This document shows positions 1 through 64,000 of a DNA stretch of 64,000 bases, one piece after another (position 1 is the first letter of the stretch; each line of letters starts with the position of its first letter). The translations under genes were made by a program, and so were the position numbers. Origin of the DNA: Opitutia bacterium Tous-C4FEB. Lineage in GTDB: Bacteria > Verrucomicrobiota > Verrucomicrobiia > Opitutales > Opitutaceae. Location: NCBI GenBank assembly GCA_002304445.1, contig NEVA01000012.1, positions 1-64,000 on the forward strand, in the 5' to 3' direction. The notes under the pieces were generated by a model. It worked only from the letters and a program-made list of their open reading frames with translations. It made no database searches and was not told where the DNA came from.

Positions 1-795
1 GGGGTTGACGGTTTCGGCGAGGGCGGCGTGGGCCACCGGGATAAACGCATCGTCGCAGAAGATGCCGTGGGTCGGGTCGAGTCCGCGCCAGCCGGCACCG
101 GGGAGAAACACTTCGGCCCAAGCGTGCATGGCGAAGGGCAGGGGCGGAGAGCCATCGGCGGGCGGGGTTTCGAAAAAATAGCCGCTGACGAAGCGGGCGG
201 CCAGGCCGAGGTGGCGACAGAGCTCGATGAAGAGGACGGCGTAGTCGCGACAGGAACCGGAGCCGAGGGCGATGGTTTCGGCGGCGGACTGGATGCCGGG
301 TTCGTCGCGGCGGTTGTAGCGGAGGGAGTTTTTGACGGCGCCGTTGAGTGCGGTGAGCAGGGGCAGAGTCTCGCGGGGCAGAGTCGGCAGGTGGCGGGCG
401 AGCCAGGAAACGAGGAGCGGGGTGGTGGTGGCGGCCGGTGGGGTCAGGGCGGGGGCGAGGGCGAATCGCTCGGCCGGAGAGTAGTCGAACGGGAAAGCGG
501 TGGCGGTGGGGGCCAGGAAAAAATCGAAGGGATTGGTGTCGAGCGTTTCGACGAGGAAGGCGGTGTGGATGTCGTAGACGGTGGCGAGGGTGGCGGGCGG
601 GTAGTAGGCCCAGTCGAGGGCGTTCTCAGAGGCGTCGCCGGTGGAGATGAGCTTGGCGGCGGGGGTGAGGGTGAGGGTGAAATGGTGGAGACGTTGGCGG
701 GCGGTCTCGCGGGGGCGGAGGTAGAGCGCGTGAGGGGCAAACGACACCGGCTGCGAATAGGTGTAGCGGGTGAGGTGCGTGGCGCGGATGAACAT
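1..795 (-). CDS. transglutaminase-like protein, 3' end cut by the window edge
   Basis: An ATG (complement 793-795) opens 265 uninterrupted minus-strand codons that run off the left edge, so the C-terminus is not visible. The first ~80 residues form the beta-rich domain that precedes bacterial transglutaminase cores. The core carries the Cys-His-Asp triad at the expected spacing: GSCRDYA (Cys182), MHAWAEV (His224) and DPTHG (Asp240). By family it is a papain-fold amidase/transglutaminase, usually encoded with alpha-E and ATP-grasp proteins. Its substrate is unknown. A second family member at 51076-51939 sits in that full operon; this copy does not, at least on its upstream side, where a broken threonine aldolase precedes it. 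No signal peptide is evident, so a cytoplasmic location is inferred. Confidence 0.88.
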   Translation of the reverse strand, partial: MFIRATHLTRYTYSQPVSFAPHALYLRPRETARQRLHHFTLTLTPAAKLISTGDASENALDWAYYPPATLATVYDIHTAFLVETLDTNPFDFFLAPTATAFPFDYSPAERFALAPALTPPAATTTPLLVSWLARHLPTLPRETLPLLTALNGAVKNSLRYNRRDEPGIQSAAETIALGSGSCRDYAVLFIELCRHLGLAARFVSGYFFETPPADGSPPLPFAMHAWAEVFLPGAGWRGLDPTHGIFCDDAFIPVAHAALAETVNP

Positions 796-965
796 GAATC
801 GGGAGAAATGAGCGAGGCGGTGGGCGAGGGATGCGAGGTGGACGGATTTTTTGCCGCTCAGGTGCGCTCAGGTGCGCGAATCACGGAGGAGGAAGGCAGC
901 GGGAGGAAAAGCGGAGAGGGCGTAGGAGAAGGACTAAGAGGAAAGAGAAAGAGGACGACGGTAGC

Positions 966-2024
966 TCAAAGAGTGCCGTTTAAGGCGGAATTTAAATCCG
1001 AGAGGAAACGGGTGAGATCGGCGTCGGTGGTGGCCCACGAACACATGAGGCGATAGCCGTGTTCGCCGATGAAGGGATAAAAGTGCCAACCCTGCGCGTG
1101 GAGAGCGGAGGCGGCGGCGGGTGGGAGTTGGGCGAAGACGGCGTTGACCTGCGGCTCGCCGAGCAGCGTGACGCCGGGGAGAAGGCGAAGGGCGGCGGCG
1201 AGTTTCTGGGCTTGGGTGTTGGCGTGGGCGGCGTGGCGGAGCCAGGCGCCGGATTCGAGCACGGCTCACCATTGGGCGCTGGCGAAGCGTTGTTTGGAGG
1301 CGAGTTGGCCGGTTTGTTTGACGCGGTAGGCGAAGTCGCGTGCGAGGGCGGGGTTGAAAAAGACGACGGCCTCGGCGGAGAGCAGACCGTTCTTGGTGCC
1401 GCCGAAACAAAGGACATCGACGCCGGCGCGCCAGGTGAGGTCGGCAGGGGAGTGGCCGGCGAGGGCGGAGGCGGCGCAGGCGTTGGCGAAGCGGGCGCCA
1501 TCCATGTGAACGGAAAGGCCGTGGGCGTGGGCGAGGTCGGCGAGGGCGCGGATTTCGGCGGAGGTGTAGAGCGTGCCGTGCTCGGTGGACTGGGTGAGGG
1601 AGAGGGCGCCGGGTTTGGGGAAGTGGACGCCGTGGCCGCGGGTGAGGGCGGGGGCAACGGTGGTGAGCGTGAGCTTGGCGGCGGGGCCGGGTAAGGGGAG
1701 GAGTTTGCTCCCGCCGGTGAAAAATTCCGGCGCGCCGCACTCGTCCGTGTCGATGTGGGCGACCTCGTGACAGAGGACGCTGTGGTGGCGTTGGCAGAGG
1801 GCGGAGAGCGCGAGGGCGTTGGCGGCGGTGCCGTTGAAGACAAAAAAAGTTTCGCAGTCGGTCTCGAAAATCTGACGGAAGAGATCTTGGGCGCGGGCGG
1901 TCGTGGGGTCGGAGCCGTAAGACGGCGCGGAGCCGGAGTTGACGGCGATGAGGGCGGCGAGCGCCTCGGGGCAGAGGCCGGCGGTGTTGTCGCTGGCAAA
2001 GAGGGAGTCGGGGCGGGCGGACAT
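966..2024 (-). pseudogene. ltaE: low-specificity L-threonine aldolase interrupted by an in-frame TGA
   Basis: The first reading frame (2024-1266, 252 aa) contains the PLP-binding core of L-threonine aldolase, including FVFNGTAANALAL, HVDTDE-like HIDTDE, VHMDGAR and the Schiff-base lysine in CFGGTKNGLL. It ends at TGA (1266-1268) directly after KQRFASAQW. The same frame then continues from GTG 1262 to the stop at 966 with the family's C-terminal domain (LESGAWLRHAAHAN, then FMCS-like LMCSWATTDADL). Read through, the protein would be about 352 aa, the normal family length, and homology resumes without loss of register. The lesion is therefore a single nonsense codon. It could be a true pseudogene, a sequencing error, a split enzyme restarting at GTG 1262, or recoding. 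An active enzyme would cleave L-threonine to glycine and acetaldehyde. It is divergent from aroK. Confidence 0.85.
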
Positions 2025-2116
2025 AGGGAAAGTTTTGGGAGCGGCGGGCGGGACGGCGACAGCATTTTGGGCGTTGGCAACGGCGAGGGTGGGCGATTGC
2101 TTGCGCGGGCAACGCG

Positions 2117-2680
2117 ATGAAAGCGGAGGAAGTTAATCTCTATCTGGTGGGATTCATGGGCACGGGAAAAACGACCGTGGGGCGGGCCGTGGCGCAGCGG
2201 GTGGGCTTCACGTGCTTGGACAGCGACCACGAAATCGAGCGGAAGCAAGGGAAGGGTATCCCGGCGATTTTTGCCGAGCACGGGGAGCCGGCGTTTCGGC
2301 TGATGGAGCGGGAGTTTGTCGAAGGCGGGCATCCAACGACGGGAATGGTGATTGCGTGCGGCGGCGGGCTGGTGGTGCAACCGGGGATGTTGGCGGCGCT
2401 CAAGGCGCGCGGTGTCGTCGTGTGCTTGCACGCCTCGGTGGAGACGATTCTCGCGCGGACGGCGCGGCAGAAGAACCGGCCCTTGCTCAATGTGGAAGAT
2501 CCGGAGGTGCGGATCAGAACGTTGTTCGCCGAGCGGGAACCGATTTACCGGAAGGCGGGCAGTGTGATTTTGACGGATGGGCGACCGCTCGGGGACATCG
2601 TCCTGCACGTGTTGCGGGTGTGGCGGCGAGACGCGGAAGACTTTGCGCAACGGGAAAACAGACGGGTGCCGCGAGCGTGA
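2117..2680 (+). CDS. aroK: shikimate kinase
   Basis: This 187-residue protein phosphorylates shikimate at O3 with ATP in the chorismate pathway, in the cytoplasm. The Walker A motif VGFMGTGKTT lies at residues 11-20. It is followed by the shikimate-binding LDSD at 34-37, the CGGGLV turn near residue 82, and the LID-region arginines in RPLLNVEDPEVR near 120. Length matches the family. The start shown is the only ATG ahead of the Walker motif. The stop overlaps the GTG start of queG (GTGA), so the two are probably co-transcribed and translationally coupled. It is divergent from the threonine aldolase across 92 bp. Confidence 0.95.
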   Translation: MKAEEVNLYLVGFMGTGKTTVGRAVAQRVGFTCLDSDHEIERKQGKGIPAIFAEHGEPAFRLMEREFVEGGHPTTGMVIACGGGLVVQPGMLAALKARGVVVCLHASVETILARTARQKNRPLLNVEDPEVRIRTLFAEREPIYRKAGSVILTDGRPLGDIVLHVLRVWRRDAEDFAQRENRRVPRA

Positions 2681-3882
2681 GTGTGAGCGAAGGCCAGAGC
2701 GGGGAGACGGAGGCGCGAGAGCGGCAGGAAGTGTTGCGGCGACGGTTGGTCGCGCTCGGATTCGACGAGGTGCGGTTCGCGGCGTTGGCGGAGCTGGGCG
2801 GAGACCGGTTGAAGGCATGGTTTGAGGCGGGACACCATGCGGACATGCAGTGGATGGAACGGACGGCGGAGAAACGGTTGAAGCCGGAGCTGGTTTTGGC
2901 CGAGGCGCGCTCGGTGATTATGTTGGGTGTCAGCTATGCGGATGCCGCTCGAGCGGTGAAAGGTGAAGGGCAAGAGGCAGGTGAGGCTGCACCACAGCGG
3001 GCGACGTGGGCGCGGTATGCGTTGCACGAGGATTATCACGACACGATGAAAGTGGGCCTGATCGAGGCCGGGAAAGTGATCGGGGAGATGTATGGCGCGA
3101 CGCGGGAAGACCTGCGGGCGTATGTCGATACCGGCCCGGTGCTCGAACGGGGGTGGGCGGCGAAGGCGGGACTCGGGTTCATCGGGAAGAACGCGATGTT
3201 GATCTCGCGGCGGCACGGGAACTGGTTGTTTTTGGCGACGATTTTGACCCGGCAGGAATTTTTTCCCGACGCGCCGGTACGGAAACAGGCGAGTGATTTC
3301 GCGGATGTGGGACTGCTCTGCGGAAAGTGCACACGGTGTTTGGACGCGTGCCCGACGGAGGCGTTTGCGGCTCCGGGGGTGGTGGATGCGCGGCGGTGCG
3401 TTTCGTATCAGACGATCGAGAACAAAGGGATTATTCCGCGGGAGCTGCGGGCGGGAATCGGGAACCGGATCTATGGATGCGACGTGTGCTTGGAGGTGTG
3501 TCCCTGGAACCGGTTCGCGGTGGCGGGGCGGGAGGTATTGCTGGTGGCGAGGCGGGAATTGGCGGGACTGAGCGTGCGGGAGATTTTGGCGCTGACGCCA
3601 GCGCGGTTTGCGGAAGTTTTTCGCAAAACCCCGATCAAGCGGGTGAAGCTCGCGGGGCTGTTGCGGAATGCGTGTATCGTCGCGGGGAATTCGGGCGACG
3701 TGAGCCTCTTGAAACCGTTGGTGAGGCTCGCGCGGCATGAGTCGGCCTTGGTGCGGGCGCACGCGGTGTGGGCGGTGCGGATGCTAGGCGGCGAGTCTCG
3801 GGCGAGTGCGCTGCTGAAGCCGGCGCGCGCGGCGGAAACGGATGCGACGGTGGTCGCGGAATACGGCGACGCTAGGCCTTAA
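2677..3882 (+). CDS. queG: epoxyqueuosine reductase
   Basis: QueG uses cobalamin and two 4Fe-4S clusters to reduce epoxyqueuosine to queuosine in tRNA, the last step of the pathway. The 401-aa product has the N-terminal corrin-binding domain with DTGPVLERGWAAKAG, which includes the family's catalytic Asp, and GFIGKN. The ferredoxin-like cysteines follow: CGKCTRCLDACP near residue 214 and CDVCLEVCPWN near 270. A HEAT-like tail (RHESALVRAHAVWAVRML) closes the protein. I chose GTG 2677 because it overlaps the aroK stop as GTGA; GTG 2683 is an alternative. The reading frame stays open far upstream, but that part is aroK's shadow. The 3' end overlaps the convergent thioesterase by 11 bp. QueF of the same pathway is at 34.6 kb; no queC, queD or queE is in the window. 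Confidence 0.95.
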   Translation: MSVSEGQSGETEARERQEVLRRRLVALGFDEVRFAALAELGGDRLKAWFEAGHHADMQWMERTAEKRLKPELVLAEARSVIMLGVSYADAARAVKGEGQEAGEAAPQRATWARYALHEDYHDTMKVGLIEAGKVIGEMYGATREDLRAYVDTGPVLERGWAAKAGLGFIGKNAMLISRRHGNWLFLATILTRQEFFPDAPVRKQASDFADVGLLCGKCTRCLDACPTEAFAAPGVVDARRCVSYQTIENKGIIPRELRAGIGNRIYGCDVCLEVCPWNRFAVAGREVLLVARRELAGLSVREILALTPARFAEVFRKTPIKRVKLAGLLRNACIVAGNSGDVSLLKPLVRLARHESALVRAHAVWAVRMLGGESRASALLKPARAAETDATVVAEYGDARP

Positions 3883-4276
3883 ACGCAGCGGTCATCACGG
3901 CGACGATGTTGGCGGGCGGGCGCACGGGCCGGCCCTGAAGATCGATGAACGCATGGGCGGATTGACCGGTGGCGAGGAGTTCTTCACCCCGGAAAACTTC
4001 GTAATCCAAATGAATCCGAAGAAGTGGTTTCTCGCGCAAATAGGTGATGATGGTGAGAACGTCGTCGTAAAGGGCGGGGCGGGAATATTTGGCGGAAATT
4101 TCGAGCACGGGCAGGCGGTAGCCCTCGGCCTCGAGCTGACGATAGGGAAGGCCGAGTTCTTTAAGCAGAGTGGTGCGGCCGATCTCAAACCACGGGAGAT
4201 AATTCGCGTGGTAGACAATGCCCATCATGTCGGTCTCGGCGTAGCGAACGGTGACTTGGGAGCGGGAGACAATCAT
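3872..4276 (-). CDS. YbgC/FadM-type acyl-CoA thioesterase (4HBT hotdog fold)
   Basis: The 134-aa product is a single hotdog domain. It has the YbgC-type active-site segment YAETDMMGIVYHANY, whose Asp is the catalytic residue, followed by WFEIGRTTLLKELGLPY. These enzymes hydrolyse acyl-CoA or acyl-ACP thioesters. The ATG at 4276 overlaps the stop of the upstream glycosyltransferase (ATGA), so I reject the longer in-frame extension to 4384, which lies inside that gene. Coupling to a glycosyltransferase and proximity to the ACP-dehydratase and ketosynthase genes suggest a role in releasing or editing acyl chains of a dedicated lipid; this is inference from position. Confidence 0.88.
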   Translation of the reverse strand: MIVSRSQVTVRYAETDMMGIVYHANYLPWFEIGRTTLLKELGLPYRQLEAEGYRLPVLEISAKYSRPALYDDVLTIITYLREKPLLRIHLDYEVFRGEELLATGQSAHAFIDLQGRPVRPPANIVAVMTAAFKA

Positions 4277-5463
4277 GGGCGTTCGGCGGGAAAAGAGGCG
4301 GTTGATTCGGCCGGATCGTCGACGGCGGGGTTGGCGCCGAAAAGGGCCTCGGCAGACTCGATCCAACAATTGCGCCCGGCCCATTTGCGACCGGCGGTGC
4401 CGAGACGTTGGCGCAGGGCCGGATCGTGGATCAGTTTCTCAAAGGCGGCGGCAAGTTGCGCGGGGCGATGGGGCGGCACGAGCAGACCGGTCACCCCATC
4501 TTGCACCGCTTCGGCCACCCCGCCGACGTTGTGCGCGACCACGGGCAACCCGTGAGCGGCCGCCTCGAGATAGACGAGGCCAAAGCCCTCGATGCTGCGG
4601 GCGTGATTGATGCTCGTCATCGCAAAGATATCGGCGCGATCGTAAAGGGTGGTGAGTTCGTCGTCGGGGATGTTTCCAAGAAAACGAACGGTGAGATCGG
4701 GGGTGGCGGTAGCGGCTTGGCGAATCACCTGCTCGTAGCGGCCTTTGCTCTGGCCGCCCACGATCCAGTATTCGAGGCGAGCCCGGTCGGAAGCGGGGAG
4801 CAGTTGCAAGGCTTGGAGCGTGAGCAGTTGGCCCTTGCGGGGATGGATGCGGCCGACCGTGAGCACGACGATTTTGGCGCGGGGGGCGTCGGACTTGAGG
4901 GGAACGACGGCAAAATCCGAGCGAAGGGCGCCGGGCGTCAGCACGATCTTGTTGGCGGCTTCTGGAAAATGGGTGAGGAGAAGCTCCTGCGTATAGTTGG
5001 TCAGAGTGCTCACGCGCGTGGCATGTCGGATTAACCGACCCGCGAGGGCGCGACGGATGGGGCTGCTGGCGAATTTCAAGATTTCGGAACCATGGAAGGT
5101 GAGCACCAATTGCTTTGGGCGGAAGGCCCGGAAGAATTGAAGCAGCATCATGGTCAACATCGGGCCCGGCTCGGGGAGGTAGACGGTGGCGTAACGCAAC
5201 CGCCGCCGTGCGCGGATGAATTCCCGGGCGAGTTGAACCTGGCACCACAGATCGTGCGTGCCCTTGAGAGGCAGACGCCGCAGCCGGAACGGCCAGACTT
5301 TCTCTTGATCGGGCTCGGCGGATTGAGCCCAAACCTCGGTTTCGTAACCTAAACTCGCCGAGGCCCGGGCAATCTCTTCGGTGAACGTCGCGATACCGCC
5401 ACGCACGGGGTAAAATTCATGGGTAATCAGAAAAACGGAGGGAACGGAGGCAGGAACGCTCAT
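4273..5463 (-). CDS. GT4-family glycosyltransferase
   Basis: This protein of about 396 aa has the two-Rossmann GT-B layout. The N-terminal acceptor domain has FYPVRGGIATFTEEIA near the start and LTFHGSEIL near residue 120. The C-terminal nucleotide-sugar domain has VGRIHPRKGQ near 210 and the GT4 signature SIEGFGLVYLEAAAHGLPVV with the conserved EGFGL...E pair. Sugar donor and acceptor cannot be told from sequence. ATG 5463 (MSVPASVPSVF) is preferred; a TTG five codons upstream would also be in frame. It is coupled to the downstream thioesterase by ATGA overlap and is divergent from the ACP-dehydratase gene over about 195 bp. Confidence 0.9.
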   Translation of the reverse strand: MSVPASVPSVFLITHEFYPVRGGIATFTEEIARASASLGYETEVWAQSAEPDQEKVWPFRLRRLPLKGTHDLWCQVQLAREFIRARRRLRYATVYLPEPGPMLTMMLLQFFRAFRPKQLVLTFHGSEILKFASSPIRRALAGRLIRHATRVSTLTNYTQELLLTHFPEAANKIVLTPGALRSDFAVVPLKSDAPRAKIVVLTVGRIHPRKGQLLTLQALQLLPASDRARLEYWIVGGQSKGRYEQVIRQAATATPDLTVRFLGNIPDDELTTLYDRADIFAMTSINHARSIEGFGLVYLEAAAHGLPVVAHNVGGVAEAVQDGVTGLLVPPHRPAQLAAAFEKLIHDPALRQRLGTAGRKWAGRNCWIESAEALFGANPAVDDPAESTASFPAERP

Positions 5464-5658
5464 GCGCAGAAATTGCAAAAGGACGGCCCGAAGTCATCCG
5501 GGCAGTCCAACCTATTGGGCGTTGGCCTTGCGCTGGCAAGTGCGCCGATGAACCCAGACGAAAAGTCCGATAGGGCCGTGATTTGGCGGAAATCACCGGC
5601 GGACTGAATTAGAAATTGGAGTTTACTTTCGAGCCTCCGAATCTAGAACCAAGGAACA

Positions 5659-6636
5659 ATGCCAGACGCAGTTCAACCGATTCCCGGGAGTAGTAAGCCA
5701 TTTGTGGCGCCATCGAAGCCCTTCGCTCCCGAAGACGAATCGGCTCTACGTGAGGCACTTAAACGTTGTTCACCGTCTGCCTTTGAATCTGCGGTGCAGT
5801 TCCGAAAGACGGGAAACCCCGAGCATGTTCCGGCCGTTGTGATCGGAATCGTCGAACGCTTTGTTGAGCCTGATCTGAGGATTAAGTTAAAAGATGCGGA
5901 TGATGACCTCCGGCTGATTGAAGACCTGGGGATTGATTCCCTCACGATGATGGAAATCGTGATTTTGGTCGAAGACGTCCTTCAGCTTTCGATCAATAAT
6001 GATGAACTGAGGAATCTGCGCACGGTGGGTGACGTGAAGACCTTCATTGATTGCAAAATTCGGGGATTGGCTTTGCCGAAACCGACTAAGTTTATCCCAA
6101 TCGAGCAAATTGCTGCGGTGATGCCGATCCAGCCCCCGTTCCTGTTCCTGAATGAGGCGTCGGTAAGTTCCAGCGGGGCAAACGGTAAATATAAAATAAC
6201 CGGCCAGGAGTTCTTCCTCCAAGGGCATTTTAAGAATAACCCCGTGATGCCGGCGTCGATCATGCTTGAGGCCTTGGGTCAGTTGGCGGTGCTCTATCTT
6301 TTGGAAGGCGCGGCACCGGAACCCGGCAAGGTGATCAGCTCGTCCCTGATTTACTTCACCGGTTGTGAGGGCGTGAGGGCGCATCGGGTTTGCCGGCCTG
6401 GTGATATTCTCACGCTTTCGATCAAGCCGAAGCGGATGAAAATGCCTTTGGCGACGTTTGAAGGTGCGATTCGGGTAGGTCAGGAAAAAGCGGCAATCGC
6501 TGAAGAAATCACGCTCACCTTTGGTTATGCCGAGGCGGTAATGCCGCCCCCGGTTGCGGAGATAAATGGCCACACGACGCCCAAATCGGACGCGGTCGCG
6601 GCGACCTCGCCGCTGCGGGTGGCAGTTAACGCCTGA
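5659..6636 (+). CDS. acyl carrier protein / FabZ-type 3-hydroxyacyl-ACP dehydratase fusion
   Basis: This 325-aa fusion has three parts. Residues ~1-45 are a linker rich in Pro and Ser. Residues ~50-130 are an acyl carrier protein with the phosphopantetheine site LIEDLGIDSLTMME (Ser near 95). Residues ~150-300 are a hotdog dehydratase with the FabA/FabZ catalytic His and Glu in QGHFKNNPVMP and LEALGQLAVLYLL. Both catalytic groups and the attachment serine are retained. The C-terminal 30 residues look unstructured. A good ribosome site (AAGGA) precedes the ATG. The gene is visibly poorer in GC (close to half over long stretches) than its neighbours, a possible sign of transfer. It is followed by a terminator and a ketosynthase gene, and probably acts with the latter in a dedicated acyl-chain pathway. 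ACP-dehydratase fusions are uncommon. Confidence 0.88.
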   Translation: MPDAVQPIPGSSKPFVAPSKPFAPEDESALREALKRCSPSAFESAVQFRKTGNPEHVPAVVIGIVERFVEPDLRIKLKDADDDLRLIEDLGIDSLTMMEIVILVEDVLQLSINNDELRNLRTVGDVKTFIDCKIRGLALPKPTKFIPIEQIAAVMPIQPPFLFLNEASVSSSGANGKYKITGQEFFLQGHFKNNPVMPASIMLEALGQLAVLYLLEGAAPEPGKVISSSLIYFTGCEGVRAHRVCRPGDILTLSIKPKRMKMPLATFEGAIRVGQEKAAIAEEITLTFGYAEAVMPPPVAEINGHTTPKSDAVAATSPLRVAVNA

Positions 6637-6657
6637 TTTGGACCGTTTGGTTTATGG

Positions 6658-6684
6658 AATGGCGGCTTTAGAGCCGCCATTTTT
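6658..6684 (+). terminator. rho-independent terminator after the ACP-dehydratase gene
   Basis: A perfect 7-bp stem GGCGGCT/AGCCGCC with the loop TTAG (6668-6671) is extended by AAT/ATT pairs and followed by a T run ending at 6684. It lies 22 bases beyond the stop codon, so the downstream ketosynthase gene probably has its own promoter in 6685-6869. Confidence 0.85.
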
Positions 6685-6869
6685 GTGGGTATTCCAGCGG
6701 GTCTTCCGGAGTGAGCAACGATGGTCCGACGAACCCTCGGAAACCAGCCATCTCTCGCGTTGACCGCAGTCGAATTCCCCCAAAAATTCTCGCCAGTCTC
6801 TAACGTCCGCGCAAACGCCAACCCGTTTTGCCGGTCTCTGCGCTCATCGCAACCTACCTCGCACCACGC

Positions 6870-8132
6870 ATGCCCAGAGTATTCATTACCGGTCTCGGCT
6901 TTATCACCAGTATTGGTAATGACGCTGCTACAGTTACAAAGAGCCTGCGCGAGTTACATCATGGATTTGAGCTTTATGCTCCGTTTCAGAACCCTGAGAT
7001 TCCGGTCAAAGTAGCGGCTCCGGTTAAGGGTTTTTTCACTGATTCGGTCGACGTCGAGGATTGGACTTTTCCGGCGGGCATCGTGATCAAGCGCGAGGTG
7101 TTGCGCGGAATGTCGCCGCATGTGGTTTACGCGTGGTGCGCGATGCAGCAGGCGATCGCCGATGCGAAACTTGGTGATGCGGAGGTTTCCAATGAAGCGA
7201 CGGGTCTTTACGCGGCTTCAGGGGGATCGCCATTTTTGATGGGACACATGTTGGAGCGGATGCACAAGCAGGGGGTGATGCGGTGTTCGCCTCTCGGGAT
7301 TGTGGCTTCGATCTCCGGGGCGGTGCAGTTCAACCTCGTGGCCCATTTCAAAATCAAGGGATCATCCTGTGGATTCGCGTCGGCGTGTGCCTCTTCCTCT
7401 CATGCTCTCGGTTTTGCCTATGACGACTTGGTGACCGGTCGGCAAAAGCGGATGTTTGTCGTGGGCGCGGAGGACGGGAATATGGATGCGATCTTACCGT
7501 TTGCTGGAATGCGGGCCTTGTCTTTGTCGACTGATCCTTCGAGTGCCTCTCGGCCTTTCGACACGGGACGTGATGGATTTGTGGGTACCGGTGGCGGCGT
7601 CGTGCTGGTGCTCGAGACGGAGGAAGAAGTCATCCGTCGTGGGGTCACACCTTATTGCGAGGTCGCAGGGTGGGCCCAAGCTTCCGACGGGCATAATGTC
7701 GCAATTTCACATCCGGAGGGCTTGGGGTTGCGCGCGGCGATGGCTAATGCGTTGCGGGTGACGGGCACTGCGCCTGAGGACGTGGACTATGTGAACGCTC
7801 ACGCGACCTCCACGCCGATCGGTGACGCGTCGGAGGCGAAGGCGCTGCGGGCAGTGTTCAATCCGTCCGGGATGCGTCCGGCGATCAGCAGCACCAAGGC
7901 TTTGACGGGGCATGGGCTCTCGCTGGCCGGAGCGATGGAGAGCGGCTTTTGCGCCTTGGCCGTGCGGGACGGATTTATGCCGGGTTCGGCTCACATCACC
8001 CAGCTCGACCCGGAGTGTGCGGATTTGAACATCATCCGATCAACCTTGGCGGCCCAGCCCAAGGTAGCCCTCAACAACGTCAGTGGCTTCGGCGGCGCCA
8101 ACGTCAGCATTGTTTTCAAACAAGCTCGTTGA
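6870..8132 (+). CDS. beta-ketoacyl-ACP synthase (FabF/FabB-like)
   Basis: A 420-aa thiolase-fold condensing enzyme. The nucleophilic Cys is in SACASSSHALGF near residue 180. The two histidines are in NAHATSTPIGD near 310 and in TKALTGHGLSLAG near 345. The C-terminal GFGGANVS motif is present. It would condense malonyl-ACP with an acyl primer. ATG 6870 (MPRVFITGLGF) matches the family N-terminus; an in-frame ATG-like start at 6828 would add 14 residues with no family support. Upstream is the ACP-dehydratase fusion. Downstream, 101 bp away, is an MGDG-synthase-like transferase. No ketoreductase or malonyl transferase is nearby, so housekeeping FabG and FabD would have to serve. Confidence 0.9.
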   Translation: MPRVFITGLGFITSIGNDAATVTKSLRELHHGFELYAPFQNPEIPVKVAAPVKGFFTDSVDVEDWTFPAGIVIKREVLRGMSPHVVYAWCAMQQAIADAKLGDAEVSNEATGLYAASGGSPFLMGHMLERMHKQGVMRCSPLGIVASISGAVQFNLVAHFKIKGSSCGFASACASSSHALGFAYDDLVTGRQKRMFVVGAEDGNMDAILPFAGMRALSLSTDPSSASRPFDTGRDGFVGTGGGVVLVLETEEEVIRRGVTPYCEVAGWAQASDGHNVAISHPEGLGLRAAMANALRVTGTAPEDVDYVNAHATSTPIGDASEAKALRAVFNPSGMRPAISSTKALTGHGLSLAGAMESGFCALAVRDGFMPGSAHITQLDPECADLNIIRSTLAAQPKVALNNVSGFGGANVSIVFKQAR

Positions 8133-8233
8133 ACGCCCGTGCTCCAGTGCTGATTCGATGCCGGGGCAGCCGGCAATTCGGACGAATTGACCCGGCGGTG
8201 CGGGTTTGTTCGGCTGGCAACTCATCCTGATCC

Positions 8234-9466
8234 ATGTCGAAGGTTCGCATTCTCATCCTCACCTCGTCGACCGGCGGCGGTCACGATGCACGGGCGGAGG
8301 CTTTCGCCGAATGGTGTTTTCAGCTTTACCGGCACCAGGTCGATGTGCGGATCGAGCAGATGCTTGAGAAATCCTCCGTGCTGAACCGCGCGGGAGTCGG
8401 GTTCTACAACAAGATCCAAAAAGTGGCTCCGTGGCTGCACAGCGGATTTTACGCGTTCGTGGAACTCTTGAGTTACATCAACCGCCGAGATGTGACCTTT
8501 GGCCGCAGTTACTTTCTTGAGGTTCTGCGCGATTACCAACCCCACCTGATTTTCAGTGTCCATGATTGTCTAAATCGGGGGTACTTTCAGTTGGCCCGGG
8601 CTACCCTCGGGGCGGATCGCGTGCGCTGCGTGACTTATTGCGGGGAGTTTTCCGGCGGTTGGGGCTATTCGCGAAATTGGATCGAGCCCTCGGTGGATCT
8701 TTATTTTTCCCGTACGCCGACCGCGCGAGATTTTGCCGTGAAATCCGGGATCGCACCGGAGAAATCGCGGGTGCGGGGCAATCTGATGTTGCCGCGTTCG
8801 GTGCTCGAGACGATCACGCCGGAGGAACGCGGCGCCTTGCGCGTGAAACGTTTTGGCCTGCGGCCCGATCTCTTCACGGTCTTTCTCGCGACGGGTGGAA
8901 ATGGAGCGAACCAGCATCTTCAGCTTTTGCCGGCGTTGGTGAAGCACGCCGACCGGGTGCAGGCCATCGTGATCTGCGGAAAGAACAAGGAGTCCTACAA
9001 CGAGTTGGTCCACTGGCGCGCCAACCATCCGGAATTTAACTGCTACCTCGAAGGTTATTCGGAAGTGGTCCATCTGCTCATGCAGGCCAGCGATGTGATC
9101 GTGACGCGTGGCGGCACCACGACGTGCGCCAAAGCGCTTCATTTCCGGTGCCCGATTATCTTCAACGCTTTCCAAGGGATCATGCCGCAGGAGCAACTGA
9201 CCTGGAAATTTTTCCGCAACGGTGCCGCCTCGGAGAAGATCGAGAGCGCCGGTGATTTCGCCCGCATCATCGACACCTGGATCGGCGACCCGGCGGCTTA
9301 TGCGAAGGTGAAGGAAAATTTCGTGCAGCTGCGCTACGATGAAGACCCGACGCTTCTGATCGAGGAGATCGTGGAGCTGGCCAATAGCGTGGCCCGGACA
9401 AAATTGAAACGCCGGGTGTTCCCGCCGGTTAACGGCAACGGCCTTGCGATACAAGCGGCCGAGTGA
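8234..9466 (+). CDS. MGDG synthase / MurG-like (GT28) glycosyltransferase
   Basis: A 410-aa GT-B enzyme. The N-terminal domain opens with ILILTSSTGGGHDARAEAF, the glycine-rich lipid-acceptor loop of the MGDG-synthase/processive diacylglycerol glucosyltransferase family. The C-terminal donor domain has FLATGGNGANQH near residue 220 and VIVTRGGTTTCAKAL near 290. Members glycosylate diacylglycerol or a related lipid at the cytoplasmic face of the membrane. Its position between a ketosynthase and two GT4 enzymes supports synthesis of a glycolipid; the exact acceptor is not known. ATG 8234 directly precedes the conserved strand, so the start is secure. Confidence 0.85.
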   Translation: MSKVRILILTSSTGGGHDARAEAFAEWCFQLYRHQVDVRIEQMLEKSSVLNRAGVGFYNKIQKVAPWLHSGFYAFVELLSYINRRDVTFGRSYFLEVLRDYQPHLIFSVHDCLNRGYFQLARATLGADRVRCVTYCGEFSGGWGYSRNWIEPSVDLYFSRTPTARDFAVKSGIAPEKSRVRGNLMLPRSVLETITPEERGALRVKRFGLRPDLFTVFLATGGNGANQHLQLLPALVKHADRVQAIVICGKNKESYNELVHWRANHPEFNCYLEGYSEVVHLLMQASDVIVTRGGTTTCAKALHFRCPIIFNAFQGIMPQEQLTWKFFRNGAASEKIESAGDFARIIDTWIGDPAAYAKVKENFVQLRYDEDPTLLIEEIVELANSVARTKLKRRVFPPVNGNGLAIQAAE

Positions 9467-9531
9467 TCGGGGCGTGCGCGCGCGCAATGCGCTTGGCCGG
9501 CGGGCGCCGGGGGCTCTAGCGTTTCGCCATC

Positions 9532-10752
9532 TTGCCCGCACCCAAACCCGTAATCGCCTATCTGTTCACGACCTTTCCCAAGCGCACGGAAACCTTTTTG
9601 CAGCGAGAGATCATCGCGATGCGCGCGCAGGGCGTGCAGGTGCGGCTCTACTCTTTGTGGGGCGGGCTGGATTCGTTTCGCGGTCTGCCCGTGGCCCGTT
9701 TCAACAAGTGGCGTTTGCTGACTCTTTTTTGGATGATTCCCTATGAAGGCTGGCGACGTCCCGAGGTGTTACGACAGGTGGTGCATGGTCTTTTCACGCG
9801 ACGTCCACCGTCGTGGATTAATTTTTGGGAGAACATGCTGGGCGCCGGATTTGCCTGCCTCTTCGCCGGTGATTTTCGGCGGAATCCACCCGCGCTGGTG
9901 CACGCGGCGTGGGGTGGGGCGCCGGCGACGGCGGCATGGCTGCTTTGGCGACTTGACGGGCACCGTTTCAGCGCCGCCGCGCATGCGTATGATCTTTTTG
10001 AGCACGGAGGCGACTGGTGGCTGCGCGACAAACTGGAGCATGCCGCGTTTGTCCACACCTCGACGGAAATGGGCCGGACCGCGTTGATCAAGTTGGGTAT
10101 CCCGGCGGAGAGAGTGGTTCGCATCCGAAGAGGTTTGGATCAGATGCCGACCGTGAAACGATTGCGCGCCTCGAGGGAGCCGCTGCATTTGATCTGTGTG
10201 GCGCGGCTGGTGGAAAAGAAAGGGCTGGATCACCAATTGCGGATTTACGCCGCACTCCGGGCCGCAGGCATGCCGTTTCACGCGCGGATCGTGGGCGATG
10301 GACCGCTCCGGCCGGCGCTGGAAAAATTGGCCGGCGGTTTGGGGATCGCGGCCGAGGTGACGTTCTGCGGGCACTTGGCCCAGCATCACGTGTGGGAGCA
10401 ATTCGAGTGGGCCGATGTGTTGCTGCATACGGGCGTGATCGCGGCCAGCGGAGACCGGGACGGCTTGCCGAATGTGATTCCTGAGGCGATGTCGTGCGGA
10501 GTGGTGGTCGTGACCTCGCCGACTGCCGGGACGACTGAAGCAATCACCGACGGGGTCAGTGGTTTTGTCGTGCCGGTGGAAGCGACTGCGCAATGGGTGG
10601 CGGTCCTGCTCCGGCTATCAAACGACGACGCGGTCGCCGAGCAGGTGCGGAATCAGGCGCGACGTTGGGTGGAGGAAAATTTTGACGCGCATTGCAATGC
10701 GGCGCGTTTGCTCGAGGCCTTCGAGAAAGTGGTGGCGGAGAAATCGGCATGA
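9532..10752 (+). CDS. GT4-family glycosyltransferase
   Basis: 406 aa, beginning with a TTG codon. An in-frame stop at 9517 and the conserved first strand VIAYLFTTFPKRTETFLQRE leave no other start. The Rossmann domains are typical of colanic-acid WcaL-like GT4 enzymes, with VARLVEKKGLDHQLR near residue 220, GDGPLRPALE near 255 and the donor-site stretch DGLPNVIPEAMSCGVVVV near 310. The last bases overlap the ATG of the next glycosyltransferase (ATGA), so the two are coupled. Sugar specificity is unknown. Confidence 0.9.
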   Translation: MPAPKPVIAYLFTTFPKRTETFLQREIIAMRAQGVQVRLYSLWGGLDSFRGLPVARFNKWRLLTLFWMIPYEGWRRPEVLRQVVHGLFTRRPPSWINFWENMLGAGFACLFAGDFRRNPPALVHAAWGGAPATAAWLLWRLDGHRFSAAAHAYDLFEHGGDWWLRDKLEHAAFVHTSTEMGRTALIKLGIPAERVVRIRRGLDQMPTVKRLRASREPLHLICVARLVEKKGLDHQLRIYAALRAAGMPFHARIVGDGPLRPALEKLAGGLGIAAEVTFCGHLAQHHVWEQFEWADVLLHTGVIAASGDRDGLPNVIPEAMSCGVVVVTSPTAGTTEAITDGVSGFVVPVEATAQWVAVLLRLSNDDAVAEQVRNQARRWVEENFDAHCNAARLLEAFEKVVAEKSA

Positions 10753-11783
10753 TTTTTTTCGATGTCACGAAATCGGGCGGAGCCGGACATCGCTCCGGCT
10801 TGTTACGCGTGAGCGCGCGGTTGGCGGACGAGTTGGGCGATTCGGTGCGCGAGGTGAGTTGGACGAATTGGGATCGGAGCATGTCGGCCGGAGACTGGTT
10901 CTTTACCGCCGAGCTTTTTTCAGAGGAAGAGAGGCCCGGGTTCTCGGCGTTTTTGGCCGCCCGGTCCGGTCGTGCCGCTGCGGTGTTCCATGACGCCATC
11001 CCGCTCAAGTGGCCGCAGATCACTTGGCCGCAGAGTGTGGCGCGGCATCCGAGTTACATGAAAATGCTCGCGCAGTTCGATCGCGTGTGGGCCGTGTCGG
11101 CCGCGAGTTGCGCCGAGCTTGCGGGGTTTTGGCGGTGGCAAGGACTTGAACAGGTGCCGCCGTTGGATGTGCTCGCGCTCGGTGCGGACGCCGATCGTGC
11201 GCCGCGGGTAACCGGGCGGGTAGAGGCGGTACGGTCGAAGTCATTGATCTCGGTGGGAATTTTGGAGCCGAGAAAAAATCAGGCACTTCTGCTGGATGTG
11301 GCGGAGACGCTTTGGCGCGAAGGTTTGGATTTCGAATTGAATCTCGTCGGTCGGGTGAATCCTCATTTCGGTCGGCCGCTGGAGAAACGAGTGAAGGCGA
11401 TGGCCAAAAAATTTCCGGGCCTGCGCCACCACGCGGCGGCGAGTGATGCCGTGGTGGCGGGATTGTACGCCGACGCCCGGGCGAGTGTTTTTCCGACGAT
11501 CGCGGAGGGCTGCGGACTTCCCTTGTTGGAGTCGCTTTGGCAAGGTGTGCCGTGCGTCTGCAGCGATTTGCCGGTGTTGCTTGAGAACGCGAAAGGCGGC
11601 GGTTGTTGGCCGGTCACGACCAATGATCGGGCGGCGTGGACCGAGGTGCTGCGCCGCGTGCTGACCGACGACGAACTCGCGGTCCGAGTGCGAAACGAGG
11701 CGAGGAGCCGAAAGCTAACGACTTGGGCGGCCGCCGCAGAGAAGCTTCGGGCCGCTCTGCCCGAAGGGCTCAGAGCTTCTTGA
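10749..11783 (+). CDS. GT4-family glycosyltransferase
   Basis: A 344-aa protein starting MIFFDVTKSGGAGHRSGL. This N-terminal motif (strand, then S/T-x-x-x-G-x-x-R-S/T-G) is shared with the glycosyltransferase at 13269-14498 (LDLSHTSHTRARTGIQRV), so the two are relatives. The donor domain shows SVGILEPRKNQALLL and FPTIAEGCGLPLLESLWQG. ATG 10749 overlaps the preceding stop. The gene runs 14 bp into the convergent PLP-enzyme gene. Acceptor and donor cannot be inferred. Confidence 0.88.
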   Translation: MIFFDVTKSGGAGHRSGLLRVSARLADELGDSVREVSWTNWDRSMSAGDWFFTAELFSEEERPGFSAFLAARSGRAAAVFHDAIPLKWPQITWPQSVARHPSYMKMLAQFDRVWAVSAASCAELAGFWRWQGLEQVPPLDVLALGADADRAPRVTGRVEAVRSKSLISVGILEPRKNQALLLDVAETLWREGLDFELNLVGRVNPHFGRPLEKRVKAMAKKFPGLRHHAAASDAVVAGLYADARASVFPTIAEGCGLPLLESLWQGVPCVCSDLPVLLENAKGGGCWPVTTNDRAAWTEVLRRVLTDDELAVRVRNEARSRKLTTWAAAAEKLRAALPEGLRAS

Positions 11784-12969
11784 CCGCGTAGGCCATCGCG
11801 TCGGCGATCTTATCGAGCTGTTCGTCGGTGTGCATCGCGGAAATTGCGGTGCGGATGAGGTCCTTGCCGATGGGCACCGCCGGCGCGATGGACATGACGG
11901 TGAAGACGCCTTTCTCGAGCAGGGCTTTCCAGAAAGGGTAAACTCGTTCCTTCGAACCGAGCACAATCGGAGTTGCGGGGGTTTCGCTGCCCCAGGTGTC
12001 GAGGCCGAGGTTTTTGAGAATGGCCCGATATTTTTTTGTATTCGCCCAGAGGCGGTCGTGATGTTCCCGCTCCTGCTGCATGATTTCCAGCGAGGCTTGG
12101 GCGCACGCGGCGGCGGCGGGGCTGATGGCCGCACTGAACACGGTCTGTTTGCCGCTGGTGCGTAGAAACTCGATGGCATCCCGCGACGCAGCGATGAAGC
12201 CTCCGGTGCTGGCGAGCGACTTCGACAGGCTGCCGCAGATAACGTCGACTTTGTCGTTGAGGCCGAAGTGATCGACGGTGCCTCGCCCGTGCCGGCCGAG
12301 CACGCCGAAGCCGTGGGCATCGTCGAGGACGGTGAAGCAGTTATGTTCTTCGGCGATTTCTGTGAGTTCGGGCAGACGGGCGATGTGGCCCTCCATCGAG
12401 TAAACCCCCTCGATCACGAGGATCTTTGGCGCATCGCTCGAGGCCGCGGCGGCCGCGACTTCGCGGAAATCGTCGGGGCTGTTGTGCGAGAAACGTTCCA
12501 CAGTGGCCCGGGAGAGTTGGATGCCTTCCCAAAGGCACGAGTGGATGTTTTTGTCGGCGAAAATGATGTCCCCTTTTTGGGCGAAACCGGCAACGCTGGA
12601 GATGCAGGAAAGGTAGCCGGCCGAATGCACGTGGCAGGCTTCGCGGCCGAGGAAGTCGGCGAGTTTTTCTTCGAGTTCGATGTGGAAAGCGCGTGAACCG
12701 TTGGAGATGCGAGCTCCGGTGGTGGAGGTGCCCCATTTGAGCAGGGCGGCCCGGCCGGCTTCGATGACTTTGGGGTGAAACGATAGCCCGAGATAATCAT
12801 TGCTCGAAAGCATGATCATATCCCGGCCGTCGAGGCGCACGTTGGTCCCGTGTTGGGACTCCATGGCGTGGTAGTAGGGGTCGTACTTTAGCCGCATCTT
12901 TGTCGCGTAATCGTCGCGAAAGCGGTTTTGAACGGCCTTTTTGTTTTTGCTGAAGAATGATAGCGCCAT
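11770..12969 (-). CDS. alpha-oxoamine synthase family PLP enzyme (serine palmitoyltransferase / KBL / BioF type)
   Basis: A 399-aa fold-type I PLP enzyme that condenses an amino acid with an acyl thioester with loss of CO2. Markers are MLSSNDYLGLSFHPKV near residue 55, GTSTTGARISNGSRAFH near 85, VLDDAHGFGVLGRHGRG near 205, and the Schiff-base lysine in GSLSKSLASTGGF near 240. The N-terminal stretch YDPYYHAMESQHGTNV is more like bacterial serine palmitoyltransferases than BioF, and no biotin gene is nearby. An acyl-ACP from the adjacent ACP-dehydratase/ketosynthase genes would be a reasonable co-substrate. Sphingoid-base synthesis is therefore the leading hypothesis; glycine C-acetyltransferase or another oxoamine product remains possible. 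ATG 12969 is chosen; the open frame above it overlaps degenerate sequence. Confidence 0.85.
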   Translation of the reverse strand: MALSFFSKNKKAVQNRFRDDYATKMRLKYDPYYHAMESQHGTNVRLDGRDMIMLSSNDYLGLSFHPKVIEAGRAALLKWGTSTTGARISNGSRAFHIELEEKLADFLGREACHVHSAGYLSCISSVAGFAQKGDIIFADKNIHSCLWEGIQLSRATVERFSHNSPDDFREVAAAAASSDAPKILVIEGVYSMEGHIARLPELTEIAEEHNCFTVLDDAHGFGVLGRHGRGTVDHFGLNDKVDVICGSLSKSLASTGGFIAASRDAIEFLRTSGKQTVFSAAISPAAAACAQASLEIMQQEREHHDRLWANTKKYRAILKNLGLDTWGSETPATPIVLGSKERVYPFWKALLEKGVFTVMSIAPAVPIGKDLIRTAISAMHTDEQLDKIADAMAYAVKKL

Positions 12970-13051
12970 GTCGTTCTTAAAACGCTGCGTAGTGGGTTGG
13001 GATTGGCAAACGCAAAGACGTTCGGAGTGCCGCCGCTGATGACATCTTGGA

Positions 13052-13183
13052 TTACCGCGCGAGCTCTCTGTTTGCTTTGCAAACTTCCACCGAGGAGAGA
13101 CCGGTGATGGCGCCGGCGCCGATGACGACCGCCGTGTAAGCGCTGGGCTCAAGGGTGATGAGCAGGGCTGTATCCAAGCTACT
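13052..13183 (-). pseudogene. C-terminal remnant of a large surface-protein gene
   Basis: The 299 bp between the PLP-enzyme start and the next glycosyltransferase holds no intact gene. A 43-codon minus-strand stretch reads LDTALLITLEPSAYTAVV, then IGAGAITGLSSVEV, then a short tail and stop. I recognise this as a worn copy of a C-terminal segment that recurs in very large secreted proteins of Opitutus-like bacteria, of the form 'alLvtLaPGAYTaqVsGvggtTGvalvEvY'. There is no start codon and no upstream homology before the neighbouring gene. The recognition is from memory of the motif, not from a search. Confidence 0.5.
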
Positions 13184-13268
13184 CGCACCAGCGAATTTCG
13201 AACGGCTGGTGAATGGAGTCGTTGGAGTTTTGCGCGCGGTATCGGCCGCGTTAGTCGGCGACCTCGGC

Positions 13269-14498
13269 TTAGACGCGGCGATCGAGGGTCGTGAGCCAAG
13301 TGGCGAGATCGCGGGCGTAGTCGGACCACGTGTGGAAACGGCGGGCGCGGGCGGCGTCGGTGAGGGCGGCGAGAGCGGATGGGGTCGAAAGCAGCCGGGA
13401 AATTGCGTGGGCGATAGAAGGGGCGTCGACGCGGTCGAGGGCGATGCAGCCGCCGTCGCGGGTGGCTTCACCGAGCGCGCCGTGCGCGGAGCAGATGCAG
13501 GGTTTGCGGTAAGCGAGGCTTTCCAAAACAGGCAGGCCGAAGCCCTCGATGAGTGATGGGTAAACGGTGAATGCGCAGGCGGTGTACGCGGCGGCCAGTG
13601 CGGCCTCGGTGACGGGGCCGGAGTGGCGGAGTGGGCGACCGGAGGTTTGCAGGGCGTGGACCCGGGCGAGGGCGGCGCGACCGGTCTGCGGGTGCGCCAA
13701 GCCGACGAGATGGAGTTCGAAATTTGCACCGGCCGACCAGAGCGACTCACAGGCGTCGAGAAGGGCCACGTGGTTTTTGCGGCCTTCGAGCGAGCCGACG
13801 GAAAGGACGGTGGGGATTTCGGATTTTTGGTTTTGGATTTTCGATTTCTCCGAAGCCAGCCCGAGGGGTTTGTCATCCATTAGATGACAAACGGGGTCGA
13901 TGCCGAGGGGGATGACGGTAACGGCGGGGCGGGATGATGAGGGGATGCCGAGCCAGTCCCAGTAGGAGAGGAGCGTTGCGCGGGAGTCTTCGGAATTGGC
14001 GGCGATGCCGTCGAAGGCGAGGAGTTCGCGGAGATAGGAGGGAAACCGGGCGACGGTTTTGGCGGGAGTGAGTTCGGGGAATTTGAGGGCAATGGCGTCG
14101 TGGAAAACCGCGACGCGCGGGCCGCTCGTCGCGGCGAAGAGCGCGGGGAGCGCGGCGGCGACGGCGGGGGTGAAGAGTTCGGGGACGAGGAGACCGGAAG
14201 GGCCGAGAGCCGAGAGCTGGGCGTTGGGAGATTGGTGGCCGAGGAGGCGGCGGGTGTGGCCACGGAGTTGGGCGGTCACGGGCCAGCTGGCGCCGCGTTT
14301 TTGGCTGAACGAATCGGTGGATAGATTCTTGAGTTCCCAAGGATCGAGGGGGCGCCACGTGCGTTCGTGCGGATCGAAGGTGACGGGCGCAGCGGCGGGA
14401 CCGAGTTCGCGCCAGAGGGAGCGGGCCACGCGTTGGATGCCGGTGCGGGCGCGAGTGTGGCTCGTGTGCGAGAGATCGAGCAGAATGGTGGCGGGCAT
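13269..14498 (-). CDS. GT4-family glycosyltransferase with an in-frame repeat insertion
   Basis: 409 aa, starting MPATILLDLSHTSHTRARTG. The acceptor domain includes VAVFHDAIALKFPELTP near residue 130. The donor domain has LSVGSLEGRKNHVALLDA near 235 and FTVYPSLIEGFGLPVLESL near 315. Between the conserved IPLGIDP and PTVLSVG segments there are about 28 extra residues (CHLMDDKP..., KSKIQNQKSEI) encoded by 13808-13895. That DNA is a perfect palindrome (13868-13892) plus a low-complexity A-rich tract (13813-13847). The same palindrome recurs outside genes at 40167. The insertion keeps the frame and sits in an interdomain linker, so activity may survive. It is a relative of the gene at 10749-11783. 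Confidence 0.88.
   Translation of the reverse strand: MPATILLDLSHTSHTRARTGIQRVARSLWRELGPAAAPVTFDPHERTWRPLDPWELKNLSTDSFSQKRGASWPVTAQLRGHTRRLLGHQSPNAQLSALGPSGLLVPELFTPAVAAALPALFAATSGPRVAVFHDAIALKFPELTPAKTVARFPSYLRELLAFDGIAANSEDSRATLLSYWDWLGIPSSSRPAVTVIPLGIDPVCHLMDDKPLGLASEKSKIQNQKSEIPTVLSVGSLEGRKNHVALLDACESLWSAGANFELHLVGLAHPQTGRAALARVHALQTSGRPLRHSGPVTEAALAAAYTACAFTVYPSLIEGFGLPVLESLAYRKPCICSAHGALGEATRDGGCIALDRVDAPSIAHAISRLLSTPSALAALTDAARARRFHTWSDYARDLATWLTTLDRRV
13868..13892. repeat. 25-bp perfect palindrome, copy 1 (inside a glycosyltransferase gene)
   Basis: GTTTGTCATC (13868-13877) and GATGACAAAC (13883-13892) are exact inverted repeats around the loop CATTA. The identical arms recur at 40167-40191 with loop CACTA. 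Two copies with the same arms and a near-identical loop, 26 kb apart in unrelated contexts, indicate a dispersed element rather than chance. Confidence 0.9.
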
Positions 14499-14507
14499 CG
14501 TAAGCGG

Positions 14508-16067
14508 CTACGGAGTGAGGACGCTCAGGCGGAGATCATAAAGCGCAAAGGCGAGGGCCCGGGCGTCGGGGTGGGGGCTTTCAGACGTTGGCGGGGTTTC
14601 GGAGTAAAATTCGAGGTTGGTGCGGCCGGGTGCGAGGCGAAGGGAGATGGAGTGCGGCGCGGTCTTTTCGCCGACGGGGCCGCGCCAGAGTTCGCGGTCG
14701 CCTTGACGGACAATGACGGTGCGCGGGGCCAGGGTGCGAAGGGCGAAGTCGAGGCGGACGTTGGCAGGGGCGTTGGCCCAGGTGTCGATCACCAGTTGGG
14801 AACGGCCGGAACTCCAGGACCATAAGTGTTTCGAAGTGCGCTCGGCGCCGAACCAGCCGTCGCCGATATGGACGACGGTGGCGACCCCGCCGCTGCGACC
14901 GGCGGAGAGTTCGCGGGTGTTGACGGGAAAATCGCGAAGGACGAGGAAACCGGCGGCGATGCCGAGGTTGCCCAAAATGAGCCACGCGAGCGCGGCGCGG
15001 GTGCGGTGGGCGAGGACGTTGAAGGCAAGGATGAGCGGGAGCAGCACGCGGGTGAACGCCCCGGGGTAGCCCTCCCAGACGGCGGTGCCCAGGGTGAGCA
15101 TGAGCGCGGCGTAGGCGGCGCCGACGCGCCACCAAGATTCGGCGAATTGTCGCCACCGCGCAGCGAAGAACGCGGCCTGCACCGCGATACCCACGACGGC
15201 GCCAAGGGTGGTCCAAGCGAGCAGCGAGTCTTCGAGGAGCGTTAGATCGGTAAGCGCGGTGGCCGTTTTCTCGATGAGGCCCGAGACGGGTAACGAGAGG
15301 TTGGCCCAGCCGGCGTCGGCGGGACCGAGATGCCGGCGGATGTAGGCGAGCCACGCCAAGAGCGGCGCGGCGACGAAGATGCCGAGGAGAACGTGGCGGA
15401 GGGAAATCCAAGGCCTCGTGACGAGACCGGCGGCACCGAGCAGGGCGGTCTCGCGGGCCAAGGCGGCGGCGGCGAGGAGGGCGGCGGCGGATTTGGGGCG
15501 GGCGCGCTCGGCGGCGAAGAGCGCGGCGGCGAGGAGCAGTGCCATCGGCAGATCGGTGAGGGCGAGGCGCACGCTGCTGAGGGCACCGCAGGAAAACAGG
15601 ACGCCGGCCCACGCCAGCCCGCCGCGGAAATCGGCGACGGCGAGGATGCGCCAGAGCAGAGCGGCGAGGGCGAGCCACGCGGCGACGTTGAGGAACGAGT
15701 AAATGTGGACAATGGCCGCCGGTTGACCGGCGGCGAGTAGCCAAGCGACGGCGGGCGGCAAAATGCGGCGCGCGCGGTAGGAGAGGTTGTCGATCGCGGG
15801 GGCGAGTTCGACGGAGCGGAGCAGCGGATCGTAGGCGATTTGCGCGTAGTAAAGACCGTCGTAGCCGCCGGTATCGCGGTGGACGTAGACGGGATGTTCG
15901 CGGAAGGCGGCGATCTTCAGATTGTCATTGGGCGCGTCGAGCTGGATGAGCGCCGTGAGGCCGTAAACGGGGTGCCAAAAGCGGGCGACAAGAACGAGAA
16001 AGAGGACGACGGCGGCGACGGCCGCGCAGCGGAGCGGCCAGCGGCGGGCGGGGCGCGGGGCGGTCAT
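14508..16067 (-). CDS. polytopic membrane protein, YDG-motif cell-surface glycopolymer family (paralogue 1)
   Basis: 519 aa from ATG 16067, which overlaps the stop of the upstream GT39-like gene (ATGA); the frame extends further upstream only as shadow. It has about 10-11 hydrophobic segments between residues ~10 and 390. A periplasm-side loop after the first has GGYDGLYYAQIAYDP, followed by NLSYRARRILPPAVAW. A later conserved block is WWRVGAAYAALMLTLG, then AVWEGYPGAFTRVLLP. The C-terminal ~120 residues are predicted beta-rich (LWSWSSGRSQLVI). The YDG...YRARRILP pattern resembles proteins annotated as AZOBR_p60025-family glycopolymer formation proteins; this is from memory. The GT-C fold and function are inferred. 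Paralogues lie at 17631 and 21276. Confidence 0.75.
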   Translation of the reverse strand: MTAPRPARRWPLRCAAVAAVVLFLVLVARFWHPVYGLTALIQLDAPNDNLKIAAFREHPVYVHRDTGGYDGLYYAQIAYDPLLRSVELAPAIDNLSYRARRILPPAVAWLLAAGQPAAIVHIYSFLNVAAWLALAALLWRILAVADFRGGLAWAGVLFSCGALSSVRLALTDLPMALLLAAALFAAERARPKSAAALLAAAALARETALLGAAGLVTRPWISLRHVLLGIFVAAPLLAWLAYIRRHLGPADAGWANLSLPVSGLIEKTATALTDLTLLEDSLLAWTTLGAVVGIAVQAAFFAARWRQFAESWWRVGAAYAALMLTLGTAVWEGYPGAFTRVLLPLILAFNVLAHRTRAALAWLILGNLGIAAGFLVLRDFPVNTRELSAGRSGGVATVVHIGDGWFGAERTSKHLWSWSSGRSQLVIDTWANAPANVRLDFALRTLAPRTVIVRQGDRELWRGPVGEKTAPHSISLRLAPGRTNLEFYSETPPTSESPHPDARALAFALYDLRLSVLTP

Positions 16068-17548
16068 GGTGCGGGGGCGACGTAGCGCCAGATGCTGCGT
16101 TTGGCGACGACGGCGACTTTTTCCCAGTGGGCGGGCACGCGTTCGTGGAGGACGTGGGCTTCCTCGGCGACGCGGATGACGAGATGCAGCGGGCGGCCGG
16201 CGCGGGCCAAGTGGGTAGCTTGGGCGGAGAATTCGGCGGCGCTCATCTGGTCCCAGCGCAGAATCGGAAAGGGCGTGTAGTAGTGGAGGGAGCCGCTGTC
16301 GGCGTTGGTCAGGATGACGGTGTTGGCGGGGAGCTCGGTGCGTGCCCACGTGCCCACGTCGGCGTAGGCTTGCTCGTAGGTTTTGGTCAGGAGGGTGTGG
16401 AACTCGCGGGTCGAGAGGATCGAAAGGGCCAGCGACCAGACACTAAACGCGGCGGCCGTCGCGAACAACCAACGGCGATGCGAGCCGATGAAATAGTTGA
16501 GCGTCGCCATCGCGGCGAGGATCAGCGCGGGGAACGCCGGGAGGATGAAGCGCAGGCACCACCACGTCTGCCCCGAAACCTCGTAGAACGCGTAGAAGAG
16601 GACGGGCACGAAAAACCAGAGTGCGACGGCGAGACGTTCGCGCAGCGGGAGGCGCGGGAGGCAAAAAAAGAGCGCGGCGAGAGCGAGGCAAAGGCCCGGC
16701 AGCAGGGTGCCCAGCCACTTGCCGAAATGGAGCACGGTCGGGTTAAAGTAGGCGGCGGAAAAGGCTTCAAAGATGGAGCCGTAGCCCATCTGCCACGCGG
16801 AGCCGAAGAGGTGGGCGTTGGTGGCGAGCAAGAGGACCGCACCAGGGAGGCTACCTATAGCCGCAGCGGCAAGGGGGCGCCACCCGGTGGCGAGGAGCAC
16901 GACGAGGGCGGGGAGCAGAAGGATGTTGGTGGGGCGAACAAGGACGGCGACGGCGAGAGCGGCGCCGGTGGCGCTGGCCCAGCCAAGTGAGGTGCGGGCG
17001 CGCAGGGCGGCGTAAACGGCGGCGAGCACCCAGGTGGTCGCGAGGACATCGCTGAGCGGTTGGATCGCGATGAAGATCGTGACCGGGGACACGCCAAAAA
17101 GCAGAGCGGCGGTGGCGGCCAGCGGCCACGCGAGGCGAAATTCCCGCGCGATGGCGTAGGTGAGAAGCATCGCGACGAGGGTGGCGCCGACGCCGACGAG
17201 GAGCGGGCCCAAGGTCCAGCCGAAGAGCACGCTGGCGAGGGCGAGGTGCGCGGGCAGGCCGAGCGGATAGGTGGGCACGAGGCGCGCGCGGGCCGGTTCG
17301 GCGATGAAGCCGAGGGGTTGGAGCTGCGTCGCGGTGCCCACCGAAAGGCCGGCGAAGTCGCGTTGGGGCGCGGTGAGTTCGCCGCGGGCGAGCAGTTGGG
17401 CGGCGTTGAGGTAGCCGGAGGAATCGGAACCGCCGGCGACGGGGGAAAAATTGAGGCCGAGGAACACCGCATAACCCAACAGCACCACGGCGGCGAACCA
17501 GGCAAACCAGCGCGGTGCGGGAGTGGTGGCGGGGTTCGGATTTGACAT
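16064..17548 (-). CDS. GT39/ArnT-like polytopic glycosyltransferase
   Basis: A 494-aa membrane protein with about 10-12 transmembrane helices. After the first helix comes the acidic loop GGSDSSGYLNAAQLLARGEL, the region that carries the catalytic acid in GT-C enzymes of the PMT/ArnT kind. The motif PTYPLGLPAHLALASVLFG follows near residue 90. A soluble tail after ~390 includes DSGSLHYYTPFPILRWDQM. Such enzymes move sugars from polyprenyl phosphate carriers to lipid or protein acceptors outside the membrane. It is coupled to the downstream YDG-family gene. A decayed paralogue is at 20240-21233. It is divergent from 17631 over 82 bp. Confidence 0.75.
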   Translation of the reverse strand: MSNPNPATTPAPRWFAWFAAVVLLGYAVFLGLNFSPVAGGSDSSGYLNAAQLLARGELTAPQRDFAGLSVGTATQLQPLGFIAEPARARLVPTYPLGLPAHLALASVLFGWTLGPLLVGVGATLVAMLLTYAIAREFRLAWPLAATAALLFGVSPVTIFIAIQPLSDVLATTWVLAAVYAALRARTSLGWASATGAALAVAVLVRPTNILLLPALVVLLATGWRPLAAAAIGSLPGAVLLLATNAHLFGSAWQMGYGSIFEAFSAAYFNPTVLHFGKWLGTLLPGLCLALAALFFCLPRLPLRERLAVALWFFVPVLFYAFYEVSGQTWWCLRFILPAFPALILAAMATLNYFIGSHRRWLFATAAAFSVWSLALSILSTREFHTLLTKTYEQAYADVGTWARTELPANTVILTNADSGSLHYYTPFPILRWDQMSAAEFSAQATHLARAGRPLHLVIRVAEEAHVLHERVPAHWEKVAVVAKRSIWRYVAPAP

Positions 17549-17630
17549 GCCGGAGAGTGGTTTTGTGATGCGACAGATTGTTTACAAACCGGACAACATT
17601 TAAGCGCGCGGCGCAGCACCCGGCGCACGT

Positions 17631-19250
17631 ATGAACGGGCTGGGGCGGGCAGTTTGGCGGGCGCGGTTTCGGCTGGGGTATGCGACCATGGTCGCGGTGT
17701 TCCTGAGCTTGGTGGCCCAGTTCTATCTGCCGGGGACGGGGTTCACGAGTTTGTTGTCGATCGGGTCCCGGCTCGACGAACGGGCCGTGGAGAAACTGCG
17801 GGCGGTACCGCACTATGCGATCGAGGATTCGTGGGGCTACGACGGCACTTACTATGTGCAGCTCGCGTTGCATCCGACGTTGGATCAGCCGGCCGAACTG
17901 GGAGCGGCGATCGATAACCTGTCTTATCGGGCGCGGCGGATTTTGCCGAGTTGGGTGGCGTGGGGCCTCGGGTTGGGACGCGACGCGTGGATCGTGCACG
18001 TGTTTGCGGTTTTGAATGTCGGGGTGTGGCTCCTCCTTGGCTGGGTGTTGCTGCGGTGGCTGCCGCCGGACCGCTGGAGCAATCTGCTGCGCTGGGCGGG
18101 CGTGCTCTTTTCCCACGGGATGTGCATGAGTGTGCGCAACTCGCTCGCGGATGCGGCGGGGCTGTTGCTGGTGGCGCTGACGGTGCTGGCGCTGGAGCGC
18201 GGACGAAAGCCCGGCGCGGTGGTGGCGCTCGGGGCGGCGATGTTGACGAAGGAAACGAGCCTGCTCGCGGGCACGGCGTTGATCCCGGCGCGCGGGAGCG
18301 GCGCGGGCGCGTGGGCGCGGGCGGTCGGGCTGGGGGCGTTGGCGCTGGTGCCGTTCGTGGTGTGGCTCGGTTACGTGCGTTGGAAAGCGGGTCCGGGCAA
18401 CGACCCGGGGTTGGGGAATTTTACGTGGCCGCTGGCGGGACTGGCGGAGAAGTGCGGGGTGGTGTTGGCGGAGCTGGCGGTGCGCGGGGCGCAGCCGGAA
18501 ATCGTCGGCAGCGCGCTCGTCGTGATCGCGCTGATAACGCAGGCGGCGTTTTTTTTCCTGCATCGCGAACCGGGCCGGGCGTGGTGGCGGGTGGGCGCGA
18601 GTTTTGCGGGATTGATGGTGTTCGTCGCACAACCGGTGTGGGAAGGTTATCCGGGCGCGGCGACGCGGGTGCTATTGCCGATGACGCTCGCGTTCAATCT
18701 GCTGGTGCCGCGGGGACGGCGTTGGTTGGCCGTGCTGGTGCTGGGCAACCTCTCCGTAATCGTCGGAGTCAACGAATTCAGCGCGCCGCCGCACGAGTGT
18801 TTCGTCGTGAGCGGCGAGAGCGCGGTGCGGGCGCAGGTTAAATTGGAGCGCGAGGCGGGCTGGTATGTCGCCGAGGGAGACGGTTGGCGGCAATGGCGCT
18901 GGAGCAGTGGACGGGGGGAGTTGAAGCTGGTAAACCGCGGGCTGGCGCCGGTGGCGGTGAAAATCGACGGAGAGATCGCCGGGTTGAAGGCGGGAATGGT
19001 GGCGATCCGGGCCGGTGGGGTGGCGGTGTGGTCGGGCGCGGTCGGAGCGAAACGCGCGGCGTTTACGACGAAGGAATTCTTGGTGCCGGCAGGCGCCGCC
19101 GTGGCGGTTGAGTTCGCATCCGACGCGCCGGGGGTGCGGTTTGCGAACGGGGATGAGCGCATGTTGGCGTTCGCGGTTTACGATGTGGACATTGCAGTTG
19201 CGCGGGCGGAGCCGGCGGCCAAGCCTGCGGGGGAAATTCAACCGAGATGA
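17631..19250 (+). CDS. polytopic membrane protein, YDG-motif cell-surface glycopolymer family (paralogue 2)
   Basis: 539 aa, same architecture as 14508-16067. A helix at ~15-35 precedes the loop WGYDGTYYVQLALHP and NLSYRARRILPSWVAWGLG. There are about ten further hydrophobic segments, including MLTKETSLLAGTAL. The conserved WWRVGASFAGLM and VWEGYPGAATRVLLPMTLAFN follow, then a beta-rich C-terminus with WRWSSGRGELKLVN. The stop overlaps the ATG of the following methyltransferase gene (ATGA), so they are coupled. The substrate is unknown; an envelope polysaccharide role is inferred from family resemblance and context. Confidence 0.75.
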   Translation: MNGLGRAVWRARFRLGYATMVAVFLSLVAQFYLPGTGFTSLLSIGSRLDERAVEKLRAVPHYAIEDSWGYDGTYYVQLALHPTLDQPAELGAAIDNLSYRARRILPSWVAWGLGLGRDAWIVHVFAVLNVGVWLLLGWVLLRWLPPDRWSNLLRWAGVLFSHGMCMSVRNSLADAAGLLLVALTVLALERGRKPGAVVALGAAMLTKETSLLAGTALIPARGSGAGAWARAVGLGALALVPFVVWLGYVRWKAGPGNDPGLGNFTWPLAGLAEKCGVVLAELAVRGAQPEIVGSALVVIALITQAAFFFLHREPGRAWWRVGASFAGLMVFVAQPVWEGYPGAATRVLLPMTLAFNLLVPRGRRWLAVLVLGNLSVIVGVNEFSAPPHECFVVSGESAVRAQVKLEREAGWYVAEGDGWRQWRWSSGRGELKLVNRGLAPVAVKIDGEIAGLKAGMVAIRAGGVAVWSGAVGAKRAAFTTKEFLVPAGAAVAVEFASDAPGVRFANGDERMLAFAVYDVDIAVARAEPAAKPAGEIQPR

Positions 19251-20230
19251 AGGCGTTCGATCAATTTCTGCGGCGGTTCAAGCGGGTGCGTTGGCTGGAG
19301 AATCGCGTGGGCGAACTCGAAGGCGACAAGGCCGACTTGCGGCGCGATGTGGCGGATTTGGAGCAGGCGAATGCACGGCTGAAGGCGGAGGCGGCGGAGC
19401 GGGAGTTCGTGTTCCCGCCGGGTCATTTTTATTCGCCGCAGACCTCACGGGCGGAGGTGGCGGAAGTGTTTGCGCGGGAGCAGGCAGGTCCGTCGTTTGC
19501 TGGGCTGGAGCTGAACGAGGCGGAGCAGGGGGCGCGGTTGCACCGCTTCGCCGAGGCCTACGCGGAGCAGCCGTTTCCGGAAACGGCGACGGCGGGTCGG
19601 CGGTATTTTTTGAACAACCCCTCGTATGGGTCGTATGATGGGATCATGCTGTATCTGATGCTGCGCGAGGCGGGGGCGCGACGGGTGATCGAGGTGGGCT
19701 CGGGGTTTAGCTCGGCGGCGATGTTGGACTTGAACGAATTTGTTTTTGGCGGGCGGATGCGGCTGACGTTCATCGATCCCGATATGGGGCGGCTGCGGCC
19801 GTTGTTGAAACCGGATGACCATGCGCGCGTGACGCTGATCGAGCAGAAGGTGCAGGAAGTGCCGTTGGCGACGTTTGCCGAGCTGGAGGCGGGCGACGTG
19901 CTGTTCATCGACTCGTCGCATGTGAGCAAACTCGGGAGCGATGTGAACCGGCTCTTTTTCGACGTGTTGCCGGTGCTGAAACCGGGCGTGTGGGTGCACA
20001 TTCACGATGTGACGGGGAATTTGGAGTATCCGCGGGAGTGGTTCGACGAAGGGCGTTCGTGGAACGAGCTGTATTTGCTGCGGGCATTTTTGATGTATAA
20101 CCGGTCGTGGCGGATCGAGCTGTTTACCGGCTGGATTTTCAACACGCACAATGCGTTTTTACGGGAACGGATGCCGCTCTGCGCGGGCGGCGGTGGCGGG
20201 CAGATCTGGCTGCGGAAAGTGGCAGAGTGA
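19247..20230 (+). CDS. class I SAM-dependent methyltransferase with N-terminal coiled coil
   Basis: 327 aa. Residues ~15-55 form a charged heptad-like coiled coil (LENRVGELEGDKADLRRDV...). Residues ~100-300 form a Rossmann methyltransferase of the Methyltransf_24 type: SYDGIMLYLMLREAGAR, then motif I VIEVGSGFSSAAML, then LTFIDPD, LFIDSSHV and a late GVWVHIHDV. Members of this group act on sugars and other small polar substrates. Coupling by ATGA to a membrane protein of the surface-polymer family suggests methylation of a glycan; this is inference. The adjacent downstream gene is a pseudogene on the other strand, ending 10 bp away. Confidence 0.8.
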   Translation: MKAFDQFLRRFKRVRWLENRVGELEGDKADLRRDVADLEQANARLKAEAAEREFVFPPGHFYSPQTSRAEVAEVFAREQAGPSFAGLELNEAEQGARLHRFAEAYAEQPFPETATAGRRYFLNNPSYGSYDGIMLYLMLREAGARRVIEVGSGFSSAAMLDLNEFVFGGRMRLTFIDPDMGRLRPLLKPDDHARVTLIEQKVQEVPLATFAELEAGDVLFIDSSHVSKLGSDVNRLFFDVLPVLKPGVWVHIHDVTGNLEYPREWFDEGRSWNELYLLRAFLMYNRSWRIELFTGWIFNTHNAFLRERMPLCAGGGGGQIWLRKVAE

Positions 20231-20239
20231 GGCGGGCGG

Positions 20240-21233
20240 TCAGGGCGCGGTGGGCGCCCATCGCCAGATTGTGACTTGGCGGACGGCGCCGATCTGGGTC
20301 CAGAGGCCTGTGGAATTAATTTTCATGGCGTCGGTCACCTCGTGTGGGAAGAGGACGGCGAAAAGAGGGCGCGGGCCCACGGCGGCGGCGAGGCGGGCGA
20401 AGCGCTCGGGCTTGAGGGTATCCCAACGGACGAGCGGAAAATCCGTGTAGTAAAGAATGTGCCGCTCGTTTGTTGGGTGACGACGAGCGCGTCGGGCGGG
20501 AGGTGGGTTTTGGCCCATTGGCATGCCTCCGGGTAAACGGATTCTCCATGGCCGATGTGGGTCGCGTTCAAGCGCTGATGCCAAACGACCGAGCGGCCAA
20601 GCACCACCAAGGTGGCGGCAAGTGCGAGGCTTCGGGTCACGAGCGGGCGTAGGCGCGGTGGGTGCGGCTGCGCCAGGCGCAAAGAATCGCGGCCGACGCG
20701 GCGGCGGTCGCGGGGACGTCGCTCATCAATTGCAGCGACATAAAGGTCGTGAGCGGGCTTGCGGCGAACAACAGGGAGCCGAAAACCGACCAACTCCGCG
20801 GCAAGCCGGCCGCGCGGCCCAGCGGAAACATGAGGACGGCTGCAGCGAGTGCGCTGGCCACCATCAGAAAGTGCGGCGCGAGAGCCCACGTCATCAAGGG
20901 GCCCAAAGCGGCGAGCGCGAGCGGCAGGCCGATCGGATAAGTGGGAGCCATCGCAACGGCGGAGGCGGGGCGGAAACCGAGCGGGATAAAGGTGTAGGAA
21001 TCGAGGGCGGCGGGATTGATGCCGGCCGGGATGCGTTGTGCGACGGCGGTCTGGCCGTGGGCGAGGAGGCGGGCGCTGTTGAGGTAGCCGGAGGAGTCGG
21101 ATTGGCCGGCGTAGGCGCCGACTTGAAAAGCGAGAAAAGCGGCATAGCCCACAAGCGCGGCGCCGAGCAGGGCGAGCGCCCAAGCCGAGCGGCGGGCGGG
21201 TGGCGTGGGCGTGGCAGCGAGGGATGAATCCAT
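20240..21233 (-). pseudogene. degenerate GT39/ArnT-like membrane glycosyltransferase
   Basis: This is a decayed paralogue of 16064-17548, spread over three frames. Frame A (21233-20637) starts MDSSLAATPTPP and keeps QSDSSGYLNSARLLAHG and PTYPIGLPLALAALG, then stops at 20637. Homology resumes in frame B (about 20650-20465: SLALAATLVVLGRS, HGESVYPEACQWAKTHLPP), and again in frame C (about 20462-20240: HILYYTDFPLVRWDTL, then IWRWAPTAP). Relative to the intact copy, roughly 190 residues are missing at the A/B junction, covering most late membrane helices. The B/C switch is consistent with loss of a single base near 20460. The N-terminus keeps the acidic loop. It cannot make a functional enzyme. 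Confidence 0.85.
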
Positions 21234-21275
21234 TCTTGCGTCGAGTGCGGGGAGACTCTGGTTTTTGACGTTTTC

Positions 21276-22916
21276 GTGGCCAGTCTGATTCCATTTTTCC
21301 AACGTAATGCGGCGCTGGCGCTGAAGTTGGCGTATGTCGGAACGCTGGGCCTGTTCGTTTGGATCTGCGCGCAATTTTATCTGCCGGGGAAGGGGTTTAC
21401 CTACCTGATTATATTCGGGGAGACGCCGAGTGCGCCGTATGTGCCGACGCTCAAGGCGATGAACTATTACGCGGAGCCGGATTCAAAGGGCTACGACGCG
21501 CAATACTACGCGCAGATCGCGATGCGGCCGTGGCTGACCAACCGCGCGTTGAACGAGGCGATGGACTCGATGCCTTATCGGGCTCGGCGGATTTTGTTCT
21601 CGTGGACGGCGTATGGACTCGGCGGCGGCGACCCGGCGCGGGCGCTGCACATCTATGCGGTGCAGAACATCGTGTGCTGGTTTCTCCTCGCCGGGTTGCT
21701 GCTGCGGTGGTTTCCGGCGACGAGTTGGGAGAATTTTTTTCGCTGGGGCGGAGTTTTGTTCTCGTTTGGACTGTGTTTCAGCGTGCGGGGGTCGCTCGTG
21801 GACGGGCCGAGCCTGTTGCTGATCGCGCTGGGGATGATGCTCTACGAGCGCGGAAAGAAGTGGTGGGCGGCGGGCGTGCTGGGGGTGGCGGGGCTCGGCA
21901 AGGAGACCAATCTGCTCGCGGCGGCGGTGTTGGTCCCGGGAAATTGGGGGGATGGGCGCGGCTGGGCGCGAGCGGTGGGGCAGGGCTTGCTGGTCTTGGC
22001 CCCGCTGGCGGTGTGGGTGGTGACCTTGCGGTTATGGCTTGGAAGCGGCAGCGACCCGGGGGTGCGGAACTTTGATTGGCCGTTTGCGGCCTACGCGAGG
22101 AAGTGGGTTGAAACTGCGGCGGTTTTTAAGACGGACGATGCGGGCTCGATCGGAGTTTGGAGCGTCCTGATGCTCGTGGCGGTGACCGCGCAGTGGCTGC
22201 TGTTCGTGTTGCGGCCGCGCTGGAGCGACCCGTGGTGGCGGTTGGGAGCGACCTACGCGGCCTTGCTCGTCGTGCTGGGTGACGCGGTGTGGGAAGGCTA
22301 TCCGGGCGCTGCGCTGCGGGTGCTGTTGCCCATGACGCTGGCGTTCAACGTGCTGTTGCCGCGAGGGCGGCAATGGCGGGCGTGGTTCGTGCTGGGCAAT
22401 CTGGCGGTGCTGTGCTCGAGCGATATATTGAAGCCGCCGGGGCAGGAGAGCTTCCAGTTGGAAGGGGCGCGGGCCTTGCGGATCGTCGAGGCCTCGGGGC
22501 GCACGGTGGAGGCAATTTTTCCGGACGAGCAGTGGTTTCAGGCCGAGCGATCGCGGTTTGATTATTGGCGCTGGAGCCGGGGAGATGCCGAGGTGGTGTT
22601 TAGGAATCCGCAGGAGTTTCCGGTGGTGGCGGACGTCGTGTTTGATGTGAAGAGCGCCGATGACCGGAAGCTGACGGTGCTGAGCAAGACCGACGGAGCG
22701 GTTCTGTGGACCGGCGCGACGGTCAAGGTGCTGCAAGAAGTCCGGATTCGCGGGGTGGTGTTGCCCCCGGGGGATATCCTTTGGCGGTTTGAGTCCGATC
22801 AGTCCCCGGAGCAGCCAAGCAGCGGGGATCCGCGTAAGGTGAGTTTCAGCGTGCGCAACCTGGAGATTAGGATCACCGGGCGCGGGGTGGCGGAGAAGAC
22901 GGGGACCGCCAAGTAA
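21276..22916 (+). CDS. polytopic membrane protein, YDG-motif cell-surface glycopolymer family (paralogue 3)
   Basis: 546 aa, starting at GTG 21276 only 42 bp from the divergent pseudogene. It shows the family pattern: helix ~15-35, KGYDAQYYAQIAMRP (here YDA rather than YDG), SMPYRARRILFSWTAYGLG, a GLGKETNLLAAAVLV helix, WWRLGATYAALLVVLG, AVWEGYPGAALRVLLPMTLAFN and a beta-rich tail starting near residue 400 with DYWRWSRGDAEVV. It is the most divergent of the three copies in the window (unusual LNEAMDSMPYR). Presumed to act in extracytoplasmic glycopolymer assembly; biochemistry unknown. Confidence 0.72.
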   Translation: MASLIPFFQRNAALALKLAYVGTLGLFVWICAQFYLPGKGFTYLIIFGETPSAPYVPTLKAMNYYAEPDSKGYDAQYYAQIAMRPWLTNRALNEAMDSMPYRARRILFSWTAYGLGGGDPARALHIYAVQNIVCWFLLAGLLLRWFPATSWENFFRWGGVLFSFGLCFSVRGSLVDGPSLLLIALGMMLYERGKKWWAAGVLGVAGLGKETNLLAAAVLVPGNWGDGRGWARAVGQGLLVLAPLAVWVVTLRLWLGSGSDPGVRNFDWPFAAYARKWVETAAVFKTDDAGSIGVWSVLMLVAVTAQWLLFVLRPRWSDPWWRLGATYAALLVVLGDAVWEGYPGAALRVLLPMTLAFNVLLPRGRQWRAWFVLGNLAVLCSSDILKPPGQESFQLEGARALRIVEASGRTVEAIFPDEQWFQAERSRFDYWRWSRGDAEVVFRNPQEFPVVADVVFDVKSADDRKLTVLSKTDGAVLWTGATVKVLQEVRIRGVVLPPGDILWRFESDQSPEQPSSGDPRKVSFSVRNLEIRITGRGVAEKTGTAK

Positions 22917-22934
22917 GTTCCGAGGTGGCGAAAA

Positions 22935-22959
22935 GGGCGGGTCGGAGACTTCGCCCTAC
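22935..22959. repeat. REP-like hairpin with GTAGGG head, copy 1
   Basis: On the minus strand this reads GTAGGGCGAAGTC, then TCCGACCCGCCC: a short imperfect palindrome in the 47 bp between convergent genes. It shares the GTAGGG(G)CG head and CGCCC foot with copies at 35019-35043 and 56965-56989. Confidence 0.5.
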
Positions 22960-22963
22960 TTTT

Positions 22964-24616
22964 TCAGAAGCCGGCGATGGCTTCGAGGCGGCGGCGGTAG
23001 CGGGCGCCGATGACGGCGGGAGCGAACTTTTCCGCGATGGTCGCGATCGCGGCGGAGCCGAGCCGGACGCAGAGCGCTCGGTCGGCGAAGAGCGCGCGCA
23101 TGTGCGCGGCGGCGTGGGCGATGTCGGGGTCGGCCCAGGTCTGGCCTTTGGCGTAGGGGCCGTGGTTTTCGGTGAGGGTGATGAGCGGGGCGCGCACCGG
23201 GCAACCGTTGTGAATCGTGACAAACTCGGCGGTGGCGGACCAATCGGTCGAGATCACGGGTTTGCCGAGGGCCATGCATTCGGCGACCGCGAGGCCGAAG
23301 CCTTCGGAACGGTGCAGCGAGACGAAGACGTCGCAGGCGAATTCCAGCGCGTAGATGTCGGCGCGGGAGAGCGTGTCGGTGATGAAGTGGATGCCGGGGA
23401 TGTTGGCGGCGAGGGCTTGGAGGTGGGCGAAGTCGGCTTCGTTACCGGTGAGATTCTGGACCTTGACGACGAGGGTTGCGGCGGGCGCGGCGAGGCCGGA
23501 GTCGCGGAAGGCGGCGAGGGCGGCGCGTGGGTTTTTGCGGGCGGCGTAGGAGTTGAGGTCGAAGAGCGTGAGGAAGAGGAACGAGTGGGCCGGCAGGCCG
23601 AGGCGGGCGCGGATCGCGGCGATTTGCTCGACGGGAACCGGGACGTTGATGGCGTGTGGAAAGGTGAGAACGGGGACCGGAGATTTCTCGGCGATGGCGG
23701 CGCGGGTGAAATCGCTCGGGCACCAAATCTCGTCGTAGAAATCGAAGGACGGGACCCAGTCGTCGGGAAATTCGGGGAGTTCCCAAGCGAAGTAGGCGAT
23801 GTTGTATTTGCCGGCGCGGAAATGTCTCCCGTGGTGGTGGTCGAGGTCACGCGAGGCGGGTGGGTCGAGGTGGACGACGTTGACGTCGTGGAGATTCGCG
23901 TCGGTGAGGCGGGCGGCGTAGGTGGGATCGCCGAGGCGGTTTTTGCAGTTGAGTTTGAGCGGGACGAGGGCGGCGGGGATGCGGGCGGCATCGGCGGCGC
24001 GCACCATGCAACGGGCGGATTCGCCGAGGCCGAGATCGGCGGTGAGGAAGCCCACGATGTTGAGCCCGAGGTGGGCGTGGCGGCGGGCGAACTCGGCACG
24101 GAACGGCGCGTGGCGACGGGAGAAATCGTAGATGAGTTCGCCGGTATCGGCGGCGAGGGCGGTGAGGCGGAGCGCGCGGTTTTTGTTTTGGGCGCGGAAG
24201 CGTTTCAGCGGGGCGAGACCGGTGATGCGACCGAGCCAAGCGAGGGTGTCGGTGAAACCGGTGCCGCCGAGGCGCAGCGCGAGCGTGAAGCCGGCGGCGG
24301 GTGCGGGCGCGGGGAGCGGGAGACGGAATTCCCAGGGGCCGGGCGCGAAGTTGCGCAACGTGACGACGAAGGTGCCGTTGAGAAAGATGGAGAGGGTGGG
24401 CGGCGCGGACTCGAAGCTACGGGCGGCGGGGTGGGGGCGGAATTCGCCGCGGAGAGTGAGGGCGGTGATGCCGTCGAGCGGCGGAAGGCGGAGCTGGCCG
24501 GTTTCGCGGAGCCAGGCGGAGTCGGTCGCGAAATCGTCGAAGAAAATGCCGGAGTAGTGCGTGAAGCGCCGGGAGAAGGCGCCGCCGGCCGGGGGCGTGC
24601 GGTGTTCTGAAGCCAT
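22964..24616 (-). CDS. GT4-type glycosyltransferase with a ~190-residue N-terminal extension
   Basis: 550 aa from ATG 24616 (MASEHRTPPAGG); the longer frame to 24784 overlaps the intergenic region and is not supported. Residues ~1-190 are a beta-rich domain that I do not recognise (YSGIFFDDFATDSAWL..., SIFLNGTFVVTLRNFAPG). The transferase part begins near 195 with LNIVGFLTADLGLGESARC, the opening of GT4 proteins in which GxGESAR replaces the usual glycine loop. It continues with IAYFAWELPEFPDDWV, FLTLFDLNSYAARKNP and SLHRSEGFGLAVAECMALG. It lies downstream of a methyltransferase gene on the same strand (103 bp). A glycan-assembly role is inferred. Confidence 0.85.
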   Translation of the reverse strand: MASEHRTPPAGGAFSRRFTHYSGIFFDDFATDSAWLRETGQLRLPPLDGITALTLRGEFRPHPAARSFESAPPTLSIFLNGTFVVTLRNFAPGPWEFRLPLPAPAPAAGFTLALRLGGTGFTDTLAWLGRITGLAPLKRFRAQNKNRALRLTALAADTGELIYDFSRRHAPFRAEFARRHAHLGLNIVGFLTADLGLGESARCMVRAADAARIPAALVPLKLNCKNRLGDPTYAARLTDANLHDVNVVHLDPPASRDLDHHHGRHFRAGKYNIAYFAWELPEFPDDWVPSFDFYDEIWCPSDFTRAAIAEKSPVPVLTFPHAINVPVPVEQIAAIRARLGLPAHSFLFLTLFDLNSYAARKNPRAALAAFRDSGLAAPAATLVVKVQNLTGNEADFAHLQALAANIPGIHFITDTLSRADIYALEFACDVFVSLHRSEGFGLAVAECMALGKPVISTDWSATAEFVTIHNGCPVRAPLITLTENHGPYAKGQTWADPDIAHAAAHMRALFADRALCVRLGSAAIATIAEKFAPAVIGARYRRRLEAIAGF

Positions 24617-24719
24617 GTCGTGGGTGCAAGAGCGAAGGGGCTGGGCTCCGCATAGCAAAACTTTACGCGAACGGGTGGCGCTGCGGGCGACGGGGAACGG
24701 GCCCGGGCGCAGGGTCGTT

Positions 24720-25460
24720 CTACGCCCGGCGGGCAAGATAGACGCAACTCTCGAAGGCGGTACCCGCACCGTGGCTGTCATCAACCCAAACGATTTCGCC
24801 GCCCGCGGCGCGGACGATCGCTTCGACCTCGGCCCGGGGCAGCGAATTCATCTCCATGGTCGGATACAAGGCGAGGTAGGCATTGATTCGCCGCCAAATG
24901 TTTTTCGCGACGGTGGGAGGATACCATGAGCGGCGAGCGGGGCGAACGGTGCCGGCCGTGAGTTGGAAATAAACCGCGCCTCCCGGAGCGCAGATCCGCA
25001 GGAACTCGGCGATGTAGCGCCGGGAATACTCGGGGGCCAGATGTTGCAGCGTGATCACGCTGAACACCAGGTCGAAGGTGCCGTCGGCGAACCGGCCGAG
25101 GTGTTCGGCCGCGTTGTGCTGGTAGTCGACTCGGTCGCCGTGGCGGTTGTGGTGACGGGCTTGGACGAGCATCTCGGCAGAGATATCCACGCCGGTCACG
25201 TGGTCGAAGTGCCGGGCGAGCGCCTGGCTGATGCGGCCGACGCCGCAGCCAAAATCGAGCGCGTGGCGGCGGTCCATCGTCGGTAGGCGGACCCGAACCT
25301 TGGCGAGCGCCGCATCGACTTCGTTCAGTCCGCTCGCGAAAAATTCTTCGATCTTCCACCGGTTGGCTTCTTTTCCGTCCGTGGTGAGCACCGCCCAGAA
25401 AGGATCTTTGCGGGCAAACGAATCCAAGTGTCGGCGTACCTGCCAGAGACGCATCGCCAT
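24720..25460 (-). CDS. class I SAM-dependent methyltransferase
   Basis: 246 aa. Motif I is HALDFGCGVGRISQALARHF near residue 70. It is followed by VTGVDISAEML (acidic end of strand 2), DGTFDLVFSVITLQHL (motif post-I/II) and ICAPGGAVYFQL, giving a complete Methyltransf_11/25 core. The N-terminal ~55 residues (WQVRRHLDSFARKDPFWAVLT) form a helical cap frequent in glycan-cluster methyltransferases. ATG 25460 has a second in-frame ATG two codons on. It probably forms an operon with the glycosyltransferase downstream. The substrate is unknown. Confidence 0.85.
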   Translation of the reverse strand: MAMRLWQVRRHLDSFARKDPFWAVLTTDGKEANRWKIEEFFASGLNEVDAALAKVRVRLPTMDRRHALDFGCGVGRISQALARHFDHVTGVDISAEMLVQARHHNRHGDRVDYQHNAAEHLGRFADGTFDLVFSVITLQHLAPEYSRRYIAEFLRICAPGGAVYFQLTAGTVRPARRSWYPPTVAKNIWRRINAYLALYPTMEMNSLPRAEVEAIVRAAGGEIVWVDDSHGAGTAFESCVYLARRA

Positions 25461-25744
25461 GGGTTTAGGGAAGAGCGACCGAGCGCTTCGGAAAAGGTTG
25501 GCTCATTGGGTGTAAGCGAGATTGCCGGGGAGGCTTTGACGGATAGCCGCGAACGCAATGACAGAGTCGCGGGGGCGCAAAATCGAAGAACGTGGCCGAA
25601 TCGAACGTTGGGCGATGCGGAGAAAGACGATCGGCTGGGACCGGGAAATCGGAGAAAATTGGCGAAGGGCGGACCGCACGCTTGCCGGGCGGAAGGGGAC
25701 CCTCTTAGAAACAGTCCTTTTCTTACCTCCGGTCTCCAGCCCGC

Positions 25745-27895
25745 GTGAGATTTTTTCCCCGCATGTTTCCCCCCCGTTTCCAAACTTGGTGGCGTCTCGT
25801 CTTGCTGACGGGAGTCGCGGGCTTGGTGTGTAGTGTGCACTACGGCTGGTGGACGCCGGCGCGGTGGAGCGTGCCGGCGGAGTATACCGGGGAATCGTTG
25901 GAGATCTTGGCCCGCATAAAGGCGGCCTCGGAGGGCGACCTCGCGCCTTTACGGCCGCAAGTGATGTCGCGGCTTGGTGCGCCGTTTGGGGCGAATTGGA
26001 GCGCGTACCCCTCGTCGGATATGCTGCTGGTGTGGACGCTGGGCCAAGTCGCGCGGGTGACGGGCGTGGCGGTGGCGGCCAATCTGGCGTTGTTGCTCGC
26101 GGTGCTGAGTGCCGCGTGGTCCTTCTACGCGTGCGCGCGGTGGCTGCGATTGCAGTGGGAATGGGCGATGGCGGGAGCGCTGTTGTTTGCGTTTACGTTT
26201 CAGACGTTCAACCGGGGCCTTCAGCACCTGTTGATTGCGTTTTCATGGACGGTACCGTTGGCGATTCTGAGCGTGGCGCTCGTCGCCTCGAGTCGGCGGG
26301 TGCAGTGGCGCAGCAAGTGGGGGGCGGTGGTGCTGGTCTCGGCGCTGGGGATCGGAGTAAGCAATCCCTATCTGCTGTTTTTGTATCTGCAGCTGATGGG
26401 GCTGGCGTTGTTGGCCCACTTGGCCGGCGGACGTTGGCGCGCGGAGAATGTGCAGGTGGGCGCGGCGGCGCTGGCGTTGGCGCTAGCGGCGTTGGCGTTG
26501 GTGCAGGTGCATCCGTGGTTGTATGCCACGGATACGGCGGCCGATTCGCCCTTGGAGCGCAATTACGGGGGGACGGAGATGTATGCGTTGAAGCCGTTGG
26601 AGTTGGCGGTACCGCCGGCGACGCACCGGTGGGAACCGATGGGTTTTTTTGGCCAGCGGTATCTGCGGTGGTCGGATTGGCGGAGCACGGAGGCGTTTGC
26701 GCCGTATCTTGGATTGGTGGGATTGGCGGGGCTCGTGTGGTTGGGCGGCGCGGCGGCTTGGGCGATGTGGCGGCGGCGGCGGGTGCCGGGTGCGGCGTTG
26801 ACGACGGGGTGGGTGCTGGCCTTCGCCTCGGTGGGCGGGGTGACCAATTTCTTCGCGTTTTTCACGGGGCTGGCGCTCTTCCGGGCGAGCAACCGGTTTA
26901 GCGTTTTTATCTCGGCGGCGGTGTTGTTGTTTCTCGTGGCGCGGCTTTCGCGTTGGGGGCGGGCGTGGCCGGCGGGTTGGCGCCGCTTGGGCGCGGTGGG
27001 GTTGGTCGTCTTTGGGTTGGCGGACCAGTTGCCGCGCCCGATGGCGGCGGAACGTCGGGAAGCGATGGCGCGGATGGCGAGGAACGACGTTGAGTTCGGA
27101 CGGCGGCTGGAGGCGGCGTTGCCGGCGGGGGCGATGGTTTTTCAGTTGCCGGTGGTTTCGTTTCCGGAGGCGCCGCCGTACTATCAGTTGGGCGACAGCG
27201 AACACTTCCGGCCTTTTGTGGCGACGGAAACACTCCGGTTTAGCTATGGCGCCTTGAAAGGGCGAAGCCGAGGACAGTGGCAACGCGATCTGGCGCGGCT
27301 GACCACAGCGGAGCAAATCCAAGCGTTGGAGAGCTACGGATTTGCGGCGATCTATTTGAATCGGCGGGGCTTCGCCGATCGGGGTGAGGCGTTGTTGGCG
27401 GAATTGGCGGCCTTGGGTCGAAGCAAGCGGATCGAAGGGGTGAGGCGAGAACAGATCGTGGTGCGGCTCCAGCCGGCGGCGCAGCCCGTGCCGCCGATCG
27501 CGAGAAAGCTGACCTTTGGGCGGGGATGGCACCGGCCGCCGCACGGCGCATCGCCGACGGAGCCGCGCTGGGCCTTTGAGCCAGCGACGATGTCATTTTT
27601 CAACCCCTACGCTGAAGCGCGTGAGTTTGAAATAAAGCTGGCGCTGAGCGGGGCGGGATCAAAGCGATCCGTGCAGTTGTCGGTAAACGGTCGGAAGCAG
27701 TTGGATGTGGATTTGAGCGATAAAGCGCGGGACTTCCCGCTGAAGGTGCGACTGCTGCCCGGGCCGAATCACTTCGATTTCGATTCAGTCGAGCCGGCGG
27801 TGCGGCTCAGTACGGAGCGCCGCCAGCTGCGGATGTTCGCCGTGCACGGGAACTCTATCCGCTTGTTGGATCCGGCGGCGGAAACGGCGAAGTAG
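25745..27895 (+). CDS. large polytopic membrane protein, possible GT-C-type glycosyltransferase
   Basis: 716 aa with about 11 membrane segments in residues 15-450 and a soluble C-terminal part. After the first helix there is a long extracytoplasmic loop (PAEYTGESLEILARIKAA, FGANWSAYPSSDM). Later segments include AFTFQTFNRGLQHLLIAFSW and FRASNRFSVFISAAVLL. The soluble tail has a region (VFQLPVVSFPEAPPYYQL) like the extracellular portion of YfhO and related bactoprenol-linked sugar transferases, and ends in a small beta domain (SVQLSVNGRKQLDVDLS). I do not recognise the exact family. Its neighbours suggest surface glycan assembly. ATG 25745 is the first in frame; MFPPRFQTWW five codons later is also possible. 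The preceding 284 bp (25461-25744) hold nothing recognisable except its presumed promoter. Confidence 0.7.
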   Translation: MRFFPRMFPPRFQTWWRLVLLTGVAGLVCSVHYGWWTPARWSVPAEYTGESLEILARIKAASEGDLAPLRPQVMSRLGAPFGANWSAYPSSDMLLVWTLGQVARVTGVAVAANLALLLAVLSAAWSFYACARWLRLQWEWAMAGALLFAFTFQTFNRGLQHLLIAFSWTVPLAILSVALVASSRRVQWRSKWGAVVLVSALGIGVSNPYLLFLYLQLMGLALLAHLAGGRWRAENVQVGAAALALALAALALVQVHPWLYATDTAADSPLERNYGGTEMYALKPLELAVPPATHRWEPMGFFGQRYLRWSDWRSTEAFAPYLGLVGLAGLVWLGGAAAWAMWRRRRVPGAALTTGWVLAFASVGGVTNFFAFFTGLALFRASNRFSVFISAAVLLFLVARLSRWGRAWPAGWRRLGAVGLVVFGLADQLPRPMAAERREAMARMARNDVEFGRRLEAALPAGAMVFQLPVVSFPEAPPYYQLGDSEHFRPFVATETLRFSYGALKGRSRGQWQRDLARLTTAEQIQALESYGFAAIYLNRRGFADRGEALLAELAALGRSKRIEGVRREQIVVRLQPAAQPVPPIARKLTFGRGWHRPPHGASPTEPRWAFEPATMSFFNPYAEAREFEIKLALSGAGSKRSVQLSVNGRKQLDVDLSDKARDFPLKVRLLPGPNHFDFDSVEPAVRLSTERRQLRMFAVHGNSIRLLDPAAETAK

Positions 27896-27898
27896 AAT

Positions 27899-28918
27899 TC
27901 AGGACGGAGTGGCACGAGGTGGCAGCAGGCGCGGGGCGGCGAGGACGACGAGGCCGCCGAAGAGACTCCAGAAGACCGTAGCGACCCAGACAAGCAGCGC
28001 GAGAAGTGGGGCGAGGTCGCGGGCGGCGGGCGTCGCGAGCAGGCCGAGGGCGGCGAGCGTGCCGAGAAACGCACCTTCTCGAACGCCGTGACCGCCGACG
28101 CTGATCGGGAGCACGGTGGCGGCGTAGGCGACGCTCATCGCAATGCAGGTGTCGAGAAAAGGCAGGGGCAGACCGATCGCTAGGGCGAGCAGCCACACTG
28201 CGATGAAGTCCAGCAACCAGATGGCGGCGCCGAGCAAAAAGGTGGCGGAGTGTGTGCCGGGCGTGGCTCTCACGCAGGCGAGCAGTCGGGCGGCGGTGGC
28301 CAGTCGGTCGGGACCGAGCATACGCGGCAGCGGTGCGGGCCAACGGCCGGGATCGGTGCGCAACAACCAGATCGCAAAAACGATGCCACCGAGGGTGAGG
28401 ATCGAGGCGGTGATAAAAAGCCAGCGCAGGCCAGGCTCGGCGACGAAGGCACCGGTGCGGGCGGTGAGAGCGACGGCGGGAACGGCAAACAGCAAGAGGA
28501 GACCGGTGGCGCGGTCGATCACGAGGGTCGTCAGGCCGGCGGCCCGTTGCGTGGCGGCGTCGCGCAACAGGTAGTAAACGCGGGCGGCGTCCCCGCCGAT
28601 GCCGCCAAGGAGGAAGGCGTTGTAGAATTGACCGATCCAAGTGACGACGTGGGACCAGTGAAACGAGAGCGGGATTTGTTGGGCGCGGAGCAGCAACCAC
28701 CAGCGTGCGGCCTGAATCGGAAACGTCAGACCGACGAGCACGAGCGCCGCGACGAGCAGCGGGAGGGAAAGTTGGGTGCGGGCGGCGGTGAGTTCGGCCC
28801 AGTCGATTTGGGCGGCGAGAACGACGAGGAGCGCGAGGGAAATCAGATAGCGCGCGACGCGACCGGCGGGGGTGGCGAGGAAGGTGGTGAGGCGACGCAT
28901 TCGGGAAAGGATGCGCAA
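27899..28918 (-). CDS. YbhN/UPF0104-family membrane protein (LPG synthase TM domain)
   Basis: 339 aa with about 8 transmembrane helices. Conserved signatures are GQFYNAFLLGGIGGDAARVYYLLRD (split as FYNAFLLGGIGGDAARVYYL near residue 95), TTLVIDRATGLLLLF near 130, and ISVGGHGVREGAFLG near 275. These define the lysylphosphatidylglycerol-synthase transmembrane family. Stand-alone members like this lack the catalytic C-terminal domain and are thought to move or handle lipids. It is convergent with the upstream membrane gene (3 bp apart) and closes the glycan island. ATG 28918 is followed by a second ATG at 28903. Confidence 0.85.
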   Translation of the reverse strand: MRILSRMRRLTTFLATPAGRVARYLISLALLVVLAAQIDWAELTAARTQLSLPLLVAALVLVGLTFPIQAARWWLLLRAQQIPLSFHWSHVVTWIGQFYNAFLLGGIGGDAARVYYLLRDAATQRAAGLTTLVIDRATGLLLLFAVPAVALTARTGAFVAEPGLRWLFITASILTLGGIVFAIWLLRTDPGRWPAPLPRMLGPDRLATAARLLACVRATPGTHSATFLLGAAIWLLDFIAVWLLALAIGLPLPFLDTCIAMSVAYAATVLPISVGGHGVREGAFLGTLAALGLLATPAARDLAPLLALLVWVATVFWSLFGGLVVLAAPRLLPPRATPS

Positions 28919-29112
28919 GTGGCGGGTGGGTTGGCTAGGAAAAGCGCGAGTTCGGACGGCGGTGCATCCCGAGCGGAGTGTTTGCGGGTGCGCTGTGGGG
29001 TCGGATATGGGCGATGGTGCCGGCGTTCGAGGCCCGGGTAGTGCGGGTCGTACGAAATCACGTGCGCCGCGGGTCGACGTCCGAAGCCGGGGCGGCGACG
29101 ACGCAGCGACAA

Positions 29113-29144
29113 ATGAAAAGGCCGCCCCGGGAGTTGGGGCGGCC
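29113..29144 (-). terminator. rho-independent terminator of the RNase G gene
   Basis: On the minus strand a 10-bp perfect stem AGGCCGCCCC/GGGGCGGCCT (arms 29135-29144 and 29119-29128) with a short loop is followed by TTTTCATTT. It is 60 bp past the stop of the RNase G gene. The rest of 28919-29203 shows no supported gene. Confidence 0.85.
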
Positions 29145-29203
29145 TGGAAGAAAAGTGACAGAGCCCGATAGTGACATCGGGCTCCACCGACTTGGGCACG
29201 GTC

Positions 29204-30958
<1,755 letters not shown>

Positions 30959-31063
30959 GGTGGGTGCTATGCGGGTTTTGCCCGGGGCACCGATGTGGGG
31001 AGGTCGCGGCGCAGGAAATTCCGGCAGAGCGGTCGATATCGCGGAAAGGAAGACGCGTGGAGT

Positions 31064-32305
31064 TCACGCGAAATCCTTTCGGAAGCGATAGACGCTCTGG
31101 ACCAGTCCTTGCAGCAAGCAGCAACTGAGCACAAAGGAGCCACCGTAGCTGATGAAGGGAAGCGGTATGCCCGTGATGGGCACGAGCCCGATGGTCATCG
31201 CGACGTTTACAAACACATGCACCATAAACAGCACGGTGACGCCGAGGGCGATCAAGGTGCCGAACCGATCTCTCGCGAGACCGGCGATGCGAATGCCGTT
31301 AAACAGAACGAGCCCAAACAGGCCGAGAACCGTGATGCTTCCCACGAAACCGAGTTCTTCGGAAATTACAGAAAAGATAAAGTCATTGTGCGCGATGGAG
31401 CGCGGGAGGTAGCCGAGCTGGGCTTGGGTGCCCTGTTGCCAGCCCTTGCCGGTCAACCCGCCGGAGCCGACGGTGATGAGTGACTGGTTGAGATTGTAGG
31501 TGATGCCGGTGCCCTTGGGATCGACGGTCTCGGGGGCGACGAAGGCCAAAATGCGGTTACGCTGATAGTCGTGGAGCGGGACCCAGGACGTGGCCTCGTA
31601 TTTGCCACGATTTTGCTTCTCGTCGTAAGAGTAGCCGTTGGCATCCATGAACCGTACGTAACGGTAGCTGTCCCATGCGATAACGCCGATCAACAAAACG
31701 AACGCGCCGAGCGCCGCTGCGTAAAAACGCGCGGACAATTTCGAAACGTAAAGCATGGAAAACACCATCGGGGGCAGGACGATTGCCGATTTGAGGTCGG
31801 GCTGAAGTAAGACCAAGAGCATGGGGAATCCTACCGCAAGGGCCAATTTGCCCAGCACCCCTAGGGACTGCCGAATCGTGCCGACCTCATTGCGAATCAA
31901 CGTGCTGGCGGTGATGAGAAGCACGGCGACTTTGGCGGTTTCCGAGGGCTGGAAGGAGAAAAAGCCCAAGTCGATCCAGCGCTGGGAGCCGAACACTTCG
32001 CTGCCGACGCCGGGGATCAGCACCAGCAGGAGCGGCACCATCGCGAAGGCGTAAATCCAGTGCGCGATGCCGAGCCAAAATCGGTAGTCGATGAGGGAAA
32101 CGCCGACGTAGAGACCCGCGCCGACGAACAGGAAAACGAGCTGCTTGATCCAATCCGAACCGCGGACCGAAAGTTGGGCCGAATAGATGAAGGCGACACC
32201 GAACAGACTGAGCCCGATCAAAGCGAAGGGCGTTACCGCATCCCAACGCGCTCGCGTCGTGGTCTTTAAGACCCCGAGATAATCGAGCGGCGAGATGAGG
32301 TTCAT
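31064..32305 (-). CDS. rodA: peptidoglycan glycosyltransferase RodA (SEDS family)
   Basis: 413 aa with about 10 membrane helices. SEDS markers are SQRWIDLGFFSFQPSETAKV near residue 110, LLQPDLKSAIVLPPM near 170 with the catalytic Asp, the long loop with RILAFVAPETVDPKGTGITY, and NDFIFSVISEELGFVGS near 315. The close, TGIPLPFISYGGSF, is near 385. It polymerises lipid II for lateral-wall growth with a class B PBP. RodA rather than FtsW is chosen on spacing and the rng neighbour. The ATG overlaps the stop of a 64-codon ORF upstream (ATGA), which suggests coupling. No mreB, mreC or mrdA is present in the window. Confidence 0.92.
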   Translation of the reverse strand: MNLISPLDYLGVLKTTTRARWDAVTPFALIGLSLFGVAFIYSAQLSVRGSDWIKQLVFLFVGAGLYVGVSLIDYRFWLGIAHWIYAFAMVPLLLVLIPGVGSEVFGSQRWIDLGFFSFQPSETAKVAVLLITASTLIRNEVGTIRQSLGVLGKLALAVGFPMLLVLLQPDLKSAIVLPPMVFSMLYVSKLSARFYAAALGAFVLLIGVIAWDSYRYVRFMDANGYSYDEKQNRGKYEATSWVPLHDYQRNRILAFVAPETVDPKGTGITYNLNQSLITVGSGGLTGKGWQQGTQAQLGYLPRSIAHNDFIFSVISEELGFVGSITVLGLFGLVLFNGIRIAGLARDRFGTLIALGVTVLFMVHVFVNVAMTIGLVPITGIPLPFISYGGSFVLSCCLLQGLVQSVYRFRKDFA

Positions 32306-32496
32306 GGGCGCGGCGGAGGTGTTGTGAGTGAGATCGTCCCGGAAACGGGAAGAGATCGGACCGTTGCGGGTTCCGGCTTCGGCGGCAAGACTGTGAAGGG
32401 TTGCGCGGCGATTTCCTCTAAGCCTTCGGCGTCGGTTGCTCTCGGCGCGGCACCGTTGGCAAGGCCGAGGGCGATCCAGAAAACCACGGCGCCCAT
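32302..32496 (-). CDS. small putative secreted or membrane-anchored protein coupled to rodA
   Basis: The 64-codon ORF begins MGAVVFWIALGLANGAAP, a short hydrophobic stretch with Ala-rich end that could be a signal peptide. It continues as a Pro- and Thr-rich tail (FTVLPPKPEPATVRSLPVSG). Its TGA overlaps rodA's ATG. I recognise no family. The overlap, a plausible signal peptide and codon bias like the neighbours are the support. A GTG five codons upstream (32511) could be the true start. It may be a real accessory peptide or merely a translated leader for rodA. Confidence 0.45.
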   Translation of the reverse strand: MGAVVFWIALGLANGAAPRATDAEGLEEIAAQPFTVLPPKPEPATVRSLPVSGTISLTTPPPRP

Positions 32497-32576
32497 CGGT
32501 TTCTCGAGCACGACGCCGAAACAGGCGCTGATGATTTGTTTATCTGGTAAATTCCGGGGCGGAGTTTGAGGCGACT

Positions 32577-32858
32577 TTGTTGCGGGGGCGGCGCGAAGTG
32601 GTGACCGCGCAAGAGCGAAGGGCGGTGCCGGAGCTGGTGGCGTATTGGTTTGTGGACGGTGAGCGGGTGGTGGCGACTCATGAAGGGCGGATCTGGCGCG
32701 ACGCCTGGAACCGTCTGACCCGGGGACGCCCGGACCGTTGGGCTTACGTGTCGGTGCAGACGGGGCCGATGGATGGCGAGGCGGCGGCGAGGACCCGGAT
32801 GCGGGCGGTGCTGGCGGGGACGTTGCCGGCATTCCAAAAGCCGTTGCCGGAGTGGTGA
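32577..32858 (+). pseudogene. solo C-terminal fragment of an EpsI-like (exosortase-associated) protein
   Basis: The frame encodes about 93 residues with the EpsI C-terminal pattern: LVAYWFVDGERVVATHEGR, then RDAWNRLTRGRPDRWAYVSV, then DGEAAARTRMRAVLAGTLP. EpsI proteins are normally ~200 aa or fused behind a multi-helix exosortase domain. Here the open frame begins at 32535 after a stop and only TTG codons are available as starts, with nothing like an exosortase upstream. It is either a truncated remnant or an independent small protein. Assignment is from motif memory. The region 32306-32576 on this strand has no supported gene. Confidence 0.5.
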
Positions 32859-32919
32859 GGGAAACGCCGCGGGGAAAGGCTTGAGCTCGGTGCAAAGGGC
32901 CGCATAGCGTGCGCGCACT

Positions 32920-34500
32920 TTGACATCAGTAAGCGCCGCCGACTTCGCTTTCTTGGTCTCCGGGAGTGACTCGCACGACTGGTCGCTCTCGTTTGCAATT
33001 TTCGCGGGCGTGACCCTCGGTTTTTTTGGCGTATGGGTGTTGCGGCGCCATACGTGGCGAGTGGCGCAGGAACAGGCGACGGAGTTGATCGAAGTGTCGC
33101 GCCGCGAGGCGGCGGTGGCGGCGGAGGAGATCAAACAAAAAGCCGATGTCGAAGTGCAGGAAAAGCGGGCCGAACTGAATCGCGAGTTCGACCGGCGGGA
33201 GATCGAATCGGATGTGCGGCTGCGGGAGATCCGGGCGCACGAGGAGTCGTTGGCGTTACTCGACTATCAGATGGAACAACGGCAGGAGCGGATCAACCGC
33301 GAGACAGTTGCGGTCAAGCAAGCCCGCGATGCGATCCGGGCGCTTTCGAAGAGCGTGCGCAAGCGGCTCGAGGGTGTTTCACAAATGGACGCCGAGGACA
33401 TCCGGCGAGCCTTGCGCGAGGAGGTCACGCTGGAGTGTCAGGATGAGCTGCGGGCGATGCGGCAGCAGATTTTGGAGAAGTCGGAGCAGGAGCTGCAAAC
33501 CGATGCGCGGCGGATTCTCATCGCCTCGATGCAACGCATCGCGAGCAAGCCGAACAATGATCTGACGGCGACGCTGGTGCCGCTGCCGAGCGAAGAAATG
33601 AAAGGTCGGATCATCGGCCGCGAGGGGCGTAACATCAAAGCGTTTGAAGCCGCGACGGGTGTGACGCTCATGATCGACGAGTCGCCCCAGCTGGTGCTGT
33701 TGTCGTCGTTTGACCCGGTGCGGCGCGAGATCGCCCGGACCGCGTTGGATGCGTTGGTTAAAGACGGCCGGATCCACCCGGCGAGCATCGAGGAGTTTGT
33801 GCAACGGGCGCGGGAAGATATCGAGCTGGTCACGACGCAGGCGGGCGAAGAGGCCGTGACGAAGCTCAACATCAACGGACTACATCCCGAGGTGATAAAG
33901 CTGCTCGGCAAGTTGAAGTATCGGTTTTCCTACAGCCAAAACGCGCTCGATCATTCGGTGGAGACCGCGTTCTTGGCGTCGATGATCGCGAGCGAGGTCG
34001 GGCTTGATCCGAACCTGGCGAAGCGGGCGGGACTCTTGCACGATATCGGCAAAGCGGCGCCGGGTGAACTTGAGGGCAGTCATGCGCTGATCGGCGCGGA
34101 GTTCATCAAGCGCTATGGCGAAACCCCGATCGTGACCAACGCCGTGGCGGCGCATCATGAAGAGGTGAAACCCGAGACGATCTACGCGGGTATTGTGATC
34201 TTGGCGGATACGATTTCGGCGACCCGGCCGGGTGCGCGGGCCGAGTCGATGGCGGGCTACGTGCAGCGGCTGGAGCGATTGGAGAAACTCGCGCTCTCTC
34301 TTGAAGGCGTGCAACAGGCGTTTGCGATCCAAGCGGGGCGCGAGATCCGGGTCCTCGTCTCGCCGCACCATGTGACGGACGACCGCGCGCGGGAAATCGC
34401 CAAGCAACTGCGAGCTCGGATTGAAGCGGAGCTGCAATACCCGAGCACGATCAAGATCACGGTGATTCGCGAGACGCGGTTTACCGAGACGGCGATCTGA
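32920..34500 (+). CDS. rny: ribonuclease Y
   Basis: 526 aa, TTG start. An N-terminal membrane anchor (FAIFAGVTLGFFGVWVL, ~25-42) is followed by a long charged coiled coil to ~200. Next is a KH domain with MKGRIIGREGRNIKAFE near 228 and an HD domain with LDHSVETAFLASMIASEVG and LLHDIGKAAPGE near 350-375. The end, IKITVIRETRF, is typical. This is the membrane-bound endoribonuclease that initiates mRNA decay. It occurs here in the same window as an RNase E/G homologue transcribed the other way. The TTG is supported because the anchor follows it directly. Confidence 0.95.
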   Translation: MTSVSAADFAFLVSGSDSHDWSLSFAIFAGVTLGFFGVWVLRRHTWRVAQEQATELIEVSRREAAVAAEEIKQKADVEVQEKRAELNREFDRREIESDVRLREIRAHEESLALLDYQMEQRQERINRETVAVKQARDAIRALSKSVRKRLEGVSQMDAEDIRRALREEVTLECQDELRAMRQQILEKSEQELQTDARRILIASMQRIASKPNNDLTATLVPLPSEEMKGRIIGREGRNIKAFEAATGVTLMIDESPQLVLLSSFDPVRREIARTALDALVKDGRIHPASIEEFVQRAREDIELVTTQAGEEAVTKLNINGLHPEVIKLLGKLKYRFSYSQNALDHSVETAFLASMIASEVGLDPNLAKRAGLLHDIGKAAPGELEGSHALIGAEFIKRYGETPIVTNAVAAHHEEVKPETIYAGIVILADTISATRPGARAESMAGYVQRLERLEKLALSLEGVQQAFAIQAGREIRVLVSPHHVTDDRAREIAKQLRARIEAELQYPSTIKITVIRETRFTETAI

Positions 34501-34584
34501 CGGTGAAACGTCTGGGGCTCGGGTCGGGCATCCGTGGGTTCGGCGTTCGGTGTCCGCGGGTTTGGTGTTCGCTGCTCGACAACC

Positions 34585-34613
34585 CGAAACTCGAAACTCA
34601 AAAACTCGAAACC
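34585..34613. repeat. degenerate tandem heptamer tract upstream of queF
   Basis: CGAAACT, CGAAACT, CAAAAACT and CGAAACC follow one another just upstream of the queF ATG (34623). A similar A-rich degenerate tract occurs inside the glycosyltransferase at 13813-13847. No ribosome site is obvious between the tract and the ATG. Confidence 0.6.
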
Positions 34614-34622
34614 GTTTTCACC

Positions 34623-34988
34623 ATGGCCGACCCCAAGATTTTAGAACTGTTTCCCAATCCCGCGCCGCACCGCGACTACGTCATTGCGCATACCCAGCAC
34701 GAATTTACCTCGATGTGTCCGATCACGGGGCATCCCGATTTTGCGGTGATCACGGTGAAGTTCACGCCGGACAAGACCTGCGTGGAGTTGAAATCGCTGA
34801 AATTGTATCTGCACGCTTTTCGCAACGAGGGCATTTTCTTCGAGGCGGTGACGAACAAGATTTGTGACGACATCGGCGCGGCGCTGAAGCCCCGGGCGCT
34901 CACGATCATCGCCGATTGGAAAGGGCGCGGCGGCATCAGCTCGCTGGTGACTTGCGAGTGGTCGGCGAAGCAGGCGAAGAAGCGCTGA
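34623..34988 (+). CDS. queF: NADPH-dependent 7-cyano-7-deazaguanine reductase (type I, short form)
   Basis: 121 aa. QueF reduces the nitrile of preQ0 to the amine preQ1 in queuosine synthesis. Markers are TQHEFTSMCPITGHPDFA with the catalytic Cys, then ELKSLKLYLHAFRNEGIF with the substrate-binding Glu and the family's LKSLKLY. It is a single T-fold domain of unimodular type. ATG 34623 (MADPKILELFP) is chosen over 34503, whose extra 40 residues are low-complexity and fall in the repeat tract. It follows rny by 122 bp. Its pathway partner queG is at 2.7 kb. Confidence 0.95.
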   Translation: MADPKILELFPNPAPHRDYVIAHTQHEFTSMCPITGHPDFAVITVKFTPDKTCVELKSLKLYLHAFRNEGIFFEAVTNKICDDIGAALKPRALTIIADWKGRGGISSLVTCEWSAKQAKKR

Positions 34989-35018
34989 GCGGAGTGAGGA
35001 CCGAAAGCGGGTGGGAAC

Positions 35019-35043
35019 GGGCGTCGGCAAGCGACGCCCCTAC
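35019..35043. repeat. REP-like hairpin with GTAGGG head, copy 2
   Basis: Perfect 8-bp arms GGGCGTCG/CGACGCCC (35019-35026, 35032-35039) end in CTAC. Read on the minus strand the element is GTAGGGGCGTCGCTTGCCG, then ACGCCC. It lies between the convergent queF and hisN genes and could double as a weak attenuator, though no T run follows. Confidence 0.6.
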
Positions 35044-35814
35044 TCAGCGCGTTGCGAGGATCGCGAGAGCGGCGGCGTGCAACTCGGGCGTGGCGGCCGC
35101 GACGGTCGATGTGGTTGGGTAGGCCGGGCCGCCGTTCCAATCGGTGATGACGCCGCCGGCGCCGCGGATGACGGGGACGAGGGCGGCGATATCCCAGGGG
35201 TTCATGATCGGATCGAGGGAAAGGTCGGCCCAGCCGCTGGCGACAAGCAGGTAGCCGTAGCAGTCTCCCCAAGTGCGGACGAGTTTGGCCGAGGCGAGCA
35301 GGCGGTCGGAGGCGGGGCCGTTTTGGTATTTGGCGAGATTGAGCGTGTCGCTCGTGAGCAACGTAGCATCGGCGAGGCGCGTGGTGGCCCGGCAGCGGAC
35401 GGTGCGGCCGTTGAGGGTGGTGGTCGTGCCGTCGCCGAGCATGAGCTGGCGCAAAATGGGCTGGTGAATGCAGCCGAGCACGGGTTGGCCTTGGTGGAGG
35501 AGGGCGATGAGTGTGCCCCAAAGCGGGACGCCGGTGATGAACGCCTTGGTGCCGTCGATGGGATCGAGCACCCAGACGAACTCGGCGTCGGCGTTCTCGG
35601 AGCCAAATTCTTCGCCGATGATGCCGTGGGAGGGGAATTTTGTGGCAATGAGCCCGCGAAGGAGTTCTTCGGCGCCGCGATCGGCGGCCGTGACCGGGGA
35701 GGCATCGGATTTGGTTTCGACGGTGAGGGCGGGATTCGCGAAGTGCGGGCGGATAAAGTCGCCGCTGCGCTCGGCGAGTTCGGTCGTGAAGGTGCGGTAG
35801 GGCGTGAGATCCAC
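35044..35814 (-). CDS. hisN: inositol-monophosphatase-family phosphatase, likely histidinol-phosphatase
   Basis: 256 aa. Metal-binding motifs of the IMPase fold are SPVTAADRGAEELL near residue 40, GIIGEEFGSENAD near 66, WVLDPIDGTKAFITG near 82 (the DPIDGT motif) and the late MNPWDIAALVPVIRGAGG near 205. The GTKAFITGVPLWGTLIAL wording matches the HisN branch rather than CysQ. It would hydrolyse L-histidinol phosphate or a related phosphate ester. No other his genes are nearby, so the substrate is an inference. Confidence 0.85.
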   Translation of the reverse strand: MDLTPYRTFTTELAERSGDFIRPHFANPALTVETKSDASPVTAADRGAEELLRGLIATKFPSHGIIGEEFGSENADAEFVWVLDPIDGTKAFITGVPLWGTLIALLHQGQPVLGCIHQPILRQLMLGDGTTTTLNGRTVRCRATTRLADATLLTSDTLNLAKYQNGPASDRLLASAKLVRTWGDCYGYLLVASGWADLSLDPIMNPWDIAALVPVIRGAGGVITDWNGGPAYPTTSTVAAATPELHAAALAILATR

Positions 35815-35827
35815 TCGGCGAGAGTGG

Positions 35828-35907
35828 CCCGCGAATCACACGAATGAAACGAATTATTTTCTGCGAAGCGGATTGAATCATTCGCGGGCATTCGCGTGAT
35901 TCGCGGG
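35828..35907. repeat. 19-bp near-perfect inverted repeat around a 42-bp spacer
   Basis: CCCGCGAATCACACGAATG (35828-35846) and CATTCGCGTGATTCGCGGG (35889-35907) are inverted copies differing at one position. The pair occupies the divergent gap between hisN and the exonuclease gene, ending eight bases before the latter's ATG. The spacer is AT-rich. Promoter elements for both genes must lie within or beside it. Confidence 0.85.
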
Positions 35908-35914
35908 TGAACCT

Positions 35915-36580
35915 ATGTCTTGGACCGAGCAGCCGATTTTTTTTGTAGATTTTGAAGGTAGCCGCGCATCGGGAATCTTGGAGTTTGGCGTGGCGACGGT
36001 CTTGGGCGGGCGAGTGATCGACGGGGTGACCCGGCGGTGCTCGGCGACGGGGCGGGTGCGGGCGGAGGATGTGGCGGTGCACGGGTTGAGCGAGGCGTCG
36101 TTGGCGGAGTGCGCGCCGTTTGCGGAGGAGTGGGAGCTATTTGCCGGGTTGAGGGAGCGCGGGCCGTTGGCGGCGCACTATGCGGGGGTGGAGAATGCGC
36201 TGCTTAAGGGCGTGTGGCCTTACCCGCGGAGTTCGCCGGATTTCGCGCGTCCGGGAGAGCGGGTGATCGAGTGGGGGCCGTGGATCGATTCAGCGCGGAT
36301 CTACGCGCAACTTTATCCGCAGCTCGAGTCGGGTAAGTTGGAGGTGTTGGTTGCGAGATGCGGGCTTCAGGGCGAACTGGACTTGCTGGCGGAGAAGTTT
36401 TGTCCGCCGGAGCGGAGACGTTACCATGCGGCGCTGTATGACGCGCTGGCGGGTGCGGTGTTGTTGGCGTCGCTGGCGCGGGAGCCGGCGGTGGCGGCGA
36501 TGAGCGTGATGCAGCTCCTAGCGCTGAGTACGCTCGATGGGGCGAAGCGCGACGCGATCACGCAGCGGGAACTCTTTTAG
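35915..36580 (+). CDS. DEDDh-type 3'-5' exonuclease (DnaQ-like fold)
   Basis: 221 aa. The exonuclease motifs are in order: Exo I IFFVDFEGSRASGILEFG (Asp and Glu) at residues 8-25, an Exo II region with LAAHYAGVENALLKGVWPYP near 90 (H-x-x-x-x-E variant rather than the common HN...FD), and Exo III YHAALYDALAGAVLLASL near 170 (His and Asp). It resembles the small verrucomicrobial DnaQ-like proteins of unknown substrate, not a full epsilon subunit. It is preceded by the inverted repeat at 35828-35907 and followed by the ABC-F gene. Confidence 0.8.
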   Translation: MSWTEQPIFFVDFEGSRASGILEFGVATVLGGRVIDGVTRRCSATGRVRAEDVAVHGLSEASLAECAPFAEEWELFAGLRERGPLAAHYAGVENALLKGVWPYPRSSPDFARPGERVIEWGPWIDSARIYAQLYPQLESGKLEVLVARCGLQGELDLLAEKFCPPERRRYHAALYDALAGAVLLASLAREPAVAAMSVMQLLALSTLDGAKRDAITQRELF

Positions 36581-36725
36581 ACGGTGGGGAGAGCACGGGG
36601 GAAACGCGCCGGATCGCGCGCGCGAGGTGTAAGAGCAAGTTCGGCTGGGCGGGTTCGTGGGCTCGGGTATGGTCGGAAGGCGGGTCTTGCGCTGGGCGGG
36701 ACGGGCGGCAAGGTGGCGGGTTCTT

Positions 36726-38531
36726 ATGGCCATTGTCAGTTTACTCGATGTCAGCCTGAGCTTCGGTGGCGCGCCGTTGCTCGATAAGGTCAATCTCCAG
36801 ATTGACCGTGGGGAACGCGTGTGTCTCGTGGGGCGCAACGGTGCGGGCAAGTCCACGTTGATGAAGGTGATCTCGGGCGAGTTGGAGTCTGATGTGGGGC
36901 AAGTTTTCCGCCAAGCCGGGGCGGTCTTTTCGACGTTGAAACAGGAAGTCCCCTCGGGCCTCGCGGGCACGGTGCGCACGGTGGTTGAGGGCGAAGGCGG
37001 CGCTTACGAGGAGCACAACGACTGGGAACGGCACGATCGCGTGGAGCGTTTGCTCGAGCAGATGGGCCTGCCGGTGGACATGGAATTCGCGGCGTTGTCG
37101 GCGGGACAAAAGCGCCGCGTGTTGCTCGCGCGCGGCTTGGTCGAGGCGCCGCAGTTGTTGCTGCTCGACGAGCCGACGAACCATCTGGACCTCGCGTCGA
37201 TCGAGTGGCTCGAAACGTTTTTGTTGGAGTGGGGCGGGGCGCTGCTGTTCGTGACCCACGACCGGGCGTTTCTCCGGAAGCTGGCGACCCGCATCGTGGA
37301 AGTGGACCGCGGCAAACTCATCGGCTGGGCCTGCGACTACGACACGTTCCTCGTGCGCAAACAGGCCGTGTTGGAGGCTGAGGAAGTCGAGCGGGCGCAG
37401 TTCGACAAGAAGCTTGCCCAGGAGGAAGTGTGGATCCGCAGGGGCGTGAAGGCCCAGCGCTCGCGGGCGAACAACCGCATTCATGCGCTCGAAAAGATGC
37501 GCGCCGAACGGGTGGCGCGACGGGACCGGACCGGCAAGGCGACGATGACCGCGCAGGAGGCGGACCGGAGCGGCTTTAAGGTGATCACGTGCGAAGGCGC
37601 GGGCTTCCGCTATGGGCCGGACTCGCCGTGGATCGTGCGCGACGTGACGACGCGGATCGAGCGGGGTGACAAGATCGGAATTGTGGGGCCGAACGGCGCG
37701 GGCAAGACGACGTTACTGAAGTTGCTGCTTGGTCAGCTCAAACCGCAGGCCGGCACCGTCGAACAGGGCACCCAGTTGGAGATTGTCTATTTCGACCAAT
37801 TGCGGGCGCAGCTCGACGACACGATGCGCGTGCAGGACGCGGTAGCCGACGGCAACACGATGATCACGATCAACGGCCGCACGCGGCATGTGATTTCGTA
37901 TCTGGAGGACTTTCTGTTTGAGCCGACGCGGGCGCGCACGCCGATCAAAGCGCTCTCGGGCGGCGAGCGGAATCGGTTGTTACTCGCGCGGCTGTTTACG
38001 AAGCCGGCGAACGTGCTCGTGCTCGACGAGCCGACCAACGACCTCGACGCCGAGACGCTTGAATTGCTGGAGGACTTGGTCGTGGAGTTCGGCGGTACGG
38101 TGCTGCTCGTGAGCCACGATCGCGCGTTCCTGAACGAAGTGTGCACGAGCCTGTTGGTTTTTGAGGGCGACGGAAAAGTCACGGACTACATCGGTGGCTA
38201 TGACGACTGGCAGAAAGAGACGGCGCGGAAAGTCGCGGCTGCCCTGGCGGCTGAAGAGTCGGCCAAGCGCGCGGCCAAGTCGGCGTCGGGCGGAGCGGCA
38301 CCGGTGGTGAAAGGGCCGAAGCTTTCGAACAAGGAGCGGATGGAGCTGGAGGCTTTGCCGAAGCTGATCGAGAAACTCGAAGCCGAGCAGACGCTGCTGA
38401 CGGCCAAACTTGCCGATCCGCTTTTTTTCCGGAAGCCGCCGACTGAGGTCACGCAGGCGACGGCGCGTTTGCATGAGATTGAAGCGGAGTTGGCGAAAGG
38501 ATATAAGCGCTGGGAGGAACTGGGCGGATAG
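36726..38531 (+). CDS. uup: ABC-F family ATPase (Uup-like)
   Basis: 601 aa with two ABC domains and no membrane part. Domain 1 has the Walker A GRNGAGKSTLMK, signature LSAGQKRRVLLARGL and Walker B LLLLDEPTNHLD. The charged interdomain linker (about 235-290) follows. Domain 2 has Walker A GPNGAGKTTLLK, signature LSGGERNRLLLARLF and LVLDEPTNDLD. A C-terminal coiled coil (KERMELEALPKLIEKLEAE) is the Uup-type extension. Such proteins act at the ribosome or on branched DNA. ATG 36726 matches the first ABC strand; the frame upstream to 36657 is unsupported. Confidence 0.92.
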   Translation: MAIVSLLDVSLSFGGAPLLDKVNLQIDRGERVCLVGRNGAGKSTLMKVISGELESDVGQVFRQAGAVFSTLKQEVPSGLAGTVRTVVEGEGGAYEEHNDWERHDRVERLLEQMGLPVDMEFAALSAGQKRRVLLARGLVEAPQLLLLDEPTNHLDLASIEWLETFLLEWGGALLFVTHDRAFLRKLATRIVEVDRGKLIGWACDYDTFLVRKQAVLEAEEVERAQFDKKLAQEEVWIRRGVKAQRSRANNRIHALEKMRAERVARRDRTGKATMTAQEADRSGFKVITCEGAGFRYGPDSPWIVRDVTTRIERGDKIGIVGPNGAGKTTLLKLLLGQLKPQAGTVEQGTQLEIVYFDQLRAQLDDTMRVQDAVADGNTMITINGRTRHVISYLEDFLFEPTRARTPIKALSGGERNRLLLARLFTKPANVLVLDEPTNDLDAETLELLEDLVVEFGGTVLLVSHDRAFLNEVCTSLLVFEGDGKVTDYIGGYDDWQKETARKVAAALAAEESAKRAAKSASGGAAPVVKGPKLSNKERMELEALPKLIEKLEAEQTLLTAKLADPLFFRKPPTEVTQATARLHEIEAELAKGYKRWEELGG

Positions 38532-38572
38532 AGCGGCGGCCGGCGTGGGCGTGGCGAGGTCGTGTCGCGGAA

Positions 38573-38600
38573 GGCGCGCCGGCGCCCGCGCCCTATTTTT
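38573..38600 (+). terminator. putative terminator after the ABC-F gene
   Basis: GGCGCG (38573-38578) pairs with CGCGCC (38587-38592) around a GC-rich loop and is followed by CTATTTTT. It overlaps the stop codon of the convergent HAD gene. Its complement also carries ATAGGGCGCG, similar to the REP-like GTAGGG elements. Confidence 0.45.
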
Positions 38601-39240
38601 CGAAGCGCTGGCGCAAGGGAGGGAGCGTAACTTCGGCGAGCGAGGCGACGCGGAGATCGGTGTGGGCGAAATCGTGGTGGGCGGTCGACGGGCCGGGGGC
38701 GGCGACGCACCAGAGGTGGGCGCGTTTGGCGGCGAGACTGCCGGCGTGTGAGTCTTCGAAGGCGATGGCTTCGTGGCCGCGGAGGCCGAGGTTTTCGAGG
38801 ACCAGTTTGTAGAGGTCGGGCTCCGGTTTCGGTGCGCGCACATCTTCGCGGCAGGCGATAAAGGCGAAGCGGTCGAGCAGGCCGAGGCGGTTGAGGTGAG
38901 GTTCGACCCACGTGTGTTCGGAGTTGGAAGCGACCGCGACGGGCAGGTCGGAGGCGCGCGCCTCATCGAGGAGGGAGATCACACCGGGGAGCGGAGTGAG
39001 GAGTTCGAGGCGGCCTCTTTTGATGTGCTGGCGCTCGGATTCCAAGGCGACACGGTCGTGGTCGGCCGGGAAATCGGCCCATGGGTCGAAGGTGAAATCG
39101 GCGTGGCCGACGGCGCGGAGGAAGCGCGGATGGTCGAACGGCATGCCATGGGCGTTGTGAACATCGGCGTAGGACCGGATGAGGGCAGACTCGGTGTCGA
39201 GGATGAGACCGTCGAAGTCGAAGATGAGGGCGCGGAGCAT
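38593..39240 (-). CDS. HAD-superfamily hydrolase, beta-phosphoglucomutase-like
   Basis: 215 aa. Motif I is LIFDFDGLILDTESALIRSY at the start (both nucleophilic and acid/base Asp). Motif II VAVASNSEHTW is near residue 102, and motif III/IV KPEPDLYKLVLENLG and IAFEDSHAGSLAAKRA are near 138-170. The small helical cap places it with subfamily IA phosphatases/phosphomutases. The variant DG-L-x-x-D-T-E is as in beta-PGM relatives. The substrate is undetermined. It is convergent with the ABC-F gene. Confidence 0.88.
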   Translation of the reverse strand: MLRALIFDFDGLILDTESALIRSYADVHNAHGMPFDHPRFLRAVGHADFTFDPWADFPADHDRVALESERQHIKRGRLELLTPLPGVISLLDEARASDLPVAVASNSEHTWVEPHLNRLGLLDRFAFIACREDVRAPKPEPDLYKLVLENLGLRGHEAIAFEDSHAGSLAAKRAHLWCVAAPGPSTAHHDFAHTDLRVASLAEVTLPPLRQRFEK

Positions 39241-39293
39241 GAGGTGGGCGGATGGCGGAAGCGGTGAAGGTAAGAGAGGGGAGACGAAACGGT

Positions 39294-39842
39294 TTACTTT
39301 TCGAGCAGGCCGGTGGGCAGACCGTCGATACTGCGGGTGTTTTTCTCGGCGCGGTAGGCGGCCATGCCTTCAGGGCCTTTCTTTACAGCGTAGTCGAGCA
39401 AGGTTTCGCGTTCGCCGGTGTAGGTGAAAAACGGCACGCCGAAGCCGCACGACGTCTGAATGCTTTCGATCTCGACGATGATCAGCTGGCGTTCGCCGGG
39501 GAGCGTGGGGCCGAAGAGCGGACGGAGTTGGATCCAGTCCATCTCGACCGGCTGGACGGAACGGCCGCGCCCGTAAATGCGGAAGATGAGCGGGGCCGCG
39601 TCGAAGGAGCACATCATCACCGTGAGGCGACCGTTCTCTAGCAGGTGGGCGGCGGTCTCGTTGCCGCTGCCGGTGACATCGAGGTAGCCGACGCGGGCGG
39701 GGGAGAGGACGCGGAAGGTGTCGATGCCCTTGGGTGAAAGATTGACCCGGCCGGCGGCGGGAGCGGAGGCGATGAAATAAATTTTCTGCGCGGCGATGAA
39801 GTCGCGGTGGGCGGGTGTGAGCGAGGAAGCGAATCTGGCCAT
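39294..39842 (-). CDS. pyridoxamine 5'-phosphate oxidase-family (FMN-binding split barrel) protein
   Basis: 182 aa from ATG 39842 (MARFASSLTPAHRDFIAAQK). A split-barrel core is visible: YFIASAPAAGRVNLSPKG, FRVLSPARVGYLDVTGSGNE, and RLTVMMCSFDAAPLIFRIYG. The pattern 'F(I/V)a(S/T)A...g.vn(V/L)SPKG' is typical of small FMN or F420 proteins annotated as PPOX family. A flavin-dependent redox role is likely; the substrate is unknown. It is 53 bp downstream of the HAD gene start on the same strand. Confidence 0.82.
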   Translation of the reverse strand: MARFASSLTPAHRDFIAAQKIYFIASAPAAGRVNLSPKGIDTFRVLSPARVGYLDVTGSGNETAAHLLENGRLTVMMCSFDAAPLIFRIYGRGRSVQPVEMDWIQLRPLFGPTLPGERQLIIVEIESIQTSCGFGVPFFTYTGERETLLDYAVKKGPEGMAAYRAEKNTRSIDGLPTGLLEK

Positions 39843-39941
39843 GGGATCGAAGGAGCGGGCTGGGCGAGGCGGCGTGGAGGATTCGGAATCAGCGGAGATT
39901 TTGGCCGTGCGGTGTGGGTCGCAAGCGGCGAATCGACTGCG

Positions 39942-40132
39942 ATGAAGGCGACGCGGGAACCGTTGGTTTTGGCGGGCAGACACGTGCGGTTGGAGCCGTT
40001 GGCGGAGACTCACATCGACCCGCTGGCCCGGACGATGCCGGACGGGTGGCTACGGATGCCGTGATGTTCTCCATCGTGGCGGCGGAGCGGCCGGCGGTGC
40101 GCGCGCGGCTGCAGCAATTTTTGCAGCGGTGA
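39942..40132 (+). pseudogene. GNAT acetyltransferase remnant with large internal deletion
   Basis: Only the two ends of a RimJ-like GNAT enzyme remain. The N-terminus MKATREPLVLAGRHVRLEPL is in one frame. About 25 codons later the segment RTMPDGWLR matches the '(R)MaDGtLRDtVvFSI' block near the C-terminus of this family. The frame stops at TGA 40062-40064. Homology continues in another frame as DAVMFSIVAAERPAVRARLQ to the stop at 40132. The middle ~130 residues with the acetyl-CoA site are gone, and one base is missing after the LR codons. It cannot be active. Confidence 0.75.
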
Positions 40133-40166
40133 GCCGGTCGGCGAAGCGCAACCACCGGGCCGGAAT

Positions 40167-40191
40167 GTTTGTCATCCACTAGATGACAAAC
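40167..40191. repeat. 25-bp perfect palindrome, copy 2 (intergenic)
   Basis: GTTTGTCATC (40167-40176), loop CACTA, GATGACAAAC (40182-40191): the same arms as at 13868-13892. It lies between the GNAT remnant and the DUF2071 gene, 43 bp before the latter's ATG. Confidence 0.9.
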
Positions 40192-40234
40192 GGAGCGGGG
40201 TTGCAGCGGGTGGAGTGGCGGTTAGGATCGGGGT

Positions 40235-41068
40235 ATGAAGATTCCGACGATGGCACAACGGCTCGCGGAGCGGGAGCGGCCCGAAGGGGCTCCGGTGATG
40301 CGACAGCGTTGGGCGCGGTTGCTGTTTTTACATTGGGCGTGGGAACCCGCGGCGATCCAAGCGACCTTGCCGCCTGGGCTGACGGTGGATTTGCACGAGG
40401 GGCGGGCGTGGGTGGGGGTGGTGCCGTTTTTCATGGAGCGGGTCAGGCCGCGGGGATTGCCGGCGGTACCGGGGATTTCGAACTTTTTGGAATTGAACGT
40501 GCGGACTTACGTGCACGACGCGCAGGGCCGGCCGGGCGTGTGGTTCTATTCGCTGGATGCGAACCAGTGGCTCGCGGTGAAAGTGGCGCGGACACTCTTT
40601 TACCTGCCGTATGAACATGCGACAATGAGCGCATCTGTGACGCCGCGCGCGGCAGGAAACGGGTGCAAGGTGGATTTCCGGTCGCGGCGAGCGGGCGAGG
40701 AGGACGAAAGCCGATTCAGCTATCAAACGCCGGCCGAGACCAAGGCGAAGGAGGCGAAGCGGGGGAGCTTGGAATTCTTTTTGGTGGAGCGCTACCGGCT
40801 GTTTGCATGGGACGGCCGGGGCGGGCGGTTGTTTTCAGGGCGCGTGCATCACACGCCGTATCAGATCACCACGGACCCGCAGGTGACGTGGTCCGACCAG
40901 ACCATGGCGCTGGCGGGCTTCGACGTGGATGGCCGGGCACCGGAGCACGTGGCGGCGGCGCGGGCGGTGGACGTGGAGATTTGGCCCTTGAAGCAGGTTG
41001 CCGAGCGCGTGCGCTGTGAATCGGAATCGGGCGAGAGCCTTGGAATCGGAGCGGGGGCTCCGGCTTAA
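40235..41068 (+). CDS. DUF2071 (YqjF-like) protein
   Basis: 277 aa. The sequence shows the DUF2071 layout: QRWARLLFLHWAWEPAAIQA near the start, LPPGLTVDLHEGRAWVGVVP near 50, NFLELNVRTYVHDAQGRPG near 85, GVWFYSLDANQWLAVKVAR near 103, then FLVERYRLFAWDGRGG near 180. Function is unknown in general; the fold is related to acetoacetate decarboxylase-like barrels. The ATG (40235) follows the repeat palindrome. The last ~15 residues are Gly/Ser/Ala-rich. Confidence 0.88.
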   Translation: MKIPTMAQRLAERERPEGAPVMRQRWARLLFLHWAWEPAAIQATLPPGLTVDLHEGRAWVGVVPFFMERVRPRGLPAVPGISNFLELNVRTYVHDAQGRPGVWFYSLDANQWLAVKVARTLFYLPYEHATMSASVTPRAAGNGCKVDFRSRRAGEEDESRFSYQTPAETKAKEAKRGSLEFFLVERYRLFAWDGRGGRLFSGRVHHTPYQITTDPQVTWSDQTMALAGFDVDGRAPEHVAAARAVDVEIWPLKQVAERVRCESESGESLGIGAGAPA

Positions 41069-41114
41069 GCGGCGGGGAGGCGGAAAGGGCCGAAGGGGAC
41101 AGCGCGCTTCGCCT

Positions 41115-42074
41115 TTAGAACCAGCGCTTCCGCTTCAGGTAGATGACCATCAGCAGCGTGGTGACGGCGGTGGCGCCGAGAGCGAGCGGATACCCGTTTT
41201 TGAGCTCCGGCATACTTTCGAAATTCATGCCATACCAAGTGCCGATAACCATGATCGGAATGGTGACGGCGGTGATAGCGGTGAGAAATTTAATGCCCTC
41301 GTTGGCCTCAAATGCGGCTTTGTTGAGATAGATATCGAAAGCCATCATAAGGCGTTCGTGGTAACTGATGGCGGTGTCGTCGAGGCGAGCGAGATTGTCG
41401 CGCAGGTCCCGGAAGTAAGGCAGAAGAATGGGCCGGATGAATTTGCTGTCGCCGCGGGCGAGCCGGTCGATCACGTCGCGTTGGGGGCGGACGATGGTGC
41501 GAAGGCGGGAAAAGTCGGCGCGCACAGCCAAAAGCTCGGTGACAAGTTTTTCGTGGGAGGAGTCGCGGGCGAGCACGCTTTCCTCAAGCTCTTCGAGCTC
41601 GGCTTGGAGTTCGTCCATGACCGGCTGGTAGTTATCGACGAGATGGTCGAGGAGGGTGTGGGCGAGGCGGTCGGGACCTCGCGCCGTGCTCTTGGAAACG
41701 CGTTCGAGGGCGGTGGCGACGGAGCGGAGAGGGGTGCGGTGAAAGGTGACGAGAAATTCTTTGCCGAGAAACAGGTCGAGTTCGGTGGTGGCAAATTTGT
41801 CGGTGCGGGTGAAATCGACCGCGTGCGTCACCATGAACAAGTAGTCGTCGTAGTCCTCGATTTTGGGGAGGGAACTCGGAGTGACGCAGTCCTCGATGGC
41901 GAGGGGGTGGAAGTTGAAAACACCTTCGAGGATCAGGTTGATCTCTTCGTCGGTGGGCGCTTCGAGATCGACCCAAAGGATCAGGCCCTTGTCGCCGTGG
42001 ACGAGACGAAGCGCCTCAAGTTCGAGATCGCGGCTGACGAGCTTGCCCTCGCTGAAGACGAACGAGTGGATCAT
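41115..42074 (-). CDS. corA: CorA-family magnesium/divalent cation transporter
   Basis: 319 aa with a cytoplasmic N-terminal funnel (WVDLEAPTDEEINLILEGVF; HPLAIEDCVTPSSLPKIEDY), a long helical stalk (YQPVMDELQAELEELEESVL), and two C-terminal helices. The universally conserved YGMN pore motif (WYGMNFESMP) near residue 278 lies between them. The positive tail KRKRWF ends the protein. It forms a homopentameric Mg2+ channel in the cytoplasmic membrane. It is 13 bp downstream of a PTS IIA gene, so probably co-transcribed. Confidence 0.95.
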   Translation of the reverse strand: MIHSFVFSEGKLVSRDLELEALRLVHGDKGLILWVDLEAPTDEEINLILEGVFNFHPLAIEDCVTPSSLPKIEDYDDYLFMVTHAVDFTRTDKFATTELDLFLGKEFLVTFHRTPLRSVATALERVSKSTARGPDRLAHTLLDHLVDNYQPVMDELQAELEELEESVLARDSSHEKLVTELLAVRADFSRLRTIVRPQRDVIDRLARGDSKFIRPILLPYFRDLRDNLARLDDTAISYHERLMMAFDIYLNKAAFEANEGIKFLTAITAVTIPIMVIGTWYGMNFESMPELKNGYPLALGATAVTTLLMVIYLKRKRWF

Positions 42075-42087
42075 GGGAAAGTTCGAA

Positions 42088-42573
42088 CTAGGCCGGGATC
42101 GGCGCGGCTAGGCGTTCTTCGGCGGCGATGACGGCGGCGATGAATTCTTCGGGGGTCGCGGCGCTCAGGAAAGCGTTGCGATTGACCTCGTGCTTCAGAA
42201 TTTTGCAGAGGGAGCTCACGACGGCGAGGTAGTCGGCGGGATTGGTCTTCGGGGTGCCGAGCATGAAGACGAGGCGGATCTGTTCGTCGGGGTGGTTGCC
42301 GCAGGTGATGGTGGACGCACTGCGGCCGACGGCGAGGGCGATAGATTTGACGTGTTCGGTGCGGGCGTGGGGCAACGAGACGCCTTGGCCGATGCAGGTG
42401 GTCTCGAGTCGGTCACGGGCGAGCAGCTCTCGGTAGAAACCGTCAAAATTTGTCACGGCCGGATGAGTTGTGAGGAGCTTGGAAATCTCATTGAGCGCGG
42501 CCGTGCGCTGGGTGCTCTTGACGTCGAGCGCGATGCGGGTTGGGTCGAGGAGCGAAGAGATTTTACCGGCCAT
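42088..42573 (-). CDS. PTS EIIA protein, PtsN/fructose type
   Basis: 161 aa from ATG 42573 (MAGKISSLLDPTRIALDVKS). The phosphoacceptor His is in GVSLPHARTEHVK, preceded by the conserved E-T...IGQG segment (LETTCIGQGVSLPHA) near residue 70. VFMLGTPKTNPADYLAVV follows. No EIIB or EIIC is nearby, so this is a regulatory-type EIIA that would receive phosphate from HPr/NPr. Linkage to corA is compatible with ion homeostasis roles known for PtsN; this is inference. The longer frame to 42666 is rejected. Confidence 0.88.
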   Translation of the reverse strand: MAGKISSLLDPTRIALDVKSTQRTAALNEISKLLTTHPAVTNFDGFYRELLARDRLETTCIGQGVSLPHARTEHVKSIALAVGRSASTITCGNHPDEQIRLVFMLGTPKTNPADYLAVVSSLCKILKHEVNRNAFLSAATPEEFIAAVIAAEERLAAPIPA

Positions 42574-42683
42574 ACGATCGGGCGTTTCGAGTGAATTTAC
42601 GGGCAAGTCAGGCCCGCGCGAAGGCGTTGGCAAGGGCGGAAATGGCGTTGCGGGCGCGTGGCGCACGGCTTCACGTTACGACG

Positions 42684-43286
42684 ATGAAACGATTGCTTTT
42701 GATGGGGTTGATCGGAGCGGGAATGTGGGTTGTGACGTCGCGCGCGCAGGAGAAATTTTCGCAGGCGGTGCGGCCGGAGGAATTCGCGGCGGCGGGTTTG
42801 ACCAAGCTTTCGCCGGAGGAGCGGGCGCGGCTTGATGCGCTGGTGGAGGCTTACAAAAGCGGCGCGCTGGCGGCGGCGCGCGCGGAGGTCGCGACGGCGG
42901 CCGCAGCCCGGGCGACGGCGGAACAGAAAGCGGCCAAGGCTGAGGCGGAGGTGGTCGCGACAAAAGCCGCGGCGGCAGCCAAGCCGAAGCCGGCGGGGGA
43001 GAGTTTTTTGGCGAAGGCCAAGGTCCTGCTCACTCCTAGCACCGAGGTGGAGTATGAGACAGTCCAAACGAGATTGTTGGGGGAGTTTCAAGGGTGGCAG
43101 ACCGGAACGGTCTTCAACCTCGAGAACGGACAGCGCTGGCGGGTCGAAAGCGGGAACTACATCACGTCGCCCGAGGCGGGGCCGCGCAAGGTGCGGATCG
43201 TGCCGGGGTTGATGGGGAGTTTTTTCCTCGAGATCGAGGGCGTGAGGCATCGGCCGAAAATCAAGTTTATCGGGAGTGGGAAATAA
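42684..43286 (+). CDS. secreted Ala/Lys-rich coiled-coil protein of unknown function
   Basis: 200 aa. It starts MKRLLLMGLIGAGMWVVTSR, a signal peptide with probable cleavage after SRA near residue 22. Residues ~40-100 are an Ala/Glu/Lys/Arg heptad-like helix (LVEAYKSGALAAARAEVATA..., KAEAEVVATKAAAAA). The C-terminal ~85 residues form a small beta domain (GEFQGWQTGTVFNLENGQRW, RVESGNYITSPEAGPRKVRI). The domain is familiar as an unnamed segment in proteobacterial and verrucomicrobial secreted proteins, but I cannot name it. It is divergent from ptsN by 110 bp and ends in a bidirectional terminator. Confidence 0.75.
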   Translation: MKRLLLMGLIGAGMWVVTSRAQEKFSQAVRPEEFAAAGLTKLSPEERARLDALVEAYKSGALAAARAEVATAAAARATAEQKAAKAEAEVVATKAAAAAKPKPAGESFLAKAKVLLTPSTEVEYETVQTRLLGEFQGWQTGTVFNLENGQRWRVESGNYITSPEAGPRKVRIVPGLMGSFFLEIEGVRHRPKIKFIGSGK

Positions 43287-43315
43287 AAAGCCCCGGTTTT
43301 GAGCCGGGGCTTTTG
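43286..43315. terminator. bidirectional rho-independent terminator between the secreted protein gene and gyrA
   Basis: AAAAGCCCCGG and CCGGGGCTTTT form an 11-bp perfect stem (A-tail and T-tail on both sides) around TTTTGAG. It begins within the stop codon of the plus-strand gene and is 21 bp past the gyrA stop on the other strand, so it can serve both. Confidence 0.92.
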
Positions 43316-43335
43316 GGTGCGAATTCAGAGCGAGT

Positions 43336-45846
43336 TTAACCGGCAGGTTTGTCTCCGGCCGGGGTTTCTTCGTCGCCGGCGGCCTCGATCTCCTCGGCGC
43401 TTTCGACGACGCGGGCGATGCTCAGGAGCTTGTCGCCGGGGGCGAGGGTGAGAAGCTTTACGCCTTTGCCGCCGCGGTTCACTTCGCGGATCGTGTTCAC
43501 CGGGCAACGCACGCTCTGGCCCTTGGCCGTGAGGAGCATGATTTCATCGGTGTCCTTGATGCTGAGAGCGCCGGCGAGGTTGACCGAGCCGTCCTCGGGG
43601 AGGTCGATGGCCCAGACCCCACTGCCACCGCGGTTGATCAGACGGTAATCTTCGAAGCGCGTGCGGACGCCGAGGCCAGCTTCGCTGGCGACGAGGAATT
43701 TGGCGGTGTGGTCCACGACCTCGATGACGTCGAGGTAGTCGCTATCGAGCTTGAACCTCATGCCGGTGACGCCGGCGGTGGCGCGGCCGGTGGGGCGGAA
43801 GTTGTCTTCGCCGCTCTCGGGATCGCGTTCGCGGAAACGGACGGCGAGACCTTGGTGGGAAACAAGGATGAGCTCGTCGTTGCCGGTCGTGAGCACGGTG
43901 CCGATGACGGTGTCCTTCTCGGCAAGATTGATGCCGATGAGGCCGCCGTCGCGGGTGCAGTTGGCGTAATCGGCGAGGGAGGATTTCTTGATCACGCCGC
44001 TCTTGGTGGCCATGACGAGGTAGCGGTCCTCGGCGAACTCCTTCACGCAGATCATCGCGGCGATTTTTTCGCCCTCGGCGAGGCGGAGGAAGCTGGCGAC
44101 GGATTTACCCTTGGACGCGCGGGTGCCCTCGGGGACATCGTATACCTTCTTCGCATGGCACTGGCCGATGCTCGTCAGGAACAGGATGTAATCGTGGGTC
44201 GAGGCGGTGAAGAGATTCTCCACAAAATCCTCGTCGTAGGTCTCGGCGCCGATGACGCCCTTGCCGCCGCGTTTTTGCGAGCGGTAGTCGGCGACGGGCG
44301 TGCGCTTGATGAAGCCGAGGTGGGAGACGGTGATGACGCAGCCCTCGTTGGGGATGACGTCTTCCATGCGGAATTCTCCGGCGGAGCCGATGATCTCGGT
44401 GCGACGGGGCGAGGTGTATTTCGCCTTCATCTCGCCGAGTTCTTTTTTGATGAGGGCCATCAAAACGGTTTCGGATTCGAGGATGGCGCGGAGTTCCTCG
44501 ATGAGCTTCATGAGCTCGATGTATTCGGCCTCGATCTTGCCGCGTTCCAGCCCGGTGAGCTGGTAGAGGCGGAGCTCGAGGATGGCGTCGGTCTGGCGCT
44601 CGGAGAGCGGATATTTCGCCATCAACTTCTGCTTGGCGTCCTCGCGGTTGGAGGAGGCGCGGATGATTTTGACGAAGTCGTCGAGGTTATCGAGGGCGAT
44701 GATGTAGCCTTCGAGAATGTGGGCGCGATCTTCGGCCTCTTTGAGGCGGAACTTCGTGCGGCGCGTGACGACATCGCGGCGGTGCTCGATGTAGCACTCG
44801 ATGAGCTCCTTGATGTTCATCTGCTTCGGGCGCTTTTTGTCGAGGGCCAGGAGCGTGACGCCGAAGGAGGATTCGAGGGCGGTTTTCTGGAAGAGCTGGT
44901 TGATGACAACCTTGGCCTGTTCGCCGCGTTTCAGCTCGATGACGATGCGGGTATTTTCGTCGGACTCGTCGCGGAGGTCGCGGATGCCGTCGATTTCTTT
45001 CTCGCCGACGAGTTCGGCGATGCGGGTGACGAGGGTGTTGCGGTTAACGTTGTAGGGGATCTCGGTGATGACGATCTGCTCCATGCCGCCCTTGAGTTCC
45101 TCGGTGTGGGCCTTGCCGCGGGTGCGGACGATGCCTTTGCCGGTTTTCAGGTAGCTGAGGATGCCATCGCGGCCGGAGATGATGCCGCCGGTGGGGTAGT
45201 CGGGGCCGCGCACGATGTCGCACAGGGCGTCGACGGAGATGCGCGGGTTGTCGATGATGGCGTAGGTGGCGTCGATAATCTCGTCGAGGTTGTGCGGCGG
45301 GATGTTCGTCGTCATGCCGACGGCGATACCGGTGGAGCCGTTCATCAGCAGATTCGGCAGGGCGGACGGGAGGACGGTGGGCTCGGTCGTGGACTCCTTG
45401 TAGTTGGGCACGAAGTCGACGGTGTCTTCTTCAATGTCCTTGAGGAGATCCTCGGCGATGTCCTTCAGGCGCGCCTCGGTGTAACGGTAGGCCGCGGGTG
45501 GATCGCCGTCCACGGAGCCGAAGTTACCCTGAGGATCGATGAGCGGGTAGCGCATGACCCAGGGTTGGGCCATACGGACGAGGGTATCGTAAACGGAGGA
45601 GTCGCCGTGCGGATGGTAGTTCTTGAGCACCTCGCCGACGACGCCGGCGCACTTGTCGAAGGCGCGGTTGTGGACGAGGCCCTCGCGGAGCATGGCGTAG
45701 AGGACGCGGCGTTGCACGGGCTTCAGGCCGTCGCGGGCGTCGGGGAGGGCGCGCGAGATGATGACGGACATCGAATACTCGATGTAGGCCGTCTGCATGA
45801 TGTCGGTGATGTTGGCCGAGGAGAGTTTTTCGTTGGCGGTATACAC
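43336..45846 (-). CDS. gyrA: DNA gyrase subunit A
   Basis: 836 aa. The winged-helix catalytic region has the quinolone-determining segment [19 protein letters not shown] (Ser and Asp at the resistance positions, i.e. wild-type residues). The active-site Tyr is in [10 protein letters not shown]. The C-terminal beta-pinwheel carries the GyrA box SQKRGGKGV, which marks gyrase rather than topoisomerase IV. An acidic tail ([13 protein letters not shown]) ends the protein. It cleaves and reseals DNA in the A2B2 gyrase. It lies 49 bp downstream of gyrB on the same strand, and a terminator follows. Confidence 0.98.
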
Positions 45847-45895
45847 GGAAGAGGGAGTGGTAAGGACTGAGCTTTAAGCCGGAACGGGGCGCACC

Positions 45896-48571
<2,676 letters not shown>

Positions 48572-48626
48572 TTAAAGCGAAGCTTTCGTTTGACCGGGGT
48601 GGGGACACCGGCAAGAACGTCGAATC

Positions 48627-49346
48627 ATGCCGAGCCCCTTGATTGAAACGCTGCTCATTCTCCAGGATCGCGACACAAAAAGGCTTGGTTTGGAGGCGCA
48701 GATCAAGGCGGTCCCCCGGGACATCGCGGCGGTGGAACAGAAGATCGCGGCGGAAAAAGGGGCGATCGATGCGGCGAAGGCCGAGGTGATGGGTCTCGAA
48801 ACCAAAAAGAAGCTGATCGAAACCGAGATTGGGTCGGCCGAGTCAAAACTGGCCAAATATCGGACGCAGCAGTCGCAAGTGCGCAAAAACGAGGAGTTCC
48901 AAGCGCTCGGCCACGAGATTGAGACCACGCAGAAGCAAATCAGCGATTTTGAAGGCCAAGAGTTGGAAGTGATGTATGCGCTCGACGACGCGAAAAAGAA
49001 ATTTGTGGCGGCCGAGGCGGTTTTGAAGGGCAACATCGCGGGGCACGAGGCGCGGATTAAAACATTGCGCGAGCGGGGTTTGAGTTTGGCGGCGGAATTG
49101 ACCGAGGCGCAGGCGGTGCTGGCGACGGCGCGCGAGCCGGTGAGCGAACCGGCGCGGCGGGTTTATGACCGCATCGCGGTGCGCACGCAGCCCGTGGTGG
49201 TGGCGATCCGCGGCGGAGTGTGCGGTGGCTGCCATTTAAAAGTGTCGAGCGAGGTGGAGACGATCGCGCGCGGCAAAGGTCCGGGTGGACCGGCGCAACT
49301 CGCGACTTGCGACAGCTGTGGACGGGTCGTTTACTGGGAGTCTTAG
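48627..49346 (+). CDS. CdsZ-like C4-type zinc-ribbon coiled-coil protein
   Basis: 239 aa. A helical hairpin coiled coil spans residues ~10-165 (LLILQDRDTKRLGLEAQIKA..., KNEEFQALGHEIETTQKQIS). A zinc ribbon follows with paired cysteines GVCGGCHLKVS and ATCDSCGRVVYW. This is the zf-RING_7/CdsZ family, widespread and of poorly defined function; in Chlamydia the member CT398 is linked to type III secretion. The stop codon TAG (49344-49346) lies within the 5' strand of the RNase P RNA P1 helix, so mRNA and rnpB overlap. Confidence 0.85.
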   Translation: MPSPLIETLLILQDRDTKRLGLEAQIKAVPRDIAAVEQKIAAEKGAIDAAKAEVMGLETKKKLIETEIGSAESKLAKYRTQQSQVRKNEEFQALGHEIETTQKQISDFEGQELEVMYALDDAKKKFVAAEAVLKGNIAGHEARIKTLRERGLSLAAELTEAQAVLATAREPVSEPARRVYDRIAVRTQPVVVAIRGGVCGGCHLKVSSEVETIARGKGPGGPAQLATCDSCGRVVYWES

Positions 49347-49794
49347 CTTTGGGGCCTGGCAGTCGCTCCAAGTTCTTTGATCCCAAGGCGCGGTTAATCG
49401 CCGCGCCAGTTTTGATAGTTGGAGAGGAAAGTCCGGACACCACAGGGCAGGATGCTGCGTGAGATTAACCTCAAGCGCAGGCGCCGCGTCTCAAAGCGCG
49501 GTGACGGCACAGTGTCACAGAGAATATACCGCCGCGCGGGCAACCGTGCGGTAAGGGTGAAAAGGTGGGGTAAAAGCCCACCGCGCTCGCCGCGAGGCGG
49601 GTGGCAGGACAAACCCCTTCCGGTGCAAGGCAAAATAGGCGGCTGGGTTGCCCGCCCAATAGCCGCGGGTATGTCGCATCCTATCGCTGGGCAAGTGCCT
49701 GGCGTGGGACTCGCCCGCAAGGGCGTTGAGATAAATGACTGCCGAATCCCGCGAAAGCGGGAGGCACAGAATCCGGCTTACCGGCCTCAAAGCT
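49345..49794 (+). ncRNA. rnpB: RNase P RNA, bacterial type A
   Basis: The catalytic RNA that cleaves tRNA 5' leaders. The universal P4 strands are both present: GAGGAAAGTCCGGAC near 49424-49438 and CACAGAATCCGGCTTAC near 49765-49781. Helix P1 can be drawn from AGCTTTGGGGCC (49345-49356) with GGCCTCAAAGCT (49783-49794), one G-U pair included, and fixes the ends. AGGGTGAAAAGGTGGGGTAAAAG-type (P8/P9-P10) and GGCAAAATAGG segments are also recognisable. The length of 450 nt is at the upper end for type A RNAs. It follows the zinc-ribbon gene without a gap. No clear terminator is seen downstream. Confidence 0.95.
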
Positions 49795-49835
49795 AAGAAT
49801 TTTCCGGGAAAGCCGTTGGGAATCGCGGCCTGCGC

Positions 49836-50522
49836 CTAGGCTGGGCCGTCGATGAGGCGCCAGAACGTATCCGTGTCCCCGAGATCGGAGAGGATCGCCG
49901 TAGGCTGGTGCGCGGAGAGCGCTGCGACCGAATGGCCACCGGTGGCGACGGCGAGGGTGTTGGCGCCGATGGCCCGGCCGCAGGCGATGTCGTGCGGGGT
50001 ATCGCCGATGATCCAGACGCGATCGGCTGGAAACGTGACCCCCGTGTGTTCGTGGGCGCGGCGAAGGGCGTGCGGGCCGAGGTCGTTACGGAGCTCGCTG
50101 TCGTCGGCGAAGGCCCCGAAAGGAAAGAACTCCCAGAGACCGTGATGGGCGAGTTTGACGCGGGCGGCGCGCCGGACGTTGCCGGTGAGGAGGGCTTGGG
50201 TGATGTCGGGTCGGGCGGCGGCGGTCTTCAGGAGGGTCGGCACGCCGGGGAGAACCGCGGCGCCGGGATGATGGAGCTCGGCGGGGAGGCGCGCTAGGTA
50301 GCCGTCGAGATAGCGGAGGAAATTTTCTTCGGTGTCGGGAATGCCGTGGCGGACAAAGATTTGGCGGAAGATCACGCGATCGGTGCGGCCGGCGAAGTCG
50401 ATATCCGTGAGGTCGGCGGCGACACCAAAAAGCTCGAGCAACGGCGGGCGCAGGGCGCGGGTGCCGGCGCCGCCCGAGGTGATGAGGGTGCCGTCGATGT
50501 CCCAAAGCAGAAGAGTTTTCAC
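49836..50522 (-). CDS. HAD-superfamily phosphatase, phosphoglycolate-phosphatase-like
   Basis: 228 aa if started at GTG 50522 (reads MKTLLLWDIDGTLITSGGAG). TTG 50531 would add FHV-containing residues and is the only other option. Motif I is LLLWDIDGTLI and motif II LLTGNVRRAARVKL is near residue 112. The DxxND-type motif IV is represented by VWIIGDTPHDIACGRAIGAN near 165. The cap pattern (FAGRTDRVIFRQIFVRHGI) is that of subfamily IA. The probable role is phosphoglycolate salvage or housecleaning of a phosphate ester. The first codons coincide with a parS-like palindrome. Confidence 0.87.
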   Translation of the reverse strand: MKTLLLWDIDGTLITSGGAGTRALRPPLLELFGVAADLTDIDFAGRTDRVIFRQIFVRHGIPDTEENFLRYLDGYLARLPAELHHPGAAVLPGVPTLLKTAAARPDITQALLTGNVRRAARVKLAHHGLWEFFPFGAFADDSELRNDLGPHALRRAHEHTGVTFPADRVWIIGDTPHDIACGRAIGANTLAVATGGHSVAALSAHQPTAILSDLGDTDTFWRLIDGPA

Positions 50523-50530
50523 GTGAAACA
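50515..50530. promoter_or_regulatory. parS-like ParB-binding palindrome
   Basis: On the minus strand the 16-mer TGTTTCACGTGAAAAC matches the conserved bacterial parS consensus TGTTTCACGTGAAACA at 14 of 16 positions, including the whole TGTTTCACGTGAAA core. It overlaps the start region of the HAD gene and lies 2 kb from gyrB and next to rnpB. No parA or parB gene is in the window. Confidence 0.55.
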
Positions 50531-50592
50531 AAACGTGCGGCGGGGCGTCACCGGGTTGCGAATCCGAAATGAACGATTAGCGTATCTCCAGT

Positions 50593-51033
50593 ATGAAAAT
50601 CTCAAAACTCCTCCTTGGATTGGGCGCCCTGCTTTTTGCGGTGGGGCTGGCGGGTTGTGCAACGCCCGAGGCGCGCATTGAAAAGAATCCGGCGGCGTTC
50701 GCGCGGCTGTCGCCGACACAGCAGGAAATGATCAAGAAAGGGCAGGCTGGCGTGGGCTTCGACCAAGAGATGGTGAAGCTGGCGCTCGGTGAGCCGGACC
50801 GCGTGCGCGCCCGCACCGATGCGCAGGGCACGACGGAGGTCTGGAGCTATGTCACCTACGACGGAGACGACGGTTATCCGCTCTATCGGGGCCTTTACCA
50901 CCGTTACTATGTCTGGGGCGATCCGTTCTATCCTTACTACACGAATTACTCTTCCCGGCGGACGCGCGAACAGTTGCGGATCAACTTCGACGCGACGGGC
51001 AAGGTTTCGTCGATCGAGCAGGAGAAACGATAA
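50593..51033 (+). CDS. lipoprotein with BamE/SmpA-like fold
   Basis: 146 aa. MKISKLLLGLGALLFAVGLA is followed by GCA, a lipobox with Cys22 as the likely lipidated residue. The body has KKGQAGVGFDQEMVKLALGE, which matches the helix-then-'G.t...V...lG.P' start of BamE/OmlA domains, then PDRVRARTDAQGTTEVWSYV. A Tyr-rich stretch (YPLYRGLYHRYYVWGDPFYP) follows, then a final beta strand. It is probably attached to the outer membrane. The function is unclear; a BamE role is not implied by fold alone. Confidence 0.82.
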   Translation: MKISKLLLGLGALLFAVGLAGCATPEARIEKNPAAFARLSPTQQEMIKKGQAGVGFDQEMVKLALGEPDRVRARTDAQGTTEVWSYVTYDGDDGYPLYRGLYHRYYVWGDPFYPYYTNYSSRRTREQLRINFDATGKVSSIEQEKR

Positions 51034-51075
51034 GGGCGCAAAGCCTGACCGGCGGCCGGGCCTACGACGTGAGCC

Positions 51076-51939
51076 TCAGGCGTGGACGAGGCGGCCGTTG
51101 GTCTCGCGGACCTTGACGTCGACTTTCAGCGAGCGCGTGGGAGCTCCGCGGTAAGTGCCGTTAATCGGGCGGATGTCGGCGTAATCGCGACCGACGGCGA
51201 CCTTCACGTAGCGGTCGTCGGCGGGGCGATCGTGCGTGGCATCGAAGGCGGCCCAGCCGAAGCCGGGGACGTAGGCTTCGATCCACGCATGTGAGGCCTC
51301 GATTTCGCGGGGGCGCCGGGTGGTGTTGAAAAAATATCCGCTCACGTAGCGGGCGGGAATGCCGAGGCTGCGGCAGAGGCCGAGATGGACGTGGGCAAAG
51401 TCTTGGCAGACGCCCATGCGCAGCTTGAGCGCGTCGTTGGCGCGGGTATTCACGCCGGTGGTCTTCGGCCTGTAAGCGAAGGTGCGGTAAATGTGGCGCC
51501 CGAGGCGGCAGACCTCGTTCCAGACGTCCGCACGGCCCTCGACGAGGGCGTCTTGGGCTTCCCGCCACAGTTCGACCTCAAGCGGGACGTAGTGGGAACT
51601 GGTATAGAACTCGGCGAACATTTCACGTTCGGCGGAACATTCGAGGTCGGACGACGAGACGGACGGGACGGGCGGGCGGTCGTCGTTGGGGGTGGTCTGG
51701 ACGAGGGACTGGGCTTCGACGACCAGTTTGGTATGAGCGTCGGCGATGTCGAAGTAGTGAATCGTGTTGCCGTAAAAATCACTGTACTCCTGTGCGGCGG
51801 CTACCGGATCAAGGCGAAGGTCGAACGAGAGGCATTTTTGAAAGGCATCGTCGATGGGGCGGAGTCGAACTTCGTTGAAGCTGTCGTGCGCGTTGCCGGC
51901 GTAGGTGAAGGTCGTGCGGTGGTTGATGCGAAGTTGCAT
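51076..51939 (-). CDS. transglutaminase-like protein of the ATP-grasp/alpha-E cluster
   Basis: 287 aa. The N-terminal beta domain starts MQLRINHRTTFTYAGNAHDS. The core has Cys178 in MGVCQDFAHVHLGLCRSLG, His217 in EASHAWIEAYVPGFGW and Asp233 in AAFDATHDRP, a full triad. Such proteins are consistently encoded with the two genes upstream here, and the set is thought to make or modify a peptide. The chemistry has not been settled to my knowledge. It is the last gene of the minus-strand trio, 39 bp after alpha-E. The left-edge gene (1-795) is a paralogue. Confidence 0.93.
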   Translation of the reverse strand: MQLRINHRTTFTYAGNAHDSFNEVRLRPIDDAFQKCLSFDLRLDPVAAAQEYSDFYGNTIHYFDIADAHTKLVVEAQSLVQTTPNDDRPPVPSVSSSDLECSAEREMFAEFYTSSHYVPLEVELWREAQDALVEGRADVWNEVCRLGRHIYRTFAYRPKTTGVNTRANDALKLRMGVCQDFAHVHLGLCRSLGIPARYVSGYFFNTTRRPREIEASHAWIEAYVPGFGWAAFDATHDRPADDRYVKVAVGRDYADIRPINGTYRGAPTRSLKVDVKVRETNGRLVHA

Positions 51940-51978
51940 GGCCGTGCGGGCGGAAAGAGGTGGGCTCGTCGCGAGGCG

Positions 51979-53028
51979 TTACTGTTGCTGCTGTTGCTGC
52001 TGTTGTTCCTCGGTGCTGGATTCCGCGGGGTAGAACATGGTGGTCTGGACGACTTCTTCGCCGATTTTATCGAGGGAGGTCTGGATCTCCTGGAGAAATT
52101 CGTGGAGGCCTGCGTCGATGACGTTGGAAATCGTCAGGGATTGCAGATCGGCGAGAAGACGGCGGGCGGCGCGGGCGGCGTCGGACTTGGGACGGGTAGC
52201 GGTCTCGCCGAGGATGCGGCGGAGAAACTCTTCGATCTGAACCGCGCAGTAATGGAGCGAGCGGGGGAATGAATCGGAAAAGATGAGAAACTCGGCGGCC
52301 TTCCACGGGAGGATGGCGCTGACGTGGGCGCGGCGGTAGGCCTCGAGCGCGCTGGCGGAGCGGAGCACGGCCTGCCATTGGGCGGTGTCGATCGCGCCGC
52401 CGACGTCGGACGCGTTGGGGAGGAGGATGTGGTATTTAACATCGAGGATCCGGGTAGTTTTATCGGCACGTTCGAGGTATTTCCCGAACTGGATAAATTC
52501 CCAGCCCTCGCTGCGGCTGTAGGTGGCGCCGGTGAGTCCTTGGAAGAGGTGGGAGCCCTGTTTGATCCGGGAGAAAAATTCGTGGGGTCCGGCGGCCCAT
52601 ACGTCGGCGGTATTCTGTGACTTCAGGTAGAGGTAGAGTTCGTTGAGCGTCTCCCACATTTCGGCCGAGATTTGGTCGCGAATCATGCGGGCGTTTTCGC
52701 GGGCGGAGTAAACGCAGGCCAAGATCGAGCCGGGATTGCGCAGGTCGAACGCGAGGAATTCGGTCACGCTGCGGCTGTCGGCGACTTTGTAGTGTTCCTC
52801 AAAGAGTTTTTCCTCGCCGGTGCTGAGGATGATGGAGTCCCAGTGTTCCTTGCGGTGGGCCTCGTCGAGGCCTTGGAAGTCGAGGAGAAGCTGGAGGTTG
52901 ACCTCGAGCAGACGGGCGATGTTTTCGGCGCGCTCGATGTAGCGGCTCATCCAATAGAGGGAGTGCGCGACGCGGGAGAGCATCACGTTGGTCTGTGGGC
53001 GGGAGGGCGGGAGCTTGGTGGCGGGCAC
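51979..53028 (-). CDS. alpha-E domain protein with C-terminal polyglutamine
   Basis: 349 aa, almost entirely helical. It opens with MLSRVAHSLYWMSRYIERAE-type sequence from residue ~17, the hallmark of the alpha-E family, and continues with GSILACVYSARENARMIRDQ near 95 and EFLIFSDSFPRSLHYCAVQI near 250. The protein ends SSTEEQ followed by a run of glutamines to eight residues, encoded by alternating CAA/CAG (51982-52005). It lies 81 bp downstream of the ATP-grasp gene and 39 bp upstream of the transglutaminase gene. Function unknown beyond cluster membership. Confidence 0.93.
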   Translation of the reverse strand: MPATKLPPSRPQTNVMLSRVAHSLYWMSRYIERAENIARLLEVNLQLLLDFQGLDEAHRKEHWDSIILSTGEEKLFEEHYKVADSRSVTEFLAFDLRNPGSILACVYSARENARMIRDQISAEMWETLNELYLYLKSQNTADVWAAGPHEFFSRIKQGSHLFQGLTGATYSRSEGWEFIQFGKYLERADKTTRILDVKYHILLPNASDVGGAIDTAQWQAVLRSASALEAYRRAHVSAILPWKAAEFLIFSDSFPRSLHYCAVQIEEFLRRILGETATRPKSDAARAARRLLADLQSLTISNVIDAGLHEFLQEIQTSLDKIGEEVVQTTMFYPAESSTEEQQQQQQQQ

Positions 53029-53109
53029 GGAAAGGAGGGGCGCGGAAGATTTGGGATTTCGGGTGTTCGATGTTGGATTGGGCGGACGGTCGGCCCGTGA
53101 TCCGGGGTG

Positions 53110-54594
53110 TTACTCGTCGCCCTGTAGGACCCAGGTATCCTTCGAGCCGCCGCCTTGGGAAGAGTTGACGACGAGCGACCCCTTGCGGAGGGCGACGCGA
53201 GTGAGGCCGCCGGGGGTGACGGTGACTTTTTTCCCGTAAAGAATGTAGGGGCGAAGGTCGATGTGGCGGCCCTGCAGTTCGCCGTCACAGTAGGTGGGCG
53301 ATCGGGAGAGCGCGATCGGGTCCTGCGCGATGAAGTTGCGCGGGTTGGCGGCGACTTGAGTGCGGAAGCTCTCGCATTCGGCCTTGGTCGAGGCGGGGCC
53401 GATCAACATGCCGTAACCGCCGGCTTCGTTGGCGGACTTCACGACGAGCTTGGCGATGTTTTCGAGGATGAATTTCCGGTCGAGCGGTTCGGAGGCGAGG
53501 TAGGTGTTGACGTTGGCGAGCAGCGGTTCTTCGCCGAGGTAGTATTTGATGATTTTGGGGACGAAGGCGTAGATGACCTTGTCGTCGGCGACGCCGGTGC
53601 CGATGGAGTTGGCGAGGGCGACGTGGCCGGCGCGGTAGGCGCCGACGAGCCCGGGGACGCCCAGCATGGAGTCGGGGCGGAAGACCGTCGGGTCGAGGAA
53701 GTCGTCGTCGATCCGGCGGTAGATCACGTCGACCTGCACGAGGCCGGCGGTGGTGCGCATGAAAACTTTTTTGCCCTGAACGACGAGGTCGCGGCCCTCG
53801 ACGATCGGAATGCCCATCTGACGGGCGAGGAACGTGTGCTCAAAATAGGCGCTGTTGTAGACGCCGGGCGTGAGTAGAACGACGTTGGGTTTTTCGATGC
53901 GATCGGGTGCGAGGTGGAGGAGGGATTTAAGCAGGGATTCGCCGTAGGTCTCGACCGGGCGAACGCCGTAGCTCGCGAACAAATTGGGGAAGGCGCGGCG
54001 CATCGCGACGCGGTTTTCGAGCATGTAAGAGGCACCGGAAGGACAACGCAGGTTGTCTTCGAGCACGAGATAGTTGCCGGCGTGGTCGCGGATCAGATCC
54101 GTACCGCAAATATGGACGTAGATGTCGCGCGGGACATTGAAGTTCATGAACTCGCGCCGGAAGTGTTTGGCGCCGAGGACGAGGGCGGCGGGGACGATTT
54201 TGTCCTTCAGGATCTTTTGCTCGTGGTAGAGATCGTGGATGAAAAGATTCAGTGCGGTGATTCGCTGGATCAGGCCGGCTTCGAGCTTGGCCCATTCCTT
54301 GCCCGGGATGATCCGCGGGATGAGATCGAAAGGGAAAATGCGCTCGGTGCCCTCGGAGTCGTTGTAGACTGTGAACGTCACGCCCCGGCGCAGGAACGCG
54401 AGATCGACGGCGGCCCGGCGGTGGTTGAAATCGGCCTCGGGCAGCGTGGCAAGACGCTCGGCGAGGCGGCGATAGTGGGGGCGAACGGTTTGGCCGCCGG
54501 GCTCGAACATTTCGTCAAAGAATGCGCCGGCGTCGTAGGTGGAACTGATGAGCGACACGATAAAGGGTTTGGGTTGCTCCAATCTACTCAGCAA
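53110..54594 (-). CDS. circularly permuted ATP-grasp protein
   Basis: 494 aa, family formerly DUF404/DUF407. Recognisable blocks are [20 protein letters not shown] near residue 25, [20 protein letters not shown] near 95, the ATP-grasp stretch [20 protein letters not shown] near 165 followed by [10 protein letters not shown], and [20 protein letters not shown] near 390. The fold suggests carboxylate-amine ligation, for example peptide-bond formation. The start codon shown is TTG 54594, overlapping the DMT gene's end by 11 bp; GTG 54558 or an internal TTG are alternatives. First gene of the trio with alpha-E and transglutaminase. Confidence 0.93.
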
Positions 54595-55450
54595 GTCCTT
54601 TGCCAGCTTTGGGCGAGAGCCAGGCCGGGCGTTGGGCGGACCAAGCGGTGCCGGCGAGAATGAGTGCGGCGCCGACCAGTTCGGTTGCGGAAAAACGCTC
54701 GTGAAAGAAGAGCCAGCCGCCGACGGCCACGCCGACGGGGACCAGCATTTGCCACAACGAGCCCTCGCCGGCCGGAAGGTGGCGGAAGGCGAGGGTCATG
54801 GTGATTTGGCCAAGACCGGCGGTGAGGCTGGCGATGAACAGGAGCAACCAGCCCAAGGCGGGAATGGACTCGGGTTGCAGGGCGGCGGGGATGGCGCAGA
54901 GCAGCAGGCCGTAAACGCATTGGGCGCCGAAGATCGTCGAGGTGTGTTCGGTGTCGTGGAGCTGACGGATGGTGACGACGACGTAGGCCGAGGCCAACGC
55001 GACGACCAGGGCAACGAAATCGTAGAAGCCGGGATGGGCTTGGGTGGAGAAGACGTTGGTCAAAAGGGCGAGGCCAAGGAACGTGACGACGGCGCCCACC
55101 GCGAAGGAAGGGCGCAGCTTTTCGCCGAGCCAGAAGGCGGCCATGATCGCGGCGAAGACGACATAGGTGTTGCCGATCAGGACGGCACGACCGGCGCCGA
55201 GTTCGACGACGGTCAAGTAGGTGCCGTAGACGCCAAACCCGCCGACAAGACCGCGCTCGATCAGCTTGCGCCGGGTGAAGACGTGGCGCGGGGCAAATTC
55301 ACGGGGGTAGATCGCATAGATGAGGGCGAGTCCGACGACGAAGCGCGCGCAGGAGATAAGCCAGACGTTCACGGCATGGTAGTCGCCGAGCGCGCGGATA
55401 ATGAGAACGTTGGCCGTGAAACTGGCGGCGGAGACCAACGCCAGCGTCAC
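54584..55450 (-). CDS. EamA/DMT-superfamily transporter
   Basis: 288 aa with ten hydrophobic helices in the two EamA halves. The first half has [20 protein letters not shown] and [20 protein letters not shown], and the second half [20 protein letters not shown] and [20 protein letters not shown]. These are drug/metabolite exporters of unpredictable substrate. GTG 55450 is the start. It overlaps the ATP-grasp gene, so it may export or import something for that cluster (inference). Confidence 0.88.
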
Positions 55451-55536
55451 GCCACGGCGGTGGTGCGCGGGGGGACGAACTGCTCAAGGGAAAAGGCGCG
55501 ACGGCGATCGGGCCGTGACGCCGGGGACGACCGACT

Positions 55537-56916
<1,380 letters not shown>

Positions 56917-56964
56917 GAAGACTGGGAGCTGAGGGTCTGGAGCTGAGAGGAGGAAGCCCAAGGT

Positions 56965-56989
56965 GGGCGTGGACGGGCCACGCCCCTAC
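56965..56989. repeat. REP-like hairpin with GTAGGG head, copy 3
   Basis: Perfect 8-bp arms GGGCGTGG/CCACGCCC (56965-56972, 56978-56985) end in CTAC. On the minus strand it is GTAGGGGCGTGGCCCGTCC, then ACGCCC. It occupies the sucB-lpdA gap, where it could modulate relative expression. Confidence 0.65.
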
Positions 56990-57000
56990 ACGGACAATTT

Positions 57001-58182
57001 TTAGATCGCGAGCAGGAGCCGCGCAGGATCTTCGATGGCTTGCTTCACCTTCACGAGGAAAGTGACGGCTTCTTTGCCGTCGACGAGGCGGTGGTCGTAG
57101 CTGAGGGCGAGATACATCATCGGGCGGATGACGACCTGGCCGTTGACCGCGACGGGGCGATCATTGATCGCGTGGAGGCCGAGGATGGCGCTCTGCGGTG
57201 CGTTGATGATCGGGGTCGAGAGCATCGAGCCGAAGGTGCCGCCGTTGGTAATCGTGAAGACGCCGCCTTCGAGGTCGGCGAGGGTGATCTTGCCGTCGCG
57301 CGCGCGCTTGGCGACGTCGCCGATGGCTTTCTCGATGCCGGCCATGCCGAGCGAATCGCAGTCGCGGATGACCGGGACCATGAGGCCCTTCTCCGTGGAG
57401 ACGGCGACGCCGATGTCGTAGTAATGATTTTCGATGATCTCGTTGCCGTCGATCTGAGCGTTGATGCCGGGTACTTCCTTGAGGGCGTTGACGACGGCCT
57501 TCGCGAAGAAGGACATGAAGCCGAGTTTGAAGCCGTTCTTTTTGACGAAGTCGTCCTGATACTTGGCGCGGAGAGCCATGACGGCGGACATATCGACTTC
57601 GTTGAAAGTCGTGAGCATGGCGGCTTCGTGTTGGGCGGCGACGAGACGTTGCGCGATTTTTTGGCGCAAGGGGGACATCTTTTTGCGGGACTGGCGCGTG
57701 CCGGTGGGAACCGTGGGTTTGGGTGCTGCGACCGGGGCCGGAGCGGCGGGAGCAGCCGCGGGTTTTTCACCGGCGGCGAGCATATCGCCTTTGGTGACCC
57801 GTCCGGCCTTGCCAGTGCCGGCGACGGCGGCGGGGTTGATGCCGGTTTCTTCGGCGATACGACGGACGGCGGGGGAGGAGCTCGACTCTTTGGCTGCAGC
57901 CGCGGGGGCGGTCGGAGAAGCCGTCGGCGCGGCTGCGCCGGCGGAGGCTTCGGAGTTGATGGTGGCGACGAGTTCGCCGATCTTGACTTCGGTGCCGGCG
58001 GCGACTTTCAGGGAAATCCTTCCGGCAGATTCAGCGGTGCCCTCGGAGGTGATTTTGTCGGTCTCAAGCTCGAAGAGCGGCTGATCTTTTTTGACCGTAT
58101 CGCCGTCCTTGACGTGCCATTTGGCGAGGATGCCGGAGCTGATGGATTCGCCCATGGGCGGGATTTTTACTTCGAAATTCAT
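57001..58182 (-). CDS. sucB: 2-oxoglutarate dehydrogenase E2, dihydrolipoyl succinyltransferase
   Basis: 393 aa. One lipoyl domain (residues 1-75) has [19 protein letters not shown], with the lipoylated Lys in DK. An Ala/Pro linker and the peripheral-subunit-binding domain ([32 protein letters not shown]) follow. The catalytic domain from ~165 ends with [18 protein letters not shown], containing the His-x3-Asp pair. Succinyl- rather than acetyltransferase is chosen because it follows sucA and reads VPPMGES-like [11 protein letters not shown] at the N-terminus. It acts in the TCA cycle. Confidence 0.96.
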
Positions 58183-58224
58183 AGAGGTGAGATGGGTGAA
58201 AGGAGCGAAAGAGGCGAAGCGAGA

Positions 58225-61002
58225 TCAGAGCGTGAAAGCGTCGTTGAGGAAGGCGGTGAGTTCGAGGCGATGGAGGGCGAGATTGCCGACGGCGGGCGAC
58301 GAGGAGGCATCGCGACCGGCGTAGGTGGGCTTGCGACCGAAGATTTCTTCGAGTTGCGGGGCGAGGTAGGACCACGCGCCCATGTTCTGCGATTCTTCCT
58401 GCGCCCAAATGAGGCGCGAGGCGTGGCCGTAAGTGTCGGAGAGTTTGGCGAGGGCGTTTTTGTGGAGCGGGTAAAGTTGCTCGATGCGAACGATCGCGGT
58501 GTCGGTGATGTTCTGTTTGGCGCGGTGGTCGACGAGGTCGTAGTAGACTTTGCCGGAGCAGAGAATGAGGCGCTCCACTTTTTCCGGCGCGGCCGGATCG
58601 TCGATGATTTCCTGGAAGCCGCCGGAGGTGAAGTCCTCGATTTTGGAGACGGCGGCGGGATGGCGCAGAAGGGACTTCGGCGACATCACGACGAGCGGCT
58701 TGCGGAAGTCGCGGCGGACTTGGCGGCGGAGGGCGTGGAAGAAATTTGCCGGCGTGGTGATGTTGGCCACTTGGAAATTATCTTCGGCGCAGGATTGGAG
58801 GAAGCGTTCGAGGCGGGCGGAAGAGTGCTCCGGGCCCTGGCCTTCGTAGCCGTGGGGGAGGAGGAGCACGATGCCGCTGGTGCGTTGCCACTTCGACTCA
58901 CCGGCGGTGACGAACTGGTCGATCATGACCTGGGCGCCGTTGGCGAAGTCGCCGAATTGGGCTTCCCAGATGCAGAGCATCTCGGGGTAGTCGAGCGAGT
59001 AGCCGTAATCGAAGCCGAGCACGGCGACTTCAGACAGCAGGGAGTTGTAAACGCAGAACCGGGCGGTGGCGCCGGGAATGTTTTTGAGCGGCGTGTATTT
59101 TGCGGCGGTTTCGGCGTCGTTGAGGACGGCGTGCCGGTGGGTGAACGTGCCGCGCTCGCAGTCTTGGCCGCTGAGACGGACCGGCGTGTTTTCGGCGAGC
59201 AGGGAGCCGAAAGCGAGCGCCTCGCCGAAGCCCCAGTCGATCGGGCCGCCGTCGCGGTAAGCGGCGGTGCGGGCTTCGAGAAAGCGCTGGATTTTCGGGT
59301 TTGTTTTGAAGGTCGGCGGGACGGTGGTGAGGCCTAGGACGACCCGGTCGAGCACGTCGCGGCTCACGCCGGTCTCAACGGGCGTGTGGTGGTAGCCCGG
59401 TTGGAAGATGGCGGTCGAGCCCTTGAAGGCGTCGGTGGGTTTGGCTTTCGCGCGTTTGGCGATCTTGGCGGCTTCGCGGGCTTTGGCTTTGGTGAGATTT
59501 TCTTCGAGGGAGGCGGAATACTCGGCGGTGATGGCTTCACCCTCGGCAGAAGTGATGGTGGAGGCGGCGACGAGGCGGTCGGTGTAGACGGCGGACACGA
59601 GCGGGTGGGCGGCGATTTTCTTGTAGAGAATCGGCTGCGTGAAGGCGGGCTCGTCGGTCTCGTTGTGCCCGCGACGGCGGAAACAATACATGTCGATGAA
59701 CACGTCGCGGTGGAATTTCTCGCGGAATTCGAGGGCGAGTTGGGCGACCATGCAGACCGCTTCGGGGTCATCGCCGTTCACGTGGAAAATGGGGGCCTCG
59801 ATCATCTTGGCGACGTCGGTGCAGTAGCGCGTGGAACGAGCGTCAACCGGATCGGTGGTAAAGCCGATCTGGTTGTTGATCACGAAGTGGAGGGTGCCGC
59901 CGGTGCGGTAGCCGGGGAGTTGGGAGAAGTTGAGGGTCTCGGCGACGACGCCTTGACCGGCGACGGCAGCGTCACCGTGGATCAGGAGGGGGAGGACTTT
60001 GGTGCGGTTCTCGGTGTCGCCGCGGATACGTTGGCGGGCGCGGGCGCGGCCCTCGACGACGGGGTTGACGATCTCAAGGTGGGAAGGATTGGCGGTGAGC
60101 CGGACCTCGACCTGGGCGCCGGAGGTGGTGGTGAGAATGGACTCGTAGCCGAGATGGTATTTCACGTCGCCGTCGCCGGCGACGGTGTCGGGCAGGTAGT
60201 TTTCGGAGAACTGTTCGAAAAGCTGGTCGAACGATTTCCGCATGACGGAGCAGAGGACGTTGAGGCGGCCGCGGTGCGCCATGCCCATGACGATCTCTTC
60301 GACGCCGACATCGGGGCTATGGTCGATGACCGCGTCGAGCGCGGCGATGATGGTCTCGCCGCCTTCGAGGGAGAACCGTTTCTGACCGACGTATTTGGTG
60401 TGGAGAAATTTTTCGAAGAGCTCGGCCTTGTGGACGCGGCGCAGGATGCGGACTTTCTGCGCCGTGGTGAAAGTCGGTTGAAGACGGGTGGACTCGATGC
60501 GGTCGCGCAGCCAGTGGCGGCAATCGGTGTCCTGGATGTGCGCGTATTCTACGCCGACATGGCCGCAGTAGGTTTGTTGAAGGGTGGCGACGATGTCGCG
60601 GAGCTTCTTCTGACCGCCGCCGAGGTAGGTGCCGGTATCGAAGGAGGTATCGAGGTCGGCGGCCGAGAGGTCGAATTGCTCGAGGGAGAGTTTGGCGACC
60701 GGGGCGGGCGGGCTGCTGAGTGGATCGAGGTGCGCCTGAAGGTGGCCGAGGGCGCGGTAGGCGTTGATGAGGTAGTGGACGCGGGCTTGCTTCAGACTGT
60801 CGATGATCGGGGCGGCGGGCGCGGCGGCTGCCGCGGAACCGGCCAAAGCGGAGGCGAGGGAGCCGTTGGAGTTGCCGAGGGAGAAGCCTTGGAAGAAGGC
60901 ACGCCAAGTCGGATCAACCGAATCGGGATTATCGAGCCAAGTCTCATACATCTGTTCGATAATGGCCGAGTTGGCGTGGGTCGGGACAGTCGTGGAACTC
61001 AT
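58225..61002 (-). CDS. sucA: 2-oxoglutarate dehydrogenase E1
   Basis: 925 aa from ATG 61002 (MSSTTVPTHANSAIIEQMYE). The E1o-specific N-terminal motif IIEQMYETWLDNPDSVDPTW, then FFQGF, is present. Thiamine-diphosphate binding is seen around LIHGDAAVAGQGVVAETLNF near 385, and FRRRGHNETDEPAFTQP is near 470. The C-terminal transketolase-like half has SLDYPEMLCIWEAQFGDFAN, PHGYEGQGPEHSSARLERFL and the closing VWAQEE-like LIWAQEESQNMGAW. It decarboxylates 2-oxoglutarate onto the lipoyl arm of SucB. The longer frame upstream to 61239 is unsupported. First gene of the sucA-sucB-lpdA series. Confidence 0.97.
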   Translation of the reverse strand: MSSTTVPTHANSAIIEQMYETWLDNPDSVDPTWRAFFQGFSLGNSNGSLASALAGSAAAAAPAAPIIDSLKQARVHYLINAYRALGHLQAHLDPLSSPPAPVAKLSLEQFDLSAADLDTSFDTGTYLGGGQKKLRDIVATLQQTYCGHVGVEYAHIQDTDCRHWLRDRIESTRLQPTFTTAQKVRILRRVHKAELFEKFLHTKYVGQKRFSLEGGETIIAALDAVIDHSPDVGVEEIVMGMAHRGRLNVLCSVMRKSFDQLFEQFSENYLPDTVAGDGDVKYHLGYESILTTTSGAQVEVRLTANPSHLEIVNPVVEGRARARQRIRGDTENRTKVLPLLIHGDAAVAGQGVVAETLNFSQLPGYRTGGTLHFVINNQIGFTTDPVDARSTRYCTDVAKMIEAPIFHVNGDDPEAVCMVAQLALEFREKFHRDVFIDMYCFRRRGHNETDEPAFTQPILYKKIAAHPLVSAVYTDRLVAASTITSAEGEAITAEYSASLEENLTKAKAREAAKIAKRAKAKPTDAFKGSTAIFQPGYHHTPVETGVSRDVLDRVVLGLTTVPPTFKTNPKIQRFLEARTAAYRDGGPIDWGFGEALAFGSLLAENTPVRLSGQDCERGTFTHRHAVLNDAETAAKYTPLKNIPGATARFCVYNSLLSEVAVLGFDYGYSLDYPEMLCIWEAQFGDFANGAQVMIDQFVTAGESKWQRTSGIVLLLPHGYEGQGPEHSSARLERFLQSCAEDNFQVANITTPANFFHALRRQVRRDFRKPLVVMSPKSLLRHPAAVSKIEDFTSGGFQEIIDDPAAPEKVERLILCSGKVYYDLVDHRAKQNITDTAIVRIEQLYPLHKNALAKLSDTYGHASRLIWAQEESQNMGAWSYLAPQLEEIFGRKPTYAGRDASSSPAVGNLALHRLELTAFLNDAFTL

Positions 61003-61278
61003 GAAGAAATTAAACGTAAGGATGGAAAATGTGGTCGGAAGATCCGGCGAGGGAACCAAGGAACAGCGTGAGCCGCCCCCGGTGCTAGCGCCAGCAAGAG
61101 GTTTGAGGGTGAGTAGAGCACGATGAACGGGGCGGAGACAAGTCCGGGGCGGTGGGTCTCGGGGATTGCAATCGGGCTTAACGTGGGTAGCTGACGGATA
61201 AGCAACGCAGCTATTTTGGCGGCGGGCGAACCACTGCAATTTTTAACAACTCCGGGCGAAACCCCGGCGAAACCCGAA

Positions 61279-61521
61279 ATGGAAATTCAAATCAAGTTGG
61301 CGATTACCAGAATGTTGGCGGCGATAAAGTCCGGTGACGGGCAGATCGTAGCGGAGGCGATGGCGGAGCTGGACGGCTGCTTGGAGCAGGAGCGGATGAC
61401 GTTGCACCCGCAATTGGTGCATTTTTTGGAGAATCGCAGCTACGCGAAGGCGCTGATGTTTCTTGGCGGCGAGACGGATATTCCCGTGGGGGTGTGCGGC
61501 GGTGGGCGGGCACGGAGCTGA
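61279..61521 (+). CDS. small hypothetical protein
   Basis: 80 aa from ATG 61279 (MEIQIKLAITRMLAAIKSGD), predicted mostly helical to ~residue 60 (EAMAELDGCLEQERMTLHPQ, HFLENRSYAKALMFLGGE), with a Gly/Cys-containing tail. I recognise no family. A TTG at 61216 could extend it by 21 residues. The next gene, a SUI1-type factor, starts 34 bp downstream, and the last codons of this ORF use the same bias as its neighbours, so it is probably real and co-transcribed. It is divergent from sucA over ~276 bp that hold no other gene. Confidence 0.65.
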   Translation: MEIQIKLAITRMLAAIKSGDGQIVAEAMAELDGCLEQERMTLHPQLVHFLENRSYAKALMFLGGETDIPVGVCGGGRARS

Positions 61522-61555
61522 ACGCGAAATTTGAGAACGTGAGGACCTTTTGACG

Positions 61556-61963
61556 ATGAACGCGCACGGGAAAATTTCGACGGATGGAGGCCAGGGTCTG
61601 GGGCAGAATCCGTTTGGGGCGTTGAGTGGGGCGGGGTTGCCGAGCGCGCCGGTTCGACCGGCGGTCGGGCCCAGTGCGAAAGCGGGGAGCGGATCGAAGG
61701 CGATGGCGCCCGAGAAGAATCGCGGGCGACTTGAGGTGCGGCGGGAGACGGGCGGCCGCGGCGGAAAGACAGTGACAACCGTGAGCGGATTTACCGGGAT
61801 CGGTCTGCCGGAAAAGGAGCAGCTCTGCAAAAAAATGCGCGGGGCCTGCGGCTGCGGCGGAACGGTGAAAGACGGCGTGATCGAGATTCAGGGCGACCAG
61901 CGCGAGACGGTAGCACGGATTTTGACGGAGGCGGGCTTCCGGGCGGTGATGGCCGGCGGGTGA
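61556..61963 (+). CDS. SUI1/YciH-family translation factor
   Basis: 135 aa. A disordered Gly/Ala/Pro N-terminus (to ~50) precedes the eIF1-like domain: RGRLEVRRETGGRGGKTVTT, VSGFTGIGLPEKEQLCKKMR, then GACGCGGTVKDGVIEIQGDQ and RETVARILTEAGFRAV. The K-T-V-T...GCGGTVK...IEIQGD series is diagnostic of YciH/SUI1. It may influence start-codon fidelity. ATG 61556 is preferred over TTG 61550. It ends 8 bp before the convergent metF stop. Confidence 0.9.
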   Translation: MNAHGKISTDGGQGLGQNPFGALSGAGLPSAPVRPAVGPSAKAGSGSKAMAPEKNRGRLEVRRETGGRGGKTVTTVSGFTGIGLPEKEQLCKKMRGACGCGGTVKDGVIEIQGDQRETVARILTEAGFRAVMAGG

Positions 61964-61971
61964 GCCAAGCC

Positions 61972-62871
61972 TCAGGCGGCGAGACCGGCGGCGAGGGCGA
62001 GGGCGCTCTTCGCGCGGTTCATGATGTAGAGGTGGTAGCCGGGGGCGTCGTGGGCGAGGAGATCGCGGATCTGCGTGAGCGCCCAATCGAGACCGATGAT
62101 CTCGACGACCTCGGTGTTTTCGGCGGCGACTTCTAGGCGCTTGATCAGCGCGGGCGGCAAAGCGGCGCCGCACATGGCGGTGAAGCGTTGGACCTGTTTC
62201 AACGACAGCACGGGCATCAGGCCGGGCACGATCGGGACGTTGATTCCAGCCGCGCGGCATTTTTCAACGAAGCGGTAATAAACGGCGTTGTCGAAAAAGA
62301 GCTGCGTGGTGACGAAGGCGGCACCGGCGTCGACTTTGCGTTTCAAGGCGTCGAGGTCGGCTGCGAGCGTGGTGGCCTCGGGGTGTTTTTCAGGATAACC
62401 GCCGACGCCGAGGCAGAAATCGGGGTGGCGGGCCTTAAGCAAGGCGACGAGCTCGTTGGCGTAGCGAAGGCCGTCGGCCGTGGCCGTGAACGTGGTTGCG
62501 CCCTTGGGCGGATCGCCCCGGAGGGTCATAATGTTGCGAAAACCACCGGCGTGGATGCGATCGGCGAGGTCATGCAGCTCGGCGCGGGTGTGGCCGACGC
62601 AGGTGAGGTGCGGCATGACGGTGAAGCCGAGCTCTTGGCGGAGGAGCGCGCTGACTTGCGCGGTGCGTTCTCGGGTGGTGCCGCCGGCCCCGTAGGTTAC
62701 AGAAACAAAGTCCGGCGAAATACTGCGGAGGGCGGTCGCGGTGGCGCGGAGGGCCTCGACGCCGGCGTCGTCCTTGGGTGGAAAAAATTCAAGGGAGCGC
62801 AGTGGACGGCCTAGCGCGAAAAAGTCGGAAATGGGGCAGTCGGACGAGGTAGATACAGAGGGGGACGACAT
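61972..62871 (-). CDS. metF: 5,10-methylenetetrahydrofolate reductase
   Basis: 299 aa. The TIM-barrel flavoprotein reduces 5,10-methylene-THF to 5-methyl-THF for methionine synthesis. Markers are SLEFFPPKDDAGVEALRATA near residue 27, FVSVTYGAGGTTRERT near 54, PHLTCVGHTRAELHDLADRI near 86, NIMTLRGDPPKG near 113 and FVTTQLFFDNAVYYRFVEKC near 185. The ATG (complement 62869-62871) is immediately preceded by a long palindrome (62873-62904) and has no purine-rich ribosome site, which points to unusual control. Confidence 0.96.
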   Translation of the reverse strand: MSSPSVSTSSDCPISDFFALGRPLRSLEFFPPKDDAGVEALRATATALRSISPDFVSVTYGAGGTTRERTAQVSALLRQELGFTVMPHLTCVGHTRAELHDLADRIHAGGFRNIMTLRGDPPKGATTFTATADGLRYANELVALLKARHPDFCLGVGGYPEKHPEATTLAADLDALKRKVDAGAAFVTTQLFFDNAVYYRFVEKCRAAGINVPIVPGLMPVLSLKQVQRFTAMCGAALPPALIKRLEVAAENTEVVEIIGLDWALTQIRDLLAHDAPGYHLYIMNRAKSALALAAGLAA

Positions 62872-62872
62872 A

Positions 62873-62904
62873 ACATATCAACACATGGGCAAGTGATGAT
62901 ATGT
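62873..62904. promoter_or_regulatory. 32-bp palindromic operator-like element abutting the metF start
   Basis: Read on the minus strand: ACATATCATCACTT, four bases, then ATGTGTTGATATGT. The outer arms ACATATCA/TGATATGT are exact and the inner halves (ACACAT versus AAGTGA complement) extend the dyad with one mismatch each side. It ends one base upstream of the metF ATG, over the expected ribosome site. It resembles the CATATCAA-type dyads reported for methionine/SAH regulators of the ArsR type (from memory). Confidence 0.6.
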
Positions 62905-62957
62905 GTAAAGATCGGAGTTGGCAGACCGCGGTATCTGCCGGGGAGCGGCGCCTGCGT

Positions 62958-64000
62958 TTAGGGTTTTTGAGGCTCGGCGGCGGGCGCGGGTGACGGGGCG
63001 GGCTCGAACAGGTCGGCGGATTTTTGGGGGAGGCTCGTGAAAGTGTAGTCGGCGATTTGGAAGGCGCGCTTGGCCATGAGGGCGTTGACCGGGGCGGCGG
63101 CGTCGCTGTGGGCGATGCTGACGAACAAGGGACCGGCGGGGATGGTTTCGAATTCGGGGGTCAAAAGTTTTGGGTCCGGGGCGGGCGTCCCGGCCGTTGG
63201 CGACGGGGGCGTCGCGGCGCCGAGGAGCGATTTGTCGGCGACGGGGGGCTTCATTTTTTTCTCCTCGGGTTTGCGGGCGAGGCTGATGGTGACGGTTTTG
63301 CCGTCAAAGGCGGTGAGGGTGTAGGCGCGGGTGTGGGGCTTTGCCTCGGCGACTTTGGCGTCGGCGGGATCGGAGGTGTCCGAGAAGCGGATCGAGCTGA
63401 GGGTGTTGAGCGCGGAGGCGAGGGTGTCGGTCTTGGGTTTTTGGCCGGCGGGAGTGGCGGGGGTAGTCCACGGGTCTTCTTTTTTCGCGCGGGTGAACGT
63501 GATGGGTCCGCCCTCGGTGAAAGGGAGTTCGATCTTGGCGATGTCGTCGGGCTTGAGGGCGAGCAGTTCGGCGTTGGCCCAGTTTTTTGATTCGAGGTCG
63601 AGGTAGGTGTTCAGTGAAGCGAGGAAGGCTTTGGGCTCGTTGCCGTAGCGGAGGAAACGACCGGCGCCGCTTTCGGGGTTTTTGCCCAGCGTGACGGTCC
63701 ACAGCTCTTTGGCGGCGGAGTCGAGCAAGGTGATCGTGGTGTCTTTGAACTCGAGGCGGGCGATGCGATCGGGATTGGTGGTGACGAGGCGGGTGAGTTT
63801 GGCCTCGGTGAGATCGCCGACGAGCCGGGTGACGCGGGAGAAATCGACGGGAAAATCGTGGTAGGACGGGACGCGCCAAACGCCGTTGGTGTCGCGTTTC
63901 ACCGTCAGAGATTTGCCTGATTCGGTGAGGCGGAGTTCGGCGACTTTTTCGGCAGTGGCGGCGTCGAGCACCGGTTGGTTAAGGCGCGCGTCGGCGGTGA
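62958..64000 (-). CDS. DUF4340 domain protein, 5' end beyond the window
   Basis: At least 346 codons; the frame is open to the right edge (…TADARLNQPVLDAATAEKV), so GTG 63971 is not the true start. The visible part has the repeating DUF4340 layout of paired beta sheets: VAELRLTESGKSLTVKRDTN, GVWRVPSYHDFPVDFSRVTR, LVGDLTEAKLTRLVTTNPDR, then a second round (LALKPDDIAKIELPFTEGGP, then DPWTTPATPAGQKP). A Pro/Ala-rich segment with PPSPTAGTPAPDP and the C-terminal PAPSPAPAAEPQKP tail follow. Family members usually accompany GldG/ABC-type gliding or secretion transporters. A signal anchor would lie outside the window. Confidence 0.85.
   Translation of the reverse strand, partial: TADARLNQPVLDAATAEKVAELRLTESGKSLTVKRDTNGVWRVPSYHDFPVDFSRVTRLVGDLTEAKLTRLVTTNPDRIARLEFKDTTITLLDSAAKELWTVTLGKNPESGAGRFLRYGNEPKAFLASLNTYLDLESKNWANAELLALKPDDIAKIELPFTEGGPITFTRAKKEDPWTTPATPAGQKPKTDTLASALNTLSSIRFSDTSDPADAKVAEAKPHTRAYTLTAFDGKTVTISLARKPEEKKMKPPVADKSLLGAATPPSPTAGTPAPDPKLLTPEFETIPAGPLFVSIAHSDAAAPVNALMAKRAFQIADYTFTSLPQKSADLFEPAPSPAPAAEPQKP

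Follow-up and report, generated by a model that had tools for sequence, protein, structure and literature searches.

Alpha-oxoamine synthases that act together with a polyketide synthase (PKS) are known from prodigiosin biosynthesis (PigH/PigJ) and from the rkp and wcb genes, where an oxoamine-synthase-like enzyme and a reductase (the RkpG and RkpH roles) accompany the PKS. According to the available text of PMC3908369, the PKS of the rkp and Burkholderia wcb capsule genes is of type I (RkpA/WcbR), and PKS-oxoamine synthase systems also form sphingoid analogues such as fumonisin and AAL toxin (available text of PMC4936691). Among bacterial sphingolipid systems, the use of a dedicated acyl-ACP by serine palmitoyltransferase (SPT) is established in Rhodobacteria, as described in the available part of PMC9386255; the gene set reported for these bacteria and for Caulobacter comprises spt, the specialised acyl carrier protein (ACP) AcpR, the acyl-ACP synthetase AasR, cerR, and cerS (available parts of PMC9386255 and PMC11324152). 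In Bacteroidetes, the 3-ketosphinganine reductase BT_0972 is a classical short-chain reductase (SDR) that is not clustered with SPT (available text of PMC9278070). Judging from the result lists of a literature search, covering few subscription papers and no preprints, none of the papers listed describes the Opitutaceae cluster reported here.

The cluster lies in a 64,000-nucleotide stretch of contig NEVA01000012.1 from Opitutia bacterium Tous-C4FEB (the window), and its features are listed in Table 1. Domain and profile searches recovered every gene named in the original prediction, including an ACP-dehydratase fusion, an MGDG-synthase-like transferase, two coupled GT4 transferases, and a neighbouring 4HBT thioesterase. 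Judging from the sequences, these genes probably form one lipid pathway, in which a dedicated type II fatty-acid module would feed an SPT and yield a glycosylated sphingoid lipid; this pathway-level reading, already put forward in the original prediction, is backed by the SPT-clade placement of the PLP enzyme and by its co-occurrence with the ACP-FabZ fusion.

Table 1. Features of the Opitutaceae locus (positions in the window).
Feature	Position	Strand	Basis or remark
4HBT / YbgC-FadM-type acyl thioesterase	3872..4276	-	TIGR00051, 4HBT_2; start overlaps stop of adjoining GT4a
GT4 glycosyltransferase GT4a	4273..5478	-	Glycos_transf_1 1.1e-39; divergent from ACP-FabZ
ACP fused to FabZ-type dehydratase (ACP-FabZ)	5659..6636	+	PP-binding 1.6e-6, FabA-like 1.1e-15
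Terminator-like hairpin, 10-bp stem, 4-nt loop, T-rich 3' end	6658..6681	+	By eye
Ketosynthase (KS), KAS I/II type, Cys172-His310-His347	6870..8132	+	TIGR03150 2.7e-92
SDR reductase gene slot of most relatives	8133..8233	+	101 bp here
MGDG-synthase / processive diacylglycerol glucosyltransferase-like GT (MGD-type GT)	8234..9466	+	PF06925 9.2e-7
GT4 glycosyltransferase GT4b	9532..10752	+	Glycos_transf_1 1.3e-25
GT4 glycosyltransferase GT4c	10749..11783	+	Glycos_transf_1 3.7e-17; ATGA overlap with GT4b stop
PLP-dependent alpha-oxoamine synthase, SPT clade, His143/His219/Lys250	11770..12969	-	Trees, NF047600
GT4 glycosyltransferase GT4d	13269..14498	-	Glycos_transf_1 2.2e-20; adjoins PLP gene in many relatives

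The PLP gene is convergent with the ACP-FabZ/KS/GT operon on the opposite strand, and beside it are two large membrane proteins without a Pfam match (14508-17548) and a protein that scored 129.3 bits, against a cut-off of 150, with the model of the AZOBR_p60025 surface glycopolymer family. The hairpin just 3' of ACP-FabZ was absent from the output of the promoter/terminator scan, in which matches were rarer than in shuffled controls.

The PLP enzyme, which the original prediction had called SPT-like pending phylogenetic placement, grouped with SPTs (support 100/99), apart from BioF, HemA, and KBL, in two trees that held three SPT references and left out cysteate- and alanine-using enzymes. Both trees thus ruled out a KBL, BioF, or HemA identity, and the second oxoamine synthase of the genome, a separate gene (G000:C10:60805-61881), fell within the KBL clade. 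His143, His219, and Lys250 were invariant in all 15 aligned rows; we take Lys250 to be the PLP lysine and His143 the substrate-stacking histidine. The best-scoring model was the SPT model NF047600 (367.6 bits, under its cut-off of 640), and other SPT models also stayed under their cut-offs (NF047599, 339.1 versus 500; NF047603, 268.3 versus 670), so that the enzyme represents a divergent lineage and not an equivalog of the curated SPT groups. Its identity was 40% to the SPT 3a2b and 43% to a Rubrobacter enzyme.

Regarding the chain-building genes, Ser94 of the ACP (codon 5938-5940) and His190 and Glu204 of FabZ, presumably the catalytic residues of the fusion, were invariant in all 14 aligned rows. 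The predicted structure (mean pLDDT 75.9, pTM 0.60) comprised a helical ACP part and a FabZ-like part with 3az9 as its best match (E 3.6e-12), and the 50 fold matches listed, of 1470, for the latter were FabZ-type dehydratases with the hot-dog fold. The FabZ profile score (70.0 bits, below the cut-off of 113) marks this domain as divergent. The fusion was matched in 138 of 150 Opitutaceae genomes at E<=1e-15; none of its homologues in 47 plasmid records reached a coverage of at least 80%, and the 20 listed matched the FabZ half. In the KS, Cys172, His310, and His347, which we assume to be the catalytic triad, were invariant in 12 of 12 aligned relatives. Its earlier description as FabF-like holds in part: fabF was the best NCBIfam model, but among solved structures FabB outscored FabF (250.9 versus 206.5 bits) and the best relatives were KAS I enzymes. 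KS homologues at E<=1e-150 also occurred in four genomes without the ACP-FabZ/PLP pair (G044, G061, G149, and G304).

Among the 95 Opitutaceae genomes that are at least 95% complete, 90 carried both ACP-FabZ and the PLP enzyme, five carried neither, and none carried a single one; the joint absences fell in three genera, each with other species keeping both. The orthologue-level pair was present in 128 of 150 genomes of the family. Across the phylum (n=387), 44 genomes had both, five ACP-FabZ only, one the PLP enzyme only, and 337 neither, the corresponding counts outside Opitutaceae being nine, five, and one for the first three classes. Several labels were revised for these counts. G088 and G106, with a paralogue or weak match only, were classed as without ACP-FabZ, and G044, G073, and G126, with matches at 1e-61 to 1e-62 only, as without the PLP enzyme; G084 (fragment at a contig edge) was classed as PLP-positive, and G005, G053, G118, and G136 (ACP and FabZ parts separate or broken) as ACP-FabZ-positive. 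The absences in G135 and G149 are less sure, as their draft assemblies comprise 270 and 220 contigs, respectively. At the phylum level, a search with ACP-FabZ (E<=1e-20) gave matches in 57 genomes, of which eight with only partial matches (1e-20 to 1e-28) were counted as without it, including G292, which has the ACP part only, beside its KS; G265, G357, and G462, with separate ACP and FabZ parts, were counted as positive. The PLP profile matched 53 genomes at E<=1e-100, and eight of these (1e-101 to 1e-118), whose matches may be other SPTs, were counted as without the orthologue.

Gene order was likewise recurrent in many genera. ACP-FabZ adjoined the KS in all 20 family loci chosen, eight of which also included the PLP gene, and three lineages that do not belong to Opitutaceae had most of the gene set within 17 kb. 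Deep genera had it split over two loci, the unlinked PLP gene sitting with the MGD-type GT, GT4b, GT4c, and the SDR. Several lineages of the phylum thus combine ACP-FabZ and the SPT-clade enzyme with the KS, an SDR, and the same set of glycosyltransferases. A chance neighbourhood is ruled out by the co-occurrence together with the order conserved across genera. Scattering of these genes in relatives would, by the original prediction, have spoken against its reading, which withstood this check as well as the phylogenetic one. Of 17 Opitutaceae assemblies in no more than 10 contigs, nine had the PLP gene within ~13 kb of ACP-FabZ and eight had it elsewhere; the pair is nevertheless present or missing together, and the unlinked PLP gene of deep genera still lies in a cluster.

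Those eight unlinked genomes fit a division of the set into two pathways, both core envelope traits with common glycosyltransferases, in which a plain SPT route would use ordinary acyl-CoA or acyl-ACP while ACP-FabZ-KS would supply a different lipid, such as a glycolipid or lipid A, with an unusual fatty acid. Five outgroup genomes point the same way, as they lack an SPT-clade enzyme but have the KS and ACP-FabZ, the latter either fused or in two halves, showing that this module can serve something else and speaking against its full dedication to the sphingoid route; their other oxoamine synthases are BioF- or KBL-like, with none in G462, and at one SPT-free outgroup locus (L174) the MGD-type GT and GT4b lie beside ACP-FabZ/KS. 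We nevertheless consider such a division rather unlikely, given the lack of any discordant genome among the 95 nearly complete ones, the joint absences in three genera, and the behaviour of the SDR, which adjoins the KS in some lineages and is near the PLP gene in others and so ties the two halves together.

In most relatives this SDR, which bears the Ser-Tyr-Lys triad, is encoded between the KS and the MGD-type GT. It is absent from our genome, in which the slot is too short for a gene, and from six of the seven genomes of its genus; no orthologue was found elsewhere in the genome (best match 32% identical), which rules out relocation. At E<=1e-70, orthologues were present, among outgroup genomes, in eight of ten with the PLP enzyme and one of five with ACP-FabZ only, and in none of six Opitutaceae genomes without the pair, against a background of generic SDRs at 1e-25 in all 33 genomes. 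None of three SDRs reached the cut-off of 400 bits of the 3-ketosphinganine reductase (KdsR) model NF049977, which outscored the best 3-ketoacyl-ACP reductase model in two of them (107.6 versus 100.9 and 154.7 versus 103.7 bits) and fell below it in the third (90.6 versus 91.2 bits). Generic oxidoreductase models fitted best, and the best solved relatives in PDB searches were generic SDRs with FabG reductases among them, so the SDR may not act on the sphingoid ketone.

As for the glycosyltransferases, the MGD-type GT passed PF06925 (29.5 bits, cut-off 25), matched PRK13609 under its cut-off (7.6e-24), and had 9wde and 4wyi as solved relatives. It had no match at E<=1e-60 in five genomes without the pair, and in several genera with the pair it was absent or represented by a 30-38% homologue only. 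GT4a adjoined ACP-FabZ in 17 of 20 family loci, and the thioesterase (TIGR00051, 85.9 bits versus a cut-off of 68.7; 4HBT_2, 2.1e-17) adjoined GT4a in 14 of 20; this conserved proximity is the one observation that suggests a possible release step for the thioesterase. GT4d adjoined the PLP gene in ten relatives. Rhizobial rkp genes have been proposed to provide a lipid on which a surface polysaccharide is anchored or primed, and the product of the present genes might similarly anchor or prime a surface polysaccharide whose synthesis depends on the GT4 and membrane-protein genes nearby, instead of being a bulk membrane lipid. The position of GT4d, the two large membrane proteins, and the AZOBR_p60025-like protein next to the PLP gene would suit this role, as would relatives of some of these neighbours beside the PLP gene in L064, L066, and L072; we regard it as distinctly unlikely, since the module of deep genera consists of just SDR-MGD-GT4b-GT4c-PLP in unrelated surroundings (L057).

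The PLP enzyme would most likely condense L-serine with an acyl thioester. That it instead forms 1-deoxy bases from alanine or glycine, or a sulfonolipid from cysteate, within an otherwise unchanged pathway seems very doubtful, even though the choice of amino acid varies within the enzyme family and is not settled by sequence, and Black Sea sphingolipids include 1-deoxyceramides, with Spt-like genes in 22 Verrucomicrobiota MAGs (available text of PMC11334938), because the best solved relatives were the SPTs 8guh and 3a2b (presumably both from Sphingobacterium) at 304 bits versus 191 for the cysteate transferase 28eh, and the tree, drawn without cysteate- or alanine-using enzymes, places it with SPTs.

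In the single pathway that we favour, enzyme families suggest that the KS would condense the chain of a housekeeping acyl-ACP with a malonyl group carried by the dedicated ACP, and the beta-carbon would be tailored by the fused FabZ together with the SDR or, where that is absent as in this genome, with a housekeeping reductase. The acyl-ACP would then pass to the SPT-type enzyme, giving a 3-keto sphingoid base with, most likely, L-serine; reduction to the sphingoid alcohol would follow, in most relatives through the SDR unless that is a ketoacyl reductase, and the MGD-type GT and GT4s would add sugars at the cytoplasmic face, so that the envelope would receive a glycosylated sphingoid lipid. 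The least certain parts of this scheme are the precise acyl chain, what the SDR does, the acylation of the amine, and the sugars. Regarding amine acylation, a presumed ceramide synthase (GNAT) had no match in this genome at E<=0.001; matches were found in one of 15 PLP-positive and one of six PLP-negative genomes (2/21 overall; G075 and G044), each beside another oxoamine synthase. The query came from a Rubrobacter spt locus, its bCerS identity being deduced from gene order and the GNAT domain.

A further, tentative possibility is that processing by the KS, a ketoreductase, and the FabZ fused to the ACP goes no further than the trans-2-enoyl intermediate, as the lack of an enoyl reductase in the cluster suggests, and that the SPT takes trans-2-enoyl-ACP. 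The acyl C2=C3 bond would become C4=C5 of the sphingoid base, giving a trans-4 sphingosine-type base with no desaturase, and the fusion of a dehydratase to the SPT-feeding carrier would thereby be explained; a housekeeping enoyl reductase could, however, act on the dedicated ACP. If this were true, an oxygen-independent route to 4-unsaturated glycosphingolipids would be fixed across one bacterial family. If the single pathway is right, most Opitutaceae (128/150 genomes) would make glycosylated sphingoid lipids through a dedicated fatty-acid module and SPT, and the acyl supply of bacterial sphingolipids would extend from a synthetase (AcpR/AasR) to building on the carrier. It predicts specifically that the long-chain bases are unsaturated or beta-tailored, and it provides candidate marker genes for sphingoid-lipid producers among Verrucomicrobiota without the presumed ceramide synthase.

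When compared with the Rhodobacterial system, as the available texts describe it, the Opitutaceae locus also combines an SPT-type enzyme with its own ACP, here the ACP half of the fusion (0/95 genomes discordant), and its pathway genes are largely clustered. In contrast, the Opitutaceae ACP is fused to FabZ and comes with a KS for chain building, the cluster has built-in glycosyltransferases, relatives use a classical SDR as the presumed reductase, and this genome gave no match to the presumed ceramide synthase; no AasR-like acyl-ACP synthetase was identified among the cluster genes. Bacteroidetes sphingolipid synthesis is echoed by the solved SPT relatives 8guh/3a2b and by the Ser-Tyr-Lys triad of the relatives' SDR, which is not clearly nearer to the BT_0972-type reductase than to ketoacyl-ACP reductases, whereas the available text of PMC9278070 describes no ACP-dehydratase or KS with SPT and BT_0972. 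Like the rkp/wcb genes, the locus unites a dedicated chain-building module, an oxoamine synthase, a reductase (in relatives), and polysaccharide genes, but it builds the chain with separate proteins of type II, and not with the type I PKS described in the accessible text, and its oxoamine synthase belongs to the SPT clade. Finally, carrier-bound chain building with release by an oxoamine synthase is shared with the PKS-oxoamine synthase systems as far as their available descriptions go; unlike fumonisin and AAL toxin, which are PKS secondary metabolites, the Opitutaceae trait is family-wide and accompanied by lipid glycosyltransferases.

The genes for the ACP-FabZ fusion and for the PLP enzyme of the serine palmitoyltransferase (SPT) clade form, judging by gene content, one conserved set. 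Within the Opitutaceae, ACP-FabZ was matched at E ≤ 1e-15 in 138 of 150 genomes (47 of 49 genera) and the PLP enzyme at E ≤ 1e-60 in 136 of 150, a few paralogue-level matches included; joint counts use orthologue-level matches only. When completeness was at least 95% (95 genomes), both genes were carried by 90 and neither by five (G044, G098, G135, G061, and G149), and no genome was discordant. Counts of both, ACP-FabZ only, PLP enzyme only, and neither were 111/4/1/5 in the 121 genomes at least 90% complete, 128/8/5/9 in all 150 family genomes, and 44/5/1/337 in 387 genomes of the phylum Verrucomicrobiota, where eight more genomes with PLP-enzyme matches of 1e-101 to 1e-118 were not counted as orthologues. 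Outside the family, nine genomes had both genes, five ACP-FabZ only, and one the PLP enzyme only. The five joint absences are spread over three genera whose other species retain both genes, two of the five genomes being fragmented drafts; because Fisher values for the co-occurrence ignore the relatedness of the genomes, the recurrence of joint absence is the stronger evidence.

The genome containing the window (G000) comprises 3.76 Mb in 39 contigs and is 96% complete; the nearest named relatives of its ACP-FabZ protein belong to the isolate Opitutus sp. GAS368 (98%) and Opitutia bacterium Baikal-G3 (97%; Opitutaceae MAGs). Few-base overlaps join GT4b to GT4c and GT4a to the thioesterase gene, and a hairpin with a T-rich end, spotted by eye 3' of ACP-FabZ, had no match in a terminator scan of the sequence. 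The G+C content dips to 0.58–0.60 over 4–10 kb of the window against 0.63 window-wide, despite the cluster being common in the family. Adjoining GT4d are two large membrane proteins without a Pfam match, in a segment that also encodes an AZOBR_p60025-like surface glycopolymer protein (129.3 bits against a cut-off of 150); relatives of some proteins of this segment flank the PLP gene in several genomes.

Cluster genes in order along the window, with other features located in this study (L, fetched locus; C, contig)
Feature	Location	Strand
4HBT thioesterase	3872-4276	minus
GT4a	4273-5478	minus
ACP-FabZ	5659-6636	plus
Hairpin	6658-6681	
KS	6870-8132	plus
MGD-type GT	8234-9466	plus
GT4b	9532-10752	plus
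GT4c	10749-11783	plus
PLP enzyme	11770-12969	minus
GT4d	13269-14498	minus
Membrane and glycopolymer protein segment	14508-19250	
Separate ACP and FabZ genes, genus g54	L173:9682-10490	
SPT-clade gene, GNAT, NAD-epimerase, Rubrobacter radiotolerans plasmid	L178:3845-7212	
Second ACP-KS pairs	L189:8404-10004; L192:8994-10588; L193:9626-11208; L194:9656-11240	
Other oxoamine synthase with GNAT, two g44 species	L190:7812-10063; L191:8387-10752	
Stand-alone ACP	G000:C35:184568-184891 (L176, ORF about 9317-9898)	

In 20 chosen loci centred on ACP-FabZ (20 genomes, 19 genera), the ketosynthase (KS) gene adjoined it in all 20, divergent GT4a was present in 17, and the PLP gene lay in the stretch in eight. 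ACP-FabZ, KS, MGD-type GT, GT4b, GT4c, and the PLP gene were all present in 22 of 41 named-contig loci, i.e., those of at least 20 kb among 80 fetched. Seventeen family genomes have at most ten contigs; ACP-FabZ and the PLP gene lie within about 13 kb in nine and apart in eight. In deep genera with this split, the PLP gene is accompanied by a short-chain reductase (SDR), MGD-type GT, GT4b, and GT4c, and ACP-FabZ remains beside KS and GT4a (L042, L049, L050). The five-gene PLP locus is compact at L057, L058, L059, L061, and L076 and carries insertions at L060, L062, and L063, the SDR of L060 lying just past the stretch edge. Elsewhere, in other genomes (L067–L071), the PLP gene is solitary. Beyond the family, GT4a, ACP-FabZ, KS, SDR, MGD-type GT, GT4b, and the PLP gene lie inside 17 kb at L158 and L159. 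At L160, the ACP half is grouped with KS, SDR, MGD-type GT, GT4b, and the PLP gene inside 6 kb; no GT4c was found at these three loci. In genus g54, among order-level relatives, ACP and FabZ are separate adjoining genes, which suggests that the fusion arose from such a pair or has split again.

The top NCBIfam models for the PLP enzyme were two bacterial SPT models, with scores under their cut-offs, and its closest solved structures were SPTs (304 bits, 40% identity). For reference, a maximum-likelihood tree included BioF, KBL, and HemA enzymes annotated in plasmid records, SPTs from the PDB, and an SPT encoded next to an ACP on a Roseomonas plasmid. The SPT-like character proposed in the original prediction was borne out, the enzyme falling within the SPT clade (support 100/99) and no placement with BioF or glycine C-acetyltransferase being seen. 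Its nearest row was a Rubrobacter enzyme (97/92; 87/82 in a second tree enlarged by 11 oxoamine synthases of 10 genomes), whose gene is flanked by GNAT and epimerase genes, akin to the spt-bcerS-cerR set. On the R. radiotolerans plasmid, these three genes are consecutive, with CRISPR genes not far off, and are probably ceramide genes. In the second tree, the other oxoamine synthase of G000 grouped among KBLs; those of genomes with ACP-FabZ only fell among KBLs (G257) or with BioF (G265, G296, G357), and G462, also ACP-FabZ only, had no oxoamine synthase match at 1e-30.

The cluster proteins look functional from their conserved residues. Alignments of relatives showed as invariant the ACP serine and FabZ His/Glu (14 rows), the KS Cys-His-His (12 rows), and the PLP-enzyme lysine and histidines (15 rows). 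An AlphaFold model of the fusion (mean pLDDT 75.9, pTM 0.60) has a helical ACP part and a hot-dog part, for which the best 50 of 1470 fold matches were all FabZ-type dehydratases; the FabZ half scored under the FabZ model cut-off and is therefore divergent.

The SDR, placed between KS and MGD-type GT in most relatives and matched at E ≤ 1e-40 in 117 of 150 family genomes, is missing here: the window has only 101 bp at this position, no orthologue was found in the G000 genome, and among seven sampled genomes of the genus, only G088 has it. At E ≤ 1e-70, orthologues occurred in eight of ten PLP-positive outgroup genomes, one of five ACP-FabZ-only outgroup genomes, and none of six family genomes without the pair. 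The protein bears a Ser-Tyr-Lys triad, generic oxidoreductase models score best, and the closest solved structures include FabG reductases. The 3-ketodihydrosphingosine reductase model was ahead of the best 3-ketoacyl-ACP reductase model in two of three SDRs (107.6 v 100.9, 154.7 v 103.7) and fell behind it in the other (90.6 v 91.2); every score was far below cut-off. By lineage, the gene lies next to KS or close to the PLP gene, and its substrate could therefore be either ketoacyl-ACP or ketosphinganine.

KS, ACP, and FabZ constitute a partial elongation cycle. In the likeliest flow, a chain would be tailored on the fused carrier, condensed decarboxylatively with serine, reduced, and finally glycosylated by the MGD-type GT, the solved relatives of which, judging by their names, act on diacylglycerol, and by the GT4s. 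The dehydratase is the odd component; since the cluster has no enoyl reductase, ACP-FabZ could pass a trans-2-enoyl chain to the SPT, giving a 4-unsaturated base. Against one pathway, five outgroup genomes retain ACP-FabZ and KS without an SPT, KS homologues at E ≤ 1e-150 occur in G304, G044, G061, and G149, all without the pair (with a diverged ACP adjoining in the last three), and several genera keep the pair with MGD-type GT missing or merely a 30–38% homologue. The presumed ceramide synthase was found in one of 15 PLP-positive genomes and one of six without the PLP enzyme.

Related systems were also observed. A second ACP-KS pair, its KS 52–58% identical to that of the window, occurs in G044, G149, and G061 (without the cluster) and G118 (with it). 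Two g44 species, one of them without the Opitutaceae-type pair, carry another oxoamine synthase, which is 35–36% identical to the Rubrobacter enzyme and forms a long branch that falls outside the SPT clade. Its gene adjoins one for a GNAT similar to the presumed ceramide synthase, and KS- and SDR-like genes are close by. The fused ACP also has a stand-alone paralogue in G000, encoded downstream of a gene judged by eye to be TonB-receptor-like; such copies occur in other family genomes (50–64% to the fused ACP).

Among the papers listed by a full-text literature search for Opitutaceae and sphingolipid, none was on the lipids of this family, judging by the listings, and literature searches found no description of an SPT coupled to an ACP-dehydratase fusion, KS, and glycosyltransferases. 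SPTs are described as able to use acyl-ACP (PMC9386255). Spt-like proteins have been reported from the Black Sea in 22 MAGs of Verrucomicrobiota, and Spt-like genes located apart from bacterial ceramide synthase (bCerS) and CerR are also on record (PMC11334938). The cluster would represent a variant of bacterial sphingoid-lipid synthesis, whose putative coupling to the ACP-dehydratase fusion, KS, and glycosyltransferases we rate as new.
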